Positions 1 to 64,000 of a DNA stretch of 64,000 bases are shown one piece after another. This DNA is from Escallonia rubra (Eukaryota; Streptophyta; Magnoliopsida; Escalloniales; Escalloniaceae). The translations under genes were made by a program, and so were the position numbers. The number at the start of each line of letters is the position of its first letter. The stretch's first letter is position 1. The stretch spans positions 122,903 to 186,902 of the forward strand of contig JAVXUO010001954.1 in assembly GCA_033065855.1 (NCBI GenBank), read 5' to 3'. The notes under the pieces are model-generated. The model saw only the letters and a list, made by a program, of their open reading frames with translations. It did not search any database and had not been told where the DNA came from.

Positions 1-106
1 CGATGTGAGTCAATTTATTTAAGTTGTTAATGTTTTGTCTTTCTATCCTCAATGTCCATTTCGTTAATTAATGTCCTGACATATCGTTAAACCACTGTTT
101 TTGCAG

Positions 107-463
107 GCCTCATATGAACAGCTAAGGGGGTCCGAGCAGTAGCCCGGACAGCCATCAACGTCCACTAGTACGGTTGCGAGTACTGGGGGGTTGAAGCGAT
201 GGCTGGATACGCCGGAGGTCGTGAATCGGCCGAAAGGCCGCATACGCGGCCTGCCTAGCACGATTGCTCGTGCCGTGATAGGAGCGTCCTCACCCCCTGT
301 TGCCCCTCCATAGACACCGGCTCCTCAGCGTCAGTTGGACGACGAGGAGATCCAGCGCATTGCTACAGTGGTGGTGAGGATGATTAGGGAGCAGGGCACT
401 GCTGGACATGCCGAGCCGGCCCCGGATCAGCAGGATCCAGATCCGGGACTCGGCGACCCCTGA
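107..463 (+). pseudogene. Last exon of a CACTA (En/Spm, Transposase_24-like) transposase, decayed
   Basis: A splice acceptor (TTTTTGCAG) precedes a frame that runs to a TGA at 461-463. It encodes a region with RPKGRIRGLPS, which resembles the KGRI(Y/F)GLGS motif near the C terminus of plant En/Spm transposases. An acidic tail ending DPDPGLGDP follows. Two in-frame TAG stops, at about 139 and 311, break it. The intact protein would bind element ends and catalyse excision. The family call rests on this short motif and on the adjoining subterminal repeats, so identity is good for the superfamily and weak below that. The upstream exons lie outside the window. Confidence 0.55.
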
Positions 464-721
464 TGAGCCCCTTCCCATGCCCGTTCCTAGCTTTCCCCCC
501 TCCCCGCCCCCCGCGCCCGGCTTGTACTCTTCTCCCCTCCCCTAACCGGCTGTATCCGACTTGTACATATGAGTCTTTTTTATATTGAATTATTTTTTAT
601 AATTGATTATATATATTTCTTTCTGTATTGATTATTGCGCGTTGTTGTTGAGAAATGAAAATTGTATTATAGGTCTGGGTAATTGAAAAATAAAAAACAA
701 ATTCAAAAAAATTTGATTTTT

Positions 722-1040
722 GGCGACGGATTAAATCCGTCGCTAAATAAGTTTTTTAGCGACAAAATATTCCGTCACTAAAAATTTATTCCGTCGCTAA
801 TTTTATAAAAAAGAAAATAAATTAAAATACTAAAAATATAATTAGCGACGGAATATCCGTCGCTAATTAAAAATAAATCTGTCGCAAAAAAGTACATATT
901 TAGCGACGGAGTTCAAAATTCCGTCGCCAAACTATTACTGACGGGCTTTTATACGAGGGACTTTTAGCGACGATAAATCCGTTGCTAATTGTTTTAGTGA
1001 GGGAATAAAGGCTTTTAGCGACGGATTTCCCCGTCGCTAA
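722..1040. repeat. CACTA subterminal repeats (TTAGCGACGGA motif)
   Basis: About ten copies of a 10-12 bp motif, TTAGCGACGGA or its complement TCCGTCGCTAA, lie in both orientations with small variations. In characterised CACTA elements such arrays are the binding sites of the element-encoded DNA-binding protein. Paired copies could form short hairpins. Confidence 0.8.
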
Positions 1041-1059
1041 AAGCTTTTTTTCTTGTAGT

Positions 1060-2108
1060 TATAGTAACGTAACCTATGCATTCTTTGTTGCTCTTTGACA
1101 TTGAACTTGATGAAGCTTCCATAGCATGCCCACTATAGCTTTAAGCTTCTTCGGCTTTAACTCACATATCCAACTTCTCAAATGTGTCGTCATGAGTGTG
1201 TATGTGTATACCTACTAAGAATCCACTCAAAGCACACAATAGAAGTTGATCAATATGTTGTTATCATCAAAAGTAGATATAAGCTTAGGTTATCCAACAA
1301 TAGAGCTAACAACTTATATCAGAGCTTCTAATCAACGCAATTCCTCATATCATTAATACATATGGTGATAAACAAAAGAGACTTAAGTTCTCTACAGAGC
1401 TGTTAAACTGAATTTACCCACGCAGGGATTCTAATGATCAATACTAAAACTTAAATTCAAATTTTTTTTACTCGGCTCTAATGCATATCCAGGCAACCTA
1501 ATGCTGGTTATCACTTGTAGAAACAAAGTCAAACGAGGTGAACTTTTGAGAGCCCAATAAGGTCGATCAAGGATTAAAAAAAGAGGATTAAAAAAAGAGT
1601 GATTTGAACGATTTTCATATACAGTCAAATGATAATTTTTAATAAAAGATTTTTAAATAAAACCACAGCATTTTGATATAAACATAAGGAAGAGTATCAT
1701 CTCAATCCCTCCAAAAAATCAATAAACAGTTCAAAACATTTCAGAAAAAATAAAACAGAATAGATAGCATTGAAGATGAGTGGTGCAGAATAGCAAAGTC
1801 ACCCCGGCAATGCTCATATACAGTTTACATATGTATATGTACACTAACAAGTCCATTAGGTACTACTTTCAACCCAAACCGAACAAACCATCCATATAAC
1901 ACCAACACTGCACACCATCCTTATAACTCCTCAGATTTACTATCTTATGTCAATGTTCAAAAGAAATAAACACAATTCAAAACGTTGAATAATGATCGAA
2001 TCAATAAAAAAAATGAGTGTTAAAATAATTTCAAATGATTACTTTAAGGCTGAAAGTAGGGTTTCATGGACAGTGTCAAAACCTTTTTATGACAAAATCG
2101 AAGTTCTA
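1060..2108. other. AT-rich non-coding DNA with an LTR-like fragment
   Basis: No gene is seen. From about 1,385 to 1,580 the sequence resembles the LTR at the right end of the window (about 63,630-63,850). Both carry CCCACGCAGG, an AGTTCTCTACA/AGTTCTTTACA stretch, and a CTTTTGAGAGC(C/T)CA(A/G)TAAGGTC stretch, in the same order. I read this as a decayed LTR or solo-LTR fragment of the same gypsy group in the same orientation. Its ends are not definable by eye. Confidence 0.4.
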
Positions 2109-2117
2109 TAAAATTTG

Positions 2118-3054
2118 GGGAAAAGTGCATAAACCACCCTCATGGTTTGGGTCAGTTGCAAAAAGACCCCTTCAGTTTCAAAAGTTGCAAGAAGACACCT
2201 GTGATCGGAAAAGTGTTACATTCGACGGTTTCTGTAACGATTTAAAAAAAATGTCTAAAATACCCCTGTTTCAGTGCAGAGGGGCGACACTACCAGCCTA
2301 GCCAGACCCGCTGGCTGTACCTCCAGCCCTGCCCTTCATCGCCGGGGCCTTCTCTTTCATGCCCGTCACCGCCACACGTCCAAGCCCCGACTGTGTGGTT
2401 ATGGCGGCCGCAATAAGCGACGGCGGAATTAGGTGCAGCATGCGGTGAACGAGAATCGTTAGTCGCGGTCGTCGCAGTAGCCGATCAGAGGAACCGCGAT
2501 AGGACCCCAATCTCTGACCTAAATGCCTAGAGTCCCCGGCCGGACACGGAGTTCCACCGCTTTACGGTGACGGTTGTCCTGTCTCTGAGGGTTCCTCTGT
2601 ACACCATGGCGGATGCGCCTCGGCCTACGAGCAACGCGTTGTCAAAGTTTTTGGTGGCTGATTTGATCTCGGAGAGCGAGAATCGACGACAGCTTTGGTC
2701 CGGCGACCATTCGAACGACGGATGTGGCCGGATCGGTGAGTGCGGCGACCATTTGGGTGGTGGAGGTGGATGCGGCCGGATCGGTGAGTGCGGTGACTAG
2801 GGTTTGGCTTGGTTGGATTGGGAAATAAATTTGGGAGAGAGAAAGAAACTTAGGGCATTTTAGTCATTTTCTTGAATTGATTTTTTGTGAAACGCACTTA
2901 TGAGGAGCGTGAGCATCACATGCCGCTAATGTGGACGATTTTTATAACAATTGCAACATAATTAGCACCTTGGGTGTTCTTTTGCAACTTTTGAAACTGA
3001 AGGGGTCTTTTTGCAACTGACCCAAACCACGAGGGTGGTTTATGCACTTTTCCC
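2118..3054. mobile_element. Non-autonomous MULE-type element with 9-bp target duplication
   Basis: The element begins GGGAAAAGTGCATAAACCAC and ends with the near-perfect inverted copy. The inverted repeats extend about 90 bp. TAAAATTTG flanks it on both sides (2,109-2,117 and 3,055-3,063), a perfect 9-bp duplication as expected for Mutator-like elements. No transposase is encoded. The interior at about 2,290-2,810 is strikingly GC-rich against AT-rich surroundings, the pattern expected if host DNA was captured (Pack-MULE), but I recognise no parent gene. Confidence 0.8.
2721..2797 (+). repeat. Direct duplication inside the MULE-type element
   Basis: Two ~29-bp copies of GATG(T/C)GGCCGGATCGGTGAGTG, followed by CGG(C/T)GAC, lie at 2,721-2,750 and 2,769-2,797, separated by a GGTGG-rich spacer. 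A short plus-strand frame (2,567-2,800) runs through them and gives a Gly/Cys-rich tail. I do not regard that frame as a real gene. Confidence 0.6.
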
Positions 3055-3063
3055 TAAAATTTG

Positions 3064-5160
3064 ATAGCAAATCAGAATAAAACATATGAAATCAATTATG
3101 ACAAATGGAGTTTTGGATAGAATCCCTTACATTTTAATGACAGTCATAAATTTAAAGTTCGATGAAATTCATAAAACTGTTATAATAACACATTTGAATT
3201 CAAAGCGATGAAATAGGGTTCACATGAAATTCCTTACCTCGATTCGAAGCTATGTTAAACTAAGTAACCTCAATCCTGATCCTTCTAAATCAATCTAAAT
3301 TGAGCAATTCCATGGTTAGAATATTCCTAACATCTTAGCATTATGAGTCCAATAGTAATTGCTTAACCGTTACTCACTCTGACACTCTCAATTCAACCCA
3401 AATCGAAACGATCCCATGTACGACCATGCCTCCCCAAAAATGCCGCACACTCTTTAAGGCTTAATGATAACCCAAAATTCAAAATAAATTCTAGTAAAAC
3501 ACTATTATAACTTAGAACATTATAAAAGTCAATATATGAATTTTCTAAAATTTTGAATATTTTTGAATTAAAATAATTTCTTTAAAGCCCAAAAATAGCT
3601 ACTAATATTTCCAGATCAACTCAAAGTTCCATAAATTTTACAATAGCTTTACAATATATAAGGATAATACATAAATTAAAGTTAAAAATGAAAAAGAATC
3701 AAAACCATTTTAAAATTATTCGTTTAGCTAAATCAAATATGATATGAGTAAAGGTTCAATTCAACTATAAAATTCATGAAACTTATATTAAGTCTTCTTT
3801 ATACTATAAGAACATTACTCTAATTTTTCTAGAATTTAATAGTAATTTTAAGAACTCCAAATTCTTTTTAGAAAAACTGAATTTGCATAAAATATGAAAA
3901 ATACTAAACGATACCAAAATAATATGAAATTTTAACAGTATTTCTAATATTTCCTTGAGAACCTTCCTGTAAAGTTTCAGCATTTTTTGACAATTGCACA
4001 ATATGCAACAGCCACGTAGTACAATTGTGCATGGGCAATGTACCACCTTACAGTATAAACCCATTACCCACTTCCTTCCTTCCTTTTCTTCTTCTTCTTC
4101 CTTCTTTGAAGCATAACAACAACACAACTGACTTCCTCATCTCACGGCTGTCCCTCCCATTTCTCTCACACTTATTTTTACACACAATTACGCATACACT
4201 TATTCCATTATATCATACACATATCACACACACATTGCATACATACTGTAAGTACACACCCGCACTACCTAAAACACACACACACACACACACATCCCTT
4301 CCATTTCCACACACAAACTCCATGCAAATTAAACATACACATTTCACACAACTTCTTCCTCTGCTTTCAAGACCCAATTTACACCCACACATACAGTACC
4401 AAGCTGCCCACTCTCTTCACACACACACTTACTTCTCATAGTTATAAACCACACACATAAATCTCCACCAACACTTCATATGCATGTAGATTTATTTAGA
4501 GAAAGGGAGATGGAAACCTTACCGGAATTTTGGACTCTTTGCCGGAGTCTACCGTCCCCCCCTCTCTCTCTCCCACTTCTTGTGTAGTTTTCTTTCTCTT
4601 GAATAACCCCTCCCCCCCGAACATACAATCTTCCTTTCTCTTCTTCTTCTTATTTTTTTCTTTTAATCGAATCAACTACCTCAATTTCACTCATTCTCTT
4701 TCTCTAATTCTCTGTCTAACTTTTTGTAACTGAAATTTCATATAAACACGTGTTTATTTTCCTCCACTTTTCCCTCCCATGTTCCCTCTTTAAGTTGACT
4801 TTCAAAATTTAAAGAGTTGACAAAATAAGGAAAACCAGATTATTATCTAATAACCCAAACTATATTAAAATTTTCAACTTACCCTGTTAACTATAATATA
4901 TTGCCTATTGTGTTATAAAAATAAGGCACTATAGGTTTCCTAAATATTGCTCACGCTAAATGCCACTAAAGATTCCAATTAACATCGCTTATAACTACTA
5001 TTGTTAAATTACAACTTATGGTTCTTAAAAGATTTTTCGTTGAAGGTTGCCGATAAAAGTCGGTCATGCTAATCGTCTCTAAAGACCTAAATTGGTATCA
5101 CTTATAGCTGCTATCGTTAAATTATAACTTTTAGTTTTTAATAAAAATTTCGCAAAGGAT
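3064..5160. other. AT-rich non-coding DNA with CA- and CT-rich tracts
   Basis: No gene is supported. From about 4,060 to 4,460 there is a pyrimidine/CACA-rich stretch including a (CA)n tract near 4,275, and CT-rich runs recur at 4,550-4,720. Open frames here are by-products of low complexity. Parts may continue the LTR-like DNA upstream, because the composition and AC-rich blocks are similar, but I cannot fix borders. Confidence 0.4.
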
Positions 5161-5963
5161 CATTATGATGGGCTTCGGCTGATGGGGAATCTGGTCGGGT
5201 AGGTGGTGGCGCTGCCGGGTTGGAGAGCGAGGTGAGTTTATGAGAACAAGGTTTTCTTCTTATCTAAGGATGTCTTCCCCTTCCCTACAAGTTCACAGCC
5301 CCCTATTTGTACAAAAAGTTTAGTTGGCTTTGATTTGGTGGTGTTATTTGCCGCCGCGATGGTGGGATCTGGGTGGTGCAGCTGCTGTGCGGGCGATTGG
5401 TGCTCGTGTAGGTAGTTGGGGTGGTGGTGGTTTTGTGGCAGTTGTATAGTTTGCCAGTGAGTCCAGCTGATGGCGATATTCAGTAATGTGGGAAGGTGGT
5501 TCACCAACACTTCATGCGCTGTCATGGTGGCGATGACGCACAATGATGCATGTGGGTCTGTACGTGTGTGGTGACCGAGGGGTTGGGTCTAAGGTCGATA
5601 AATATTTTCCAGTTGACAAGGCTGTGTTGGCTTTATTTGGGTTTCTACTGATTGCTGGGTTGATAGGTAAAGTAAATGTTTGCCACCTGGTAGTTTGTTC
5701 TTATCCATAAACACACACAAAAAAATAATAATAAAAAAAAAAAAAAAAAAAAAAAAACAAAATTTTATTGTAAAATGGCTTTTATATTATGTTCTTTACT
5801 TTTTTGTGTACTTTTCGTTTGATAATTTCATATTGTGTGTTAAACCTTGGACGGGGATATTGTCCTTTTTATATATATATTCTTTTACTTTAAAGTTATG
5901 TATCTGTATTGTTGTTATTTATTTAAAGGGAATGCATGTCAACACTAACTTTTATTATTAATA
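5161..5963. other. Moderately GC-rich stretch ending in a long A tract
   Basis: At 5,161-5,640 the DNA is GT/GC-richer than its flanks and contains no convincing gene. An interrupted A tract of about 38 bases follows at 5,719-5,757. A truncated retroposed sequence with a poly(A) tail is one explanation, but no flanking target duplication was found. Confidence 0.3.
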
Positions 5964-6335
5964 CTCCATCCGTTCTACAAAAATTGCTCCATTTTGACTT
6001 GGTACATATATATTAAGGATTTGAGTCATATATTGTGTAATTTTCATTCTACCATTTAGAGAGAGGAGATGAAGAAAGTGGGTCATGAAAGAGAAAATAG
6101 GTTAGTAGAGCTTTAATGTGGAGAGAGAAATAGAATAAAAAGTGTAAGAAAGAGGGTCAGAAGAGAGAAAATGAGTTGGTAGAGAGTTAAATATGGAGAG
6201 AAAAATAGAATAAAAAGTGTAAAAAGGGTAAATATGTAAAAATATCTACATAATCTTTTTTAATTTAGAAAGTGAACAAATTTTGTGCGACGACTCAAAA
6301 AAGAAATATGATCAACTTTTATGGGACAGAAGGAA
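5964..6335. mobile_element. Stowaway-type (Tc1/mariner) MITE
   Basis: The ends read CTCCATCCGTTCTACAAAAA and, on the other strand, TTCCTTCTGTCCCATAAAAG. These are diverged versions of the CTCCCTCCGTCCCA terminus of Stowaway MITEs. TA flanks both sides (5,962-5,963 and 6,336-6,337). The 372-bp interior is AG-rich and holds two ~75-bp copies of a block ending in AATAGAATAAAAAGTGTAA. No coding capacity is present. Confidence 0.8.
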
Positions 6336-6402
6336 TACCATTTGTCCTTTGCATCACATAATTTCTCTCACCGTTACGCTGAAAAGTTTAGGCAAAAATC
6401 AA

Positions 6403-6594
6403 GGGATAATTCTATTTTAGTCCCCTTGTACTTTCCTCACTTCTTTATTTTGGTCCATTTACTTCAAAATCCTTTGAATCAGTCCCTGTACTATATGCTG
6501 TCATCAAATAACCCCCTCTGTTAAATTTTCCCGTAAAAAATGACCACGTGACAGGCACTTGGTCTATTTTTTAAGGAGATTTCTGTCAAGCCAT
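6403..6594 (+). repeat. Left terminal inverted repeat of the MULE
   Basis: It pairs in inverted orientation with 12,271-12,459. The two arms are collinear for ~190 bp with scattered substitutions and small indels, which points to an element old enough for its ends to have diverged. Confidence 0.88.
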
Positions 6595-7546
6595 CCTTCT
6601 AACTTGTTTTTTAGGGAGAATTGGACACATTTGGGCGGAAGAAGTGGGTCTTATATGCTTACCTGCCTGTGCAAATAAAGGGTAAGGGAATTAAGGAAAG
6701 AAAGAAGGAAATGGCCAAAATGATGTTTCATTGTGGGAAAAGAAGCAAGGTTGTAACCTTTTTTTTACAGATGCTAACCCTGGGAGAAAATTTTCAGCCG
6801 TAGCAATTTTGTGAAAAGTAATTTAATGCTCTATTTTTCAGTAATGCTCCATTTTTTAAATTGCAAAGATTTTTGAAGTTGATGCTCCATTGTTTCAAGT
6901 GAATGGAGGCTGTGGGGTTTTTGTATGGTTGGATCCCCTAATGTATGGTAGGGCTTTATCCCAGGTTTACTGAGAAATGTGAAAAAAATTGGAGAAGAAT
7001 TTAGAAGTGCTAGGAAGAGGGATAAGTTGTACTGGGCTATTGTTGTGGTGTTGCTAATTTATGTCTTTTGTTGTAAGTGAGGGTGTAACAGTGTGTTTCA
7101 TAAGTACAATAATGAAATGAATGAACAAAAATCTTGTTGTTGGACCTGTTTTTGTTACCTGATTGATACTGTAGATGTAGCATAACACTGCATGCAAAAT
7201 ACATTGATATCTAACACTTAAAAATACAGTATGTCAATACAATGATATCCACCAATGAACACAGAATTAACAAGGGTCTGCCAATGTTGAAGATATAGCT
7301 CAAACACTGAAAAATACAACTGCAACTAGATTTCAAAAGCAAGATATTGATATGTTAATTTTACAACAAGTTTCAGGCTAACAAAATAAAGTGGCAAATT
7401 TCAAATCAACAAAATAAATTGGCAAGTTTTAGGCTCGTTCACAAGCACTTTGAGCATTACAACAATTATATGTCTACAACCATTTAAGCCCACAAAAATT
7501 TTCCTAAAATAATATGCCTAATTACAGCTTTATGACTATCTTCAGT
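6595..7546. other. MULE interior downstream of the transposase
   Basis: This is non-coding DNA between the left inverted repeat and the C-terminal end of the minus-strand transposase. No second gene (mudrB-like) is recognisable. It probably contains the transposase 3' untranslated region. Confidence 0.5.
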
Positions 7547-8084
7547 TCAATGACTATTTTCAGAGTTTTCCTTCCTCGTCACTAAGCGTTCTCCACTTTG
7601 TTCATTGCTCACTCTAGACTTCATATTAGTAGCAGCTGCTTGTAATGATGATAGTGTGGCACATTTTTTTCCCCAGTAGTTGAATGAAGCTTCCTTGGCT
7701 GAGGTGTCACCTATTTTATGCATGACAGCGGGTGGTGGTGGCCTAAACACAGGGTGCCCATCTCTTTGGATATCGTAAGAACTTGGAGTTTGCTATGAAC
7801 AATTAACCAACGGATAATTCACAAAAATCAGGCCTTCAAACCATTACACTAAGATCTCGTGAAACACAAAACAAGAGAAACAAGTGAAAAAACAACACTT
7901 ACAGCATAACTGCAACTTGAACCAGTAGGCCTCCACTAGTCTTAAAGTTGGTTGTGACATGGAGGCATGAACCTGCTAAGCAAAACAACATAAAAAATAT
8001 AATTTGTCAAGTACTGGAAAATGCACAAAATACAAATCTTGTAAATAGAAATTATCACACATTTGGCATTAGCATTTGAGTTGA

Positions 8085-8475
8085 ACTTGTCTGAGGTCTT
8101 AGTCTAGGGCCCTTCCTTGGACCTGCAACTGGTCTAGGCCCTTGCCTTGGACCCACAGCTAGTCTAGGCCCCTGGCTTGGACCTGCAATTGTCTCAACCC
8201 TTGCCTTGGACCTGTAGCTGGTCTAGGGCTTTGACTTGGACCTACTGGTCTTGGACACTGCATTCTTGACCTGCTGGTCTTGGGTTCTGCCTTGGACCTG
8301 CATTTGTCCTGGGACCATCATTTACAGGTTTTGTTGGTCTTTGATTTGCTGGTCCTGGGCCCTGTCTTGGACCCGCATTTGTCCTAAGGCCCTCATTTAG
8401 AAGTGCACTTAGTCTTGGACCTGCATTTGTCCTTAGGCCTTGACTTGAACCTGTTACTGATTTTGAGCCTTGCCT
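8085..8475 (-). repeat. Degenerate tandem repeats in the transposase tail (GLRTNAGPR type)
   Basis: A unit of about 30-40 bp containing CTTGGACCTGCATTTGTCCT recurs with variation. On the minus strand it encodes runs such as RTNAGPRQ. This is a low-complexity C-terminal extension of the MULE protein, not a separate gene. Confidence 0.6.
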
Positions 8476-8604
8476 TATTACGTACAAGGACAAATGATAT
8501 TATTATTAGCAATACAAGTAGAAAACTCAATTGAGATTGCTACAAGTTCAAGGTCCTTATAGGTAGCTTTCATCTTCTCTTTTTTTCAATAGATGCATCC
8601 ATCA

Positions 8605-8805
8605 TACATTGTTCCCTTGCATCAATATCACCAACCCTAGTTGTATTTGCTGAGTCATTACCAACCCAAGCTAAATTCCCTGACCCATCACCAACCCTAG
8701 CTGCATTTTCTGAGCCATCACCAACTCCAGCTGCATTCCTTGAGCCATCACCAACCTCAGTTGTATTCCCTAAGCCATCATCAACCCCAGTTGCATTTTG
8801 CCGAG
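8605..8805 (-). repeat. About six 30-bp tandem repeats in the transposase tail
   Basis: Units like CCATCACCAACCCCAGCTGC, each followed by ATT(C/T)CCTGAG, repeat about six times with a 30-bp period. The period is a multiple of three, consistent with expansion under coding constraint. The minus-strand peptide is a GDGSxNAAGV-type repeat. Confidence 0.65.
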
Positions 8806-11570
8806 GTTTTTTTTACTCTTTTCACAAAGGTTGTGCTTATTGGTTTAGGGCATGTTCTTTTATTGTGCTGTAGCTCTCCATGATTACTGCAACTTAAAAT
8901 CTCTTTAAACTTCCTCAGTTTATTAGGATTCTGTTTGGGATCAATCTCATTAACCCTTTTTTTCCCTTCTTTTTTGGCCTGCCTACCTGAGGTCTAACAA
9001 TGGGTGGCAATGGTAGAGGGTTCCCTGACTTTGGCTACTGGTTTTCACTCTTTATTGGATAAATAATATTTTCATATGCTTTTTCAAATGTCATCTTCCA
9101 GTAGTACTAATGTACATAGACCTCAGGGTTCTCTCTTAGCTTGTGAATTGCTAAGACTACATGTATGCAAGGAATCCCTGTTAAGATCCATATTTTACAC
9201 CCACATTTCAGTTGTCTTATATCAACATCATGACATCCCCATTTAACAAGACTACTTGAAACTTTTGTGCACCAGAAAACTCAGCCAAACACATGTTTGA
9301 CTTCTTTTTGGCCTAGCCTTGGTTGCAGTAAACTCTCTTTGCTTCACCATCCTCTTCATTAAGCACACTCTTATCCACTATAATAAACTTATAATGGGAA
9401 GCTACCTAGCTTTCACAATTGCAGCATTAAATGACTCAGAATGGTTATTTAAAAGCATGTCACACTTTGAAAATGTGTTAAAGTATGACCTACTCCATTG
9501 CTTTGGATCCTTGTCTCCCAATCACTCTAAAACATCTCTGCTTAACTTTCTCATCTCCTGCATCTCATGCTCAAACTTTGCTGAGTATATTGCTCTTGCA
9601 CAGGCCCATAACTGATCTGTCAATGCCTTGCTATTATAATTTACTTTAAAGTTACTTAGCAAGTGCTGCACACAAAACCGGGAATCAGATTGTGGATAGA
9701 GTTCTTCTAAGGCTTGAACCCTTTTGCTTGTCTGAGATAAAGGTCCAAACAGATTGATTGACAATATTCAGGTCACTGTCTACCAGCTCTAAAAACCACT
9801 TCCAACTGTCTTTATTCTCACTCTCAACTATAGCAAATGCCAAGGGCCACATTTGGTTATTTGGATCAACCCCAACAGGAGCAAGTAATATGCCCTTAGA
9901 ACCTTTCAACGAGATAGTGCTTTTTCATATATGGACCCTTTAAACGGCATCCATCTAAGTCTATCAGTGGCCTTCATGCCTGAAGAAACCTCTCTTACAA
10001 TCACCATAACCCAAGTAGACCCTGAAGAAAGAAGGTCTGCCATTGCTCTCTCTTAGAGTTTCAACTTGCAACTCACATGTGGAACCAAGGTTGCTTCTTT
10101 TGATATCTTCTATGTTATCCCACAGCTTACCATGCTGCTCATCAAAATGTCCTCTAAGCATCTGTGTGGTCTTTCGTTTAACTCTGTATAAGATACCATG
10201 ACTAGCATCCACTACATAATCATGATATACTTGCTCACCAAATAAACTAATAGACCGTTGTGGGTTTATTTTGAACTGATAACATATTTTTTCGAACCAC
10301 CTAGCTTTAAACAGCTTGTTGCTTGATACTCTTCCACATGTATGTTCATTCAGATAAGTTTTCACCTGCAGTGTATCACTCCTAAACATTCTTGATGCAA
10401 ATATACTCTATGGATAAATCCCATTATTACAGACTACCCTAACCCTAGACCACTCATTTTTCTTTTATGAAATGGGAACCCTATTATTCATTGCATACTC
10501 TCTAACATCATCTTTAAACTCCGTATGTGAGCTAAAACACTACCCAACAACAAAGGTAGGTTTTCTCATCTTTGCCTGAGTAAATTTTAAATGGAGCTTC
10601 TTAAATGGTTTCTTGCCTTTCCCCGACCCATCATCTTCATCAAATGACTCATCAACACTTATAGGTTCATCTGATAACTCTGTAGTTTCTGGCATAACAT
10701 CCACTGGAACTCCATCAATGTGTGCATTATCCAAAGCTAGGATTGAAGCAGGCTAAGTTAACTCATTTATGTCTTGGGTTGGCTCAGTACTGCCAAGGGT
10801 TGGTTCACCAAGGTTCTGTTGCTGCTCACTAATGTCATTAATGTTTTGGTTAGGCACACTACTATTTTTGGTTGGATTTATATCACTCTCAGTTGGCTCA
10901 GTACCTACTTGCACTGGTTCACAATCTTCATCAATAGATACTGGGTAATCACTGTTATATAGTCTGTTTTGGTTGTGTACAAACGCATCCTCACTGCTAC
11001 CATCTTCACAAATATCTTCTGCATTGATATTATGCCCACTAACTGCAGTTCCTGTTCACTATCATCCACAACATTGTCACGAACTTCATTAATCTCATCA
11101 ACAATTACTTCAGGGGTACTAACACCCACACATTTTTTACCATCTTTAGTGCTGCCACCGACACCTTCATTCATGTCATCACCACTTAACTCAACTCCAT
11201 TAGTATCTACATCAACCTCACCTAAATTGCCACCATTGTCACCAACTTGACGCTCCAACAAAAGGGGTGCAGCACTATGTGTAACATACATTTCTATGGT
11301 TCTATCAAATGGCAAACTGGCAAACATGTAAACTACAAAGTCATCATTTGCTATATATACTAAACTAGCCAAAATGGCTCTTGGGGAGTCTAAAGTAGTA
11401 CCCACATGGGCCATCATACCCTAACTGCATTAATAACTCATCTAGTTCCTGCATAGCCATGAAATCAAGATCACACTTCATAACTTAATTAACAAAGCCC
11501 CCCAAATAAGCATACTTAGGTAACAATTTAATAATTCCACCATGATGAAGCTCTATAGTGAAATGCTCAT

Positions 11571-12270
11571 AACCAGGGGCTGCATAAGAGTTCAAAAATG
11601 TATAATTTAAGTAAATAAAGCTACATTGCACTACTACTTATAGGAGATAGGTAAATCTACTGCTCATAAGTCACTGTATTGCTCATGTCTTCATCGGGGA
11701 AACAACTTATATGCTTTACTTTGCAATGGGGGATCATTTAGTCTGAAAAGACATATTATATAGCAGAGGGGATATTACATCCACTGTCGTGCACATAAAC
11801 CAAAAGCCCTAATTTAAAATGCAGACTTTACAGCTTTTACTCTACATAATCCTAAACCAACAAATTAGAATCCAATTTTTAACACTTTCAAAAAGACAAA
11901 AAACAACAACTTTATGCCAATGCCAATTTTGTTTGCCAAAAGCAAACACGCATACAAAATTCTACAGGTCAAAAAGGCTTTTCATCTAGGTCTTTATACA
12001 TTAAAAAAACAGAGATTCAAACAAAGCATTTCAAATTAAAGAAAAAAATACAGATCATAAAGAAAACTTACGGTAATTGAATTTCTTTGCACTTGATCCA
12101 TTTTTTGCTTCCGTCGAGGCATACTCTTCGATTGGACCTGCTGGTAGTGTTAAACACCATAGACGCTCCCAATTCTCAGTCTTTTTTTGCCAATTTGTTT
12201 GAAACTGTTGGCTTCTTTGTTTTCTATTCATTCTTCAACCAAAAAACCGCAAAATCCCGTCCATCTCGCA
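11571..12270. other. MULE interior upstream of the transposase
   Basis: This AT-rich DNA lies between the transposase N terminus and the right inverted repeat. It should contain the element's promoter and 5' leader. No other gene is seen. Confidence 0.45.
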
Positions 12271-12459
12271 TGGCTTGCCAGAAATACCCTTCAAAAATAG
12301 ACCACGTGCCTGTCACGTGGTCATTTTTGACGGAAAAACTAACAGAGGGGGTTATTTGATGACGACATATAGTACAGGGACTGATTTAAATGATTTTAAA
12401 ATACAGGACCAAAACAGAAAGAACGGGGAAAGTACAATAGGCTAAAATAGAATTATCCC
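12271..12459 (-). repeat. Right terminal inverted repeat of the MULE
   Basis: This is the inverted partner of 6,403-6,594. In MuDR-type elements the terminal repeats carry promoters and transposase-binding sites. Here the repeat directly abuts the upstream region of the hnRNP-like gene. Confidence 0.88.
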
Positions 12460-13092
12460 AAACACCCAAACAGGGCGTGGGGCCAAAAACATACTGTAAT
12501 ATACATAAACCCTCTTTCTCTACGCAGAGCCGACTTGCTCTCATCTCAAATATCTCCATCTCGACGCCCAGGTAACCTTCAGCCATTATTATCAATTGTA
12601 TGTAGTTGTGATTGCTTTATGTTCGAGTTGAATGCATATAGCCCTAATTGACAGCTAATTAGGGCTTCAGGAGCACAATTAGGGGCTTGGTGATTATGTG
12701 AATTAGGTGTTATCCGATTTAGAGTTTTTTTTATTTGAAATCGCCTGAGAAATTAGGTTTGGTAGCAATGGCAGATCAGTGCCTGGATTAAGTAATTTGA
12801 CGTTCCATATGCATAGATTTATTCATTACTCAAGGTTATGAGGTATTTCTGGAAGCTTCTATCCTTGAATTAGTCTTGGATTACCTAATCTTATTGGCAG
12901 TCTTCTATTAATCTTGTTATTGTTATTTTGTTTACCGCCTCGGGTGATGATTTTGTTTCTTACTGGTTAGATTATAAAAAGTTATTCGGGTGTACTTTGA
13001 AATTGTTAAGCTTGTGATGCCCATTGTTTATTGCGGTTCTTTTTCCAGTTTCTCACTTAAACCCTAGGTTTTTCTTCGACAGACGCTTTAAA
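12460..13092 (+). promoter_or_regulatory. Upstream region, 5' leader and probable leader intron of the hnRNP-like gene
   Basis: A TA-rich stretch (GTAATATACATAAACC, about 12,496) precedes a pyrimidine-rich leader. A plausible donor at about 12,570 (GCCCAG|GTAACC) and acceptor at about 13,050 (TTTTTCCAG) suggest an intron in the 5' untranslated region. The second leader segment holds AAACCCTA (13,059-13,066), a telo-box found in many plant genes for translation and RNA-handling proteins. Only ~40 bp separate the TA-rich stretch from the MULE end, so the upstream promoter may lie partly in transposon DNA. The start site is inferred. Confidence 0.5.
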
Positions 13093-15254
13093 ATGCCGCC
13101 ATTTGGTGATGGAGCAAGTCCTGGGTATGTTTTCTAAGGCTCCAATTCCTTTAACTTTATTTTTTAATTGGGACGGATTTCTTATGAGTTCTGTTTTGTG
13201 GTTACAGGAAGATCTTCATTGGAGGATTACCCAAAGATACAACTAATAGTATGGATTCTATCTTTTCCTAACCGTATATCAATGTGTAGCATGTGCATGT
13301 ATATGCGTGTGCATATGGTCAGTTTTGAACGCATTTGATGAAATATATGTAGATTTGATACTTTGCATGTCTGTAACATTTGCTTTCTAGATGATTGGGT
13401 TGCTAACTTCTAGTTTTTAATTTTTTTTACTTAGCATCATATGATATGGGCTTTTTGTTGATGCCTAAACTGATCAAGGGGCTAAATAACAGTACGAAAT
13501 CCCATCACACAAACCACAGGTTTACGTTATCTCAAAATCTTTTCATGTCCCCAATTATGGTGTACCAGACATTTGTTTGGCTTATGCTGAGTTAATTGAA
13601 ACACTCCGGTCAGGTAAAATACAGTTTTGCACGGAATACAGATCCAATCATAAGTGGAATATATTACTTTAGGGATTTCTGATGTGTAGTGTTGTTCGTA
13701 TTTTTTAGTTTGATTAGTTCTGAACTTGCTTTTAGAATAACCAAATCATGATTTGCAATTTAACGCTCATTTTTTTATTAGCCCTAGTTTTTGACTTCTG
13801 GTCTCTTCTACAAACTGTAGATGCTTTTAATAAGCACTTTGGAAAGTACGGAGAGATTATAGACTCGGTGATAATGAAAGATCGTTACTCTGGGCAGCCT
13901 AGGGGTTTTGGATTTATCACCTATGCCGATCCTTCAGTTGTTGACAAGGTTATTGAGGACACCCATGTCTTCAATGGGAAACAGGTAAGAAGCCTTTTAT
14001 GACCACGGTTTTTTGTGATAAGTGGTTGACGATAATTCTATTCGATCTGGCAATGGGCGCATATTACTTGATGCATGCTGAAACTAATGTATGGGACTGG
14101 ATAGGTGGAGATTAAGAGAACCATTCCAAAAGGGTCTGCTCAATCAAAAGATTTCAAAACAAAGAAGATTTTTGTGGGGGGAATACCATCCGTTGTCAGT
14201 GAAGGTACCTATCCCATGTTGTTAATTACATGCACAGCTTTAGCCTGTGCATTTTGTGATCTGGATTTATGTATCATCTTCTTACTAGCATGTTGAATTA
14301 TTCAGATGAGCTCAAGGATTTCTTTTCGAAGTATGGAGGGGTAGTTGAACACCAGATTATACGTGATCATGAGACGAACCGCTCTCGAGGCTTTGGGTTC
14401 GTAATATTTGACAATGAGGAAGTTGTTGATGAGTTGTTATCCAAGGGAAATATGATTGATATGTTGGGTACTCAGGTGAGCTTAGTTGTGTGGTCCAAAA
14501 CTCAGTTTGTAAACATCTGCGCACTTATAGCATATTCAAAAGTTAATGCATTATTATATTTCAACAAAGGTAAATTTGTTAGATTGTTATTGACTGTCCT
14601 TTGTCTCATTCTATTATCTCATAAAATCATCATCGTAATGGGTTCATCTCTAATAGAAGGTTGAGATTTTTACAGGTTTAGCTTCCAGGAAAGGCTCTTA
14701 TAGTAGTATGCATGCAGGAGAAATAGGTTAACTAAGTTTCTTTGCTGTAGGTGGAGATCAAGAAAGCAGAACCAAAGAAAGCCTCAAACCAACCTCATCC
14801 TCCTGCATATGGTAGCAAGTCTAGGGATCGTTCTTTCAGTGAAGACCTCGGGTTTGGTGGCTCCTATGGGGGTTTTGACGGTGGGTTCGGCCCTGGTCCC
14901 TATAGGACACCTGGAGGTATTGGCAGGTTTGGTGGTTATGGTGGTTATGGAAGTGGTGGTAGTGAATTTGGTGGTTACGGAGATTTTGGCAGCAGTAGCC
15001 TTGGAGGTTACCGAGATGAATCTTCGCTCGGGTATTCTAGTCGCTTTGGATCTTACGGTGGTGGGTATGGTGGGGGTTATGGGGGAAGTGGACTGGGGGG
15101 CTATGGCCGAGGCGATGGCTATGGGGGTTACGGAGGTCCAGGCTATGGTGGTGGTTATGATTCTGGTCCTAGTGCTAGTTATGGTGGAACAGGTGGGCTT
15201 TATGGAAGGGGAGGCTATGGTGGCACTAGTCGTTACCACCCTTATTCAAGGTAG
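13093..15254 (+). CDS. hnRNP-like RNA-binding protein, two RRMs plus Gly/Tyr-rich tail
   Basis: Six coding exons joined by GT-AG introns give 336 residues: 13,093-13,124, 13,208-13,248, 13,821-13,984, 14,105-14,204, 14,306-14,475 and 14,751-15,254. RRM1 has RNP2 KIFIGG (12-17) and RNP1 RGFGFITY (52-59). RRM2 has RNP2 KIFVGG (100-105) and RNP1 RGFGFVIF (140-147). Each RRM is followed by VEIK. From about 195 to the end it is rich in GGYGG and YGGG repeats, ending SRYHPYSR. This architecture and tail match plant hnRNP A/B-like proteins, closest in my memory to Arabidopsis AT3G13224 and related to HLP1. Such proteins bind RNA in nucleus and cytoplasm and affect splicing, polyadenylation or transport. 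All joins keep frame and no lesion is seen. The start is the first ATG after the telo-box leader. Confidence 0.93.
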
Positions 15255-16349
15255 AAAAAGAGGCACATCCGTCGCAGTGGCACTTCGTCATAAGGGTTTC
15301 AAGAAGGTTCCTTTAGCTTCATGCAGTTGTTTGTGTCTCTAGGCACTTTCTCAGCACTAGAGGTATAGCCTGCAATTACAACTGAGGACAATTTAAGAGA
15401 TTTGGGAGTTTATTTTAGATTTCCTGCTTTACCGTTCTTAGATGAATCTGTTAGATCTCTTTGGTTTTGTGTGATTGTAGTATTGGGAACTAAATTGCAT
15501 CAGCTTCTTATGTAGACTATACCAGGTTATTTCTAGATTGTTGGGTTCTGCTCTGGTTTGAGCTAAGGCCTCTTTTTAATGCTGATTATTATTGGCGTCT
15601 TATGACATGAAATCATCAATCATGGAGTCAATCTAGGATAGGTAACCTGTCTAAAATGTTGATATTCTGGCTTCGGTTGATAAGGCTTTGAGATGTCTTA
15701 GTTTAATAGCTCTATGACGATTTGCAAGGGTAGCAGTCTAGTACTTTGGCTAGTAGTGATAAGATTATTCAACTTTCCAAGTGCATGTTAGAATGAGGAT
15801 GGAGTTATCTTACATTGTGCTTGAACATATATTTTTTTGTGCTTGCTAAAAAGTTCTTTTACCATGAATGGTGCTTTACAATAGTGTTACATTGTCATAC
15901 AATCATATATTGACTGCCATTTAGAAGCAATGTGCTTCTTGTCTATGGTGGCAAAGTTTTGTACTTTCACCTTGTTTATGCTCAAGTTTCTGAGCATTTT
16001 GTGTCAAACTTGTGTGACTGACGATCCCCAAGGCTCCCAACTGTTGGTGGTAGTGGTGGACAGAAAAGCGATAAAAAATCCTAGACATTGTGTCTCCTTC
16101 CTCTCTGAATAGTGCCTTTTACTTAGTAATCTCCTCTAAGTACAACTTTCTTCCGAGGAGGACTCCCCATCCACGACCTCTTGAACATACAAAAGGATTC
16201 TATAAATCAGTCTGCTTAATTATCTTAAAAGTATTGAAAGGTAAATCTGTTTATGTTCTTCCAAGTTTGTTGGACAAGCTGAACTACGGGATACTGATTA
16301 CCTATATTCTGGGGAGTTTTTTTTTAATAATAAATAGGAGAATAACATT
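15255..16349 (+). other. 3' untranslated region of the hnRNP-like gene and spacer
   Basis: T-rich, AT-rich DNA follows the stop codon. The transcript probably ends within the first few hundred bases, but I cannot place the polyadenylation site. No gene is supported in the remainder. Confidence 0.4.
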
Positions 16350-16796
16350 GATCCATATGTGAAGATCAACTCAGTATTTGTGGTCCCCCTAGAGATCCGT
16401 ATTCCCAAGGAGTATGTTGGTGAGCAATGGACGACCACGCATGAGGTGATGAATTCGGGCAACCGATCTCTATCCCTGAAAATCCTAACTGCTGCGTTGT
16501 GATCGGGAAAGAGTATCGATGCTTGTGATCTGCAACTGGTCATAACAACAGGTACAGGCTCAGATTTCGATCAGGAGAAGGAATTTCATGAGATTATATC
16601 TGAACTTCGGAAACAGCTTGAAGAGGTTCGAAAGGAGAATCGAGAACTCCGTTTGGAAATACACAATTCTCATGCAAATTGTTGTCTAAACACTATAGAT
16701 GCTACAGCAATTGATGGTAAAGAAATAAAGACTTCACCGGGAAGGGAGAAGGAAGATGGCAATTTGGGGGGTGCGTGGCCAAACAGAGAATCTTGA
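16350..16796 (+). pseudogene. Unrecognised coding-like remnant with a coiled-coil segment
   Basis: A single plus-strand frame of about 149 codons is interrupted only by one TGA (16,500-16,502) and ends at a TGA (16,794-16,796). Before the stop it reads like ordinary protein (PYVKINSVFVVPLEIRIPKE). After it comes a charged heptad-like stretch (FHEIISELRKQLEEVRKENR) that should form a short coiled coil. It has no ATG at its left end. It lies between the hnRNP-like gene and the LINE and is preceded by T-rich DNA. It could be the last exon of a decayed gene, or a processed fragment. I do not recognise the family. Confidence 0.35.
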
Positions 16797-18122
16797 CATT
16801 CCAAGTCTGGTAAACGTGCGTTGCAATGGGCATACAGAGGGACCTACACTCAATAACAATCAAACTCAAACACTTTTTTTTTTAAAAAGTACCCCGTAAA
16901 GATATTAGTCGGATGACATCCACATCTGATAGGAATTACATTAAAATTAAAGACGGGTTGTTTTTCTTTGCAGTAAATACAAGTTAAAAGTAATTAAGAC
17001 AGGAAAATTAAAGCTTAACAAAGACAAAATAGAGGCTAAAACATATAACTACAAAAGCTAAACAAATAACTACAAAAAAAATAAAAATAAAAGCACCAAC
17101 TATTGTCTGCTGTCAACCACAACCATCTGAAGACAAGCCACGTGCTAGCCACCTGGATAGCCTATCCACATGCACATCTCCATGCGTCACCTTCACCGCA
17201 TGCAGTGCCTGAAGCTGACAACTATCAATTAGCCTCCGGCCACCAAGATCTGGCACCGGAAACGGACCGGGAATGGCTGCTCCGCCTTATCAGTCCACAA
17301 ACCATTACCTCAACCACCACCACATCCCCAAAATCCAATCGCCGGATCATCCTTCCAAATCCCGACCAGAGCCACCACGAACACCCACCGTCGGAGCACC
17401 CTGACATCCCAAAGCACCTCGATAACCACCATTGGCAACAAGCCCACCAACCTTTCTATGAACAGAGGGAGGGGGAACCAACTGGGGGGGAGGGGGGGGG
17501 GGGGGGGGGAGGTACAAACCCTAGAAGGATAATAACCTATCCACAGACTCCTTTCTCCGGCCACCATTCCCATAACCCACATTTTCCCGTCTCTGACCAA
17601 CACGCTCAAAACCCACGTATTCCTTTCTCCGGCCACCACCCTAAACCCACAGACTCCCTTCTCTGGCTACACGTCCAAGACCCACAAACACCTTTCTCTG
17701 GCCACTAAGCCCAAAACCCACCGAGCAAACAACCCATGATCCGCAACTCAACAACTTCCACCTTGCTACCCAACTAACCTTAGCAACCCAAATCGAAACA
17801 CTTACCCATAAGACGTCGTCAGTTGGAAGGCCAACATGGAGATCAATCGACAACCACTGAAGATCGCCATCGGAGATCGAACAAACAACCGGTAACAGCC
17901 ATTACAGTCGCAAAGAAGCAATTAACACAAAGACAACACTAAAAACCCACTCAACAACAGATACCTACTCTACCACGCCATCACACGCTGATTAAGCCGG
18001 CGGTGGCGGCGTAGACATAGAACCTGTGTGGGGGAGAGGGTGGTTGTTTTCTCTTTTAGGGGAGAGAGAGAACTTTTGACAAATATCTTGCTAAGACTTT
18101 CCAAAATTCAACACTCTTAGAT

Positions 18123-19199
18123 GTGAATATTGGTGAGTTTCCCCCTTTGAGAACTTCCTCGGCAGAACAGATAGTGCCTCAAATTAACCAGAATAATGAG
18201 CCTCCAAAGTCTTATGCCCATGTAGTGAATCCTAACAGGGATTTTAAACTGGAAAACAAGCTTAATTTTATGTCCCTGGAAATCATCAATGACGACAAGG
18301 GAGTTGAATACATAGAAGATGATAGTGATGGAGAAATGAAATGCTCAAAAAATGTAATTGTAGTGTACGTGCTTGGTGGCAAACCACCGTTTCATGTCAT
18401 GCGGGGTTTTCTGGAAAGAAAATGGAAACAATATGGCCAATTCACATTGAGTTTACTAAAATGTGGTGTGTATATTGTGAATATGGACACAAAAGTTACC
18501 CAAGCAAAGATACTGGAGAAGGCCCCTGGACTTTTGATAACAAACCTCTCGTTACCAAGTCTTGGTCCTCTATGGTATCTTTGGAAAAGGAAGGACTACA
18601 TACTGTTCCTATTTGGGTAAAACTACCTGGGTTGCCGCTACATTTTTTGTCTACCAAAATGCTGAGCAGGATAATAAGTTCAATAGGGGTGCCCTTATTC
18701 ATGGGTAGTATGACAGCTACAAGGGAGAGGCTGACCTATGCGAGAGTTCGTGTGAAAATTGACATTATAGTCTGTTTCTTGACATATCCCTCTCAAAGTG
18801 CCTGATAATCTCATATACACGCAACAGATAGAATATGTATGGAGACCACTTAAATGTGAGTATTGTAAGGTTTTTGGTCACCAGGAAGCTAGCTGCTAGA
18901 AAAAGCCCAAAGTACAGCAGATATGGTAGAAAAAGAACACATGGGCTATGATGAACAAACAACCAAAACAACATCTCAGTAAAGTAGTGCAGATCAATAA
19001 TAATCCAGTTACCTCGCCTTCTCAAAATATTAGTAGTAGTAACAGTTTCCACAGTCTTAAGGAGCAGATTGAATCGATGGCTGAAGAGACAGGGGTTAGC
19101 AATGCTACAAAAATGTCAATGCAAAATCAAATTCATGGAGTTAGTCAAAGGAAGGGCAATGGTATTGCTAAAAAGGGGAGTACCACCAAACCTAATTAA
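18123..19199 (+). pseudogene. LINE ORF1 (DUF4283 domain and CCHC zinc knuckle), disrupted
   Basis: The DUF4283-type core of plant L1 ORF1 proteins is recognisable as VLGGKPPFHVMRGFLERKWK, then in another frame FDNKPLVTKSW, TVPIWVKLPGLPLHF and LSRIISSIGVPLF. A zinc knuckle, CEYCKVFGHQEASC (C-x2-C-x4-H-x4-C, about 18,858-18,897), follows. The intact protein would bind LINE RNA in the retrotransposition particle. A frameshift lies near 18,440 and another near 18,770, and a TAG directly follows the knuckle. The true start may lie upstream of the first in-frame ATG. Confidence 0.75.
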
Positions 19200-19206
19200 A
19201 TAACCT

Positions 19207-22200
19207 ATGATTTCAAGCTGGAATATGAGGGGCTTAAATGACCCCGTGAAACAATATGAGGTGAGAAAAGTTCTAAAAAAAATACAATATCTCTATAGTT
19301 GGATTGATCGAGACTAGAGTCAGGGTATAAAATATTGATGCCATTACCAAGCATGGAATAAAGCCTGGCAGTATGTACACAGTGTTAATAATAAAGGAGT
19401 TTCAAGGCCCTGGATTGGTTAGGATACCAGAAAAACCACTTTCAAAGTCCTCTCTTGTACCTTTCAAGGGATTAATGGAAAGGTACACTATCTTGATGGC
19501 ACTACTCCTTTTTATCTATCATGTGCTTATGGTAATAATAAAAGGGATAAAAGGAGAGATATGTGGAAACAACTACAGCTTGATGGCACTTATATCAAGA
19601 ATCAGCCGTGGATGATTATGAGAGATTTCAACGTGGTTAGATATGCTAATGAGAAGAATGGAGGAATTGGCATAAATAGTAGGGATGTGACTGAGTTTAA
19701 TCAGTGTATTCAAAACCTTCACCTTGAAGATATGCTTACTACTGGACTCTTCTACACTTGATGCAACAAGAGAGAAGCTGATTTAATTATGTGTAGAATT
19801 GACAGAGTGCTCCAAAATGAAGGATGGTTGGCTACCTAACCTAATGCTCAAGTTGAGGCATATGAACCTGGATTATCTGATCATGCCATGCTTACTTTAC
19901 AGATTGCTCATGACAGGTTTACTGGAAACAAACCTTTTAAGTTCTTTAATTTTTTGATATTGCACTCTTCTTTTAAACAATTGCTGGAAGCTACATGGAC
20001 TGGGGACTATTTCGGTGATGTGAGCCATAGACTATACACCAAACTCATAAAGCTTAAGCCCCAACTTAAGCAACTGAACAAGGCTCAATATAATAATATT
20101 TCTAAGCAAACTGCTAATAAATTTTCTGAGTTGCAAGAGGTTCAAAAGAAGTTATTTCTTCAGCATGATTCCAGCTTGGTTCAGATGGAAAAAGAATTGT
20201 TAAGTCAGTATATCATCTAGCAAAGGCTGAGGAGGTTTTTTATTATCAGAAATCTATAATGCAAGACCTAAAACTGGGAGACAACAATACAACATATTTT
20301 TACAAGAAAATGCGAGTGCATAGGGCACACTCTAAGATCTTGTCTATTAACACAATAAAAGGGGAATACATAAGTGGTGAGAGGGCAGTGCATCAAGCTG
20401 CCATTGACCATTTTGCCAATTTCCTTAGTGAACCTGTGACAAGAAGTCGTCATATTAAAACTAGACTGATAAGTATCCTATAATCATCTATGCCTTATGG
20501 ATAAAAAATGTTATGTGCTCTTATCACTGCAGAGGATGTGAAAGATGCTATTTTCAGTCTAAAGCCTAATAAAGCACTTGGGCCTAATGGGTATAGTGCC
20601 AAGTTTTTTGAACACAACTAGAATATAGTGGGGAATGATGTGGTGCAAGTTGTTATGGAGTTTTTCACTAAAAGTAAAGGTATTAAGCTGTTTAACAATA
20701 CTGTCTTAATTCTAATTCCTGAAACCCCTTGTCCTAGTACAATGAAAGACTTTAGACCAATTGCGTGTTGCAATGTTGAGTATAAGTGTGTCTCTAAAAT
20801 ACCTTGTGCTAAGATCAAATGAGTCTTACCTGGGCTTATTGATAATAAGCAGTCTGCTTTTGTGGCTAATTGACATAATGCTGACAACATTATTTTTATG
20901 CAAAAGATTGTTAGAAATTATCACAAGAATGGGGGTGATCCAAGATGTGTATTAGAAATTGATATCCAAAAACCTTATGACTCGGTTGGATGAGATTTTT
21001 TACGAGGTGTGTTGGAAGGCTTTCATTATCCTTTAAAATTCATTGATTGGGTTATGCTCTTTGTAACTACTACTAGATTCTCCATCAACCTCAATGGCAT
21101 AATGGAGGGATATTTTGCAAGTGCAAAATGTTTTAGACAATGAGATCATATCTCCCCTTACCTGTTTTTGTTGGTCATGTAGGCTTTTTTTGGTCTACTT
21201 GATGCCTATACATATACACCTAGCTTCACCTTTCATCCCAAACGTCAAGCATTAAAGATTAATCACCTATGTTTTGCAAATGATCTCTTTATATTAGCTG
21301 CTACTGATCCAGAATCTCTTACAAGTATTAAAATGGCCATTGATGAGTTTGGCACTCTTTCTGGACTTTATTCTAACCTTGAAAAGAGTTCCATTTTTCT
21401 AGTTGGGCTCAATGAAGAAACTACTACACAGCTTTTGCAAATAATAGATATTCATGTTGGTAAGTTTCTTGTTACTTAGCTTAGAGTGTCATTAATCTCC
21501 ATGAAGCTGCATATTAAGGACTGCCAACTCCTTATAGAGATAATTTCTAAGAAGATTAATAGTTGGACCACAAGATATCTCTAATAGGCTGGAAGACTAC
21601 AATTAGCAATATCTGTCCTGATGAGCATGCAAGTTTATTGGTGTACCATTTTTATCTTGCCTAAGAAAATCATCAAGCAAATTGAAGCAAAGGTAAGAGC
21701 ATTCACTTGGCATGGTAAAGACATCAAATACACTAGTGTTAAGACTGCTTAGAAAGATCTCTGCCTACCAAAAAATAAAAGAGGTTTGGGCATTAAAAGG
21801 CTGGAAGAATGGAATAAAGTTGCTCATGTGTAAACATATCTGGGACCTTACACACAAAAAAGACTCTTTTTGGGTTAAATGGTGCCATACATGCATAATC
21901 AAAGGGCATGTCTTTTAAGCCACATACAAATTTATCTTGGACTTGGTGTAAAATCTTGAGATTGAGAGCTCAAGTCCAAAAGTTTGTTACTTACAAAATT
22001 GGTGGTGGCAGGAATACTTGGCTTTGGTTAGACTCTAGGATGCCTAAGGCCCTCTTCTCTATAGATATGGACATAGAATCGTATATAATTCTGGATTAGA
22101 AACACTTGCAAAGTTGCTGATATCACTGTGGACGGACATTTAATATTTCCACCTGCTAGATCACAGGCTCTGTGTAATTGGCATGAAGAGATGGATTTAC

Positions 22201-22720
22201 TTGCCCAGCCTAATACTGCTAGCCAAGATAGAGTGATATGAATTTTACAAAAGAATGGTATGTTTTCAATTAAATCTGCATGGGAGGCTATGAGAACTAC
22301 TGCAATTGTGGTCCGATGGTGGAAGCTTGTCTGGTTCTTTGGTAATATTCCTAAATGTGCTTTCATCCTTTGGATGCTGTGTAGAGATGGTTTGAGGACA
22401 AAGGACAAACTGAAGAATGGGAATTGTATTGTTGATGATACTTGTTCTTTATGTCGGTCTCAGAAGGAAACATTTATTCATGCAATGCAAATATGTAAAG
22501 GAACTGTGGAAAGAGTACTCAATAAACTGCATACTATTCCTCTCCTCTCTTGGCAACATTTTTTAACCATGCTATTGAAAGACTTAGAGGCAAAAAATTT
22601 CATGCTCGAACGTGCAAGCTTGTTATTGCCGTACTGTTTATCCAATATGGATGGAAAGGAATTCCAGGATTTTTACTCAAGAGCAGAAATCTACATATGC
22701 TTGTTTGCAAGGAGTAAATG
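19207..22720 (+). pseudogene. LINE ORF2 (endonuclease, reverse transcriptase, zf-RVT), disrupted
   Basis: An endonuclease start, MISSWNMRGLN, begins 7 bp after the ORF1 end. The reverse transcriptase region (about 20,530-21,590) shows LKPNKALGPNGY, DFRPIACCNVEYK, CVLEIDIQKPYDSVGW and, at the active site, CFANDLF. The family has (F/Y)ADD there, so the first catalytic aspartate is replaced by asparagine (codon 21,279-21,281). The 3' part has the zf-RVT domain (FSIKSAWEAMR, then a CSLC...HAMQIC pattern). The intact protein would nick DNA and copy LINE RNA at the target. Dozens of stops and shifts and the lost aspartate make it inactive. Confidence 0.85.
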
Positions 22721-22951
22721 AGATGATTTAACTTAGAACTCAAGCTTGGAGAAAATCCCTGGCCCATGATATCAATAGGCAGTTGTGTATAATGCTTGGG
22801 GTTTGATTCATAGAGAGCTCTTAGATTAGAATTTTGGCTTTTGGGAGGTTTTATCTTGATGTGGCGATGAAGAGTGTTTAGAGAAACCTTTGAAAGGGGA
22901 GTACGTGTATATGTGAGCTTTAATGGAATAAAGGAAATTTTACCAAAAAAA

Positions 22952-25500
22952 TGATATTGATAATTAAAAGGCTACAAAATTTGCCAACTTCATATAAGGG
23001 TCACAAGATTTCCGTATCTCATCCGTATACAAGACCATGTAGGTCATGGATTTAATAAATTACCTCTAAGCCTATACAAATTACAATTAAACCGAAGCAG
23101 AGCTTATCCTACACTTCAGACTAACTTTAAATAACATGTAGAAGCCTAAAGGTTACATAAACCCCTTGTAAACAGAGACAAAAATAATGTTAATTTAAAA
23201 ACACAAATATTACAAAGGGGAAGTCAACCAAAACCTACGAATAATCAAAGGTGTACTCGACAACCATTGTGATTATAGTGCAAAGACAAGAGGCAATCCG
23301 TCTGTTATGGTTTTCAATATTCCACTGGCATTTCCACCCCAAACACGACAACTGTGAACTCAACAGCAAATCAAAAATCACAAAAATAGGGCTAGGCTAG
23401 ACTATATTCCCCCTTCCTTCCCCCCACCCACCCACACCCACCTAGAGTATATTACCCCGAATACCCATCCCCCCTTCCCAGGGTCCCAACTTCCTCTCCC
23501 CTCTGGCCCTATCCCCCCCACCCCACCCACCCTCAAGGACATATACCACACTAAAACACTAGACACTATACACAGATCTCTCAGACTTAGTAGATCAAGA
23601 AAATATCCAAGATCTACATAGATCTAAAAAGATCCGATGCATCAGAGCAAATCCACACAGCGTCATCCCTAATTGTGGTTGGGGGAGATAGGGCCTGCCC
23701 CCGCTTGCTGCCCATCCATCGTCGTCCACCCTTCATCTGTCATCGGCCACTATAGATGCTGATCCTCTGAGAACCTAACCAAACCAAAAAGAAATAGAAA
23801 GACTAAACAAAACTAGGCTGGATTCCGACAGCCGCCCCACAAGCGCTAACACACGGTGGCTTTCTGTGGAAGGCTTTGTTTATAGAGAAGTCAGATAGAT
23901 ATTTTTAGAGAGAGAAAGATTCTTGGTTTGTTAAAAAATTGAGATTCAACTATTCTAGGGAGTTTGTGATTTGGGAACTATGTCCTAAGGAGATATAAAT
24001 TTCTTATACTATTCTCGTAGAGTAGGATATTGGAATTCTTATTAGTCATCGAATCATGCAGATATGAGAATTTCATCAAGAATTTTTCTCCATTATTGTA
24101 GCATCAAAATTTTATTCATATTGCAATTTAACCATACGAATCTTTAATAACTCATTCGACCAACTCTTATGTAACTATCCTATCCAGCGAAGGAACAACT
24201 TCCTAGGATCCCTTATTGACGAACTGAAAAGTCTTCCCTAGAATTGGTTTGCCTTTGGCCATGTTTCATGTGAGATAAGAGTTTGGATAACATGACTGAT
24301 TTGTTAACAAAGTATAATATGCTTTTTCTCCTTTTTTTTGGTTGTTGAGAATGTATTTCAGTGATAAGTATTGACTTTTTAGTGACAAAGAAAATGGTGT
24401 ATTAGCATATTACCGGGTGGAAATAGTCTCTCCCTTTCACATTGGAATGGAGGCATTAATGTAGAGGGTGCATAAATTAATCTTCCAAATGCAGCGGAAT
24501 TAGTTTTTGGACTCTCGTACGACATTCTTATTTAACCAATTCTGAAGACCAAAGCTTAAACGCAACAAATATTACATTCACTCCCCCGCAATGTTATCTC
24601 TTGGTTACAAACTCTCTTTTATATTTGCAACTAGTTTTAACCTTTCTCCTAGATGTCCCTGAAGCTTTGGTTCACTTATAATATAAACTAAATACTGGAT
24701 ATAATTAAACAAGAATCAAATGTACACTTTCATATATACATACACTGGATACACTATAAATCCGGAATATACAAATCATGAACTTGTTCAAGTGATATGC
24801 ATTGGAATATATAAACTGAAAAACATATATGCACTAGAAGTATTAAATCTAAGTATAATTTACACTGGATAAATAAAAAAAATACACTGTATTGAGTTCG
24901 AATTGTCTAGGTTGAAAGTTCCAAATTTGTAATATTTCTCCATGTCGTTGAGTAGTATATTCCAAGTTCCAACTTGTCCATTCTCAATCCCCAATTGTCA
25001 TTCCTATGTCGCAATTGCCACCAAGAGCAATTAAAAATCTCAAGTAAAAAGCTCAATCTGAAACAAACAATCCCACAATTAGCAGTTCACAATGGCCACC
25101 ACGAGCACTGAGCAGGCAGCAATTGCCAAATTTTAATCGAATATTACAAATCCCAACTACAAAACTCAATATAAACTATAAACTCCATGAGACATTATTT
25201 GCCAAATTCTCAAATGTCAAATTCCAAATTGAAATAAAAATCTAATATCAGTACTGAGAATTGAGAAAAGGCCAGTTCAACCGTTCAATGAATTCCAAAA
25301 TAAAAAATAAAAAAATGCAATCAATCAAAACGGATCTTACCCTTTTTTGACGTCAAAATTATTGCCGCCAACTGGCGACTATCGTTGTGTCGTGACTAAT
25401 GACTCTGATGAGCCCGTGACAGCTTCATCTGTGCCGGCCAACAACACAACTACACAAGCACACCGATCCACCAGTCAACTGAGTCAGGTCTCAACTCTCA
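22952..25500. other. Intergenic DNA, including a C-rich block resembling a LINE leader
   Basis: No gene is supported. The C-rich block at 23,405-23,560 and the following GCCGCC/TTTAGAGAGAGAAAGATTC stretch to about 23,960 resemble in style the GC-rich leader of the LINE just upstream. It may be a 5' fragment of a related element. The remainder is AT-rich, with recurring TACACTGGATA-type words at 24,690-24,900. Confidence 0.3.
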
Positions 25501-26524
25501 ACTGATTGACTCTACGCAGACTACGCCGAAGTGCACAGACTATTTCGAGCGAGGTGGACCAGCAAGAGGACTGAGGAAGGAGAGGAGAACCGGAGAAGGG
25601 AATCAAATGAGCGGTCGAGCCGTTGAGGCCTTGGCAGCGTCAGCATGGCCCGTGAAGCTGGTGAAGGGACCGAGGGTCCGGTTCTCTGTTTGTCCGTCGC
25701 GGACTTCCACCGTCTATTGCTTGGGAGAGAGAGAGAGAGAGAGAGACTTTTTTTACTCTTTAGTGGCTTTGGAAAATGAAAATAGACACACGTCTTTATC
25801 TCTTTCTTTTCCTCTGTTGACTTTAGATTTTTGGTGTTTGATCTTTGCATATTGTGTGTAAATTTAGTATTTAAAATGACTAAAAATATAGTTTTTAGAC
25901 CATTTATTTTTAATATTATAAGAATTTTAACATATAAAATGATTAAAAAACATCTATTTGAACCATTTAATTTTTTTTTTAGGTGGACACTTTTATTGTT
26001 AGATGTCAAATATACTATATAAAAAAAATCTTGGAGAAGCAGATGGGCACCAGCCCACCTTTACTGCTTACACTAGTGCTTACAGGAGGAGTTAACACAT
26101 AATTCTTCTCTTATTTGTAGTTTACGTGAACAAAGTAAGCTTATATTTGTGACAAATTCAAATAGAATAGATAGTTGTTCATGCAATCTTCAGCGACTGC
26201 ATAAGGGTGTGAAAAAGTTTATTAACGATAGAAATAGATGTTGTGTAATGAGGTGTGCTGAAGCTGACATAAGAAACAAACAAGAGATATTTATTACATA
26301 ATCAGAATGAACACTTGTGACGCACTTGAGTTTTGCTTTGAATTGAGCGAAACAAAAAGTTTTTTGACACAACATCCAGATACTTTAGTTAAGGTGATGC
26401 AAGCTACATGGGGCTCTTCCCCAGTTTAAACTAAAAGTATTACTGGGTGCGTAAGAAAAGTTAATGAAAAAACTAATATCAAACTATGCTTCCTCGAACT
26501 CCATTCTTCTTCCCTCATCTTCAT
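25501..26524. other. Spacer with a GA microsatellite
   Basis: A (GA)n tract lies at about 25,726-25,746. The flanking 25,500-25,720 is GC-richer and open in several frames, but it has no recognisable protein signature on either strand. I call no gene. Confidence 0.4.
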
Positions 26525-26540
26525 TACGTAGGTATTAGTT

Positions 26541-26584
26541 TTTTTTTTGATAGAAGATCTTTCGATCTTTTAGAATTGCATTCA
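26541..26584 (-). mobile_element. 44-bp retroposed LINE/SINE tail with a 16-bp target duplication
   Basis: TACGTAGGTATTAGTT occurs at 26,525-26,540 and again at 26,585-26,600. Between the copies is a 44-bp insert whose minus strand ends CTTCTATCAAAAAAAA, the typical 3' end of plant L1-like LINEs with a poly(A) tail. Long exact duplications plus a tail are the signature of target-primed reverse transcription. This is a severely 5'-truncated insertion. Confidence 0.75.
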
Positions 26585-26600
26585 TACGTAGGTATTAGTT

Positions 26601-27672
26601 AAGTCAACAAATTCTTCTAAAGTGAATGGTGCTTTCATAATGAACTTTTACTCTCGCTTTTGTCTTCTCACACTTTACTTTTAAAGACGTGTCAACTTTA
26701 TTGTTTTTACACTCTTATTTTCACTCTATCATTTACGTCCATGACAACTTCGATTGAGTATGATTGCACCGCCTTTCAGTAATTTTCTCTAAACGTGTCC
26801 TTGGAATTTGTGAGAGGGGGAAACCGCATCTTAAGTTTCATACTTTTGTCCCTAACAAAAACTTTGTCCACAGCGTTAGCTGTCCCTTGCGTCGTCAAGA
26901 AATGACAAACTCCTGTTGAGGGTTTGTCTAAGCTCTTGTATCGTTTACCTTGACTTAGATTTTTCTAAAGTCATCAACCCCTAACGGCAAATGACACCTG
27001 AACTCTGATGTTACTTGACCTCCTTACACGTACTCCCAACCTTCACAACACCCCCGCCAGCATACAAATTCTATATCACATTTGGATACCAATTTGGAAA
27101 CTGATTCATCCAGTAGTTTAATTTTTTACTAAGCAATTCACTTCTTTTTTTTTCAGATGCCAACTCCCACACATGCAACAGTTGGATATATGCATCTGAT
27201 GATGAGAAAAAGAAGTACAGTTGAGAAAAAATGATGGTATTTGCAGAAGATCACTAGCGCCCTTTATCACTGCTATCCCTCCGTTTTACTAAGCAATTCA
27301 CTTCTTTATCAACGATAGATTACAATGCAAAACCTTAGCCCGCCCTTTATCACTGCTATCCCTCCGTTTGTTCTTTCTACACATCAAACCCCAACATTAT
27401 AGAAGAACCCGAGAGCGAAAAACACAATCGCAAAATACGATACCGAATAAAATTTAGCGTATTGGCTTGCAAATTATGTTTGCACAAAGGTTATTGCCTT
27501 GTGAGGCCTGCAAATACTCAGCTCAAGACGCTTAAGTTTAGCATCACTTGATTAACTACTGCTAATTACATACAACGGCTTCTTACAACCCAAACAACCC
27601 TTACTACAAGATCAAAAACTGAAGAGAAAAGGATGTATATTTACAAGCTCGCAAAGGAGAACTCTACAAGTC
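26601..27672. other. Intergenic DNA downstream of the small membrane protein gene
   Basis: The stretch from about 27,420 to 27,672 probably includes the 3' untranslated region of the minus-strand gene. No other gene is recognised. It contains the local duplication listed separately. Confidence 0.35.
27125..27366. repeat. Local tandem duplication
   Basis: TTTACTAAGCAATTCACTTC recurs at about 27,126 and 27,285. CCCTTTATCACTGCTATCCC recurs at about 27,260 and 27,343. The order X...Y X...Y shows that a segment was duplicated in tandem and then altered, with most of the interior lost from the second copy. Confidence 0.65.
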
Positions 27673-28223
27673 TCAAATATGAAAATGAACAGCAAGCGAA
27701 ACGAGGAAGATGCAAAGAGAACCAATGAGAAAGACAAGTCCAAGTGAAGTGGTGGCTAAACCTACAACCTCCATGGATTCCAGCAGCATGGCATATCTCT
27801 TGCGCTTGTCATCATACCCACATTTATTGTATCTCCATCCATTCTCTAACCTGAGACTACCCTTGTCCAGCATCTCTTGCCGCCTCACTGCTTCTATTCT
27901 TTCCCTCAGAACACTCAAGTTTGAATCCACCAGGTTAGCCCCTTTACCTGTATGCCAAAAGAAAGAAAATGCTAACTAAAGTTACGCAAGATTAAAATAT
28001 CATCGCGGTAACTGCAACTGCAGCGCAAATTGGTCATTAGAACAACAAATAATGAGCTATAGTACTGCATGCAACCGGTGATTGTAACATCTTGAATAAT
28101 ATGCTGAAATAACGCGGTACCTTCATCGCGGAAGCTTTGGGATCTGACCTGCAGATATCTGCGTATCTTGTGATGGTGAAATGGTTTGGTTAAGCTGCGG
28201 AAAGTGGGAAGGGAGGAGGCCAT
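27673..28223 (-). CDS. Small plant protein, transit-like N terminus and C-terminal membrane segment
   Basis: Two exons, 28,223-28,121 and 27,947-27,673, join across a GT-AG intron in frame to give 125 residues. The N-terminal ~30 residues (MASSLPTFRSLTKPFHHHK...) are rich in Ser, Lys, Arg and His and lack acidic residues, as in plastid or mitochondrial transit peptides. Residues 40-90 are charged and helical (NLSVLRERIEAVRRQEML, with GWRYNKCGYDDKRKRY after it). Residues about 95-121 form one strong hydrophobic segment (VVGLATTSLGLVFLIGSLCI...), leaving a very short tail (VHFHI). It resembles small uncharacterised plant proteins of the same layout. No catalytic motif is seen, and organelle location is an inference. 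Clean splice sites and an undisturbed frame argue for a real gene. Confidence 0.8.
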
Positions 28224-31200
28224 ACATCTGTGATTAGAATAATGGAGCTGGTTGCTCGCTTCTAATTTTAGGGAGTGAATTCTGTCAAAGAAGAGTGGAA
28301 GGTGCTGTTATGGCTGCGGCAACTGCTCACATGTAACTGTATTTGCGGTCTAATGGCTCACTAATGTCGGCATTATATAAGTAATGCAGGAAAATGATAA
28401 TCGCACTCCACCTTTTTTAACTGCTTGCTCTACTTTCGTTGCTAAATTGATAAACTGTAACACAAACGATGTGAACTGCTACTAAAATGCTCAAGAGATA
28501 TGGAGTTTAACCGGCAAGTGAAGATCCTTTTAACTCGCCATGGATGGGAAGACCCACACGGGGAAGTGTAATACATCATTTAACTTCTGTACAATTTACT
28601 ATTACATAGTAAAGTTGCTCACTATATCCCCTAAAAAGCTAACAGCTAGCTAGCAATATATTTACTAAAGCATGATATGCACTGTTTGAGCAGTTCAAAA
28701 TTTTAAAACAAGTGATAATTTGATGTGGTATCAGGACCTTCATTAATTGTGCAAAGTCTTGGATTACATTGTTTTTGTATATTTTAGAGTAACGGGCAAC
28801 TTAACGATATCATTTATGACAAGTTTAGTTCAAGCACTTTAAAAATGATAGTTCTAAGTTTGGAGATACTTAGGTCACGATAAACACACTATTTATAGCA
28901 CATAATGAAAATTGGTATTTAAGTTTCACTTTTAGCACATGAGCTTCGTAAGTTTTGCCAAAAATCTTATACAGCGGCACAAAGATAATCCTTAGAGACG
29001 AAAGTGAAAATCGGATGATAAAAAATAGAGTTCAGATGTCACTTCCCTGACAAGTTTGAGAAATGGAACTTGAAAACAGCCACATCAATGGATCAAAGCA
29101 AGGACTTGTAGTTACGTCTGCCAACCTATCACTTTCAGATCTGGATTCAATCACTCAATCACATGCAGGCAAATGTGCATGTAGCCACAAAATGTATGGC
29201 TGAATTCAGAACACTTGTAAGACTTGCCCTCCTGCATCTATTTCCTCTTGATTAGTAGGATGGTAGAACTTGCTCAGCATCTTAACGAAAATGCACATCA
29301 AGAGTAAGATTCACTCTGTATATTCTATCCTTTGCGGTAGCAGCCTACTAAATATATTAAAACTAAGAAGTGATATGTTTCGGTCTCAAGTCTTTCTTGT
29401 CGCTAGAACTATAATTATACTGTGATCGTCCACGCATTTTTAACGACAAAGCAAGTGAAAGGACATGTATATATCAAAATGCATGATCAGCTTTGAGTAG
29501 AAAATCAGCAATTCCATTATTGTTTGGAGCAATCATAAGCTGCTAACAGACAAGTTTTGCTTGACACGACCTAACAGTTAGGTAGGATGAGTCATTTTTT
29601 TTATGTTAAAATAATGGGGATTAGACTGATTTTGTTGGAAATATAAAAAGTGCACAGCTGAGAGTTATTTTCCGCAGCCAACTTATGTAAAACAAGTGGC
29701 ATATCCTTTCTAATCATTCCGGGAGAATCATAGTTTTATATTCTCCTATCCTTGACTCACGTTACAACTTTCATAAGCTTATGAGAAATACTATATAGAT
29801 GTGTGCTTTTGGACAGCCTTAATGTAAAGTCACGTCCAGACTCAAATTTCTATCCAATTTCTTTAAAGTTACATTTTACTGCAACAAACCTTACACATTG
29901 AACACACTTATGCAAAACAGTAAGAAATTTCAGGTGCACCCTTTACTCAACGTCTTGTCAAACTTTGAGAAACTTTGGCAAGAAAAACTAAGAAAATTGT
30001 GTAGCAAAGTATGTAAATAGCAGATTGATTCGTTTAGAACACAAAATATATAAGTTTTTCGTCCCCCCCCCCCCTCCTCCTCCCCCGGCGATAGAATGAG
30101 ATGAACCTGAACCTGTTGTGTTTTTTCTCACATAATTTTTACACATCTAACGACGAATCATCACCTTTAGCAACAAATATATATGTACCGTGTATGTGTA
30201 CCGAATGTTTGTCATTGAAAATGTGATTCGTGGGAGGTTGGAATTGGATGAGAGGCGTATACGTAGGCCATGTGTGGCCACATGAAGCTAGCTAGGATGT
30301 TAAAGCACCATGTAGTGTAACCTAATTCTGTTTCCTTATTATGAGGAAGTGAAAGCTATTATATATTGGAGTACACATGTTCACTCATTGTGATAAAGGT
30401 AATGAAAACTGTCCATTTACTTTTGCCTTTTTAACAATTTCGATCATGGAAATGAACAAGTGTACCAACCCTATGTGCTTTTAGTTACTTTGTGCTAATT
30501 AATTTGGCAGCCAGAGTGGAATTTAACACATCCATACCAGCTTAATTGTTACCTGTAACACTTCATCAACTTTTTCGGAAGATGATGGCGACACCAAAGA
30601 TAAGGCTCTACAAAAAGGGTCGCGCCGTGCTTGAGACTTCTTCGATTGAAAGGATTGAGTCGCTTTCTAACTTGTGGCAATCAAACAGCAAATGCTGAAA
30701 ACGAGACGGATAAAAGTTCGGAAAAGACATTTTAGTTGAATCCTACAACTTAAAACAATTTGTGATATGAATTTTGATTGTCTCCTAATGGCGAGGAGGT
30801 ATGTTAACCCATCCATTTTCAAGCTCTCAAATGTACTCATGCAGGTAGTTGGAGTCAACATCCATGTTATGAGCTTAATTAATCCCCTTGTTCTTTGGGA
30901 ATATTTCTCCATGAACTATACCACCAATATTTTCTGTAGTAATTCCACTGTACGAAATGTCCTAATTTTCATCGGTTATACTTTAACGCAATCACCTTTG
31001 TTGCTAAAAGAATTACATTTTATACCTAATGCACTTTTTAGCGAGAAATGATGGTATAAAAAATATAATACAATGTAGAAATAGACTTTGGTTTAACATA
31101 TCATGTCTATCGAGATAAATCCCACAATAGAAGAATAAAATACATATGTATTACAGGCAGATATAATGGAAATGTCTATTTTAACACCAACATATATTTG

Positions 31201-31715
31201 TCTACACCTCATTGGTCGCTCAAAAACTTGATATTTTGTTGCTGGTGCATTTTTTACCGACAAATGACATTACGAAAGCATAGTAGGGCGTGGAAACAGA
31301 CGCTCCTAGGTACAAATCATCCCACGACAAGTGAATTCAGTAAGATTTGCGATGTTTGGAACAGATAGCACATCCTTTTATAAATGGAATGTCTAATTTT
31401 TAAGCACCCCATAAATGTTAGTCAACAACGAATCACAATCTTGCATGAAAGAAGCTACTCAAGAACTCTACAAATCTATTACTAATGTGATTATTAGTTG
31501 TATGAGTACAATAGTCAGGTATAAGTTAGCATACTATAAGAATTTAAACTTCAAAAAAAAAAAAATTAACCTTGATCATTTCGTGTTTTTTTATAATTTA
31601 GAAATTTGAAATATAGAATTTGAAAGAACGAAGATGGAGCAAAAGAATGACAAAAAAGAAGACTACGATGACAGGTGGCATGGATAGTAAAAAATACAAC
31701 AAAACGAAATCGTAA
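28224..31715. other. Upstream region of the small gene and AT-rich intergenic DNA
   Basis: The promoter of the minus-strand gene should lie within the first few hundred bases, but no clear TATA box was fixed. A C/CT-rich run lies at about 30,062-30,086. Apart from a 38-codon open frame (separate entry) I see no gene, RNA gene or recognisable transposon. Confidence 0.4.
30582..30698 (+). other. Short open frame of 38 codons, coding status unknown
   Basis: It starts with a double ATG and runs MMATPKIRLYKKGRAV to a TGA, giving a basic, Ser/Ile-rich peptide without signal peptide or Cys pattern. The stretch is less AT-rich than its surroundings. The same bases also read EDDGDTKDKALQKGSRRA in another frame, so it may equally be an old exon fragment. 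I cannot decide. Confidence 0.15.
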
Positions 31716-31889
31716 TCTATATCATATCATATCATATATAATAGACGAAGCATTGTACGTTGTGGAGGCGACACATAAGCTTTTTTAGTATTATTTTTCC
31801 GTTTCACCCCTTTTAACTTTGCGACACGTCATCGCCTTTTACTTATGCGACACGTCATCATGTTTGTTTCCATGTCAGATTCATTTTAC

Positions 31890-33190
31890 ACTTCTACTTA
31901 TTAGAGACACACATGCACCATGACTCTTTGTTTTGATATCACGTTCCCTTTTCACTTCTACTTATTAGAAACACACATGCACCATAACTTTTTATTATAA
32001 TTTATTATTAAAACATTCGCACGTATTATTGACATAATTTTACTAAACTTTATAAGAGTAGAAAACTAATTATGCACCTTCTAAAACTCTACTTACATAT
32101 AAGGTCTTAATTTCAATACTAACACCTCAAATATACTTTAATTAAAAACCTCTACTTATTAAAGTCACACACACATGCATCATGAATCTTTACTATAACT
32201 TATTAATTATTAAAAAAATTACAGGTATTATTGGCATAATTTTATTAAACCTTATAAGAGTAGAAAATCAACTATGCACTTTTTAATTGTTTTCATATCA
32301 CATTTCTTTTTCATTTCTACTTATTAGAGACACACATGCACATGGTTCTTTGTTTTCATGTTTCACTTCTACTTATTAGAGACACACATGCACCATAACT
32401 CTTTACTATAATTTATTATTAAAAAATTCGCAGGTATTATTCTCATAATTTTACTAAACTTTATAAGAGTAAAAAACTAATTATGGACTTTCTAAAACTT
32501 TACCTATTCAATATACTTACATACGAGGACTTAATTTTTAATGTTAACACCTCAAAAATACTTTAAAAACTTCTACTTATTAAAGTCACACATGCATCAT
32601 TACTCTTTACTATAACTTATTATTAAAAAATTCGCAAGTATTATTGGCATGTTTTTACTAAACTTTATAAGAGTAAAAAATCGATTTTCCATCTTTTAAA
32701 ACTCTGCCTATTTAATATACTAACATATAAGGTCTTAATTTTCACTACTAACACCCCAAAAGTACTTTAAAAATCTCTACTTATTAATTTCATAATTGCA
32801 TCATGACTCTTACTATAATTATTATTAAAAAATTCGCAGGTATTGTTGGCATAATTTCACTAAATTTTATAAGAGTAGAAAATGAATTATTCACCTTTTA
32901 AAATTCTACCTAATCATTATACCAACATATAAGATCTTAATTTTCACTACTAACACCTCAAAAGTGTGTTAAAAACCTCTAGTTACTAATGCCACTCGTG
33001 CATCATGACTCTTTACTATAGTTTATTATTGAAAGATTCGCAGGTATTATTGGCATAATTTTAAGAAACTTTATAAGAATAAAATATCAATTCTGCACTT
33101 TTTAAAACGCTACCTATTCAATATACCAACATATAAGGTCTTAACTCTCACTATTAACACCTCAAAAGTACTTTTAAAATAAAATGAAAT
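31890..33190 (+). repeat. Direct array of ~200-bp Helitron modules
   Basis: The module runs roughly: TACTTATTAAAGTCACACAT, GCATCATGACTCTTTACTAT, AATTCGCAGGTATTATTGGC, TTTATAAGAGTAGAAAATCA, TATAAGGTCTTAATTTTCAC, ACACCTCAAAAGTACTTTAA. About six diverged copies follow one another here. Similar arrays recur at about 43,000-44,030 and in type B units. Confidence 0.75.
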
Positions 33191-33339
33191 CTCATACACA
33201 TAAAAGACGAAAATTATGTATGAAATCAAAGATAAATAATTCACAAATCAAGATCTTTTGAATATAATTTACAAAGTGATATGACTTAAGTTTAAAAACT
33301 ATTTTACATTTTTTTATATTTTTGAGTGTTTCTTTTGTT

Positions 33340-33980
33340 AACTTGAACTTTTTTTGAGGTTTAAATAGTCAAAACTAAGTCCTAATATATTGATACATTG
33401 ATTGTAGAGTTTTAAAAGGTGTAAAATTAGTTTTCTATTCATATAAAGTAAACTAAAATTATGGCAACAGCAGTTACGAATTTCTAATAATAAATAAAGG
33501 TAAAGAATCACGATGCATATGAAAGTTTGATAAATATGAAAAAAAAAAGGATACGAAAACAAACATGATGATGTGTCGCAAAAATGACCTCAAATTCTAA
33601 ATTAAAAATCATATACACCAAATCATGTATGAAATCAAAGATAAATAATTTGCAAATTAAGATCTTTCAAAATTAGTTTAGAAAGTGATATGACTTAATA
33701 TTTAAAATATTTTACATTTTTTTCATGTTTTCAATTAAGTCCTAATATGTTGATACATTGATTAGGTAGAGTTTTAAAAAGCATAAAATTGATTTTTTAC
33801 TCATAAAAGGTAAACTAAAATTATGGCAACAGTAGCTACAAATGTTTTTCTAATAAATCAAAGTAAATAATCATGATGCATGCATAATTTTGATAAATAT
33901 AAAAAAAGAGAGAAAAATGACTCGAAAACAAACATGATGATGTGTCACAAAATTCATCTCAAAATGACAAAATAAAATCT
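33340..33980 (-). repeat. Inverted copies of the same Helitron modules
   Basis: Here the module appears on the other strand: TTTTTGAGGT, then AAGTCCTAATAT, then CTCATA(T)AAGGTAAACTAAAATT, then ATGGCAACA, then AATAATAAAT, then ATCA(C/T)GATGCAT, ending GATGATGTGTCGCAAAA. That last word is the complement of the GCGACACGTCATC word near each unit's head. Two copies are visible. With the direct array they form a long imperfect inverted repeat. Confidence 0.7.
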
Positions 33981-34759
33981 TCAAATGTAATGAAGAAAAG
34001 CACAAACTTTACTAGCACTTAACTTTTTACTATGATTTATCTTAAACAAACTTTGAATATGATTACTAGCACTTAAACAAACTTTAAATATGAAAAATAT
34101 TAGTAATCATTAAAATAAATGTTGTAGCTCATAATTCAGGATGTAAAATTACTTTATACTCTTAATGAACAAAATGAAATTATTAGAACTTAGACATTAC
34201 TATAATCACCCAAATATATTATAAAATTAGAACTCAATCTATAATCTAAAAAGCAAAAAAAAATAAAGTAAGTGAACGTAAAAAATAATTTGTTAACCTA
34301 AGTCATTGCAGCCCCTTCTATCACAGTCTATACAATAAATTAGACGTGAACAAATTTTTTATTTATTTGATATATCTTTTACTCAATCACATAGTAGTAT
34401 AATAATTACTTAAAAAGAACCGTATGATCGTTCTTTTAATATTATCTTTAACTATCATTTATAATCGTACGATATTTCACAAATGTAATAAATATGAATT
34501 TAGTTCGATATTTAGTATTTTGGAACATTTTTCATTTTTATGTTTTTTTTAAGTTTCTTTTTATTATGATAATACTTTTATGTAAAATGCATGAATGTGG
34601 CATATTTTGAATTTGATGGTTCGCTTCACGTGAATATAAATAAAATTTAGTTCAAAATTATCGATATTACGCCTAAATAATCAACATTAACTCTACCAAA
34701 ATATACTGACACCCAAACGTACAAATACATAAGTCGTTAGGCCCGGGTTACTTGACTAG

Positions 34760-37700
34760 TAAATATATAATAGACGAAGTGTTGTGCGTTGTCGAGGCGA
34801 CATATAAGCTTTTTTTATTGTGCTTTTTCCTTTTTACCCCTTTTAATTATGCGACACGTCATCTTTTTTCCATTTTGCGACACGTCATCATCTTTGTTTT
34901 GGCGTTTCATTTCTCTTTTACCTCTATTTATTAAAGTCTCACATGCATCATGACTCTTTATTAATAAAAAAATTAGAATTTGTCGAGGCGATACGTAAGC
35001 TTTTTTTACTGTGCTTTTCCCTTTTTACCTCTTTTAATTATGCGACACGTCATCTTTTTTTCATTTTGTGACACATCATCATCTTTGTTTTGGCGTTTCA
35101 TTCCTCTTTTACCTCTATTTATTAAAGTCTCACGTGCATCATGACTCTTTATTAATCAAAAATTCGAAATTATTATTATTATAAATTTAGTTGACCTTAT
35201 AAGAGTAAAAAATCAATTCTACACATTTTAGAACTCTACTTAATCAATGTATCAACAAAGTAAGACTTAATTTTGATTATTAACACCTCAAAAATACTTT
35301 AAATAACAAAATAAAATAAACACTCAAACATTAAGAAAACATTAATTACACGTCACCATGTTTGTTTGATATTGTATTCTTCATTTACCTCTACTTACTA
35401 AAGTGACACATATATCATGACTCTTTAGCATAACTTATTATTAAAAATTATACGTCACCATGTTTGTTTTGGTGTTCTATTCCTTCTTTACCTCTACTTA
35501 TTAAAGTCACACATGTATAACGATTCTTTAGTATAACTTATTATTAAAAATCCGGAGTCATTATTACCATAAATTTAGTAGACCTTATAAGAGTAAAAAA
35601 TATCTTCAACACCTTCTAAAACTCTACCTAATTAATGCATCAACATATAAAGATTTGATTTTGACTATTAATACCTCAAAAATACTTTTTATAACAAAAT
35701 AAACACTCAAACATAAAGAAAAAATAAATTATACGTCATCATGTTTGCTTTGGTGTTCCATTTCTCTTCTACCTCTACTTATTATAGTCACATATGCATC
35801 ATGACTCTTTATTGTAGCTTATTATTGAAAAAATCAAATGTATAATTACCATAACTTTAGTTGACCTTATAAGAGTAGAAAATCAATTATATACCTTTTA
35901 AAACTCTATATAGTCAATATATCAACATAATAGAACTTGATTTTGATTATTAGCACCTCAAATATACTTTAAATAACAACATAAACACTCAAACATAAAG
36001 AAAACATAAGTTACCTATGAAAATATATATATATATATATAGGTCACAAATTTAATTATAAGTGTTCATTAATTAATTCTAATTATATCACATTAAACTT
36101 TAAGATACATAAGCTTTTATAAGTGCTCTTTTTCTTTTTTACCCCTCTAACTTATGCGTAACATCATTTTATTTGTTTTAATGTCCTCTTTTTTTACACG
36201 ACTTTAACTCTTTACTAAAACTTATTAGTAAAATATGTGTGAACATTATTGTCCCAATTGTTGTAAACCTTTTAAAACTAGAAAAATAATTTTAAAATTT
36301 TAAGTATATAACATTGAACTTTCAAATAAATTAGCCTTTTTAGTGTTTTTTCCTTTGTCTCCCTCTTACTTGCATGTCATTGTATTTATATTGGTCATTT
36401 TCTTTTTTTTTCCCTACTTATTAACTATGTATTATAATTTATTGTTAAAAAATTGTGGCTATTATTAGCCCAATTTTCGTAAACCTTTTAAAATTAGCAA
36501 ACTAACTCTAAAGTTTTTAAAACGCTGCCTAATGAATATACTTATATATTATGCCTTAATTTTAACTGTTAATACCTTAAGTGCACTTTAAAATAAAAAA
36601 AATAATATCTCACAAATATAAAGTATGAAGACTACGTATCAAAAATAAAGATTAATACTTAACATATTTTTATATAAGCAATATATGAAACAAATATGAC
36701 TTCATTTTTAGATATCTTTGAAATGATAAAACAACAGTTTATTTCACAAATTAATTTTAATATAATAGTCTAAAGTAGAAATCATATACTCTTTTGAATG
36801 CCCAAAACAAAGAATCAAATACAATGCATTCTTAAATTGGTTACTTTAGAAAATCTTCAAAAAATATATCAAAACGACACCTTCAAAAATTATTGAACAT
36901 GATCTTGAAGTGAAACAATTAAACAAAAGAATTGTCACTGTAATGCTACGCTATTTCTTTTATAAGATTAATATTATCTTTTAAAGTGATGGTTATCTAA
37001 GAAATTTTTGGTTGCTACCTAAGTCATAGGAAAATGCCTACAGCATCCCATACGGTGAAACTCAATGGTCATTGTATACTTTTAATGACACTGATTTAGT
37101 GACTTTAAAAAGATACTTTTAAAAATTGTCAGTTATGGTATCAACAAAGATGATACTAAGCATATTTATTGATCATTAACTGTTTTGTATAGAGGGTTGC
37201 AGGGATTTTCATGGACAATAGGTAAAAATAATTCATTTCTGAAATGAATTAAAATTACTCCACGTGCTTCCATTTCAGTACCAATGTCTATTTTTAGTTG
37301 CCATTACGTCTACAAAATAATTACTAATTGTATAGTTCGTGCACCTTTTTAGGGATTTTTCTTTTCCAATACAAATGACTGCGACCAATTTTTAATTCAT
37401 TATATTCAAATTCATGTATATATACATGGTAATCTACAAAAAATAATGTTCAATATTTGATAGTCTAACTTCACAAACTTCTATAATCACCTTAATATAT
37501 TATAAGCTTAAAACTTAATGAGCAACATAAATCAAAGATGAAGTGTAAGAATTTTGTAACCTTATGCAATTATATCCCCATCTATAATAGTTTAGATAAC
37601 TTTACGAATATTCACCGCTATATATAAATGTTTAGCCTCAAAATAATAAAAAATTTGTAAAATGATATGACATTTTTATGATCATTCAAACAATAATTAA

Positions 37701-38650
37701 ATGTACAATGCATACTTATTTTCAAATTAATTGTCTTAGAGAATATTCAAAATTAAATGAGTGGTCGAAAAAGCGCCGAACATGACGATGAAGTAAAGTA
37801 ATTAGAATACAGATATTGCCACTATAACACTATAGTTTCTTTTTTCAGAATTATTTCTACATTTTAAAAGGTTGGTTGTTTGAAAGGAAGTAAAATAGCT
37901 CCACTTACTTTCATTTTTGCTAAGGTTTTCATGACATGTTTTTTTAGTAGGTTTATTCAGTCTAGACAATAATTTACTAAAACAATTATTTGTACATTTT
38001 TCGTACTTTCTTTTATAAATTTTAAATTTCATTGTAGATGACTATAGTAGATGTCTAATTTAATATGGTAAGGAGTTCTATCTGAGATACTTATAAAATA
38101 AAACAGTCGATCAATGGTGCGCCACATAAAGTGAAAAATTAAAAAAAAATGTCTCACACTTATATGGATATGGTAAGCAAAATAAATAACGTAAATATAA
38201 TTTTGTGTATAAATTCTTGAAATTTAACTTTTTCGTACAAAAATAAAATTAGTACTTGAAATACCAAAGAAAAAAGTAACATTCTAATTTGAAGTGAAAT
38301 AATTGATTACTCATTTTATGCTTCACTTTTTGAATACTTTATTTTGAACTTCGAAATCTTAATAATTTATTAGCACTATAACATGCTTTACTATTATGAA
38401 ACAATTTAGGAATATGCTTTCATTAAATTTCTCTTGATTATGGTATTGCTTATATCTGAAGTGCATGAATACGATATGTTTTGAATTCGATGGTTCACTT
38501 CAAGCGAATACGATCAAATCGTAATTTTCAAAACCGTCGACATGATGCTTAAATACGTAACCTTAACTCTATCAAAATATTTTAAAACTCAAACATACTC
38601 ATAACTTTTAAATAGAACTCACCCAGGCCTTGCCCGGGTTATTGAGCTAG
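34760..38650 (+). mobile_element. Non-autonomous Helitron, type B copy 1
   Basis: It abuts the CTAG of the preceding unit and begins TAAATATATAATAGACGAAG. Two GCGACACGTCATC words follow near the head, and the head segment is itself duplicated at about 34,978. The 3' end has ACCCAGGCCTTGCCCGGGT (38,621-38,639), able to fold as a hairpin (ACCC/GGGT enclosing GGC/GCC), then TATTGAGCTAG. It is collinear with type B copy 2 along most of its ~3.9 kb, for example near 36,810 versus 40,870. No protein is encoded. Confidence 0.7.
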
Positions 38651-39035
38651 TAAATATATAGTAGACGAAACATTGTGCGTTACGGAGGTGACACATAAGC
38701 TTTTTTTAGTGTTTTTTTTTTTTACCTTTTTACCTTTTTAAAATTTATGACACGTCATCGCCTTTTACTTTTGCGACACGTCATCCTGTTTGTTTTGATA
38801 TCACATTCATTTTTTATTTCACTTATTAGAGATACATATGCGCCATGACTCTTTGTTTTGATATCACATTCATTTCTCACTTTTACTTATTAGTGACGCA
38901 CATGTACCATGACTCTTTACTACAATTTACTATTAAAAAATTCGCAGGTATTATTGACATAATTTTGCTAACATTTATAAGAGTAGAAAACTAATTATGC
39001 ATCTTCTAAAACTATACCTATTCAATATACTTACA
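38651..39035 (+). mobile_element. Truncated Helitron, type A copy 2 (head only)
   Basis: It begins like the other units (AAATATATAGTAGACGAAAC) and matches the first ~370 bp of type A copy 3 closely, including TTTTGATATCACATTC. It stops at CAATATACTTACA, where type B copy 2 begins. In the other type A copies that point continues TATAAGGTCT. Confidence 0.65.
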
Positions 39036-42000
39036 TGTCATATCATATCATATAAATATATAATAGACGAAGCGTTGTGCATTATGGGGGCGATACATAA
39101 GCTTTTTTTAGTATTTTTTTTACCTTTTTTATCCCTTTTAGTTATGCGACACATCATCTTTTATCAATTTCGCGACACGTCATTCTCTTTGTTTTAGCGT
39201 TTCACTCCCCTTTTAACTCTACTTATTAATATCTCACATGCATCATGACTCTTTATTATGACTTATTATTAAAAAATTTAGAGGTATTATTACTATATAT
39301 TTAGTTAATCTTATAAGAGTAAAAAATCAACTCTACACATTCTAAAACTCTACCTGATCAATATATCAACATGTTAGGACTTAATTTTGACTATTAACAC
39401 CTAAAAAAACTTTAAATAACAAAATAAACACTCAAACATAAAGAAAACATAAATTACATGTCATCATGTTTAGTTTAGTGTTTTTTCTCCTTTACCTCTA
39501 CTTATTAAAGTCACACATGTATCATGACTCTTTAGTATTATTTATTATTAAAAATTCGAAATTATTATTATCATAAATTTAGTAGATCTTATAAGAGGAA
39601 AAAATCTCTTCTACACCTTCTAAAAACTCTACTTCATCAATAAATCAACATATTAGGACTTGATTTAGACTATTAACACCTCAAAAATACTTTTTAACAA
39701 AATAAATACTCAAACATAAAGAAAACATAAATTACACGTCATCAAATTTACTTTGGTATTCCATTCATCTTCTACCTCTACCTTAGTATAGTCACACATA
39801 CATCATGCCCTTTATTGTAACTTATTATTGAAAAATTCGGAAGTATAATTACCTTAAATTTAGTTGACCATATAAGAGTAAAAAAGCAGTTCTATACCTT
39901 CTAAAACTCTACATAGTCAGTGTATCAACATATTGGAACTTGATTTTGACTAGTAGCACCTCAAAAACACTTTAAATAACAACATAAACACTCAAACATA
40001 TAGAAAACATAAGTCATTTATGAAAAAAAAAAAATTAGGCCACAAATTAAAAGCTTTCTTTTCTTTATACAAAAGCAACATGTAAAAAGAATATGAGTTA
40101 ATTGTTGTAAATAATTTAAAAATACCAATATGAGATTTTACTTCATCAGTTAATTCTTAAAACACATAAGCTTTTCTAAGTGTTTTTTTTTTCTTATTTA
40201 CCCATCTTACTTATGCGTCACATCATCTTATTTGTTTTAATGTCCCCTTTTTTTTTACACAACTTATTAACTCTTTACTAAAATTTATTATTAAAGTATT
40301 TGTGAATATTATTGCCCCAATTGTTGTAAACCTTTTGAAACTAGAAAAAAAATTCTAAAATTTTAATTATATAACATTGAACTTTCAAATACATTAGGGT
40401 TTTTAGTGTTTTTTTTTCCTCTTTACCTCTCTTACTTATGCGACACGTCATCCTATTTATTTTGGTCATTTTCTTTTTCACCTCAATTTATTAACTATGT
40501 ATTATAATCTATTGTTAAAACAATTACGGAATTTTCGTAAATCTTTTAAAACTAGGAAACTAACTCTAAAGTTTTTAAAACACTACCTAATGAGTATACT
40601 CACATATTAGGCCTTAATTTTGACTGTTAATACCTTAAGTGCCCTTTAAAATAACAAAATAGAATCTCACAAATATAAAATATGAAGACCATGTATAAAA
40701 AATAAAGATTAATACTTAACATCTTTTTGTATAAGCAATATACAAAACGAATACGACTTTATTTTTTTTATATATATCTTTGGAATGCCAAAATAGCAGT
40801 TTATTTCATAAATTAAATTTAATATAGTAACTCAAAGTCTAAAGTAGAAATCATATACTATTTTGAATGCCCTAAACAAAGAATCAAATATAACGCATTT
40901 TAAATTTATTACTTTAGTAAGTCTTCAAAAACATATCAAAACGGCATATCTAAAAATTGTAGAACATGATCTTGAAGTGAAACAATTAAACACAGGGATT
41001 TTTACCGTAATGTTACGCTATTTCTTTTATAGGGTGAATTCTATTTTTTAAAGTGGTGGTTACCCAATAAATTGTGGACCATTACCCAGGTCATAGGAAG
41101 ATACATACAACCTCCCATACAGTGAAATTCTATGGTCGTTGTATACTTTTTGTGGCACGTATTTAGTGACTTAAAAGCTGCTTTTAAAATTGTCAGTTAT
41201 AGTGTCAACCAAAATGACACTAAGCATATTTATCGATCATTAACTGTTTTGTATAGAGGGTTGTAGGGATTTTCATGGGCGGTAGGTAAAAATAATTCAT
41301 TATCTAAAATAAATTAAAATTACTCCATTTGCTTCCATTTAACTTCCAATGTGTATTTTTAGTTGCTTATTTATGTCTACACAGTAAATTACTAATTGTA
41401 TAGTTCATGCACCTTTTTTAGGATTTTTCTTTTTCAATACAAATGATTGCGCCAGATTTTTAATTTATTATGTATTAATTCATGTGTATTTATAGGTTAA
41501 TCTACAAAAAATAATGTTAATTATGTTATATTCTAATTTGAGAGACTTCTATAATCACCTTAATATACTATAAGCTTAGAACTTAATGAGCATCTACAAA
41601 TCAAAGATGAAGTATAAGAATTTTGTAACCTTATGCAATTACATTCCCATCTACCATAGTTTAGACAAATGTATGAATATTCACCGCCATATAATCGTTT
41701 AGCCTCAAACATAAAAAAAAAAAAAAGGTTTTGTAAAATGATATGGCATTTTTATGATCATTCATACAATAATTAAATGTACAATGCACACGAATTTTCA
41801 AATTAATTGTCTTAAAAAATGTTCAAAATTAAATGGATGGTGGAAAAAGCATCGAACATTACCATGAAGTAAAGCAATTAAAATACAAATATTGCCACTA
41901 TAACACAATAGTTTCTCTTTTCAGGATTATTTTTACATTTTAAAAGGTTGGTTGTCTGAAATGAAGTAAAATAGCTCCACTTACTTCCATTTTTGCTCTA

Positions 42001-42728
42001 AGGTTTTCATGACATGTTTTTAGTAGATTTATTGAGTTTTAGCAATAATTTACTAAAAAAATTGTTTAAGCCTTTTTTGTACTTTTTTTTTCTAAACTTT
42101 AAATTTCATTGTGGAGGACTGTATTAGATGTCTAATTTAATATATTGTAAGGAGTTCTATCAGATGTTCTTATAAAATAAAACCGTTGATCAATGATGCA
42201 CCACATATCATGGAAAACTAAAAAAGGTCTCACACTTAAATGGATATGGTAAGCAAAATTAATAGCGTAAATATAATTTTGTGTATAAATTCTTGAATTT
42301 AACTTTTTCGAACAAAAACAAAATTAGTAACTAAAATACTAAAAAATTTAAAGTAACATTCTAAATTCATGTGAAAAAATTGATTATTCATTGTATGCTT
42401 CACTTTTTGTAGATTTTGTATTGAACTTCTGAATTTTACTAATATTAAAACACTATAGCATGCTTTATTATTATGAAATAATTTCGAGATTATGCGCTCA
42501 TTGAATTCCTCTTGATTATGATACATCTTATATGTGAAATGCATGAACGCGATATGTTTTGAATTCGATGGTTCACTTCAGACAAATACGAATAAATCGT
42601 TATTTTCAAAACCATTGACATGATGCTTAAATACCCAAGTTTAACTCTACCAAAAAATGTTAAAATTCAACCATACTCATAGCGTTTAAATAGAACTCAC
42701 CCGGACCTTGCCCGAGTTACTGAACTAG
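39036..42728 (+). mobile_element. Non-autonomous Helitron, type B copy 2
   Basis: It starts in (G)TCATATCATATCATATAAAT, close to the TCTATATCATATC head of type A copy 1, then AATAGACGAAGCGTTGTGC. The 3' end carries CCCGGACCTTGCCCGAGT, then TACTGAACTAG and T. Paralogous to type B copy 1. No protein is encoded. Confidence 0.7.
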
Positions 42729-45530
42729 TAAATATATATATTAAATGAAGCATTGTGTATTGCAAATGTGACACATAAGCTTTTTGTAGTGTTCTTTTAC
42801 CTTTTTACCCTTTTTAATTTTACGACACGTCATTGCCTTTTATTTATGCGACACGTCATCCTGTTTGTTTTGATATCATATTCCTTTTTCACTTCTACTT
42901 ATTACAGATACATATGCGCCATGACTCTTTGTTTTGATATCACATTCCTTTCTCACTTCTACTTATTAGAGACGCGCATGTACCATGACTCTTTACTACA
43001 ATTTATTATTAAAAAATTCGCAAGTATTATTGACATAATTTTGCTAACCTTTATAAGAGTAGAAAACTAATTATGCATCTTCTAAAACTCTACCTAGTCA
43101 ATATACTTACATATAAGGTCTCAATTTTCACTACTAACACCTCAAAAATACTTTAAAAACTTCTACTTATTAAATTTACTCATACATCATGACTCATTAT
43201 TATTAAAAAATTTCACATGTATTATTGGCATAATTTCACTAAACTTTATAAGAGTAGAAAATCGATTATGCATCTTCTAAAACTCTACATATTCAATATA
43301 TTAACTTATAAGGTCTTAATTATCACTACTAACATCCCAAATTTACTTTAAAACCCTCTACTTATTAAAGTCACACATGCATCATGACTCATACTGTAAT
43401 TTATTATTAAAAAATTTGCAGGTATCATTGGCATAATTTCAGTAAGCTTTGTAAGAGTAGAAAATCAATTTGCACCTTCTTGAACTCTACATAATCATTA
43501 TACTAACATATAAGATCTTAATTTTCACTACTAACACCTCAAAAGTACTTTAAAAATCTCTTCTTATTAAGGTCACAAATGCTTGATGACTATTTACTAT
43601 TATTTTTCACTACTACCATCTAAAAAATGCTTTAAAACATCTATTTATTAAAGTCACGCACGCATCATGACTCCTTATTGTAATTTATTATTAAAAAATT
43701 TGTAGGTATTATCGGTATAATTTTACTAAACTTTATAAAGAAAACCAATTCTGCTCCTTCTACCTATTTAATATACTAACATATAAGGTTTTAATATTCA
43801 CTACTAATACATCAAAAGTACTCTAAAAACCTCTACTTACTAAAGTCACACATGGATCATGACTCTTCATTATAATTTACTATTGAAAATTCCCGGGTAT
43901 TATTGGCATAATTTTGCTAAACTTTATAAGAATAAAATTATTTTTGCACCTTTTAAGACTATACCTATTCAATATATCATATAAGGTTTTAACTTTCACT
44001 ACTAACACCTCAAAAAGTACTTTTAAAATAAATAGAAATCTCAAAAATATAAAATACAAAAATCATGTATGAAATCAAAGATAAATAATTTAAAATCAAT
44101 ATATTTTGAATATAATTTACAAAGTGATATTACTTAATTTTTAAAACTATTTTACATTTTTTTATATTTTTTAGTGTTTCTTTTGTTATCATAAAGTTTC
44201 TTTGAGGTGTTAATACTCAATATTAAGTCATAATATGTTGCCACATTGATTAGGTAGAATTTTATAAGGTGTAGAATTGGTTCTGTACTCATATAAGGTA
44301 AACTAAAATTATGGCAACAATAGCTACGATTTTTTAATAATAAATCAAAGTAAAAAATCACGGTGCATGTATAATTTTGATAAACACGGATAAGAAAGAA
44401 AAAGGACTCGAAAACAAAAAATGATGATGTGTCGCAAAATTAACCTCAAATTCTAAATTGGGAATCATATACACCAAATTATGTATGAAATCAAAGATAA
44501 ATAATTCACAAATTAAGATCTTTCAAAATTAGTTTACAAAGTCATATGACGTAATTTTTAAAATATTTTATGTTTTTTTCCTTCATATTTTCAGTCTTTA
44601 TTTTGTTATCTTAAAGTGTTTTTGAGGTATTAATAGTTGAACTCAAGTCCTAATATGTTGATACATTGATTAGATAGAGTTTTAGAAGGTGTAGAATTGA
44701 TTTTTTTTACTCATATAAGGTAAACTACAATTATGACAACAATAACTACGAATGTTTTTAATAATAAATCAAATAAATAATCATGAATCATATGTTGATA
44801 AATATGGATAAAAAAAAGAAAAGGACTCGAAAATATACATGATGATGTATCACAAAATTGACCTTAAATTTTAATAGGAAATCATATTTGTATATGACTT
44901 ACAAATAAAGATCTTTCATTTCTATTTACGAAATTAATATACAAAGTGAATATGACTTAAATTTTAAAAATATTTTGAAACATCAACATGTAATTTACTT
45001 AAGAAATTAATTTTAATTGTGTGACATCACTTCTAAATTGGGAATAACATACACCAATAAATGCGAAATATAAAAGAATCAAATTGAATATGATTTAACT
45101 ATTAAAATACAGAAATAACAGTTTAATTTCATAAATAATTTTTGAGATTACTGAATTAGAAATAAACAAAAATGAATATTCATGGCGTTACTTACGCAAC
45201 ATGTCATCTCTTCTAATTATGCAACACAATATCTTATTTGTTTTCATATCTATTTTCTTTTTTACCCTAACTTATTAACACTTTAATATGGTTTATTATT
45301 AAAAAAATGTAGGTCTAATTTGCCCAAGTTTTGTATACCTTCTAAAACTAGAAAACTAGCTAATGTTACACCTTCTAAAACTCTACATAATCTATATACG
45401 CATATACTAGGCCTTAATTTTAACTTTTAACACTTTAAAAAATATTTCAAAATAACAAAATAAAATAATACTAAAATCATCCCCTGCTTATTAATTCTTT
45501 ATTACGATTTATTATTGAAAACTTTGTGGT
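42729..45530 (+). mobile_element. Non-autonomous Helitron, type A copy 3 (3' end missing)
   Basis: The head (AAATATATATATTAAATGAAGC) and the module series parallel type A copy 1, with direct modules to about 44,030 and inverted ones from about 44,170 to 44,840. No CTAG terminus is seen. The unit gives way near 45,530 to retrotransposon-like DNA of different composition, so it is probably truncated there. Confidence 0.55.
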
Positions 45531-48091
45531 TCCAATCATACACCAAATCATCGAATAGCATATCTAAACCTTACCCACGTTCTCAGAATCTACTCTCGCT
45601 CACAGATTATCTGAGGCTTAGGAATCTACCTAATCTCATATCCAAGTAGGGGAATTATGCAAATAATGATATTAATATTTGCAATCAGGCAATCAAAACA
45701 CAAAATCCTTTAACAAAATCATGCATATTGGCTCTTAAGGTTCACAACAAAATTATGTGACATTCCAGAAGAGACAACGGACACAAAAATGATAATATAG
45801 ATCTGGCAAAGCAAAGTCAACACAGCAACTCAGAGCAATCAAAATCAGAAGGAGTTATTGGTCCTTAATAAGATTCGTAGCTTTCCCATGGCCAGTGGGT
45901 CAGCTACTACCTCTATCAAGTCCAAATAGATTCGAAAGGACAGATAAATATTCCGGAAAGGAATAAGACGACTCGGCATGAATGACATCTTCCCTGACGT
46001 CTCAGCGTAAGCTGACATTCAATTAAGTCACCATTGAATTCAATACACAGAAGAATGAATGAGATGATGGAGTAAAATTCCAGGTTTCTTCTTGTACCTT
46101 TAAACCAAATTTTCAATCTTCACCCCAGTCATTTTCCAAAACACTATTCTTACTCATAAGTCAAATCACCAACCTAACTACTGCTCATACCTTATAAACT
46201 TCCCAGATACAGCGACGATTTCCCCTGACAATACACGGATGCGTGATTAGCAAATCACCAATTTATACCTAGTATGATATCCAAAATCCTGAACAACAAA
46301 TAGAGTGAGGTCCATAGAAAGGTCTATATCCCAAACATAGCCTGTATATTCACAGAAAACCACATAACAGTAAAAAATTCTCCCAATAGAGTACTTATCA
46401 CAATATCAATTCTTAAAGGACGGATCCTCATCCTCAACCGTTATGCCAAAATAACAGATGTAAAGAAATATGACGCTCCAAACTTAAATAGTGTTAAGTG
46501 CCTGACACTACATCATCGGATGTGACAACATCTTAAGCAGGCATTAAACAAATTCGAACTGATATTCTGGACCTCAGCCCCTACTGACCTTGTATTCTTC
46601 CTACTGGGGAACGCTGTTCGTTGTTATACTAGCAATAGGTACATGACTGATTATTTTTCACAAGCATACAATTTTCAAGCTTAATGCCCCGAACTACCAT
46701 GCCTAACACATCATCCTTTCACTTATAGCATAACTCACCACTCTGACTTCTCCCGTACCTAACACATGTGGTGGCCAGAAAACTGACCCGCCACCCTGAC
46801 CAGTATTCTGCGTAGGTCAAACTTCGGAACTCTGCAATGGTTTGACTATAGTACTCTGAACTGCTCGAGCGCCTTCACCCTGCGCTCCCTAAATCCCATA
46901 TCATTCCTCGGTCGAATTCCAGAACTCTATCCAGATCTTAATATCACTGAACAGAAGTGGGTGTAAATCCCTGATTCTGCCCCACCCTTTAACCTTAGGC
47001 ACCGTATTGTGCCGACTGTAAACCCCCCCCCCCCCCTCTTTTTTTCTTGACAATTGTCAGCTCTTACAAATATGTTCGGGAAAAATTCTTACTTTTCTCT
47101 TCTATCCGCCTGCGCACACTTATGTTTTCTCCCATTGTCAGACTTAAATTATTCTAAAATACATACTCAATAAAGAAATTCCACGTAGCTCGTCAACCGG
47201 GATCACCACATCTCTCAATCCAGGCCTAAGCCTCCGCTCAGACTTCCGGCAGCCATTTGCCATCAACAACATTATTATCGCAAATCTAGCAAATCATGAA
47301 ATCTCATCTCAATCTTATCTATCAACTCTTAATATGTTTGCCTTACACTAATTAATTCCCTTAACATCTGTTTACAAGGTCTCGCAAAAAATTTCGGTGA
47401 GAATAATTCCTTAAACTATTCTCAAATAATCTCAATCAATTGCCGGAGAGTCAGACTCTTTACCACCATTTCTTACTCCTGATCACCCTCCCTTCTCAGG
47501 TTATATATACATCAATTTCAATCTTTCGTTACTTCACTTACAATTGCTCAAAATTTATACGATCAGTTGCTCCAAATTTCATCTACTTTGCCAATCCAAT
47601 TTGCTGTCCCTATGGGGTCTAATAACCCCTATAACTAATTGCATCTCATTTGTCAAGTTCACCCAAGATACTCCCATCTGGAGGTTGAGGTTGTGGTTAT
47701 GGTTGAACCGGATTCAGTACTCCTTGCTGCCGATTGCCAGATTCTTGATCATTAAAGTTAGAATCGGGTTCATAGTCTTCAGAATCATTACCATCAGTTT
47801 TGGGTTTTGTTGTTTTCCCCTATTAGATAGAGATGCCCCTCTATAATCATAAAACCCCAGTACATTACATTTTCTAATCTAAAGATTGTATGGTTAAGTC
47901 TTTCCAATACAGGAAAAATCCCTGCTCCATCTTATACAACCTGTTGGAACCTCATCTATCGGGGACCACTAAGCCATCTGTATTATCTTCACTGCTAATA
48001 CTCTGAGTACCGACCATATCGGTATAGTTAACAGTTATCAATGTCACACTACACGTGTCAAAAGAACAATACGGTTACAAGTTAAAAATAG
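45531..48091 (-). mobile_element. Left part of an older minus-strand LTR retrotransposon
   Basis: Composition changes from the Helitron style to a mixed sequence without open frames. On the minus strand near 47,830-47,650 a gag-like start can be traced (DGNDSEDYEPDSNFNDQESG, later PQPQPPDGSILGELDK) with a stop inside. The stretch is joined by the ACTTC target duplication to 63,331-64,000, which carries the primer site and LTR of a minus-strand element. I infer one old element split by the Tat insertion. No LTR was recognised at its left end. Confidence 0.5.
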
Positions 48092-48096
48092 ACTTC
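48092..48096. repeat. Target-site duplication ACTTC, left copy
   Basis: It immediately precedes the TGTTGGTGC start of the left LTR. An identical ACTTC follows the right LTR. Five base pairs is the length expected for Ty3/gypsy integrases. Confidence 0.9.
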
Positions 48097-48437
48097 TGTT
48101 GGTGCGAAAAGATGGGTCATTTGCCACGTCGAGGTGCCACAAAGGATGCAGTCTGAGTTGGCTTCCAAGTAGGCAAAGTGGGAGACAGCAAGGATGGCGT
48201 AAGGGCTGAGAGCAAGGCTCCTCAGGCAGGTTGCAAGGGCTGGCAGTGCCGCGTAGACAAGGTGACGACGAACAGGCCCGGCGGTCGACAGTCTGTGTCA
48301 AGGGTGCAACGTCGAGAGTTCGAAGTCGTAAGTTCAAATGTCTTTCTCTCACTAGAAATCCAGAGAGAATGGGTTTTAGAGAGAGAAATTGAAAATGTCA
48401 AATAAGGCAGAAGTCTTGAATAAGCTCCAGAATCCAA

Positions 48438-48445
48438 TATAAATA
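48438..48445 (-). promoter_or_regulatory. TATA box of the 3' LTR
   Basis: The plus strand reads TATAAATA within CCAATATAAATAGGCAC. On the element's strand this is TATTTATA, at the position matching CTATATATAG in the other LTR. Transcription would run leftward. Confidence 0.5.
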
Positions 48446-48929
48446 GGCACAAATATGCGCTTGTCATCAGCCAACACGTGTCGTCCTCCGGGAGTGACAC
48501 GTCGCCATAGGGGGTCCCGCAGTCTTGATTGTCCGTCAAATTTCCGGTCCCCGAGTTCGTGTCGTCCTGCCCTTGCAGCGTCCCTCTACCTGTCTGAGGA
48601 GACTGACCACACTACAGTAGCATGGTCAGAGTAGCCCGTTGCCCCAGCCTCCAGTCCAAGCCCTTACTGAATCCCACGAGATGTGTCATGAGACGCGCTG
48701 AGATCCTGGCAGCGGTGAGGGTTGCCCCTGCAGCCAACTGCTAGGCGTGCCGGGCACGATGCCCTCCGAGGACCTGCTCCCGTCCCGGAGTGACTCGCGG
48801 TTCATTGCCCTGGTGGTGTCGATGATCAATGGTAACATGAGTGTACATGCTCGCAACTTGATATCCAGAGTCTGTGGCGAAGGGTCCTCGTGCAGGGGCA
48901 TTGCGAATGGAGCCCCCCCATGAGTCTGT

Positions 48930-49215
48930 CGGGTGATTGTGCCGGCGGTGGCCTTAGGGCTGTGAGTCCAACCCCCGTTGCGAAGACCGGAGCCTGAGCC
49001 CCCGGTTGATTGTGCCGGCGAGGGCTTTAGGGTTGTGAGCCCATCCCGCCGTGAGGGCCGGAGCCCCCGGTGGATTGTGCGGGCGAGGGCCGGAGCCCCC
49101 GGTTGATTGTACCGGCAAGGGCTTTAGGGTTGTGAGCCCGTCCCGCCGCGAGGGCCGGAGCCCCGGTTGATTGTGCGGGCGAGGGCCGGAGCCCCCGGTT
49201 GATTGTGCGGGAGAT
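48930..49215. repeat. GC-rich ~33/64-bp repeats in the 3' LTR
   Basis: Units built from GGTTGATTGTGCCGGCGAGG, GCTTTAGGGTTGTGAGCCC and GAGGGCCGGAGCCCCC recur four to five times. A shorter series occurs at about 62,420-62,680 in the 5' LTR. Confidence 0.75.
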
Positions 49216-49301
49216 AATAGGCGTCACGCGACCACTACGGATGAGTGAGCATTGCTGAATACGCTGAGTGAGGTGATAGCAGCGGTAAGCAGGTCCCCCC
49301 C

Positions 49302-49835
49302 CCAAGGACATGGGAGGTCGACCCCCTTCTCCGGGGGGTGGCCTACCCCCTCACAAAAGGGATGGCCGACCCCCTCACAAGGTGGGTGGTCGACCCCCTC
49401 ACAAAAGGGGTGGCCGACCCCCTCACAAAGTGGGTGGCCGACCCCGTTCTCAGGGGAGTGGCCGACCCCCTTCTCAGGGGAGTGGCTGACCCTCTTACAA
49501 GGTGGTTGGCCGACCCCTTCTCAGGGGAGTGGCCGACCCCCTTACAAGGTGGTTGGCCGACCCCCTTCTCAGGAGGGTGGCTGACCCCCTTACAAGGTGG
49601 TTGGCCGACCCCTTTCTCAGGGGAGTGGCCGACCCCCTTACAAGGTGGTTGGCCGACCCCCTTCTCAGGGGGGTGGCCGACCCCCTTCTCAGGGGAGTGG
49701 CCGACCCCCTTACAAGGTGGTTGGCCGACCCCCTTCTCAGGGGGGTGGCCGACCCCCTTCTCAGGGGGGTGGCCAACCCCCTTACAAGGTGGTTGGCCGA
49801 CCCCCTTCTCAGGGGTGTGGCCGACCCCTTGGGGG
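49302..49835. repeat. GGCCGACCC tandem array in the 3' LTR
   Basis: About 19 units of ~27 bp alternate between GTGGCCGACCCCCTTCTCAG and GTTGGCCGACCCCCTTACAA forms. Long frames on both strands here (GWPTPFSG and GVGHPPEK types) arise from the repeat and are not genes. Confidence 0.85.
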
Positions 49836-50082
49836 GGAGGTACCTTCGATCGCTGTCTGAATGTTTTTAAGGCGAGGGGCGCTTTGATCGAGCATGGCGA
49901 TGTTTGAGTATCAGAGCGTTTTGACTGAGGAATGATGTTGAGCAAATTTGACTATCGAGCGGGTGACGTGTCGTGCCACTAGAGTCTTTTAGCGGGCCCT
50001 GGGGTGCGGTCCGCGGGTGACATGTCGTGCCATTGGAGTCTTTTAGTGGGCCCTGGGGTGCGGTCCGGATAGGTTGTGAACA

Positions 50083-50100
50083 TAAGCCCCCTGTGTGTGG
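50083..50100 (-). other. Polypurine tract region of the Tat element
   Basis: On the element's strand CACACACAGGGGGCTTA directly precedes the LTR start TGTTCACAACC. A purine-rich stretch at this place primes plus-strand DNA synthesis in LTR retrotransposons. Confidence 0.6.
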
Positions 50101-50288
50101 GGTGCGCGGAGGGCAACCCGAGCGGGCATCGCACGCATAAACGATGTTGAATGCGCTTGGGGAGCAAAACATTAACGTTGTGAATATGCGTAAGTAGCGG
50201 GAAAGGAGAGCGGTAAAAAAATAAAAAAAATAAAAAAATTTGTTGAGAATTGAACAAAAGGGGTGGTTGAGATTGGATGGCCCACTTC

Positions 50289-50296
50289 TATAAATA
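50289..50296 (+). promoter_or_regulatory. TATA box of the antisense PMD gene
   Basis: A perfect TATAAATA lies 76 bp before the first ATG (50,372) and about 200 bp inside the element from the 3' LTR. The intervening leader is purine-rich without upstream ATGs. This suggests that the captured gene has its own promoter, independent of the LTR. Confidence 0.6.
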
Positions 50297-50371
50297 GGGA
50301 AGGGGGTGGAGGGTGGTTTGCTAAAAAAAATCAATTCCATATTTTGAGAAGTTGAGAGAGAAGAGAGAGAC

Positions 50372-53300
50372 ATGGTAAGAGAGGGAAAGCAAATGGCCGA
50401 GGGGTCGGCCGCAGATGGGGGTCGGCGTGGTCAAGAGGTCGGCGGGGGTTGAGAGAAGGAAAGAAGAGGGGAAGGGGGAGGAGGGAAGAAAAAGGGGAAA
50501 AAGGAGGGGGGTCGGCCACACAAGGGGGGTCGGCGGGGGCAGGGGGGTCGGCCACCCAGGGGGGGTCGGCCAATACGGGGGAGAGGAGAGAATGGAGGGA
50601 AGAAAGGGATGAGAGGGGAGGGGGGTCGGCCACGCGAGGGGGGTCGGCCGGAAGAGGAGGGTCGGCGGGAAAAGCTGCCTCGGGGGGAGTAGGGAGAGAA
50701 GGTAGAAGAGAATAAAAGGGGTCGGCGGGGCCGAAATGGTCGGGAGCGGGAGGTGGGTCAGTGGGGCCGAAGGTTTCGGGAGCTGGAGGGAGGTCGGCGG
50801 GGGAAGAGGGGTCGGGAGCTGGGGGGAGGTCGGCGGGGGCAGGGGGGTCGGGAGCTGGAGGGGGGTCGGCGGGGCCAAGAGCCGGTTTTAAGGTCACGCC
50901 CGCCGAGCCGGTGCCCGTTCTGAAAAAGTTAAAGCAGCAGATGTGGGTGAAACCACGAGGTAGGGCGGCGAGAGCAGCGCGGCCACCGCAAAATGTGATG
51001 ACGGAACCGGTGCCGCCCCCGCCGATAGATGAAGCTGAAGCTGCGGGAGGTGGTGAGACGGGAGTGCCATTTTCATTTGATGATGCGTTGGTGAGGACGT
51101 ATGATTCGGACCCGGATAAGACGACCACGCCGTTGAGAGTAAAAGTGGTAGTACCAGCCATGCCTGACCGGGAGTTGTGGAGGGAGCTGGCCATCCGGGT
51201 AGCAGATGGTTCGTTCACAGTGCCTTGGAGTGGTGCGTCGATGAGGGAGGAGCCACGAGTGCCGTCACCATATGTGCGGGCTCTGAGCTGGGATGATGCG
51301 CCCGTGCCGTCACCGAGGTATGTGGCGGGGTTGTTGGTGGAGCGTGAGGATATACCCTGGGCACCTGTGGTGTTCAAGGGTCATGGTGCGATGCCGATTG
51401 GGTGGGACTTCTGGTGTGAGCACATGATGGAGGTGCCGAGGTGGTCGGCATTATTGCAGGCGTTGGGGTTGGTGCCGGCGATTGATATTACGGCGAGGGG
51501 GGTGGAGTTGTACAGAGACACGCCTGGGATGACTTTGTTGTTGTCGCGGTGGAATACTCAGACACATACCTTTGTGACTGAGTTCGGAGAGATTGGGCCG
51601 ACGCTGATGGATGTGATGATGTTGACGGGGCTGCCGATGCATGGAGAGTTGGATGCACGTGTGACGCGGCTGACTGGTGAGGAGCAGTTGTTGCAGACGC
51701 AGCTACTTGATATTTTGGCGGAGACGAGGCAGCATCGGAAGGTGACATATAGCGGGTGGCTCCGATTGTTTTATGGCACGCCGCAGGTGAGGTTGGGGCA
51801 GAAATTGGGCAATGCTGCCCATTTCGTGATGAGGCCGTATTACAAGGACGAGCGGTACGAGATGGTGGCCTTTTTGACGATGTACTTGTCGAGGTAAGTA
51901 TGATGCGTTCCGTTGTTTGTATGCTTGTAGATGTGACGCGAGTTGAGGTTGTATATAATGCGTTGGCGTGTTGTTCTGTTTTGCAGATTCGTGTTTGAAG
52001 GGACGCCGGAGGACGGCATTTCCGCGAAGGTGATTCCCTTGACGATTCAGATGGCGTAGGGGAAGCGTGTTTGGCTAGCTTCTGTGTATCTGGGCACCAT
52101 GTATTCACGGTTGGATCAGTTCGTGAACGACGTGAATAGGTCGCACGTGCGGTACCAAGTGGCGACCTACGTGGATTGGATGTTTCTGCAGCGGTACTTG
52201 TATGAGTGTTTTCCAGACTATCGTCCGACAGGATATCCGGTTGAGTATCCAGCACCGAGGACGAGGACAGTGATGCACGGTGGTAGATCGCGGGAAGTGG
52301 CACTGTGGTGCGGCGGGTCGCGGGCATTTGCATGGTCGGGCATTTACATGGGCGGGCATCAAGAGGCCGGAGTGCCCGTGTCACGGTTAATAGATGCGAG
52401 GGAGGCATGCATAGCACGGTCGTATAGAGAGATGCATGCGTCATACGGAGTACCCCCCTGGTTGCACGGACATGAGATGACGATAGATTTGACCAAGAAG
52501 GGGGGTTTGCCACTGGCGGACGTTGTGCTCTTGGTGGCCTACTTTCCAGGTTGGCTGCCAGTGATGACTGATGATGGCGAGAAGCCTGTAGAGAATCTAT
52601 ATTACGTGGCTCGGTATTGCCCAGACAGGTTGTCGCGGACATTTGGCTATGACTTGGAGCCGCCGTGTGGTTATCGTAGCCCGTGGAGTGTGACGACCGC
52701 ATTGGGTACACGCGGTATGACAGAGTCTGTGAGTGGCTGGTACCGGTGGTAGCATGGAGGAGGCCGGGGATAACGTCAGTGGGGGCGGTGACGGTAGAGT
52801 ATGCACAGTGGTGGGAGCGTCTGCGGGCGGTCTGGGCAGAGTGGTTGGCACACCCATCGGGGACACGACGACTGGTTGACGTGTTTGCCTGTGACCGGGC
52901 GTTGAGCTTGGTATTGATGACCGCGGCGAGGCAGGCTGGCATGCTGGTGTTAGTGACGGGGAGTGCGGTTGTGAGTTCAGAGAGGGATCCCGATGAGGAG
53001 GGCGAGGAGTCTGAGGAGGATGCCCCAGAGGAGGACCATGGGGAGGAGCCAGTGGTGGCGGTACCGCGGGTGCCAGGGGCCGGCAAGGGGCCGCTGTCGG
53101 CATTGCGAGTTTGGATGATGGAGGGGGCTCGTCAGGCGAGTGCGGGCATTCAGACTTGCGGCTGACAGGATCGAAGAGGCCGCGAGATGCATCGGAGGAG
53201 CCAGTGGTTGAGGTAGGCCGGACTGTGGCCGCTTTTGATTAAATCTTGTTTATTGATGTCATTTAATGAAAAAAAAAGTTGATATGCTAACGGTTGTTTT

Positions 53301-54459
53301 GGACAGGGGTACGAGGGACAAGCGGTGGAGAGCGGCAGTGATGCAAATGTGGCGGTCGAGACGGGGGAGACGAGAGTAGCCGAGGTTGATGAGCCAGCAG
53401 GCAGAGATGAACCGGTAGTGGCTGGCGTGTCGGGGGCCAGGGCGAGCGGCAGGGTGAGTCCACTACCCAATGTCGAGGAGGGGTGGATGATGTGTATGGT
53501 GGCTTGGTCGACGAGTCGTTGATGTTTGATGCCAGTGGCTACAGGTGGACAGGCGCGGCGACGGAGGCCGCGGTGGTTGAGTGGGGAGATTCGATAGAGT
53601 TGGAGCCTGCAGTGGCGGTCCCGATTCAGGAGGTGGAGATCCCGGTGCAGCCGGTGCAGGCTGTTGTGGTGGCGCCGTCAGGGTTGGCTGTTGAGGCGAG
53701 TGCGATGTTGATGGCGATGCACTCGATGACCGTCGGTGTACAGGCAGTCGGAGAAGTACGTGAGAGGCCTGTGATGGTGTTGAGTGGCACAGCAGCTGGG
53801 GAGGCGAGTAGAGGATCGTCGAGTGGCCAGGCCGACGTGGTAGTATGGGAGAACCTCCAGCTACCTTTGGAGACAGTGCGTCGGTTAGAGATGGTGAAGG
53901 CGGCGTATCCGTAGACGTTTGAGGGGGTGAATTTGGAGAATCCGGTGCTGCGGAGATGGGTGTACTCAGGGTTTGTGGAGTGGCTGCTGCCGATTGCGAG
54001 TGTTCCCGCGGCGGGTTGGACGACAGGGTTTATTGAGCGGTCGCTGACAGAGTTCGCGGCGTTTACCTCTTTAGGTGTGCAGCTAGATTGGTTGGCTGAG
54101 TTCTTTAGGTCGAGGAACGAGGGTGGTGGTGTGGGCGAGAGGATGGCCTTGGTACGTATGGAGGAGATGCTGCTCGAGAGGCGCTGCCAAGGGTTGGAGG
54201 TGGAACGATCAGAAATCAACGGAGAGTTGGTCGTGATCGACAGAGAGGTGGCGGAGAGAGAGAGAGGCAGCTGTCGGACTTGCAGAGACGTCTAAGTGAT
54301 CTCTAGAGGCGGCGGACGGATGTGGAAGTGCGAGAGGCTGAGCGTTTGAGGCGGCAGGCTGAGTTCAAGGCGGAGCGGTCGGCGCTACATGTTCAGCGTC
54401 AGACATTGCAGGCGTTTAGCGCTCACCCAGTAGCAGCTTTGTTATCTAGCTTCCGGTAG
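50372..54459 (+). pseudogene. Plant mobile domain (PMD, MAIN-like) gene captured in antisense, recently broken
   Basis: The PMD core lies in the long first exon: WSALLQALGLVPAIDI, LLLSRWNTQTHTFVTEFGEI, then MDVMMLTGLPMHGE, the conserved landmark of the family (MAIN, MAIL1 and transposon relatives, implicated in silencing and genome stability). Exon 2 continues with KRVWLASVYLGTMYSRLDQF, NLYYVARYCPDRLSRTFGYD and, in another frame, ITSVGAVTVEYAQWWERL. Two GT-AG introns (51,894-51,986 and 53,213-53,306) keep frame. The N-terminal part is a Gly-Ser-Ala-rich repeat. The C-terminal part is acidic, then coiled coil (MEEMLLERRCQGLEVERSEI; AERLRRQAEFKAERSAL). Breaks: a shift near 50,450, TAA 50,713, TAG 52,057, a shift near 52,690, a shift near 53,490, TAG 53,912, a shift near 54,265 and TAG near 54,300. 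Few lesions over 4 kb imply recent decay. Confidence 0.85.
50400..50880 (+). repeat. GGGGTCGGC-rich repeats in the 5' part of the PMD gene
   Basis: Words like GGGGGGTCGGCCACCCAGG, GGGGTCGGCGGGGGCAG and GGTCGGGAGCTGGAGG recur every 20-35 bp. They encode Gly-Gly-Ser-Ala-type repeats. The core word is the reverse complement of the LTR array word GGTGGCCGACCCCC. Confidence 0.75.
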
Positions 54460-54909
54460 GTTTATCATAGATTTGATGTCTAGGGAGTGCCCGATAGTGG
54501 CCAAAGACGTTTTATGTATGTATAAACATCTATTTTGTTGGTACATGAAGTGTAATTGCATGCTGCTTTGTTAATACCTGTCGTGGATGTATGGTATAAG
54601 CGTTGTATGTTACGATTGTGTGTTGCGTCTGTTGGATGTCTGTCTGTGTCCCCCCCCCCCCCTTTTTCCTTTTTCGCTTTTTTTTTGGTAATCGACGACA
54701 AACACTTGATAACTAGAAATGAATATAAAAGTAGAGGCAAAGCATAGAGGTATGGAATGAAAAGACCGTATATTGATAGTGCGTGGATCAAAGAAATGTC
54801 TTTACACAAAAGGAACTCGTAACAAGAAACAAAAGTACAAACTAGTACATGTGTGTATATACACAAAATGCTGGGTCGGGGGGGGGGGGGGGGACAAGCC
54901 GCAAGCTGA
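54460..54909. other. Tail-to-tail junction between the PMD gene and the integrase end
   Basis: This is non-coding DNA between two convergent stop codons. It holds a C run (about 54,650-54,662) and a G run (about 54,878-54,892). Transcripts from either side must terminate here or overlap as antisense RNA. Confidence 0.5.
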
Positions 54910-56399
54910 TCATGCATAGTACTTCTTCAGATAGCGACCATTGAAAGGGGCGGTAAGTTGCCCGTCGTCTGGATTGAGCAAGAGGTACGAGTCATTGCTC
55001 CTGGCAGTATGTATTTCGAATGGCCCCTTCCAGCTAGGTGTAAACTTAGGAGCTGACAAATAGGCCCGTACGTGCTTGGCGGCTTGGAGGACAAGGTCAC
55101 CCGCTGCGAAGGAGCGAGGTTTAACGGTCTTCCCGTAGGCTTTGAAAAGCTTCTCATGATATGCCTTCATTCGTCGCATGGCATTAGCTATCTTTTCATC
55201 GAGGCTCTCAAGTGCCACCATTCTGGTTTCCTCCTCTCCGAGACCACTGCTGAGGAATAGACGCGCCGAGGCGACTGCGATCTCGGCAGGCACTACACAT
55301 TCATCCCCGTAGACGAGGGAGAAGGGTGTGGCCTTCATAGCTGTGTGTCTGGAAGTTTTGTAGGCCCAGAGGGCATGACTTAGCCTTTCGGACCAAGAGT
55401 TACTCGCGTCATGGACCATGCGTGACAAAACGCGCAACAGAGTTTTGTTAAAGGCTTCAGCCTGACCGTTGCCTTGCGGATAAGAAGGAGTCGACGTGGC
55501 ATGATTGATATCGTCTGCTTCCATGAGAGTCCGAACATCCCGATTGATAAATGGCGTGCCGTTATCGGAGATAATACATCGGGGGATGCCGAAGCGACAT
55601 ATGATGTGGTCGCGCAAAAAGTTGGCGATGGCGCCCCCCGTGACTTTTCGCAGAGGTATGGCTTCGACCCACTTTGTGAAACGCTCCGTTGCGACCATGA
55701 TCCAAATGTGACCTTTCGATGGTGGATGTATGGGCCGATAAGGTCGAGAGCCCAAGAGTGGAATGGCCAAGGGGCCGCGATCATACAAAGGTCGGATGCT
55801 GGCATGTACATTCTATCTGCGTGTCTCTGGCAGGGTTGACAGTGTCGTACATGGGAGATTGCATCGGACTCCATAGTCGGCCAATAGTACCCCAACCTGA
55901 GTAGTTCTGCATACAATATCTGAGAGCCTTGATGTTCGCCACAAGCACCATTGTGCATTTCGTTGATCACCTCGACTACTTGGGCACCCTGCAAGCATCG
56001 TAGGGTGCGTCCCGAAAATCCCTTGCGAAACAATTCGCCTTCCGTCTCGAAGTACTTGACCGACTTGCGCTTGATAGATCGTGCCGAGCTGTGGTCAGAG
56101 GGTAGCAGTCTGTGGGACATATATTGTAGGAAAGGCTGGTGCCAGTCACCCTCAACATTGACGACAAGAGCTTCCGTACGGTCTGGTGCATATAGGCATT
56201 CCGAGCAACCCTGCTGCACATCTGAAGCATCCTTGGCCATAGATGGCCAAAAGAGACCCATTCGCTGGAGACGACGGTATAATGGCGGTCCGTCGAGGCC
56301 GTAACACTTTTGATGTCCATACTGCAATTTGTGCTTTGCTTCTGCCGGGGCCAAACATCGTGCCAGAGTGCCTCCGGGACATCGCTTGTATAGGATGTC
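54910..56399 (-). pseudogene. Tat integrase, one stop and one frameshift
   Basis: It continues the RT/RNase H frame after a TGA at 56,400-56,402. A first zinc-binding-like module (QYGHQKCYGL...QQGCSEC, about 56,320-56,195) lacks the second His. A second, complete module follows (EMHNGACGEHQ...HCQPCQ, about 55,960-55,830). The catalytic core has its first Asp in ALDLIGP (about 55,745), then a one-base frameshift near 55,738. The second Asp is in IISDNGTPF and the Glu in GQAEAFNK, with 35 residues between them, a correct DD35E spacing. The C-terminal part has KPRSFAAGDLVLQ and KGPFEI and ends LKKYYA. The intact enzyme would insert element cDNA and produce the 5-bp duplication. Confidence 0.9.
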
Positions 56400-58571
56400 T
56401 CATAACATAAAGAATTCTGTAAGAGTGGAGACGAAAGTGAGTGATGGTGCTCTAAGCTGGTCGACGATCGGCTGCCTCCAATCATCGGTTGTCATGTCCG
56501 TTGGTACCAAGTCCAACGTCGTGCATGGTGCCGTCCTTTTGATAATGGTTAGCACACGCTGTTCACCGTCAATGTCTATTTTTGACGCGATCGTGGCTAA
56601 GCTGTCCGCATGTCGGTTGTGGCTCCTGCTGTGATGTTCGTATTGGACATGGCCAAGCTGTCCCTCCAAGTGTTGTACTAAGGCACGATAAGGTGACAAG
56701 GTTGGCTCCCTGACTGCAAACTCCCCATCGGCCTGCTTCATGATTAGGTTCGAGTCCCCCTTTACACGCAATGATTTAGCCCCCATGCTGATGGCTAACA
56801 TGAGGCCGATGACGAGGGCCTCGTACTCGGCTTCATTGTTAGATACCAGGAATACGAGTTTGAAGGATAGGGATGTGGTAACACCTTCTGGGTTCCGAAG
56901 GACAATGCCGGCACCTCCTTGCCGGATGGGAACTCCCTTGGGGTCTTTGCTAGTGGCTGAGCTGTCGAACTCAAGTGTCCACAATTTATCAACATCAGAG
57001 GTCAGGGCCGTCTCTTCTCCAGGCAATTGATGTGAGGTTGGTTCATATTGTTGACGTGGGAAGAAGGCCAAGAGGTCTGTGAGTGCTTGGCTTCGCAAAG
57101 CCGTAGGATTCTTGATGGATAGGCCGAATTCGGCCAGTAGCAGTAACCAACGAGTAAGTCGGCTAGACAGGGTGGGGCGAGTGAGCATGTATCGTAATGG
57201 GTCAGCCTTGGTGACGAGTGTAATCTGGTGAGACAAGAAGTAGTGTCTGAATTTCTGCGAGGCGTAGACTAAGGCGAAGCAATGTTTTTTGAGCTCAGAA
57301 TAATTGGCCTCGGGTCCTCTAATTAACCGACTGAGATAATAAACCGGACGTTCCACTCCGTCCACGTCTTGAGTAAGTAACGCCCCTATAGATCTGGGCG
57401 TGGAGGTTAGGTAAAGCAAGAGTGGTAGGCCTCGTTGCGGCACGACCATGGTTTGTGGTGACATGAGGACCGCCTTGATCTGTTCAAATGCTTGTTGTTG
57501 GGGCGCACCCCAATCCCATGGCGCGGTCTTGCGTGTTAAGTGCTGGAAGGGCGTGATAAGCTCGGCCAAGGCAGGGATGAACCTGCGGAGATAAGAAACC
57601 TTGCCAAGGAAACTTTTTAACTGCTTGGTGCTCTTGGGTGGTGGCATCTCTCGAATAGAGGCTGCCTTGGAAGGGTCAACGTCGATACCCTGTCGACTGA
57701 CTAAGAAGCCAAGGAATTTACCGGAGGAGACTCCAAAGGCACATTTGAGCGGGTTCATCCGCATGTTGTATTGACGACATCGGTCAAAAACTGCCCGAAG
57801 GTCCGCAAGATGCTCACTTTCCTTTTTAGATTTGATAATGAGGTCGTCAACATAGTCTTCCACTGTGCGGTGTATCATGTCGTGAAAGATAGCTGTCATA
57901 GCTCTCTGATAGGTGGTACCTGCATTCTTGAGACCAAAAGGCATGACCTTCCAACAAAAGTTACCCATCGGGGTCCGAAAAGCTGTCTTGGCACAGTCAT
58001 CTGGGTTCATTCGAATTTGGTTGTAGCCGGCGAAGCCGTCCATGAAGGACAAGGTCTCGTGTCCGGCGGCAGCCTCCGTGAGCATATCAATATTGGGCAG
58101 TGGAAATTCATCTTTAGGGCATGCCTTATTCAAATCGCGGAAGTCAATACAAACGCGAACTTGTCCATTCTTCTTTTGCACAGGAACAACATTGGCCAAC
58201 CAGATAGGATGAGTGATGGGTTCGATGAAGCCAGCCTGCAGAAGTCGTTCGATCTCTTGCTTGATTTTTATTTCAAGTTCGGGGCGGAAGGACCGCGAAT
58301 GTTGTCGAACTGGGCTGAACCCGTTGGCAATGTTGAGATGGTGCGTTACTAAGGCAGGGTCTAATCCGGGCATTTCGTTATAACTCCATGCCAACACGTC
58401 GCGATATTCACGGAGGAGGGTAACTAGTCCCTCTCTTCGGCCTGGGGTGAGTTTCGTGCCAATGTAGGTCAGTCGAGGTTCCTCGCCCGGATCAGTTGAG
58501 GTTTCTTCAAGATCTTCGGCCTGCTGTCGTGGGCCGTCTTCATAGCAGGGGGTGCAGCGCCCGGGGTAAGC
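56400..58571 (-). pseudogene. Tat reverse transcriptase, RNase H and archaeal-type RNase H
   Basis: A 2.17-kb open stretch is complete except for its linkage to the neighbours. RT motifs are RVCIDFRDLN, FMDGFAGYNQI, MPFGLKNAG and the catalytic YVDD (57,854-57,843). The connection/RNase H region follows (LSRLIRGPEANYSELKKHC). It is degenerate where the family has its first Asp (LLLYLTSTPRSIGALL). A second, archaeal-type RNase H then has FDSS, NEAEYEAL, GDSNLI and SHNRHADSLA, keeping the acidic residues. The latter would supply the active ribonuclease, as known for Tat elements. The frame opens after a TGA at 58,572, without an ATG, and ends with FFML then TGA, where relatives continue into integrase. 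Confidence 0.92.
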
Positions 58572-58708
58572 TCATGATCTGGCGGACAATGCTCGGCCAT
58601 ACAACACCATTCTGTCTCCGTATGTGGGTGGTGGTCAAGGCGGTCGGGCAGCGGACCCCCCGGACACCGTCATAACTGGTAGATGACCCTTTCGTCCTTG
58701 ATGACGCG
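58572..58708 (-). other. Broken linker between protease and reverse transcriptase
   Basis: Protease, an intermediate 78-codon frame (58,776-58,540) and the RT region lie in three different frames. At least two indels have occurred within this short stretch. No domain is encoded here. Confidence 0.5.
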
Positions 58709-59745
58709 CTAGAAGGTGGTTTCAAACTTGTGCTTTTTGGCCTTGGGAGATGAAGGCGGGGAAATGGTAGGGGCATCAGATGGTGCTGTTAAGGTTGATG
58801 CTTTGTTCTTGTTGCTTTTCTTGGACTTGGACTTGGATTTGGGTGGCTTGTTCCCACACAGCTCGTCCCAATCCAGTAGTTTGGTGGAGTGGATATGAGT
58901 GGCATTCTCATTATCTGCAGCAAGTTCAGTGAAGAAGGAGGCCTCGGCAAAATAAGACTCGGTACACTCAAAAGGGGCCTTGCTTGCGGGGATGGTTACT
59001 GCTACCTCATGTCCCGCAGGACCGGCCACCAGTTTCACACACTGGTGGTACGTTGAGGGAACAGCCTTATTGATATGGATCCAAGGTCGCCCGAGTAGGA
59101 GGTGGAAGGAAGACTCGCTATCTATCACATGGAAAGTGGTGTCACGACGGACACTTCCGACCATTAGGTCGATAGTGATGTGGCCAAGAGTGGACTGGGG
59201 GCCCTGCCCAAAGCTAATGATTTGGATGGGGTCCCGAATGATCTTTCTTGGCGGTATACCGGCCTGCTGCAAAGTGATGAGAGGGATGATGTTGATTGAG
59301 GCGCCGCAATCTACCAAGGCGCGGTGAAAGCCGGTGCCGTTGACAGTGCATTCAAGGTACAGTGGCCGGTTATGGTGCTCGACGGTTGGTGAGTCCTCGT
59401 GCGAAAATATAAATGCAGTGGAAGGGACATATCTGAGCTCAGCCTGGGCGGTGAAGTACTCGGGCCCGAGGCCTGTGGTGACCTCGATCAAGCAATCCGA
59501 GAGATAGGTCAGCGCTGCGGGTGAAAACCCCATTTCATCAAAGAAGCCTTTGATCTTCGTCATTTGGCTAGCCGAGGACACTGGCTGGAGGGTAGGAGGT
59601 ACGTGAGCTGTGATCAAAGGCGAGACTTCCGCAGAAGCTTCGGGGGCGAGCGGCTCGAAATGGTCGGTGGTAACCATGAGCACCTGATGCTCGCGGTTGT
59701 TGTTGCCATGGTTTGGGTATGGTTCTTTCCGCACATCATTGTTCT
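58709..59745 (-). pseudogene. Tat aspartic protease region
   Basis: The frame continues the gag frame after two stops (TAG and TGA two codons apart). The protease active site is VDCGASINIIPLITL, the plant gypsy version of D(S/T)G. It is followed by the flap-side sequence GHITIDLMVG and the closing ILLGRPWIH-type motif (here LLLGRPWIHINKAVPSTYHQ). The C terminus is Lys/Ser-rich (KSKSKKSNKNK). It would cleave the Gag-Pol polyprotein. No ATG is found near the start, which fits expression as a fusion with gag. Confidence 0.85.
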
Positions 59746-59752
59746 TTCACAG

Positions 59753-61318
59753 CTATAGCTCGCCTGACGCGACCTTTCTTGCAAAGATGGCCCGCAACGC
59801 ATTGTAGTTCTTGAGAGGATGGCCGAGGGCCTGGTGGAAGGGACAGTAGTTGGGCCTGGTTCTTTCCTCGTCCATGATGGGGATCCGCACAGGTGGTAAA
59901 TGGAAGTTGTCTTCGTTGACAACCCATTCTGTCAATAGATCTTTCACCGTATTTAAATCACACGGAAAGGCAGGCGGAGTCTCCTGTTGTCGACGTTTGT
60001 CGGGTTGTTGGTCCCTATTCGGGAACTGGCGTTTAAAGCCAGTGTAATTATTGATGTTGCTGTTGCCGATGCTGGTGCTGCCGCGCTGGGTACTGGGTGG
60101 GGCTGCTGAGGCCACCAGTGCATTCTGTGGCCGAGGCCTCCATGGTTTGACAGGCCTGACCGTTTCGTAAGTACGCCTCACTGTTTCTTTGAGATGTCCC
60201 CATGATTTCAATTGTAAGTTCTCGAGGTGCACCCGGTATACGTCGTTCATATTCTTTATGCATATGGGCACCAGTGTCTCATCCTTACTGAAATCTGTAC
60301 AGTCGAGGCATTTAAGATGAAAGCGATGCACATATTTAGTCAAGTCTTCGCCGGGGGCCTGGCGAATGCCGGCGATGTCCACTATGGTGACGCGCTCAGC
60401 TTCATAGTGGAATTTTTCCATGAAGAGTTGGACCATTTCATGCCATGAATGGACTGTCCCCGCAGGGATTTGATGGTACCAAGTATAGGCCAAGCCCGTG
60501 AGGGACTTGTGAAACTCCTTCAATTTCAAACTATCGCCCGGTCCATATTGCTCCAATGAGCCGGCGAATCTGGTTAAATGCTCACGGGCATTGCCTTCAC
60601 GCTCGTTAAAGAGCACGAAAGTGGGTTGCTTGTACTTGAGCGGATAGGGAACGATGGTTATCTCGTCAGCATACGGCGCGTGGCCTATCAATCGACTTGA
60701 TGAGTCGGGTGCGGAATGCTGTGACAGCCGGTGAAGAAGCGCGTCAAAGTCAGCCTTTGAAACATAGTGGGAGGGCGGCTCCTCCTGGCCGACCAAAGGT
60801 CGGTGGCCGGCCGGCGCTCCGCGAGCCCCGGAGTCCCCTGACGGTACAACTTGGTGGGCAGGAGCGGTTGAAGGCCGATACATGGCGGGTGTTGATACGG
60901 GCAGGTGGAGGGTGGCATGGGTGGGCGGACGAGACATATCCACCACTTGTCCTGTCATTTGGTGCTGCTCCATCAAGTAGGGGTTAGACTCCATCTCAAT
61001 GGACTCGTGAGTCTCAGAAGAGCTCCTGGCTGGAGCATGTTGAGGCGCAACAGTAGGGGAGACTTGTTACAATAATGGCCCAAGATCCGGCTGCTGTCTG
61101 CGTGGCGGCATCACGGGACGCAGCATGTCAGCTACGGGCGGGGAATATGTCGTGAGTCCTATTGTCAGGGGTCTGGAGGGTTGAGGCGGTGGTGGTCGTG
61201 ACACTGGCGCCTGGGTAGCATCAGGGGACGGCCCAGGTCCTTCAGGCTGGACCGGCAGCACAATCTGTTGCGAGGCCATCGCTTGTATGGATTTTTGCAT
61301 TTCCAATATGGTGGCCAT
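59753..61318 (-). pseudogene. Tat Gag, one in-frame stop
   Basis: The first in-frame ATG after the primer site is at 61,318 (MATILEMQKSIQAMASQQ). A TAA at 61,067-61,069 interrupts an otherwise open frame that then continues ~440 codons. The Retrotrans_gag region is clear: FNEREGNAREHLTRFAGSLE, FHKSLTGLAYTWYHQIPAGT, then SWHEMVQLFMEKFHYE. Near the C terminus a zinc-knuckle-like YCPFHQALGHPLKNYN has lost its last Cys. Gag would form the particle that packages element RNA. The TAG at the end is followed by CTG TGA and then the protease in the same frame. Confidence 0.88.
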
Positions 61319-61565
61319 GAGTGAAGCTTGAGAGTCCTGTATGTTGGCTATGGTGGGGGTGAACTGTTGGATAGCCGCGTTGACTGCCACTTGCACGTCA
61401 GGTGTGGGAGGGTCTTGGTGGCGTACAACGCTAGTCTCCTCTTGGTCGTCAGAGTGATGCTCCTCACGGATGGTGGGGTTGAGGCCTTGGCTGGTTGCCC
61501 TGGTAGCTTTCCGTTGTACAGGTATGGTTGCTAAGGTGCGGCAGACTGCAACACAATGCTCACCT
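61319..61565 (-). other. 5' leader of the Tat element
   Basis: This is the leader between primer site and gag ATG. It is open in the gag frame (TVQRKATRATSQG-like), so translation might start upstream at a non-ATG codon, or the true ATG may be lost. Packaging signals would lie here. Confidence 0.4.
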
Positions 61566-61582
61566 CCCCAACGGAGTCGCCA
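61566..61582 (-). other. Primer-binding site of the Tat element
   Basis: On the element's strand TGGCGACTCCGTTGGGG follows the LTR end after two bases. This is a common Tat-type primer-site sequence. I do not assign the tRNA with certainty. Confidence 0.7.
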
Positions 61583-61924
61583 AATGTTGGTGCTGAAAGA
61601 TGGGTCCTTTGCCACGTCGAGGTGCCACAAATGATGCAGTCTGAGTTGGCTTCCAAGTAGGCAAAGTGGGAGACAACAAGGATGGCGTAAGGGCTGAGAG
61701 CAAGGCTCCTCAGGCAGGTCGCGAGGGCTGGCAGTGCCGCGCAGGCAGGGTGACGACGAACAGGGCCGGTGGTCGACAGTCTGTGTCAAGAGTGCAACGT
61801 CGAGAGTTTGAAGTCGTAAGTTCAAATGTCTTTCTCTCACTAGAAATCCAGAGAGAATGGGTTTTAGAGAGAGAAAGTGAAAATGTCAAATGAGGCAGAA
61901 GTCTTGAATAAGCTCCAAAATCCA

Positions 61925-61934
61925 CTATATATAG
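61925..61934 (-). promoter_or_regulatory. TATA box of the 5' LTR
   Basis: CTATATATAG (palindromic) lies in the LTR about 340 bp from the primer site. Start of genomic RNA is inferred near 61,900, giving a short R-U5. Confidence 0.5.
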
Positions 61935-62764
61935 GCATAATTATGCGCGTGTCATCAGCCGACACGTGTCGTCCTCCGGGAGTGACACGTCGCCATAGGG
62001 GGTCCCGCAGTCTTGATTGTCCGTCGAATTACCGGTCCCCGAGTTCGTGTCGTCCTGCCCTTGCAGCGTCCCTCTGCCTATCTGAGGAGACTGACCACAC
62101 TGCAGTAGCATGGTCAGAGTAGCCCGTTGCCCCAGCCTCCAGTCCAAGCCCTTACTAAATCCCACGAGATGCGTCATGAGACGCGCCGAGATCCTCGCAG
62201 CGGTGAGGGTTGCCCCTGCAGCCAATTGCTAGGCGTGCTGGGCACGATGCCCTCCGAGGACCTGCTCCCGTCCCGGAGTGACTCGCGGTTCATTGCCCTG
62301 GTGGTGTCGATGATCAATGGTAACATGAGTGCACATGCTCACAACTTGATATCCAGAGTCTGTGGCGAAGGGTCCTCATGCCGGGGCATTGCGAAAGGAG
62401 CCCCCCCATGAGTCTGTCGGGTGATTGTGTCGGCGGTGGCCTTAGGGCTGTGAGTCCAACCCCCGTTGCGAAGACCGGAGCCTGACCCCCCGGTTGATTG
62501 TGCCGGCGAGGGCTTTAGGGTTGTGAGCTCGTCCCGCCGCGAGGGCCGGAGCCCTGGTTGATTGTGCGAGCGAGGGCCGGAGCCCCCCCCCCCCCGGTTG
62601 ATTGTGCCGGGGAAGGCTTTAGGGTTGTGAGCCCGTCCCGCCGCGAGGGCCGGAGCCCCAGTTGATTGTGTGGGGGATAATGGGCGTCACGCGACCACTA
62701 GTGATGAGTGAGCATTGCTGAATGCGCTGAGTGAGGTGATAGCAGCGGTAAGCAGGTCCCCCAA

Positions 62765-63078
62765 GGACAAGGGAGGCCGACCCCCTTCTCCGGGGGGTGG
62801 CCGACCCCCTCACGAAAGGGGTGGCCGACCCCCTCATAAGGTGGGTGGCCGACCCCCTCACAAAAGGGGTGGCCGACCCCCTTACAAAGTGGGTGGCCGA
62901 CCCCTTAAAAGGTGGCGGGCCGACCCCCTTCTCAGGGGAGTGGCCGACCCCCTTCTCAGGGGCGTGGCCGACCCCCTTACAAGGTGGTTGGCCGACCCCC
63001 TTCTCAGGGGGGTGGCCGACCCCCTTCTCAAAGTGGGTGGCCGACCCCTTCTCAGGGGTGTGGCCGACCCCTTGGGGG
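62765..63078. repeat. GGCCGACCC tandem array in the 5' LTR
   Basis: About 11 units of ~27 bp of the same family as at 49,302-49,835. Frames running through it on both strands are repeat artefacts. Confidence 0.85.
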
Positions 63079-63325
63079 GGAGGTACCTTCGATCGCTGTC
63101 TGAATGTTTTTAAGGCGAAGGGCGCTTTGATCGAGCATGGCGATGTTTGAGTATCGGAACGTTTTGACCGAGGAATGATGTTGAGCAAATTTGACTATCG
63201 AGCGGGTGACATGTCGTGCCACTGGAGTCTTTTAGCGGGCCCTGGGGTGCGGTCCGCGGGTGACATGTCATGCCACCGGAGACTTTTAGCGGGCCCTGGG
63301 GTACGGTCCGGATAGGTTGTGAACA

Positions 63326-63330
63326 ACTTC
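63326..63330. repeat. Target-site duplication ACTTC, right copy
   Basis: It directly follows the GTGAACA end of the right LTR and is identical to 48,092-48,096. Confidence 0.9.
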
Positions 63331-63496
63331 TTAACTCTAAAGGTAGACATCTTAACTCTAACATCATCCTACCCCGCTCTCATTAACCGGAATATCAATC
63401 TACAGATTCGTGTTACCTACACTCGGTGGTTCCGTGCCTACGGAATCATAAGCCTACGCTCTTAATACCTAAAGACCGAACTGCTCTGATACCAAC
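63331..63496 (-). mobile_element. Leader of the older LTR retrotransposon, with Met-tRNA primer site
   Basis: On the minus strand TGGTATCAGAGC (63,494-63,483) follows the LTR end after two bases. It is complementary to the 3' end of initiator methionine tRNA, a standard primer site of plant copia and many gypsy elements. The rest is the leader that continues, across the Tat insertion, into 48,091 and below. Confidence 0.75.
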
Positions 63497-64000
63497 TGTA
63501 ACGCCCCTAAAAATTTAGAGCTCCGCCGCCTCGAACTCCAGGGTTGTTAACCTACCAGATCACATCAAACCTGTCAAATCTGATACCACCTCAAATTCTT
63601 CAAGTACAAAACTACTTAATCTTAAACTGTTAAAACCTAAGTTCTTTACAAACTCGAGTCCTTATAAAATAAGGTGACAGTACCGACCCACGCAGGGGTC
63701 TCACTACACTTCAGTGACTGGCTTACCAGAATCTCACACAGACTTTAACCCATTCCCGAGCCTGCTACAGCTGACCATCACCTGCAAAAAGGAGCCAAAC
63801 GAAGGGTCAGCTTTTGAGAGCTCAGTAAGGTCACACAAGGACTACCAAAAGAGATTTCAACACGATTCCAAAGAATCCAACCGACGATGATTTCCAAGAA
63901 AAAAAAATTCGAACAATCAAAATTTGGTGATCCCCAAAACGATCAAAACTCAACACAAATATGCCAAATGCAATCAACGGGTTCAAAACAATCAATAAAA
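63497..64000 (-). repeat. 5' LTR of the older retrotransposon (runs out of the window)
   Basis: It begins TGTAACGCCCCTAAAAATTT on the plus strand, so the LTR ends GGGGCGTTACA on its own strand. It shares the CCCACGCAGG and CTTTTGAGAGC words with the fragment near 1,385-1,580. The far end is outside the window. Confidence 0.7.

Follow-up and report, generated by a model that had tools for sequence, protein, structure and literature searches.

An antisense plant mobile domain gene with two introns is probably an old accessory component of Tat/Ogre-like retrotransposons in Escallonia rubra

Steinbauerova et al. reportedly described, in 2011, open reading frames (ORFs) encoding a plant mobile domain (PMD) in Ogre-clade Ty3/gypsy elements. 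The presence of a PMD in Ogre, the antisense ORFs of Tat elements and the idea of counter-silencing are already published. In the excerpts available of PMC6317226, an additional RNase H between RNase H and integrase is the mark of angiosperm-type Tat elements, Ogre has two polyprotein ORFs with an intervening stretch averaging 274 bp, and an extra ORF with a PMD occurs in 57% of Ogre elements. According to the accessible part of PMC5418596, the PMD-A1 and PMD-A2 clades are encoded by Gypsy elements only, across angiosperms, and whether the PMD moved from host to element or in the other direction is left open there. Tat elements are known to carry antisense ORFs downstream of pol (excerpts of PMC7264820 and PMC11963269). 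PMD proteins are described as taking part in the regulation of host genes and the silencing of transposons (PMC5418596 and PMC7156037, in part), and counter-silencing has been raised in print (PMC8616336, in part).

We analysed a window of 64,000 nt from E. rubra (JAVXUO010001954.1, assembly GCA_033065855.1, positions 122,903–186,902, forward strand). It contains a 15.2-kb Tat/Ogre-like LTR element on the minus strand (48097–63325), with the following features:

48092..48096, unstranded: left target site duplication, ACTTC (partner 63326–63330)
48097..50082, minus: 3' LTR of 1986 bp; carries a 24-bp tandem array
54913..56354, minus: integrase, split over two overlapping frames in the window copy
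56400..58397, minus: RT, RNase H and additional RNase H (RVT_3)
58709..59734, minus: aspartyl protease ORF
59753..60994, minus: gag
61585..63325, minus: 5' LTR, 1741 bp
63326..63330, unstranded: right target site duplication, ACTTC

The LTR ends (TGTT...AACA) and the target site duplication identify an LTR retrotransposon. RVT_3 lies at residues 492–602, after RT and RNase H, with integrase in the following ORFs; an additional RNase H in this position places the element in Ty3/gypsy Tat of the angiosperm type (Ogre or Retand). The polyprotein ORFs, partly broken in this copy, are spaced by 311 bp (58397 to 58709), and an extra ORF with a PMD, an Ogre feature, is found.

This PMD (PF10536) gene sits on the plus strand between integrase and 3' LTR, antisense to the element, an arrangement claimed in a preliminary description and confirmed by the domains and LTRs. 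Its parts are:

50289..50296, plus: TATAAATA, putative core promoter (TATA box) of the antisense gene, from sequence and sibling conservation
50401..50900, plus: leader/N-terminal region with 14 GGTCGGC motifs
50761..51893, plus: exon 1, open part, PMD profile positions 8–119
51894..51986, plus: intron 1, 93 nt, GT-AG (GTAAGT...TTGCAG)
51987..53212, plus: exon 2, PMD profile positions 120–194 at its start; a stop and frame breaks in this copy
53213..53306, plus: intron 2, 94 nt, GT-AG
53307..54459, plus: exon 3, C-terminal part, heptad-like helix in relatives; stops and frame breaks in this copy

Exon 1 alone matched the PMD profile with 54.7 bits (E=1.2e-14) and exon 2 by itself, its stop written as X, with 25.1 bits; the curated cut-off of 34.9 bits is passed by exon 1 alone and by exons 1 and 2 together. 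The two matches abut at intron 1 and cover only positions 8–193 of 347. Removing intron 1 lifted the score from 83.8 to 99.2 bits. The two GT-AG introns of about 93 bp first read here are supported at the sequence level. The label 'MAIN-like' is supported as far as the common Pfam domain, and the C-terminal coiled coil is supported by heptads that are clear in relatives, though not in the cut window piece. Exon 2 from 52060 onward and the first C-terminal pieces matched no Pfam family with E of 1 or below, exon 1 had no relative among solved structures, and a survey of viral contigs yielded three pattern matches, none confirmed. Upstream, TATAAATA differed in 3 of 28 siblings, and 6 of the 600 overlapping 8-mers starting at 50100–50699, itself counted, were equally well kept, in agreement with the proposal that the gene has its own TATA box. 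The GGTCGGC motifs of the leader recur in the LTR arrays in reverse orientation.

The window copy is a decayed pseudogene, in an element whose integrase is also split, and not the complete transcription unit it was taken for. In-frame stops occur at 52057–52059, 53912–53914 and 54304–54306, and at least four frame breaks fall within 51987–54459, the pieces aligning in order on another locus, L082. A 16-bp insertion separates this copy from 26 of 29 siblings, and it lacks the open frame through all exons that a functional gene copy would have. It is a dead member of its family, probably inserted about 2–3.5 million years ago at assumed rates.

With the GT-AG of intron 1 in place, the gene was present at all 29 sibling loci examined. 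Among the best-scoring 150 of 5586 candidate integrase hits, 113 had a PMD gene 2.9–9.1 kb off on the opposite strand (112 with an antisense PMD hit no more than 10 kb away on the 3' side, plus L080, assigned by sequence). The other 37 comprise 8 at contig edges and 29 without assignment, so elements lacking the gene may exist. Like an antisense aORF (aORF-3R), the gene is found in most copies on the opposite strand, between pol and the 3' LTR. That siblings carry it had been predicted, and a lone insertion, named as one refuting case, is contradicted by these counts. All sibling and family comparisons were made within one genome.

Judged by these comparisons, the PMD protein is under purifying selection across several element families of this genome. 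Compared with six other copy sets, the window family gave a median dN/dS of 0.12–0.26 in exon 1 and 0.14–0.18 in exon 2, at partly saturated dS (0.5–1.2) and with a bias to low values because the 15 far loci and 7 siblings were all picked for open frames; two wrong frames of exon 1 gave 0.72–2.40. Silent and non-silent changes numbered 92 and 93 in variants common to at least three copies versus 190 and 391 in singletons (Fisher p=4e-5), the same test giving p=0.59 and 0.20 in the two wrong frames. pN/pS fell through 0.59, 0.34 and 0.21 in the PMD frame versus 0.61, 0.43 and 0.34 in one minus-strand frame whose third positions coincide with those of the PMD frame; because of this like fall, the frame test alone cannot separate the two. 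With transversions only, pN/pS was 0.5–0.8 for variants in at least three copies, on few counts. The low dN/dS and the silent excess among shared variants led us to reject a neutral passenger at the lineage level, and a dN/dS near 1, set out beforehand as a refutation of selection in sibling elements, was not what we found.

Introns normally betray a gene that never passed through RNA. An LTR element does pass through RNA, in which sense introns are lost and opposite-strand introns are unseen by the spliceosome; the antisense introns here would mark a gene that has passed many times through RNA, on the other strand. In nine far copies keeping GT-AG, identity was 73.8–77.5% in exon 1 and 31.9–50.7% in intron 1; the GT of intron 1 was lost in 2 of 15 far copies. 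Both introns also keep their sites in a family at 45–57% protein identity, seen at locus L081 (51–57% in the PMD part), the sites having held through a drift of the protein to about 50% identity. The GT-AG-bounded gap ranges from 84 to 203 nt among copies, and the density of shared variants per site was 0.295 in intron 2, 0.160 in intron 1 and 0.097 in exon 1. Spliced retro-copies were set aside as a candidate: a genome search with the spliced junction matched 0 places, against 102 for the intron-bearing donor, although a zero match is no proof of rarity. In the open-access literature searched, most of it available in part, nothing relevant turned up on the introns or orientation of such genes, and we found no conserved antisense introns.

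Taken together, the presence of the gene throughout the siblings and its selection point to an old accessory gene and not a lone capture. We consider it probable that a Tat/Ogre-like lineage has long inherited the gene vertically as an accessory component, and that the gene is transcribed antisense and spliced. Transcription would start from a TATA promoter of the gene's own, lying about 200 bp inward of the 3' LTR, and the host would splice the antisense transcript to give a protein with a PMD and a C-terminal helix. The introns would survive retrotransposition because they are invisible in the genomic RNA, which is the other strand.

That a host PMD gene was recently captured by, or inserted into, this one element is by now next to impossible. 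The introns and the TATA box do have a host-like look, but the sibling and integrase counts given above refute capture by this element, as the preliminary description had it, and nested insertion alike, and in a small own-genome tree the Tat PMDs group in a single clade, separate from the MULE PMDs. Scarcely more credible is a reading in which the gaps separate frames, as spacers or indels, or the minus strand is the coding one. Minus-strand ORFs of 348 and 532 aa (50331–51377 and 51488–53086) lie across exons 1 and 2, a like selection signal appears in one minus-strand frame, and the splicing of both introns is read from the sequence. However, these ORFs have no Pfam match, the two halves of the PMD match meet at the gap, the gap interior diverges between conserved GT-AG ends, shared variants are denser in the introns than in exon 1, and the variable gap length would disturb any minus-strand frame crossing it; coding on the other strand was rejected.

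What the old accessory gene contributes is less certain. A useful product that is the antisense RNA itself, regulating element RNA via double strands or small RNAs with the frame of little weight, seems very unlikely. An overlap with the 3' part of the genomic RNA is expected of the transcript, phased small RNAs arise from PMD genes in tea (excerpts of PMC10673657) and the idea is raised in the available part of PMC7264820, yet dN/dS in the PMD frame is far below 1 and introns diverge freely where exons do not; the RNA may act in addition, but the low dN/dS speaks against it as the sole explanation. Improbable, too, is a strand lock, in which opposite-strand introns and recognition of GGTCGGC by the PMD protein or a host partner would close an autoregulatory loop with the element promoter. 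The PMD protein would then arise only from a spliced antisense mRNA with its own start of transcription, genomic RNA could never supply it, and the repeats recognised would be the leader copies and the reversed LTR-array copies. A role in element replication (for instance as a chaperone of the integration complex, in its import into the nucleus or in its choice of target) in place of counter-silencing is somewhat unlikely: the gene accompanies open pol frames in several families and is kept under selection, and gene23, the antisense aORF product of maize Grande, is nuclear (PMC7264820, in part). Against it, the PMD proteins described in the accessible parts of PMC5418596 and PMC7156037 serve host regulation and transposon silencing, and no result here favours an integration function. 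Only tentatively do we suggest a nuclear, trans-acting role for the protein, directed at the host PMD silencing pathway (MAIN/MAIL1-PP7L) and aiding expression of the family.

Exon and splice-site conservation with intron divergence forms a signature that would reveal antisense accessory genes of retrotransposons and let splicing be inferred without RNA data. The gene also bears on the origin of plant PMD silencing proteins, from elements or as the source of the element genes, and a genome with a hundred copies or more makes the printed idea of counter-silencing testable.

Among known systems, host MAIN/MAIL1 (PMD-C) share the PMD and a link to transposon silencing but are host genes, whereas the gene here is element-borne. 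MULE transposons with a PMD occur in the same genome (L062, L063) and are likewise mobile; they are, however, DNA transposons, their PMD match crosses the intron 1 site unbroken, and their clade differs from that of the Tat PMDs. The antisense aORFs of Retand, Grande (gene23) and RIRE2 are the named comparison systems (excerpts of PMC11963269 and PMC7264820). In Retand, 97% of clusters encode TRP28 in place of the PMD found here, and neither 'PMD' nor 'intron' appears in the available text of that paper (PMC11963269). PMD-A1 and PMD-A2 are, like this gene, Gypsy-encoded, a comparison made by description only; the words 'intron', 'orientation' and 'opposite' are absent from the accessible text of PMC5418596. 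The likeness to Ogre-clade elements extends to the Tat lineage, the additional RNase H and the PMD in an extra ORF. The available portion of the Ogre account (PMC6317226) gives no orientation, introns or selection tests for the PMD ORF.

On the evidence of sequence, the plant mobile domain (PMD) gene is an intron-bearing accessory gene of its retrotransposon lineage, under selection. The element and the gene lie as follows:

48097-63325, minus strand: full-length LTR retrotransposon, one in the window, recognized by two LTRs and a flanking duplication
Between the 3' LTR and the integrase, plus strand: PMD gene, recognized by a match to the PF10536 profile

The LTRs measure 1986 and 1741 bp, with termini TGTT...AACA, and a 5-bp duplication (ACTTC) stands on both sides of the element. 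With the 24-bp arrays left out, 58 of 1236 sites differ between the LTRs (K2P 0.049), corresponding to an age of 1.9 or 3.5 million years at substitution rates of 1.3 × 10−8 or 7 × 10−9 changes per site and year, respectively. Pfam matches in the element comprise Gag, protease, RT, RNase H, RVT_3 and integrase, the last split over two frames.

Linkage between gene and element was analysed by a protein search with the integrase (best 150 scored of 5586 candidates), compared against a PMD set of 150 matches, another 141 obtained with locus L081 as query, three exon 1 copies and 13 donor-pattern places. For 112 of the 150 scored integrase matches, a PMD match in opposite orientation lies within 10 kb on the 3' side, at a median distance of 3792 bp (range 2910-9089; three above 4500 bp). 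Locus L080 adds one pair by sequence (113/150); for eight matches the expected PMD place falls beyond the contig, and the other 29 belong to neither group. One of the 112 pairs has a second PMD match, on the same strand and 8.9 kb away on the other side, perhaps belonging to another element. The gene was present in all three loci fetched beside integrase matches (L080, L081 and L082).

Searching the genome (566 Mb, 3222 contigs) at the DNA level with exon 1 yielded 436 candidates; 40 of these, the window among them, were scored, all with at least 92% identity. The alignment set comprised the window and 29 siblings. Sibling elements with the same antisense gene, sought by the preliminary description, do exist: aligned to the window, 29 of 29 keep the GT and AG of intron 1. 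The GT-AG of intron 2 was readable in 27 of 29 (L022 is unaligned there and L023 is cut), with lengths of 86-111 nt. Shared-variant density in the siblings relative to the window was 0.295 per site in intron 2, above the leader, intron 1 and the measured exon stretches. With L022 set aside, the putative TATA box, TATAAATA (50289-50296, plus strand), is altered in 3 of 28 siblings; equal or better conservation was found in 6 of 600 overlapping 8-mers, TATAAATA itself counted. Counting the window, 8 of 30 copies are free of stops and indels in the tested part of exon 1.

The gene had been presented as a complete transcription unit, a view that fails for the window copy, which is broken by in-frame stops at 52057-52059, 53912-53914 and 54304-54306 and by at least four frame breaks. 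A 16-bp insertion sets it apart from 26 of 29 siblings, and there is a stop near 50710 in the frame of exon 1. Exon 1 alone matched PF10536 positions 8-119 with 54.7 bits and exon 2 alone, its stop read as X, positions 120-194 with 25.1 bits, below the 34.9-bit cut-off. The joined exons scored 99.2 bits versus 83.8 bits unspliced; therefore, the PMD domain runs on across intron 1. Coverage is confined to positions 8-193 of 347, and the profile search matched no Pfam family in the pieces from 52060 onward. A C-terminal coiled coil had also been described: a heptad helix was detected in L082 (0/300 shuffles reach the score) and L081 (4/300) but not in the window piece (46/300), which is cut by a frame break. 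Two window C-terminal pieces show 37 and 27% identity to L081.

The plus strand of the PMD leader (50401-50900) contains 14 copies of the motif GGTCGGC; on the opposite strand, the LTR at 48097-50082 has 16 and that at 61585-63325 has 13, and the motif is absent from 1-48000 of the window. It is found in the available LTR part and the leader of 23 of 29 siblings, and in the leader only of the other six. Satellite-like repeats of ∼200 bp and a duplication at ∼4.07 kb spacing, partly inverted, occupy 31759-44716.

The introns persist in diverged copies. Nine far copies (L065-L072 and L074) are 73.8-77.5% identical to the window in exon 1 and 75.9-78.1% in exon 2; their intron 1, 31.9-50.7% identical and 84-85 nt long, has GT and AG at unchanged points. 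Over 15 far loci, the GT is kept in 13 (absent in L073 and L077) and the AG in all. L081, with 51 and 57% protein identity to the window over the two PMD exons and 45% downstream, has an intron 1 of 203 nt with both boundaries at the same codon, and its intron 2 occupies the same GAG/GT...GACAG/G place. The window family's junction between spliced exons was found at 0 places, allowing up to three mismatches, versus 102 for the exon-intron form. These data are as expected if the introns are spliced solely from other-strand RNA, not from the RNA copied back. The gene is presumably expressed and spliced in cells.

Variants were tested in the window and 28 siblings, over exon 1 and two stretches of exon 2. 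Silent and non-silent variants numbered 190 and 391 among singletons versus 92 and 93 among those in at least three copies (Fisher p = 4 × 10−5); reading exon 1 in the two wrong plus-strand frames gave p = 0.59 and 0.20. In the PMD frame, pN/pS was 0.59 for singletons, 0.34 in at least three copies and 0.21 in at least five. The minus-strand frame sharing PMD third positions shows a similar fall (0.61, 0.43 and 0.34), which counts against this test, as do transversions alone, for which variants in at least three copies give pN/pS values of 0.68 (exon 1; 19 variants), 0.52 and 0.84 (exon 2; 8 and 7 variants). Minus-strand coding is itself disfavoured because the 532-aa minus-strand ORF must span the diverged intron and a Pfam search of both long minus-strand ORFs matched no family. 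For the plus-strand PMD gene, the dN/dS check suggested earlier pointed to constraint: between the window plus 7 of 29 siblings (open exon 1) and 13 of 15 far loci, medians were 0.12-0.26 for exon 1 and 0.14-0.18 for exon 2, values biased downward by the choice of open copies (all 15 far loci were preselected as stop-free) and with dS, at 0.5-1.2, partly saturated. Wrong frames of exon 1 gave medians of 0.72-1.21 and 1.41-2.40. PMD evolves faster than integrase, with 73-74% versus 88-89% identity in seven copies (C1002, C1003, C2132, C2664, C1920, C949 and C298).

A Pfam search of the genome for PMD gave 5238 candidates, 112 of which were scored. In a small tree of own-genome sequences (named plant proteins left out), six Tat PMDs form one clade with support 1.000, on long branches, apart from L061-L064. 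In these four loci, of other PMD types, the profile match continues through the place of intron 1, unlike in the Tat PMDs. A MULE transposase lies on the same strand as PMD in L062 and L063; in L064 the link is unsure because the transposase lies about 3 kb away in the other orientation, and the ORFs tested at L061 included no MULE transposase. The next ORF after PMD matches a C48 (Ulp1-type) peptidase in L061 and L064. Four tandem PMD genes on contig C922, which match the profile over its full length without a break and have open frames of 643-689 aa, are the closest to the Tat PMDs in the tree, on long branches.

Conserved introns in an antisense PMD gene of this kind did not come up in the literature searched, outside which a key subscription paper lies; the accessible part of PMC7264820 holds that antisense and spliced transcripts deserve study. 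In the portions available, Gypsy-encoded PMD-A clades are described as widespread in angiosperms, the direction of exchange between elements and host genes being left undecided (PMC5418596). PMD proteins have already been proposed as an element weapon against silencing (excerpts of PMC8616336), and the same was proposed for MULEs (PMC5418596); that the product of this gene counters silencing is possible, though we hold it less likely than not. RT, RNase H, additional RNase H and integrase follow one another in the window element as they do in Ogre and Retand, the Tat clades of angiosperms, and its 311-bp gap from 58397 to 58709, in a copy whose ORFs are partly broken, may correspond to the arrangement of Ogre, 57% of whose elements have PMD (PMC6317226, available sections).
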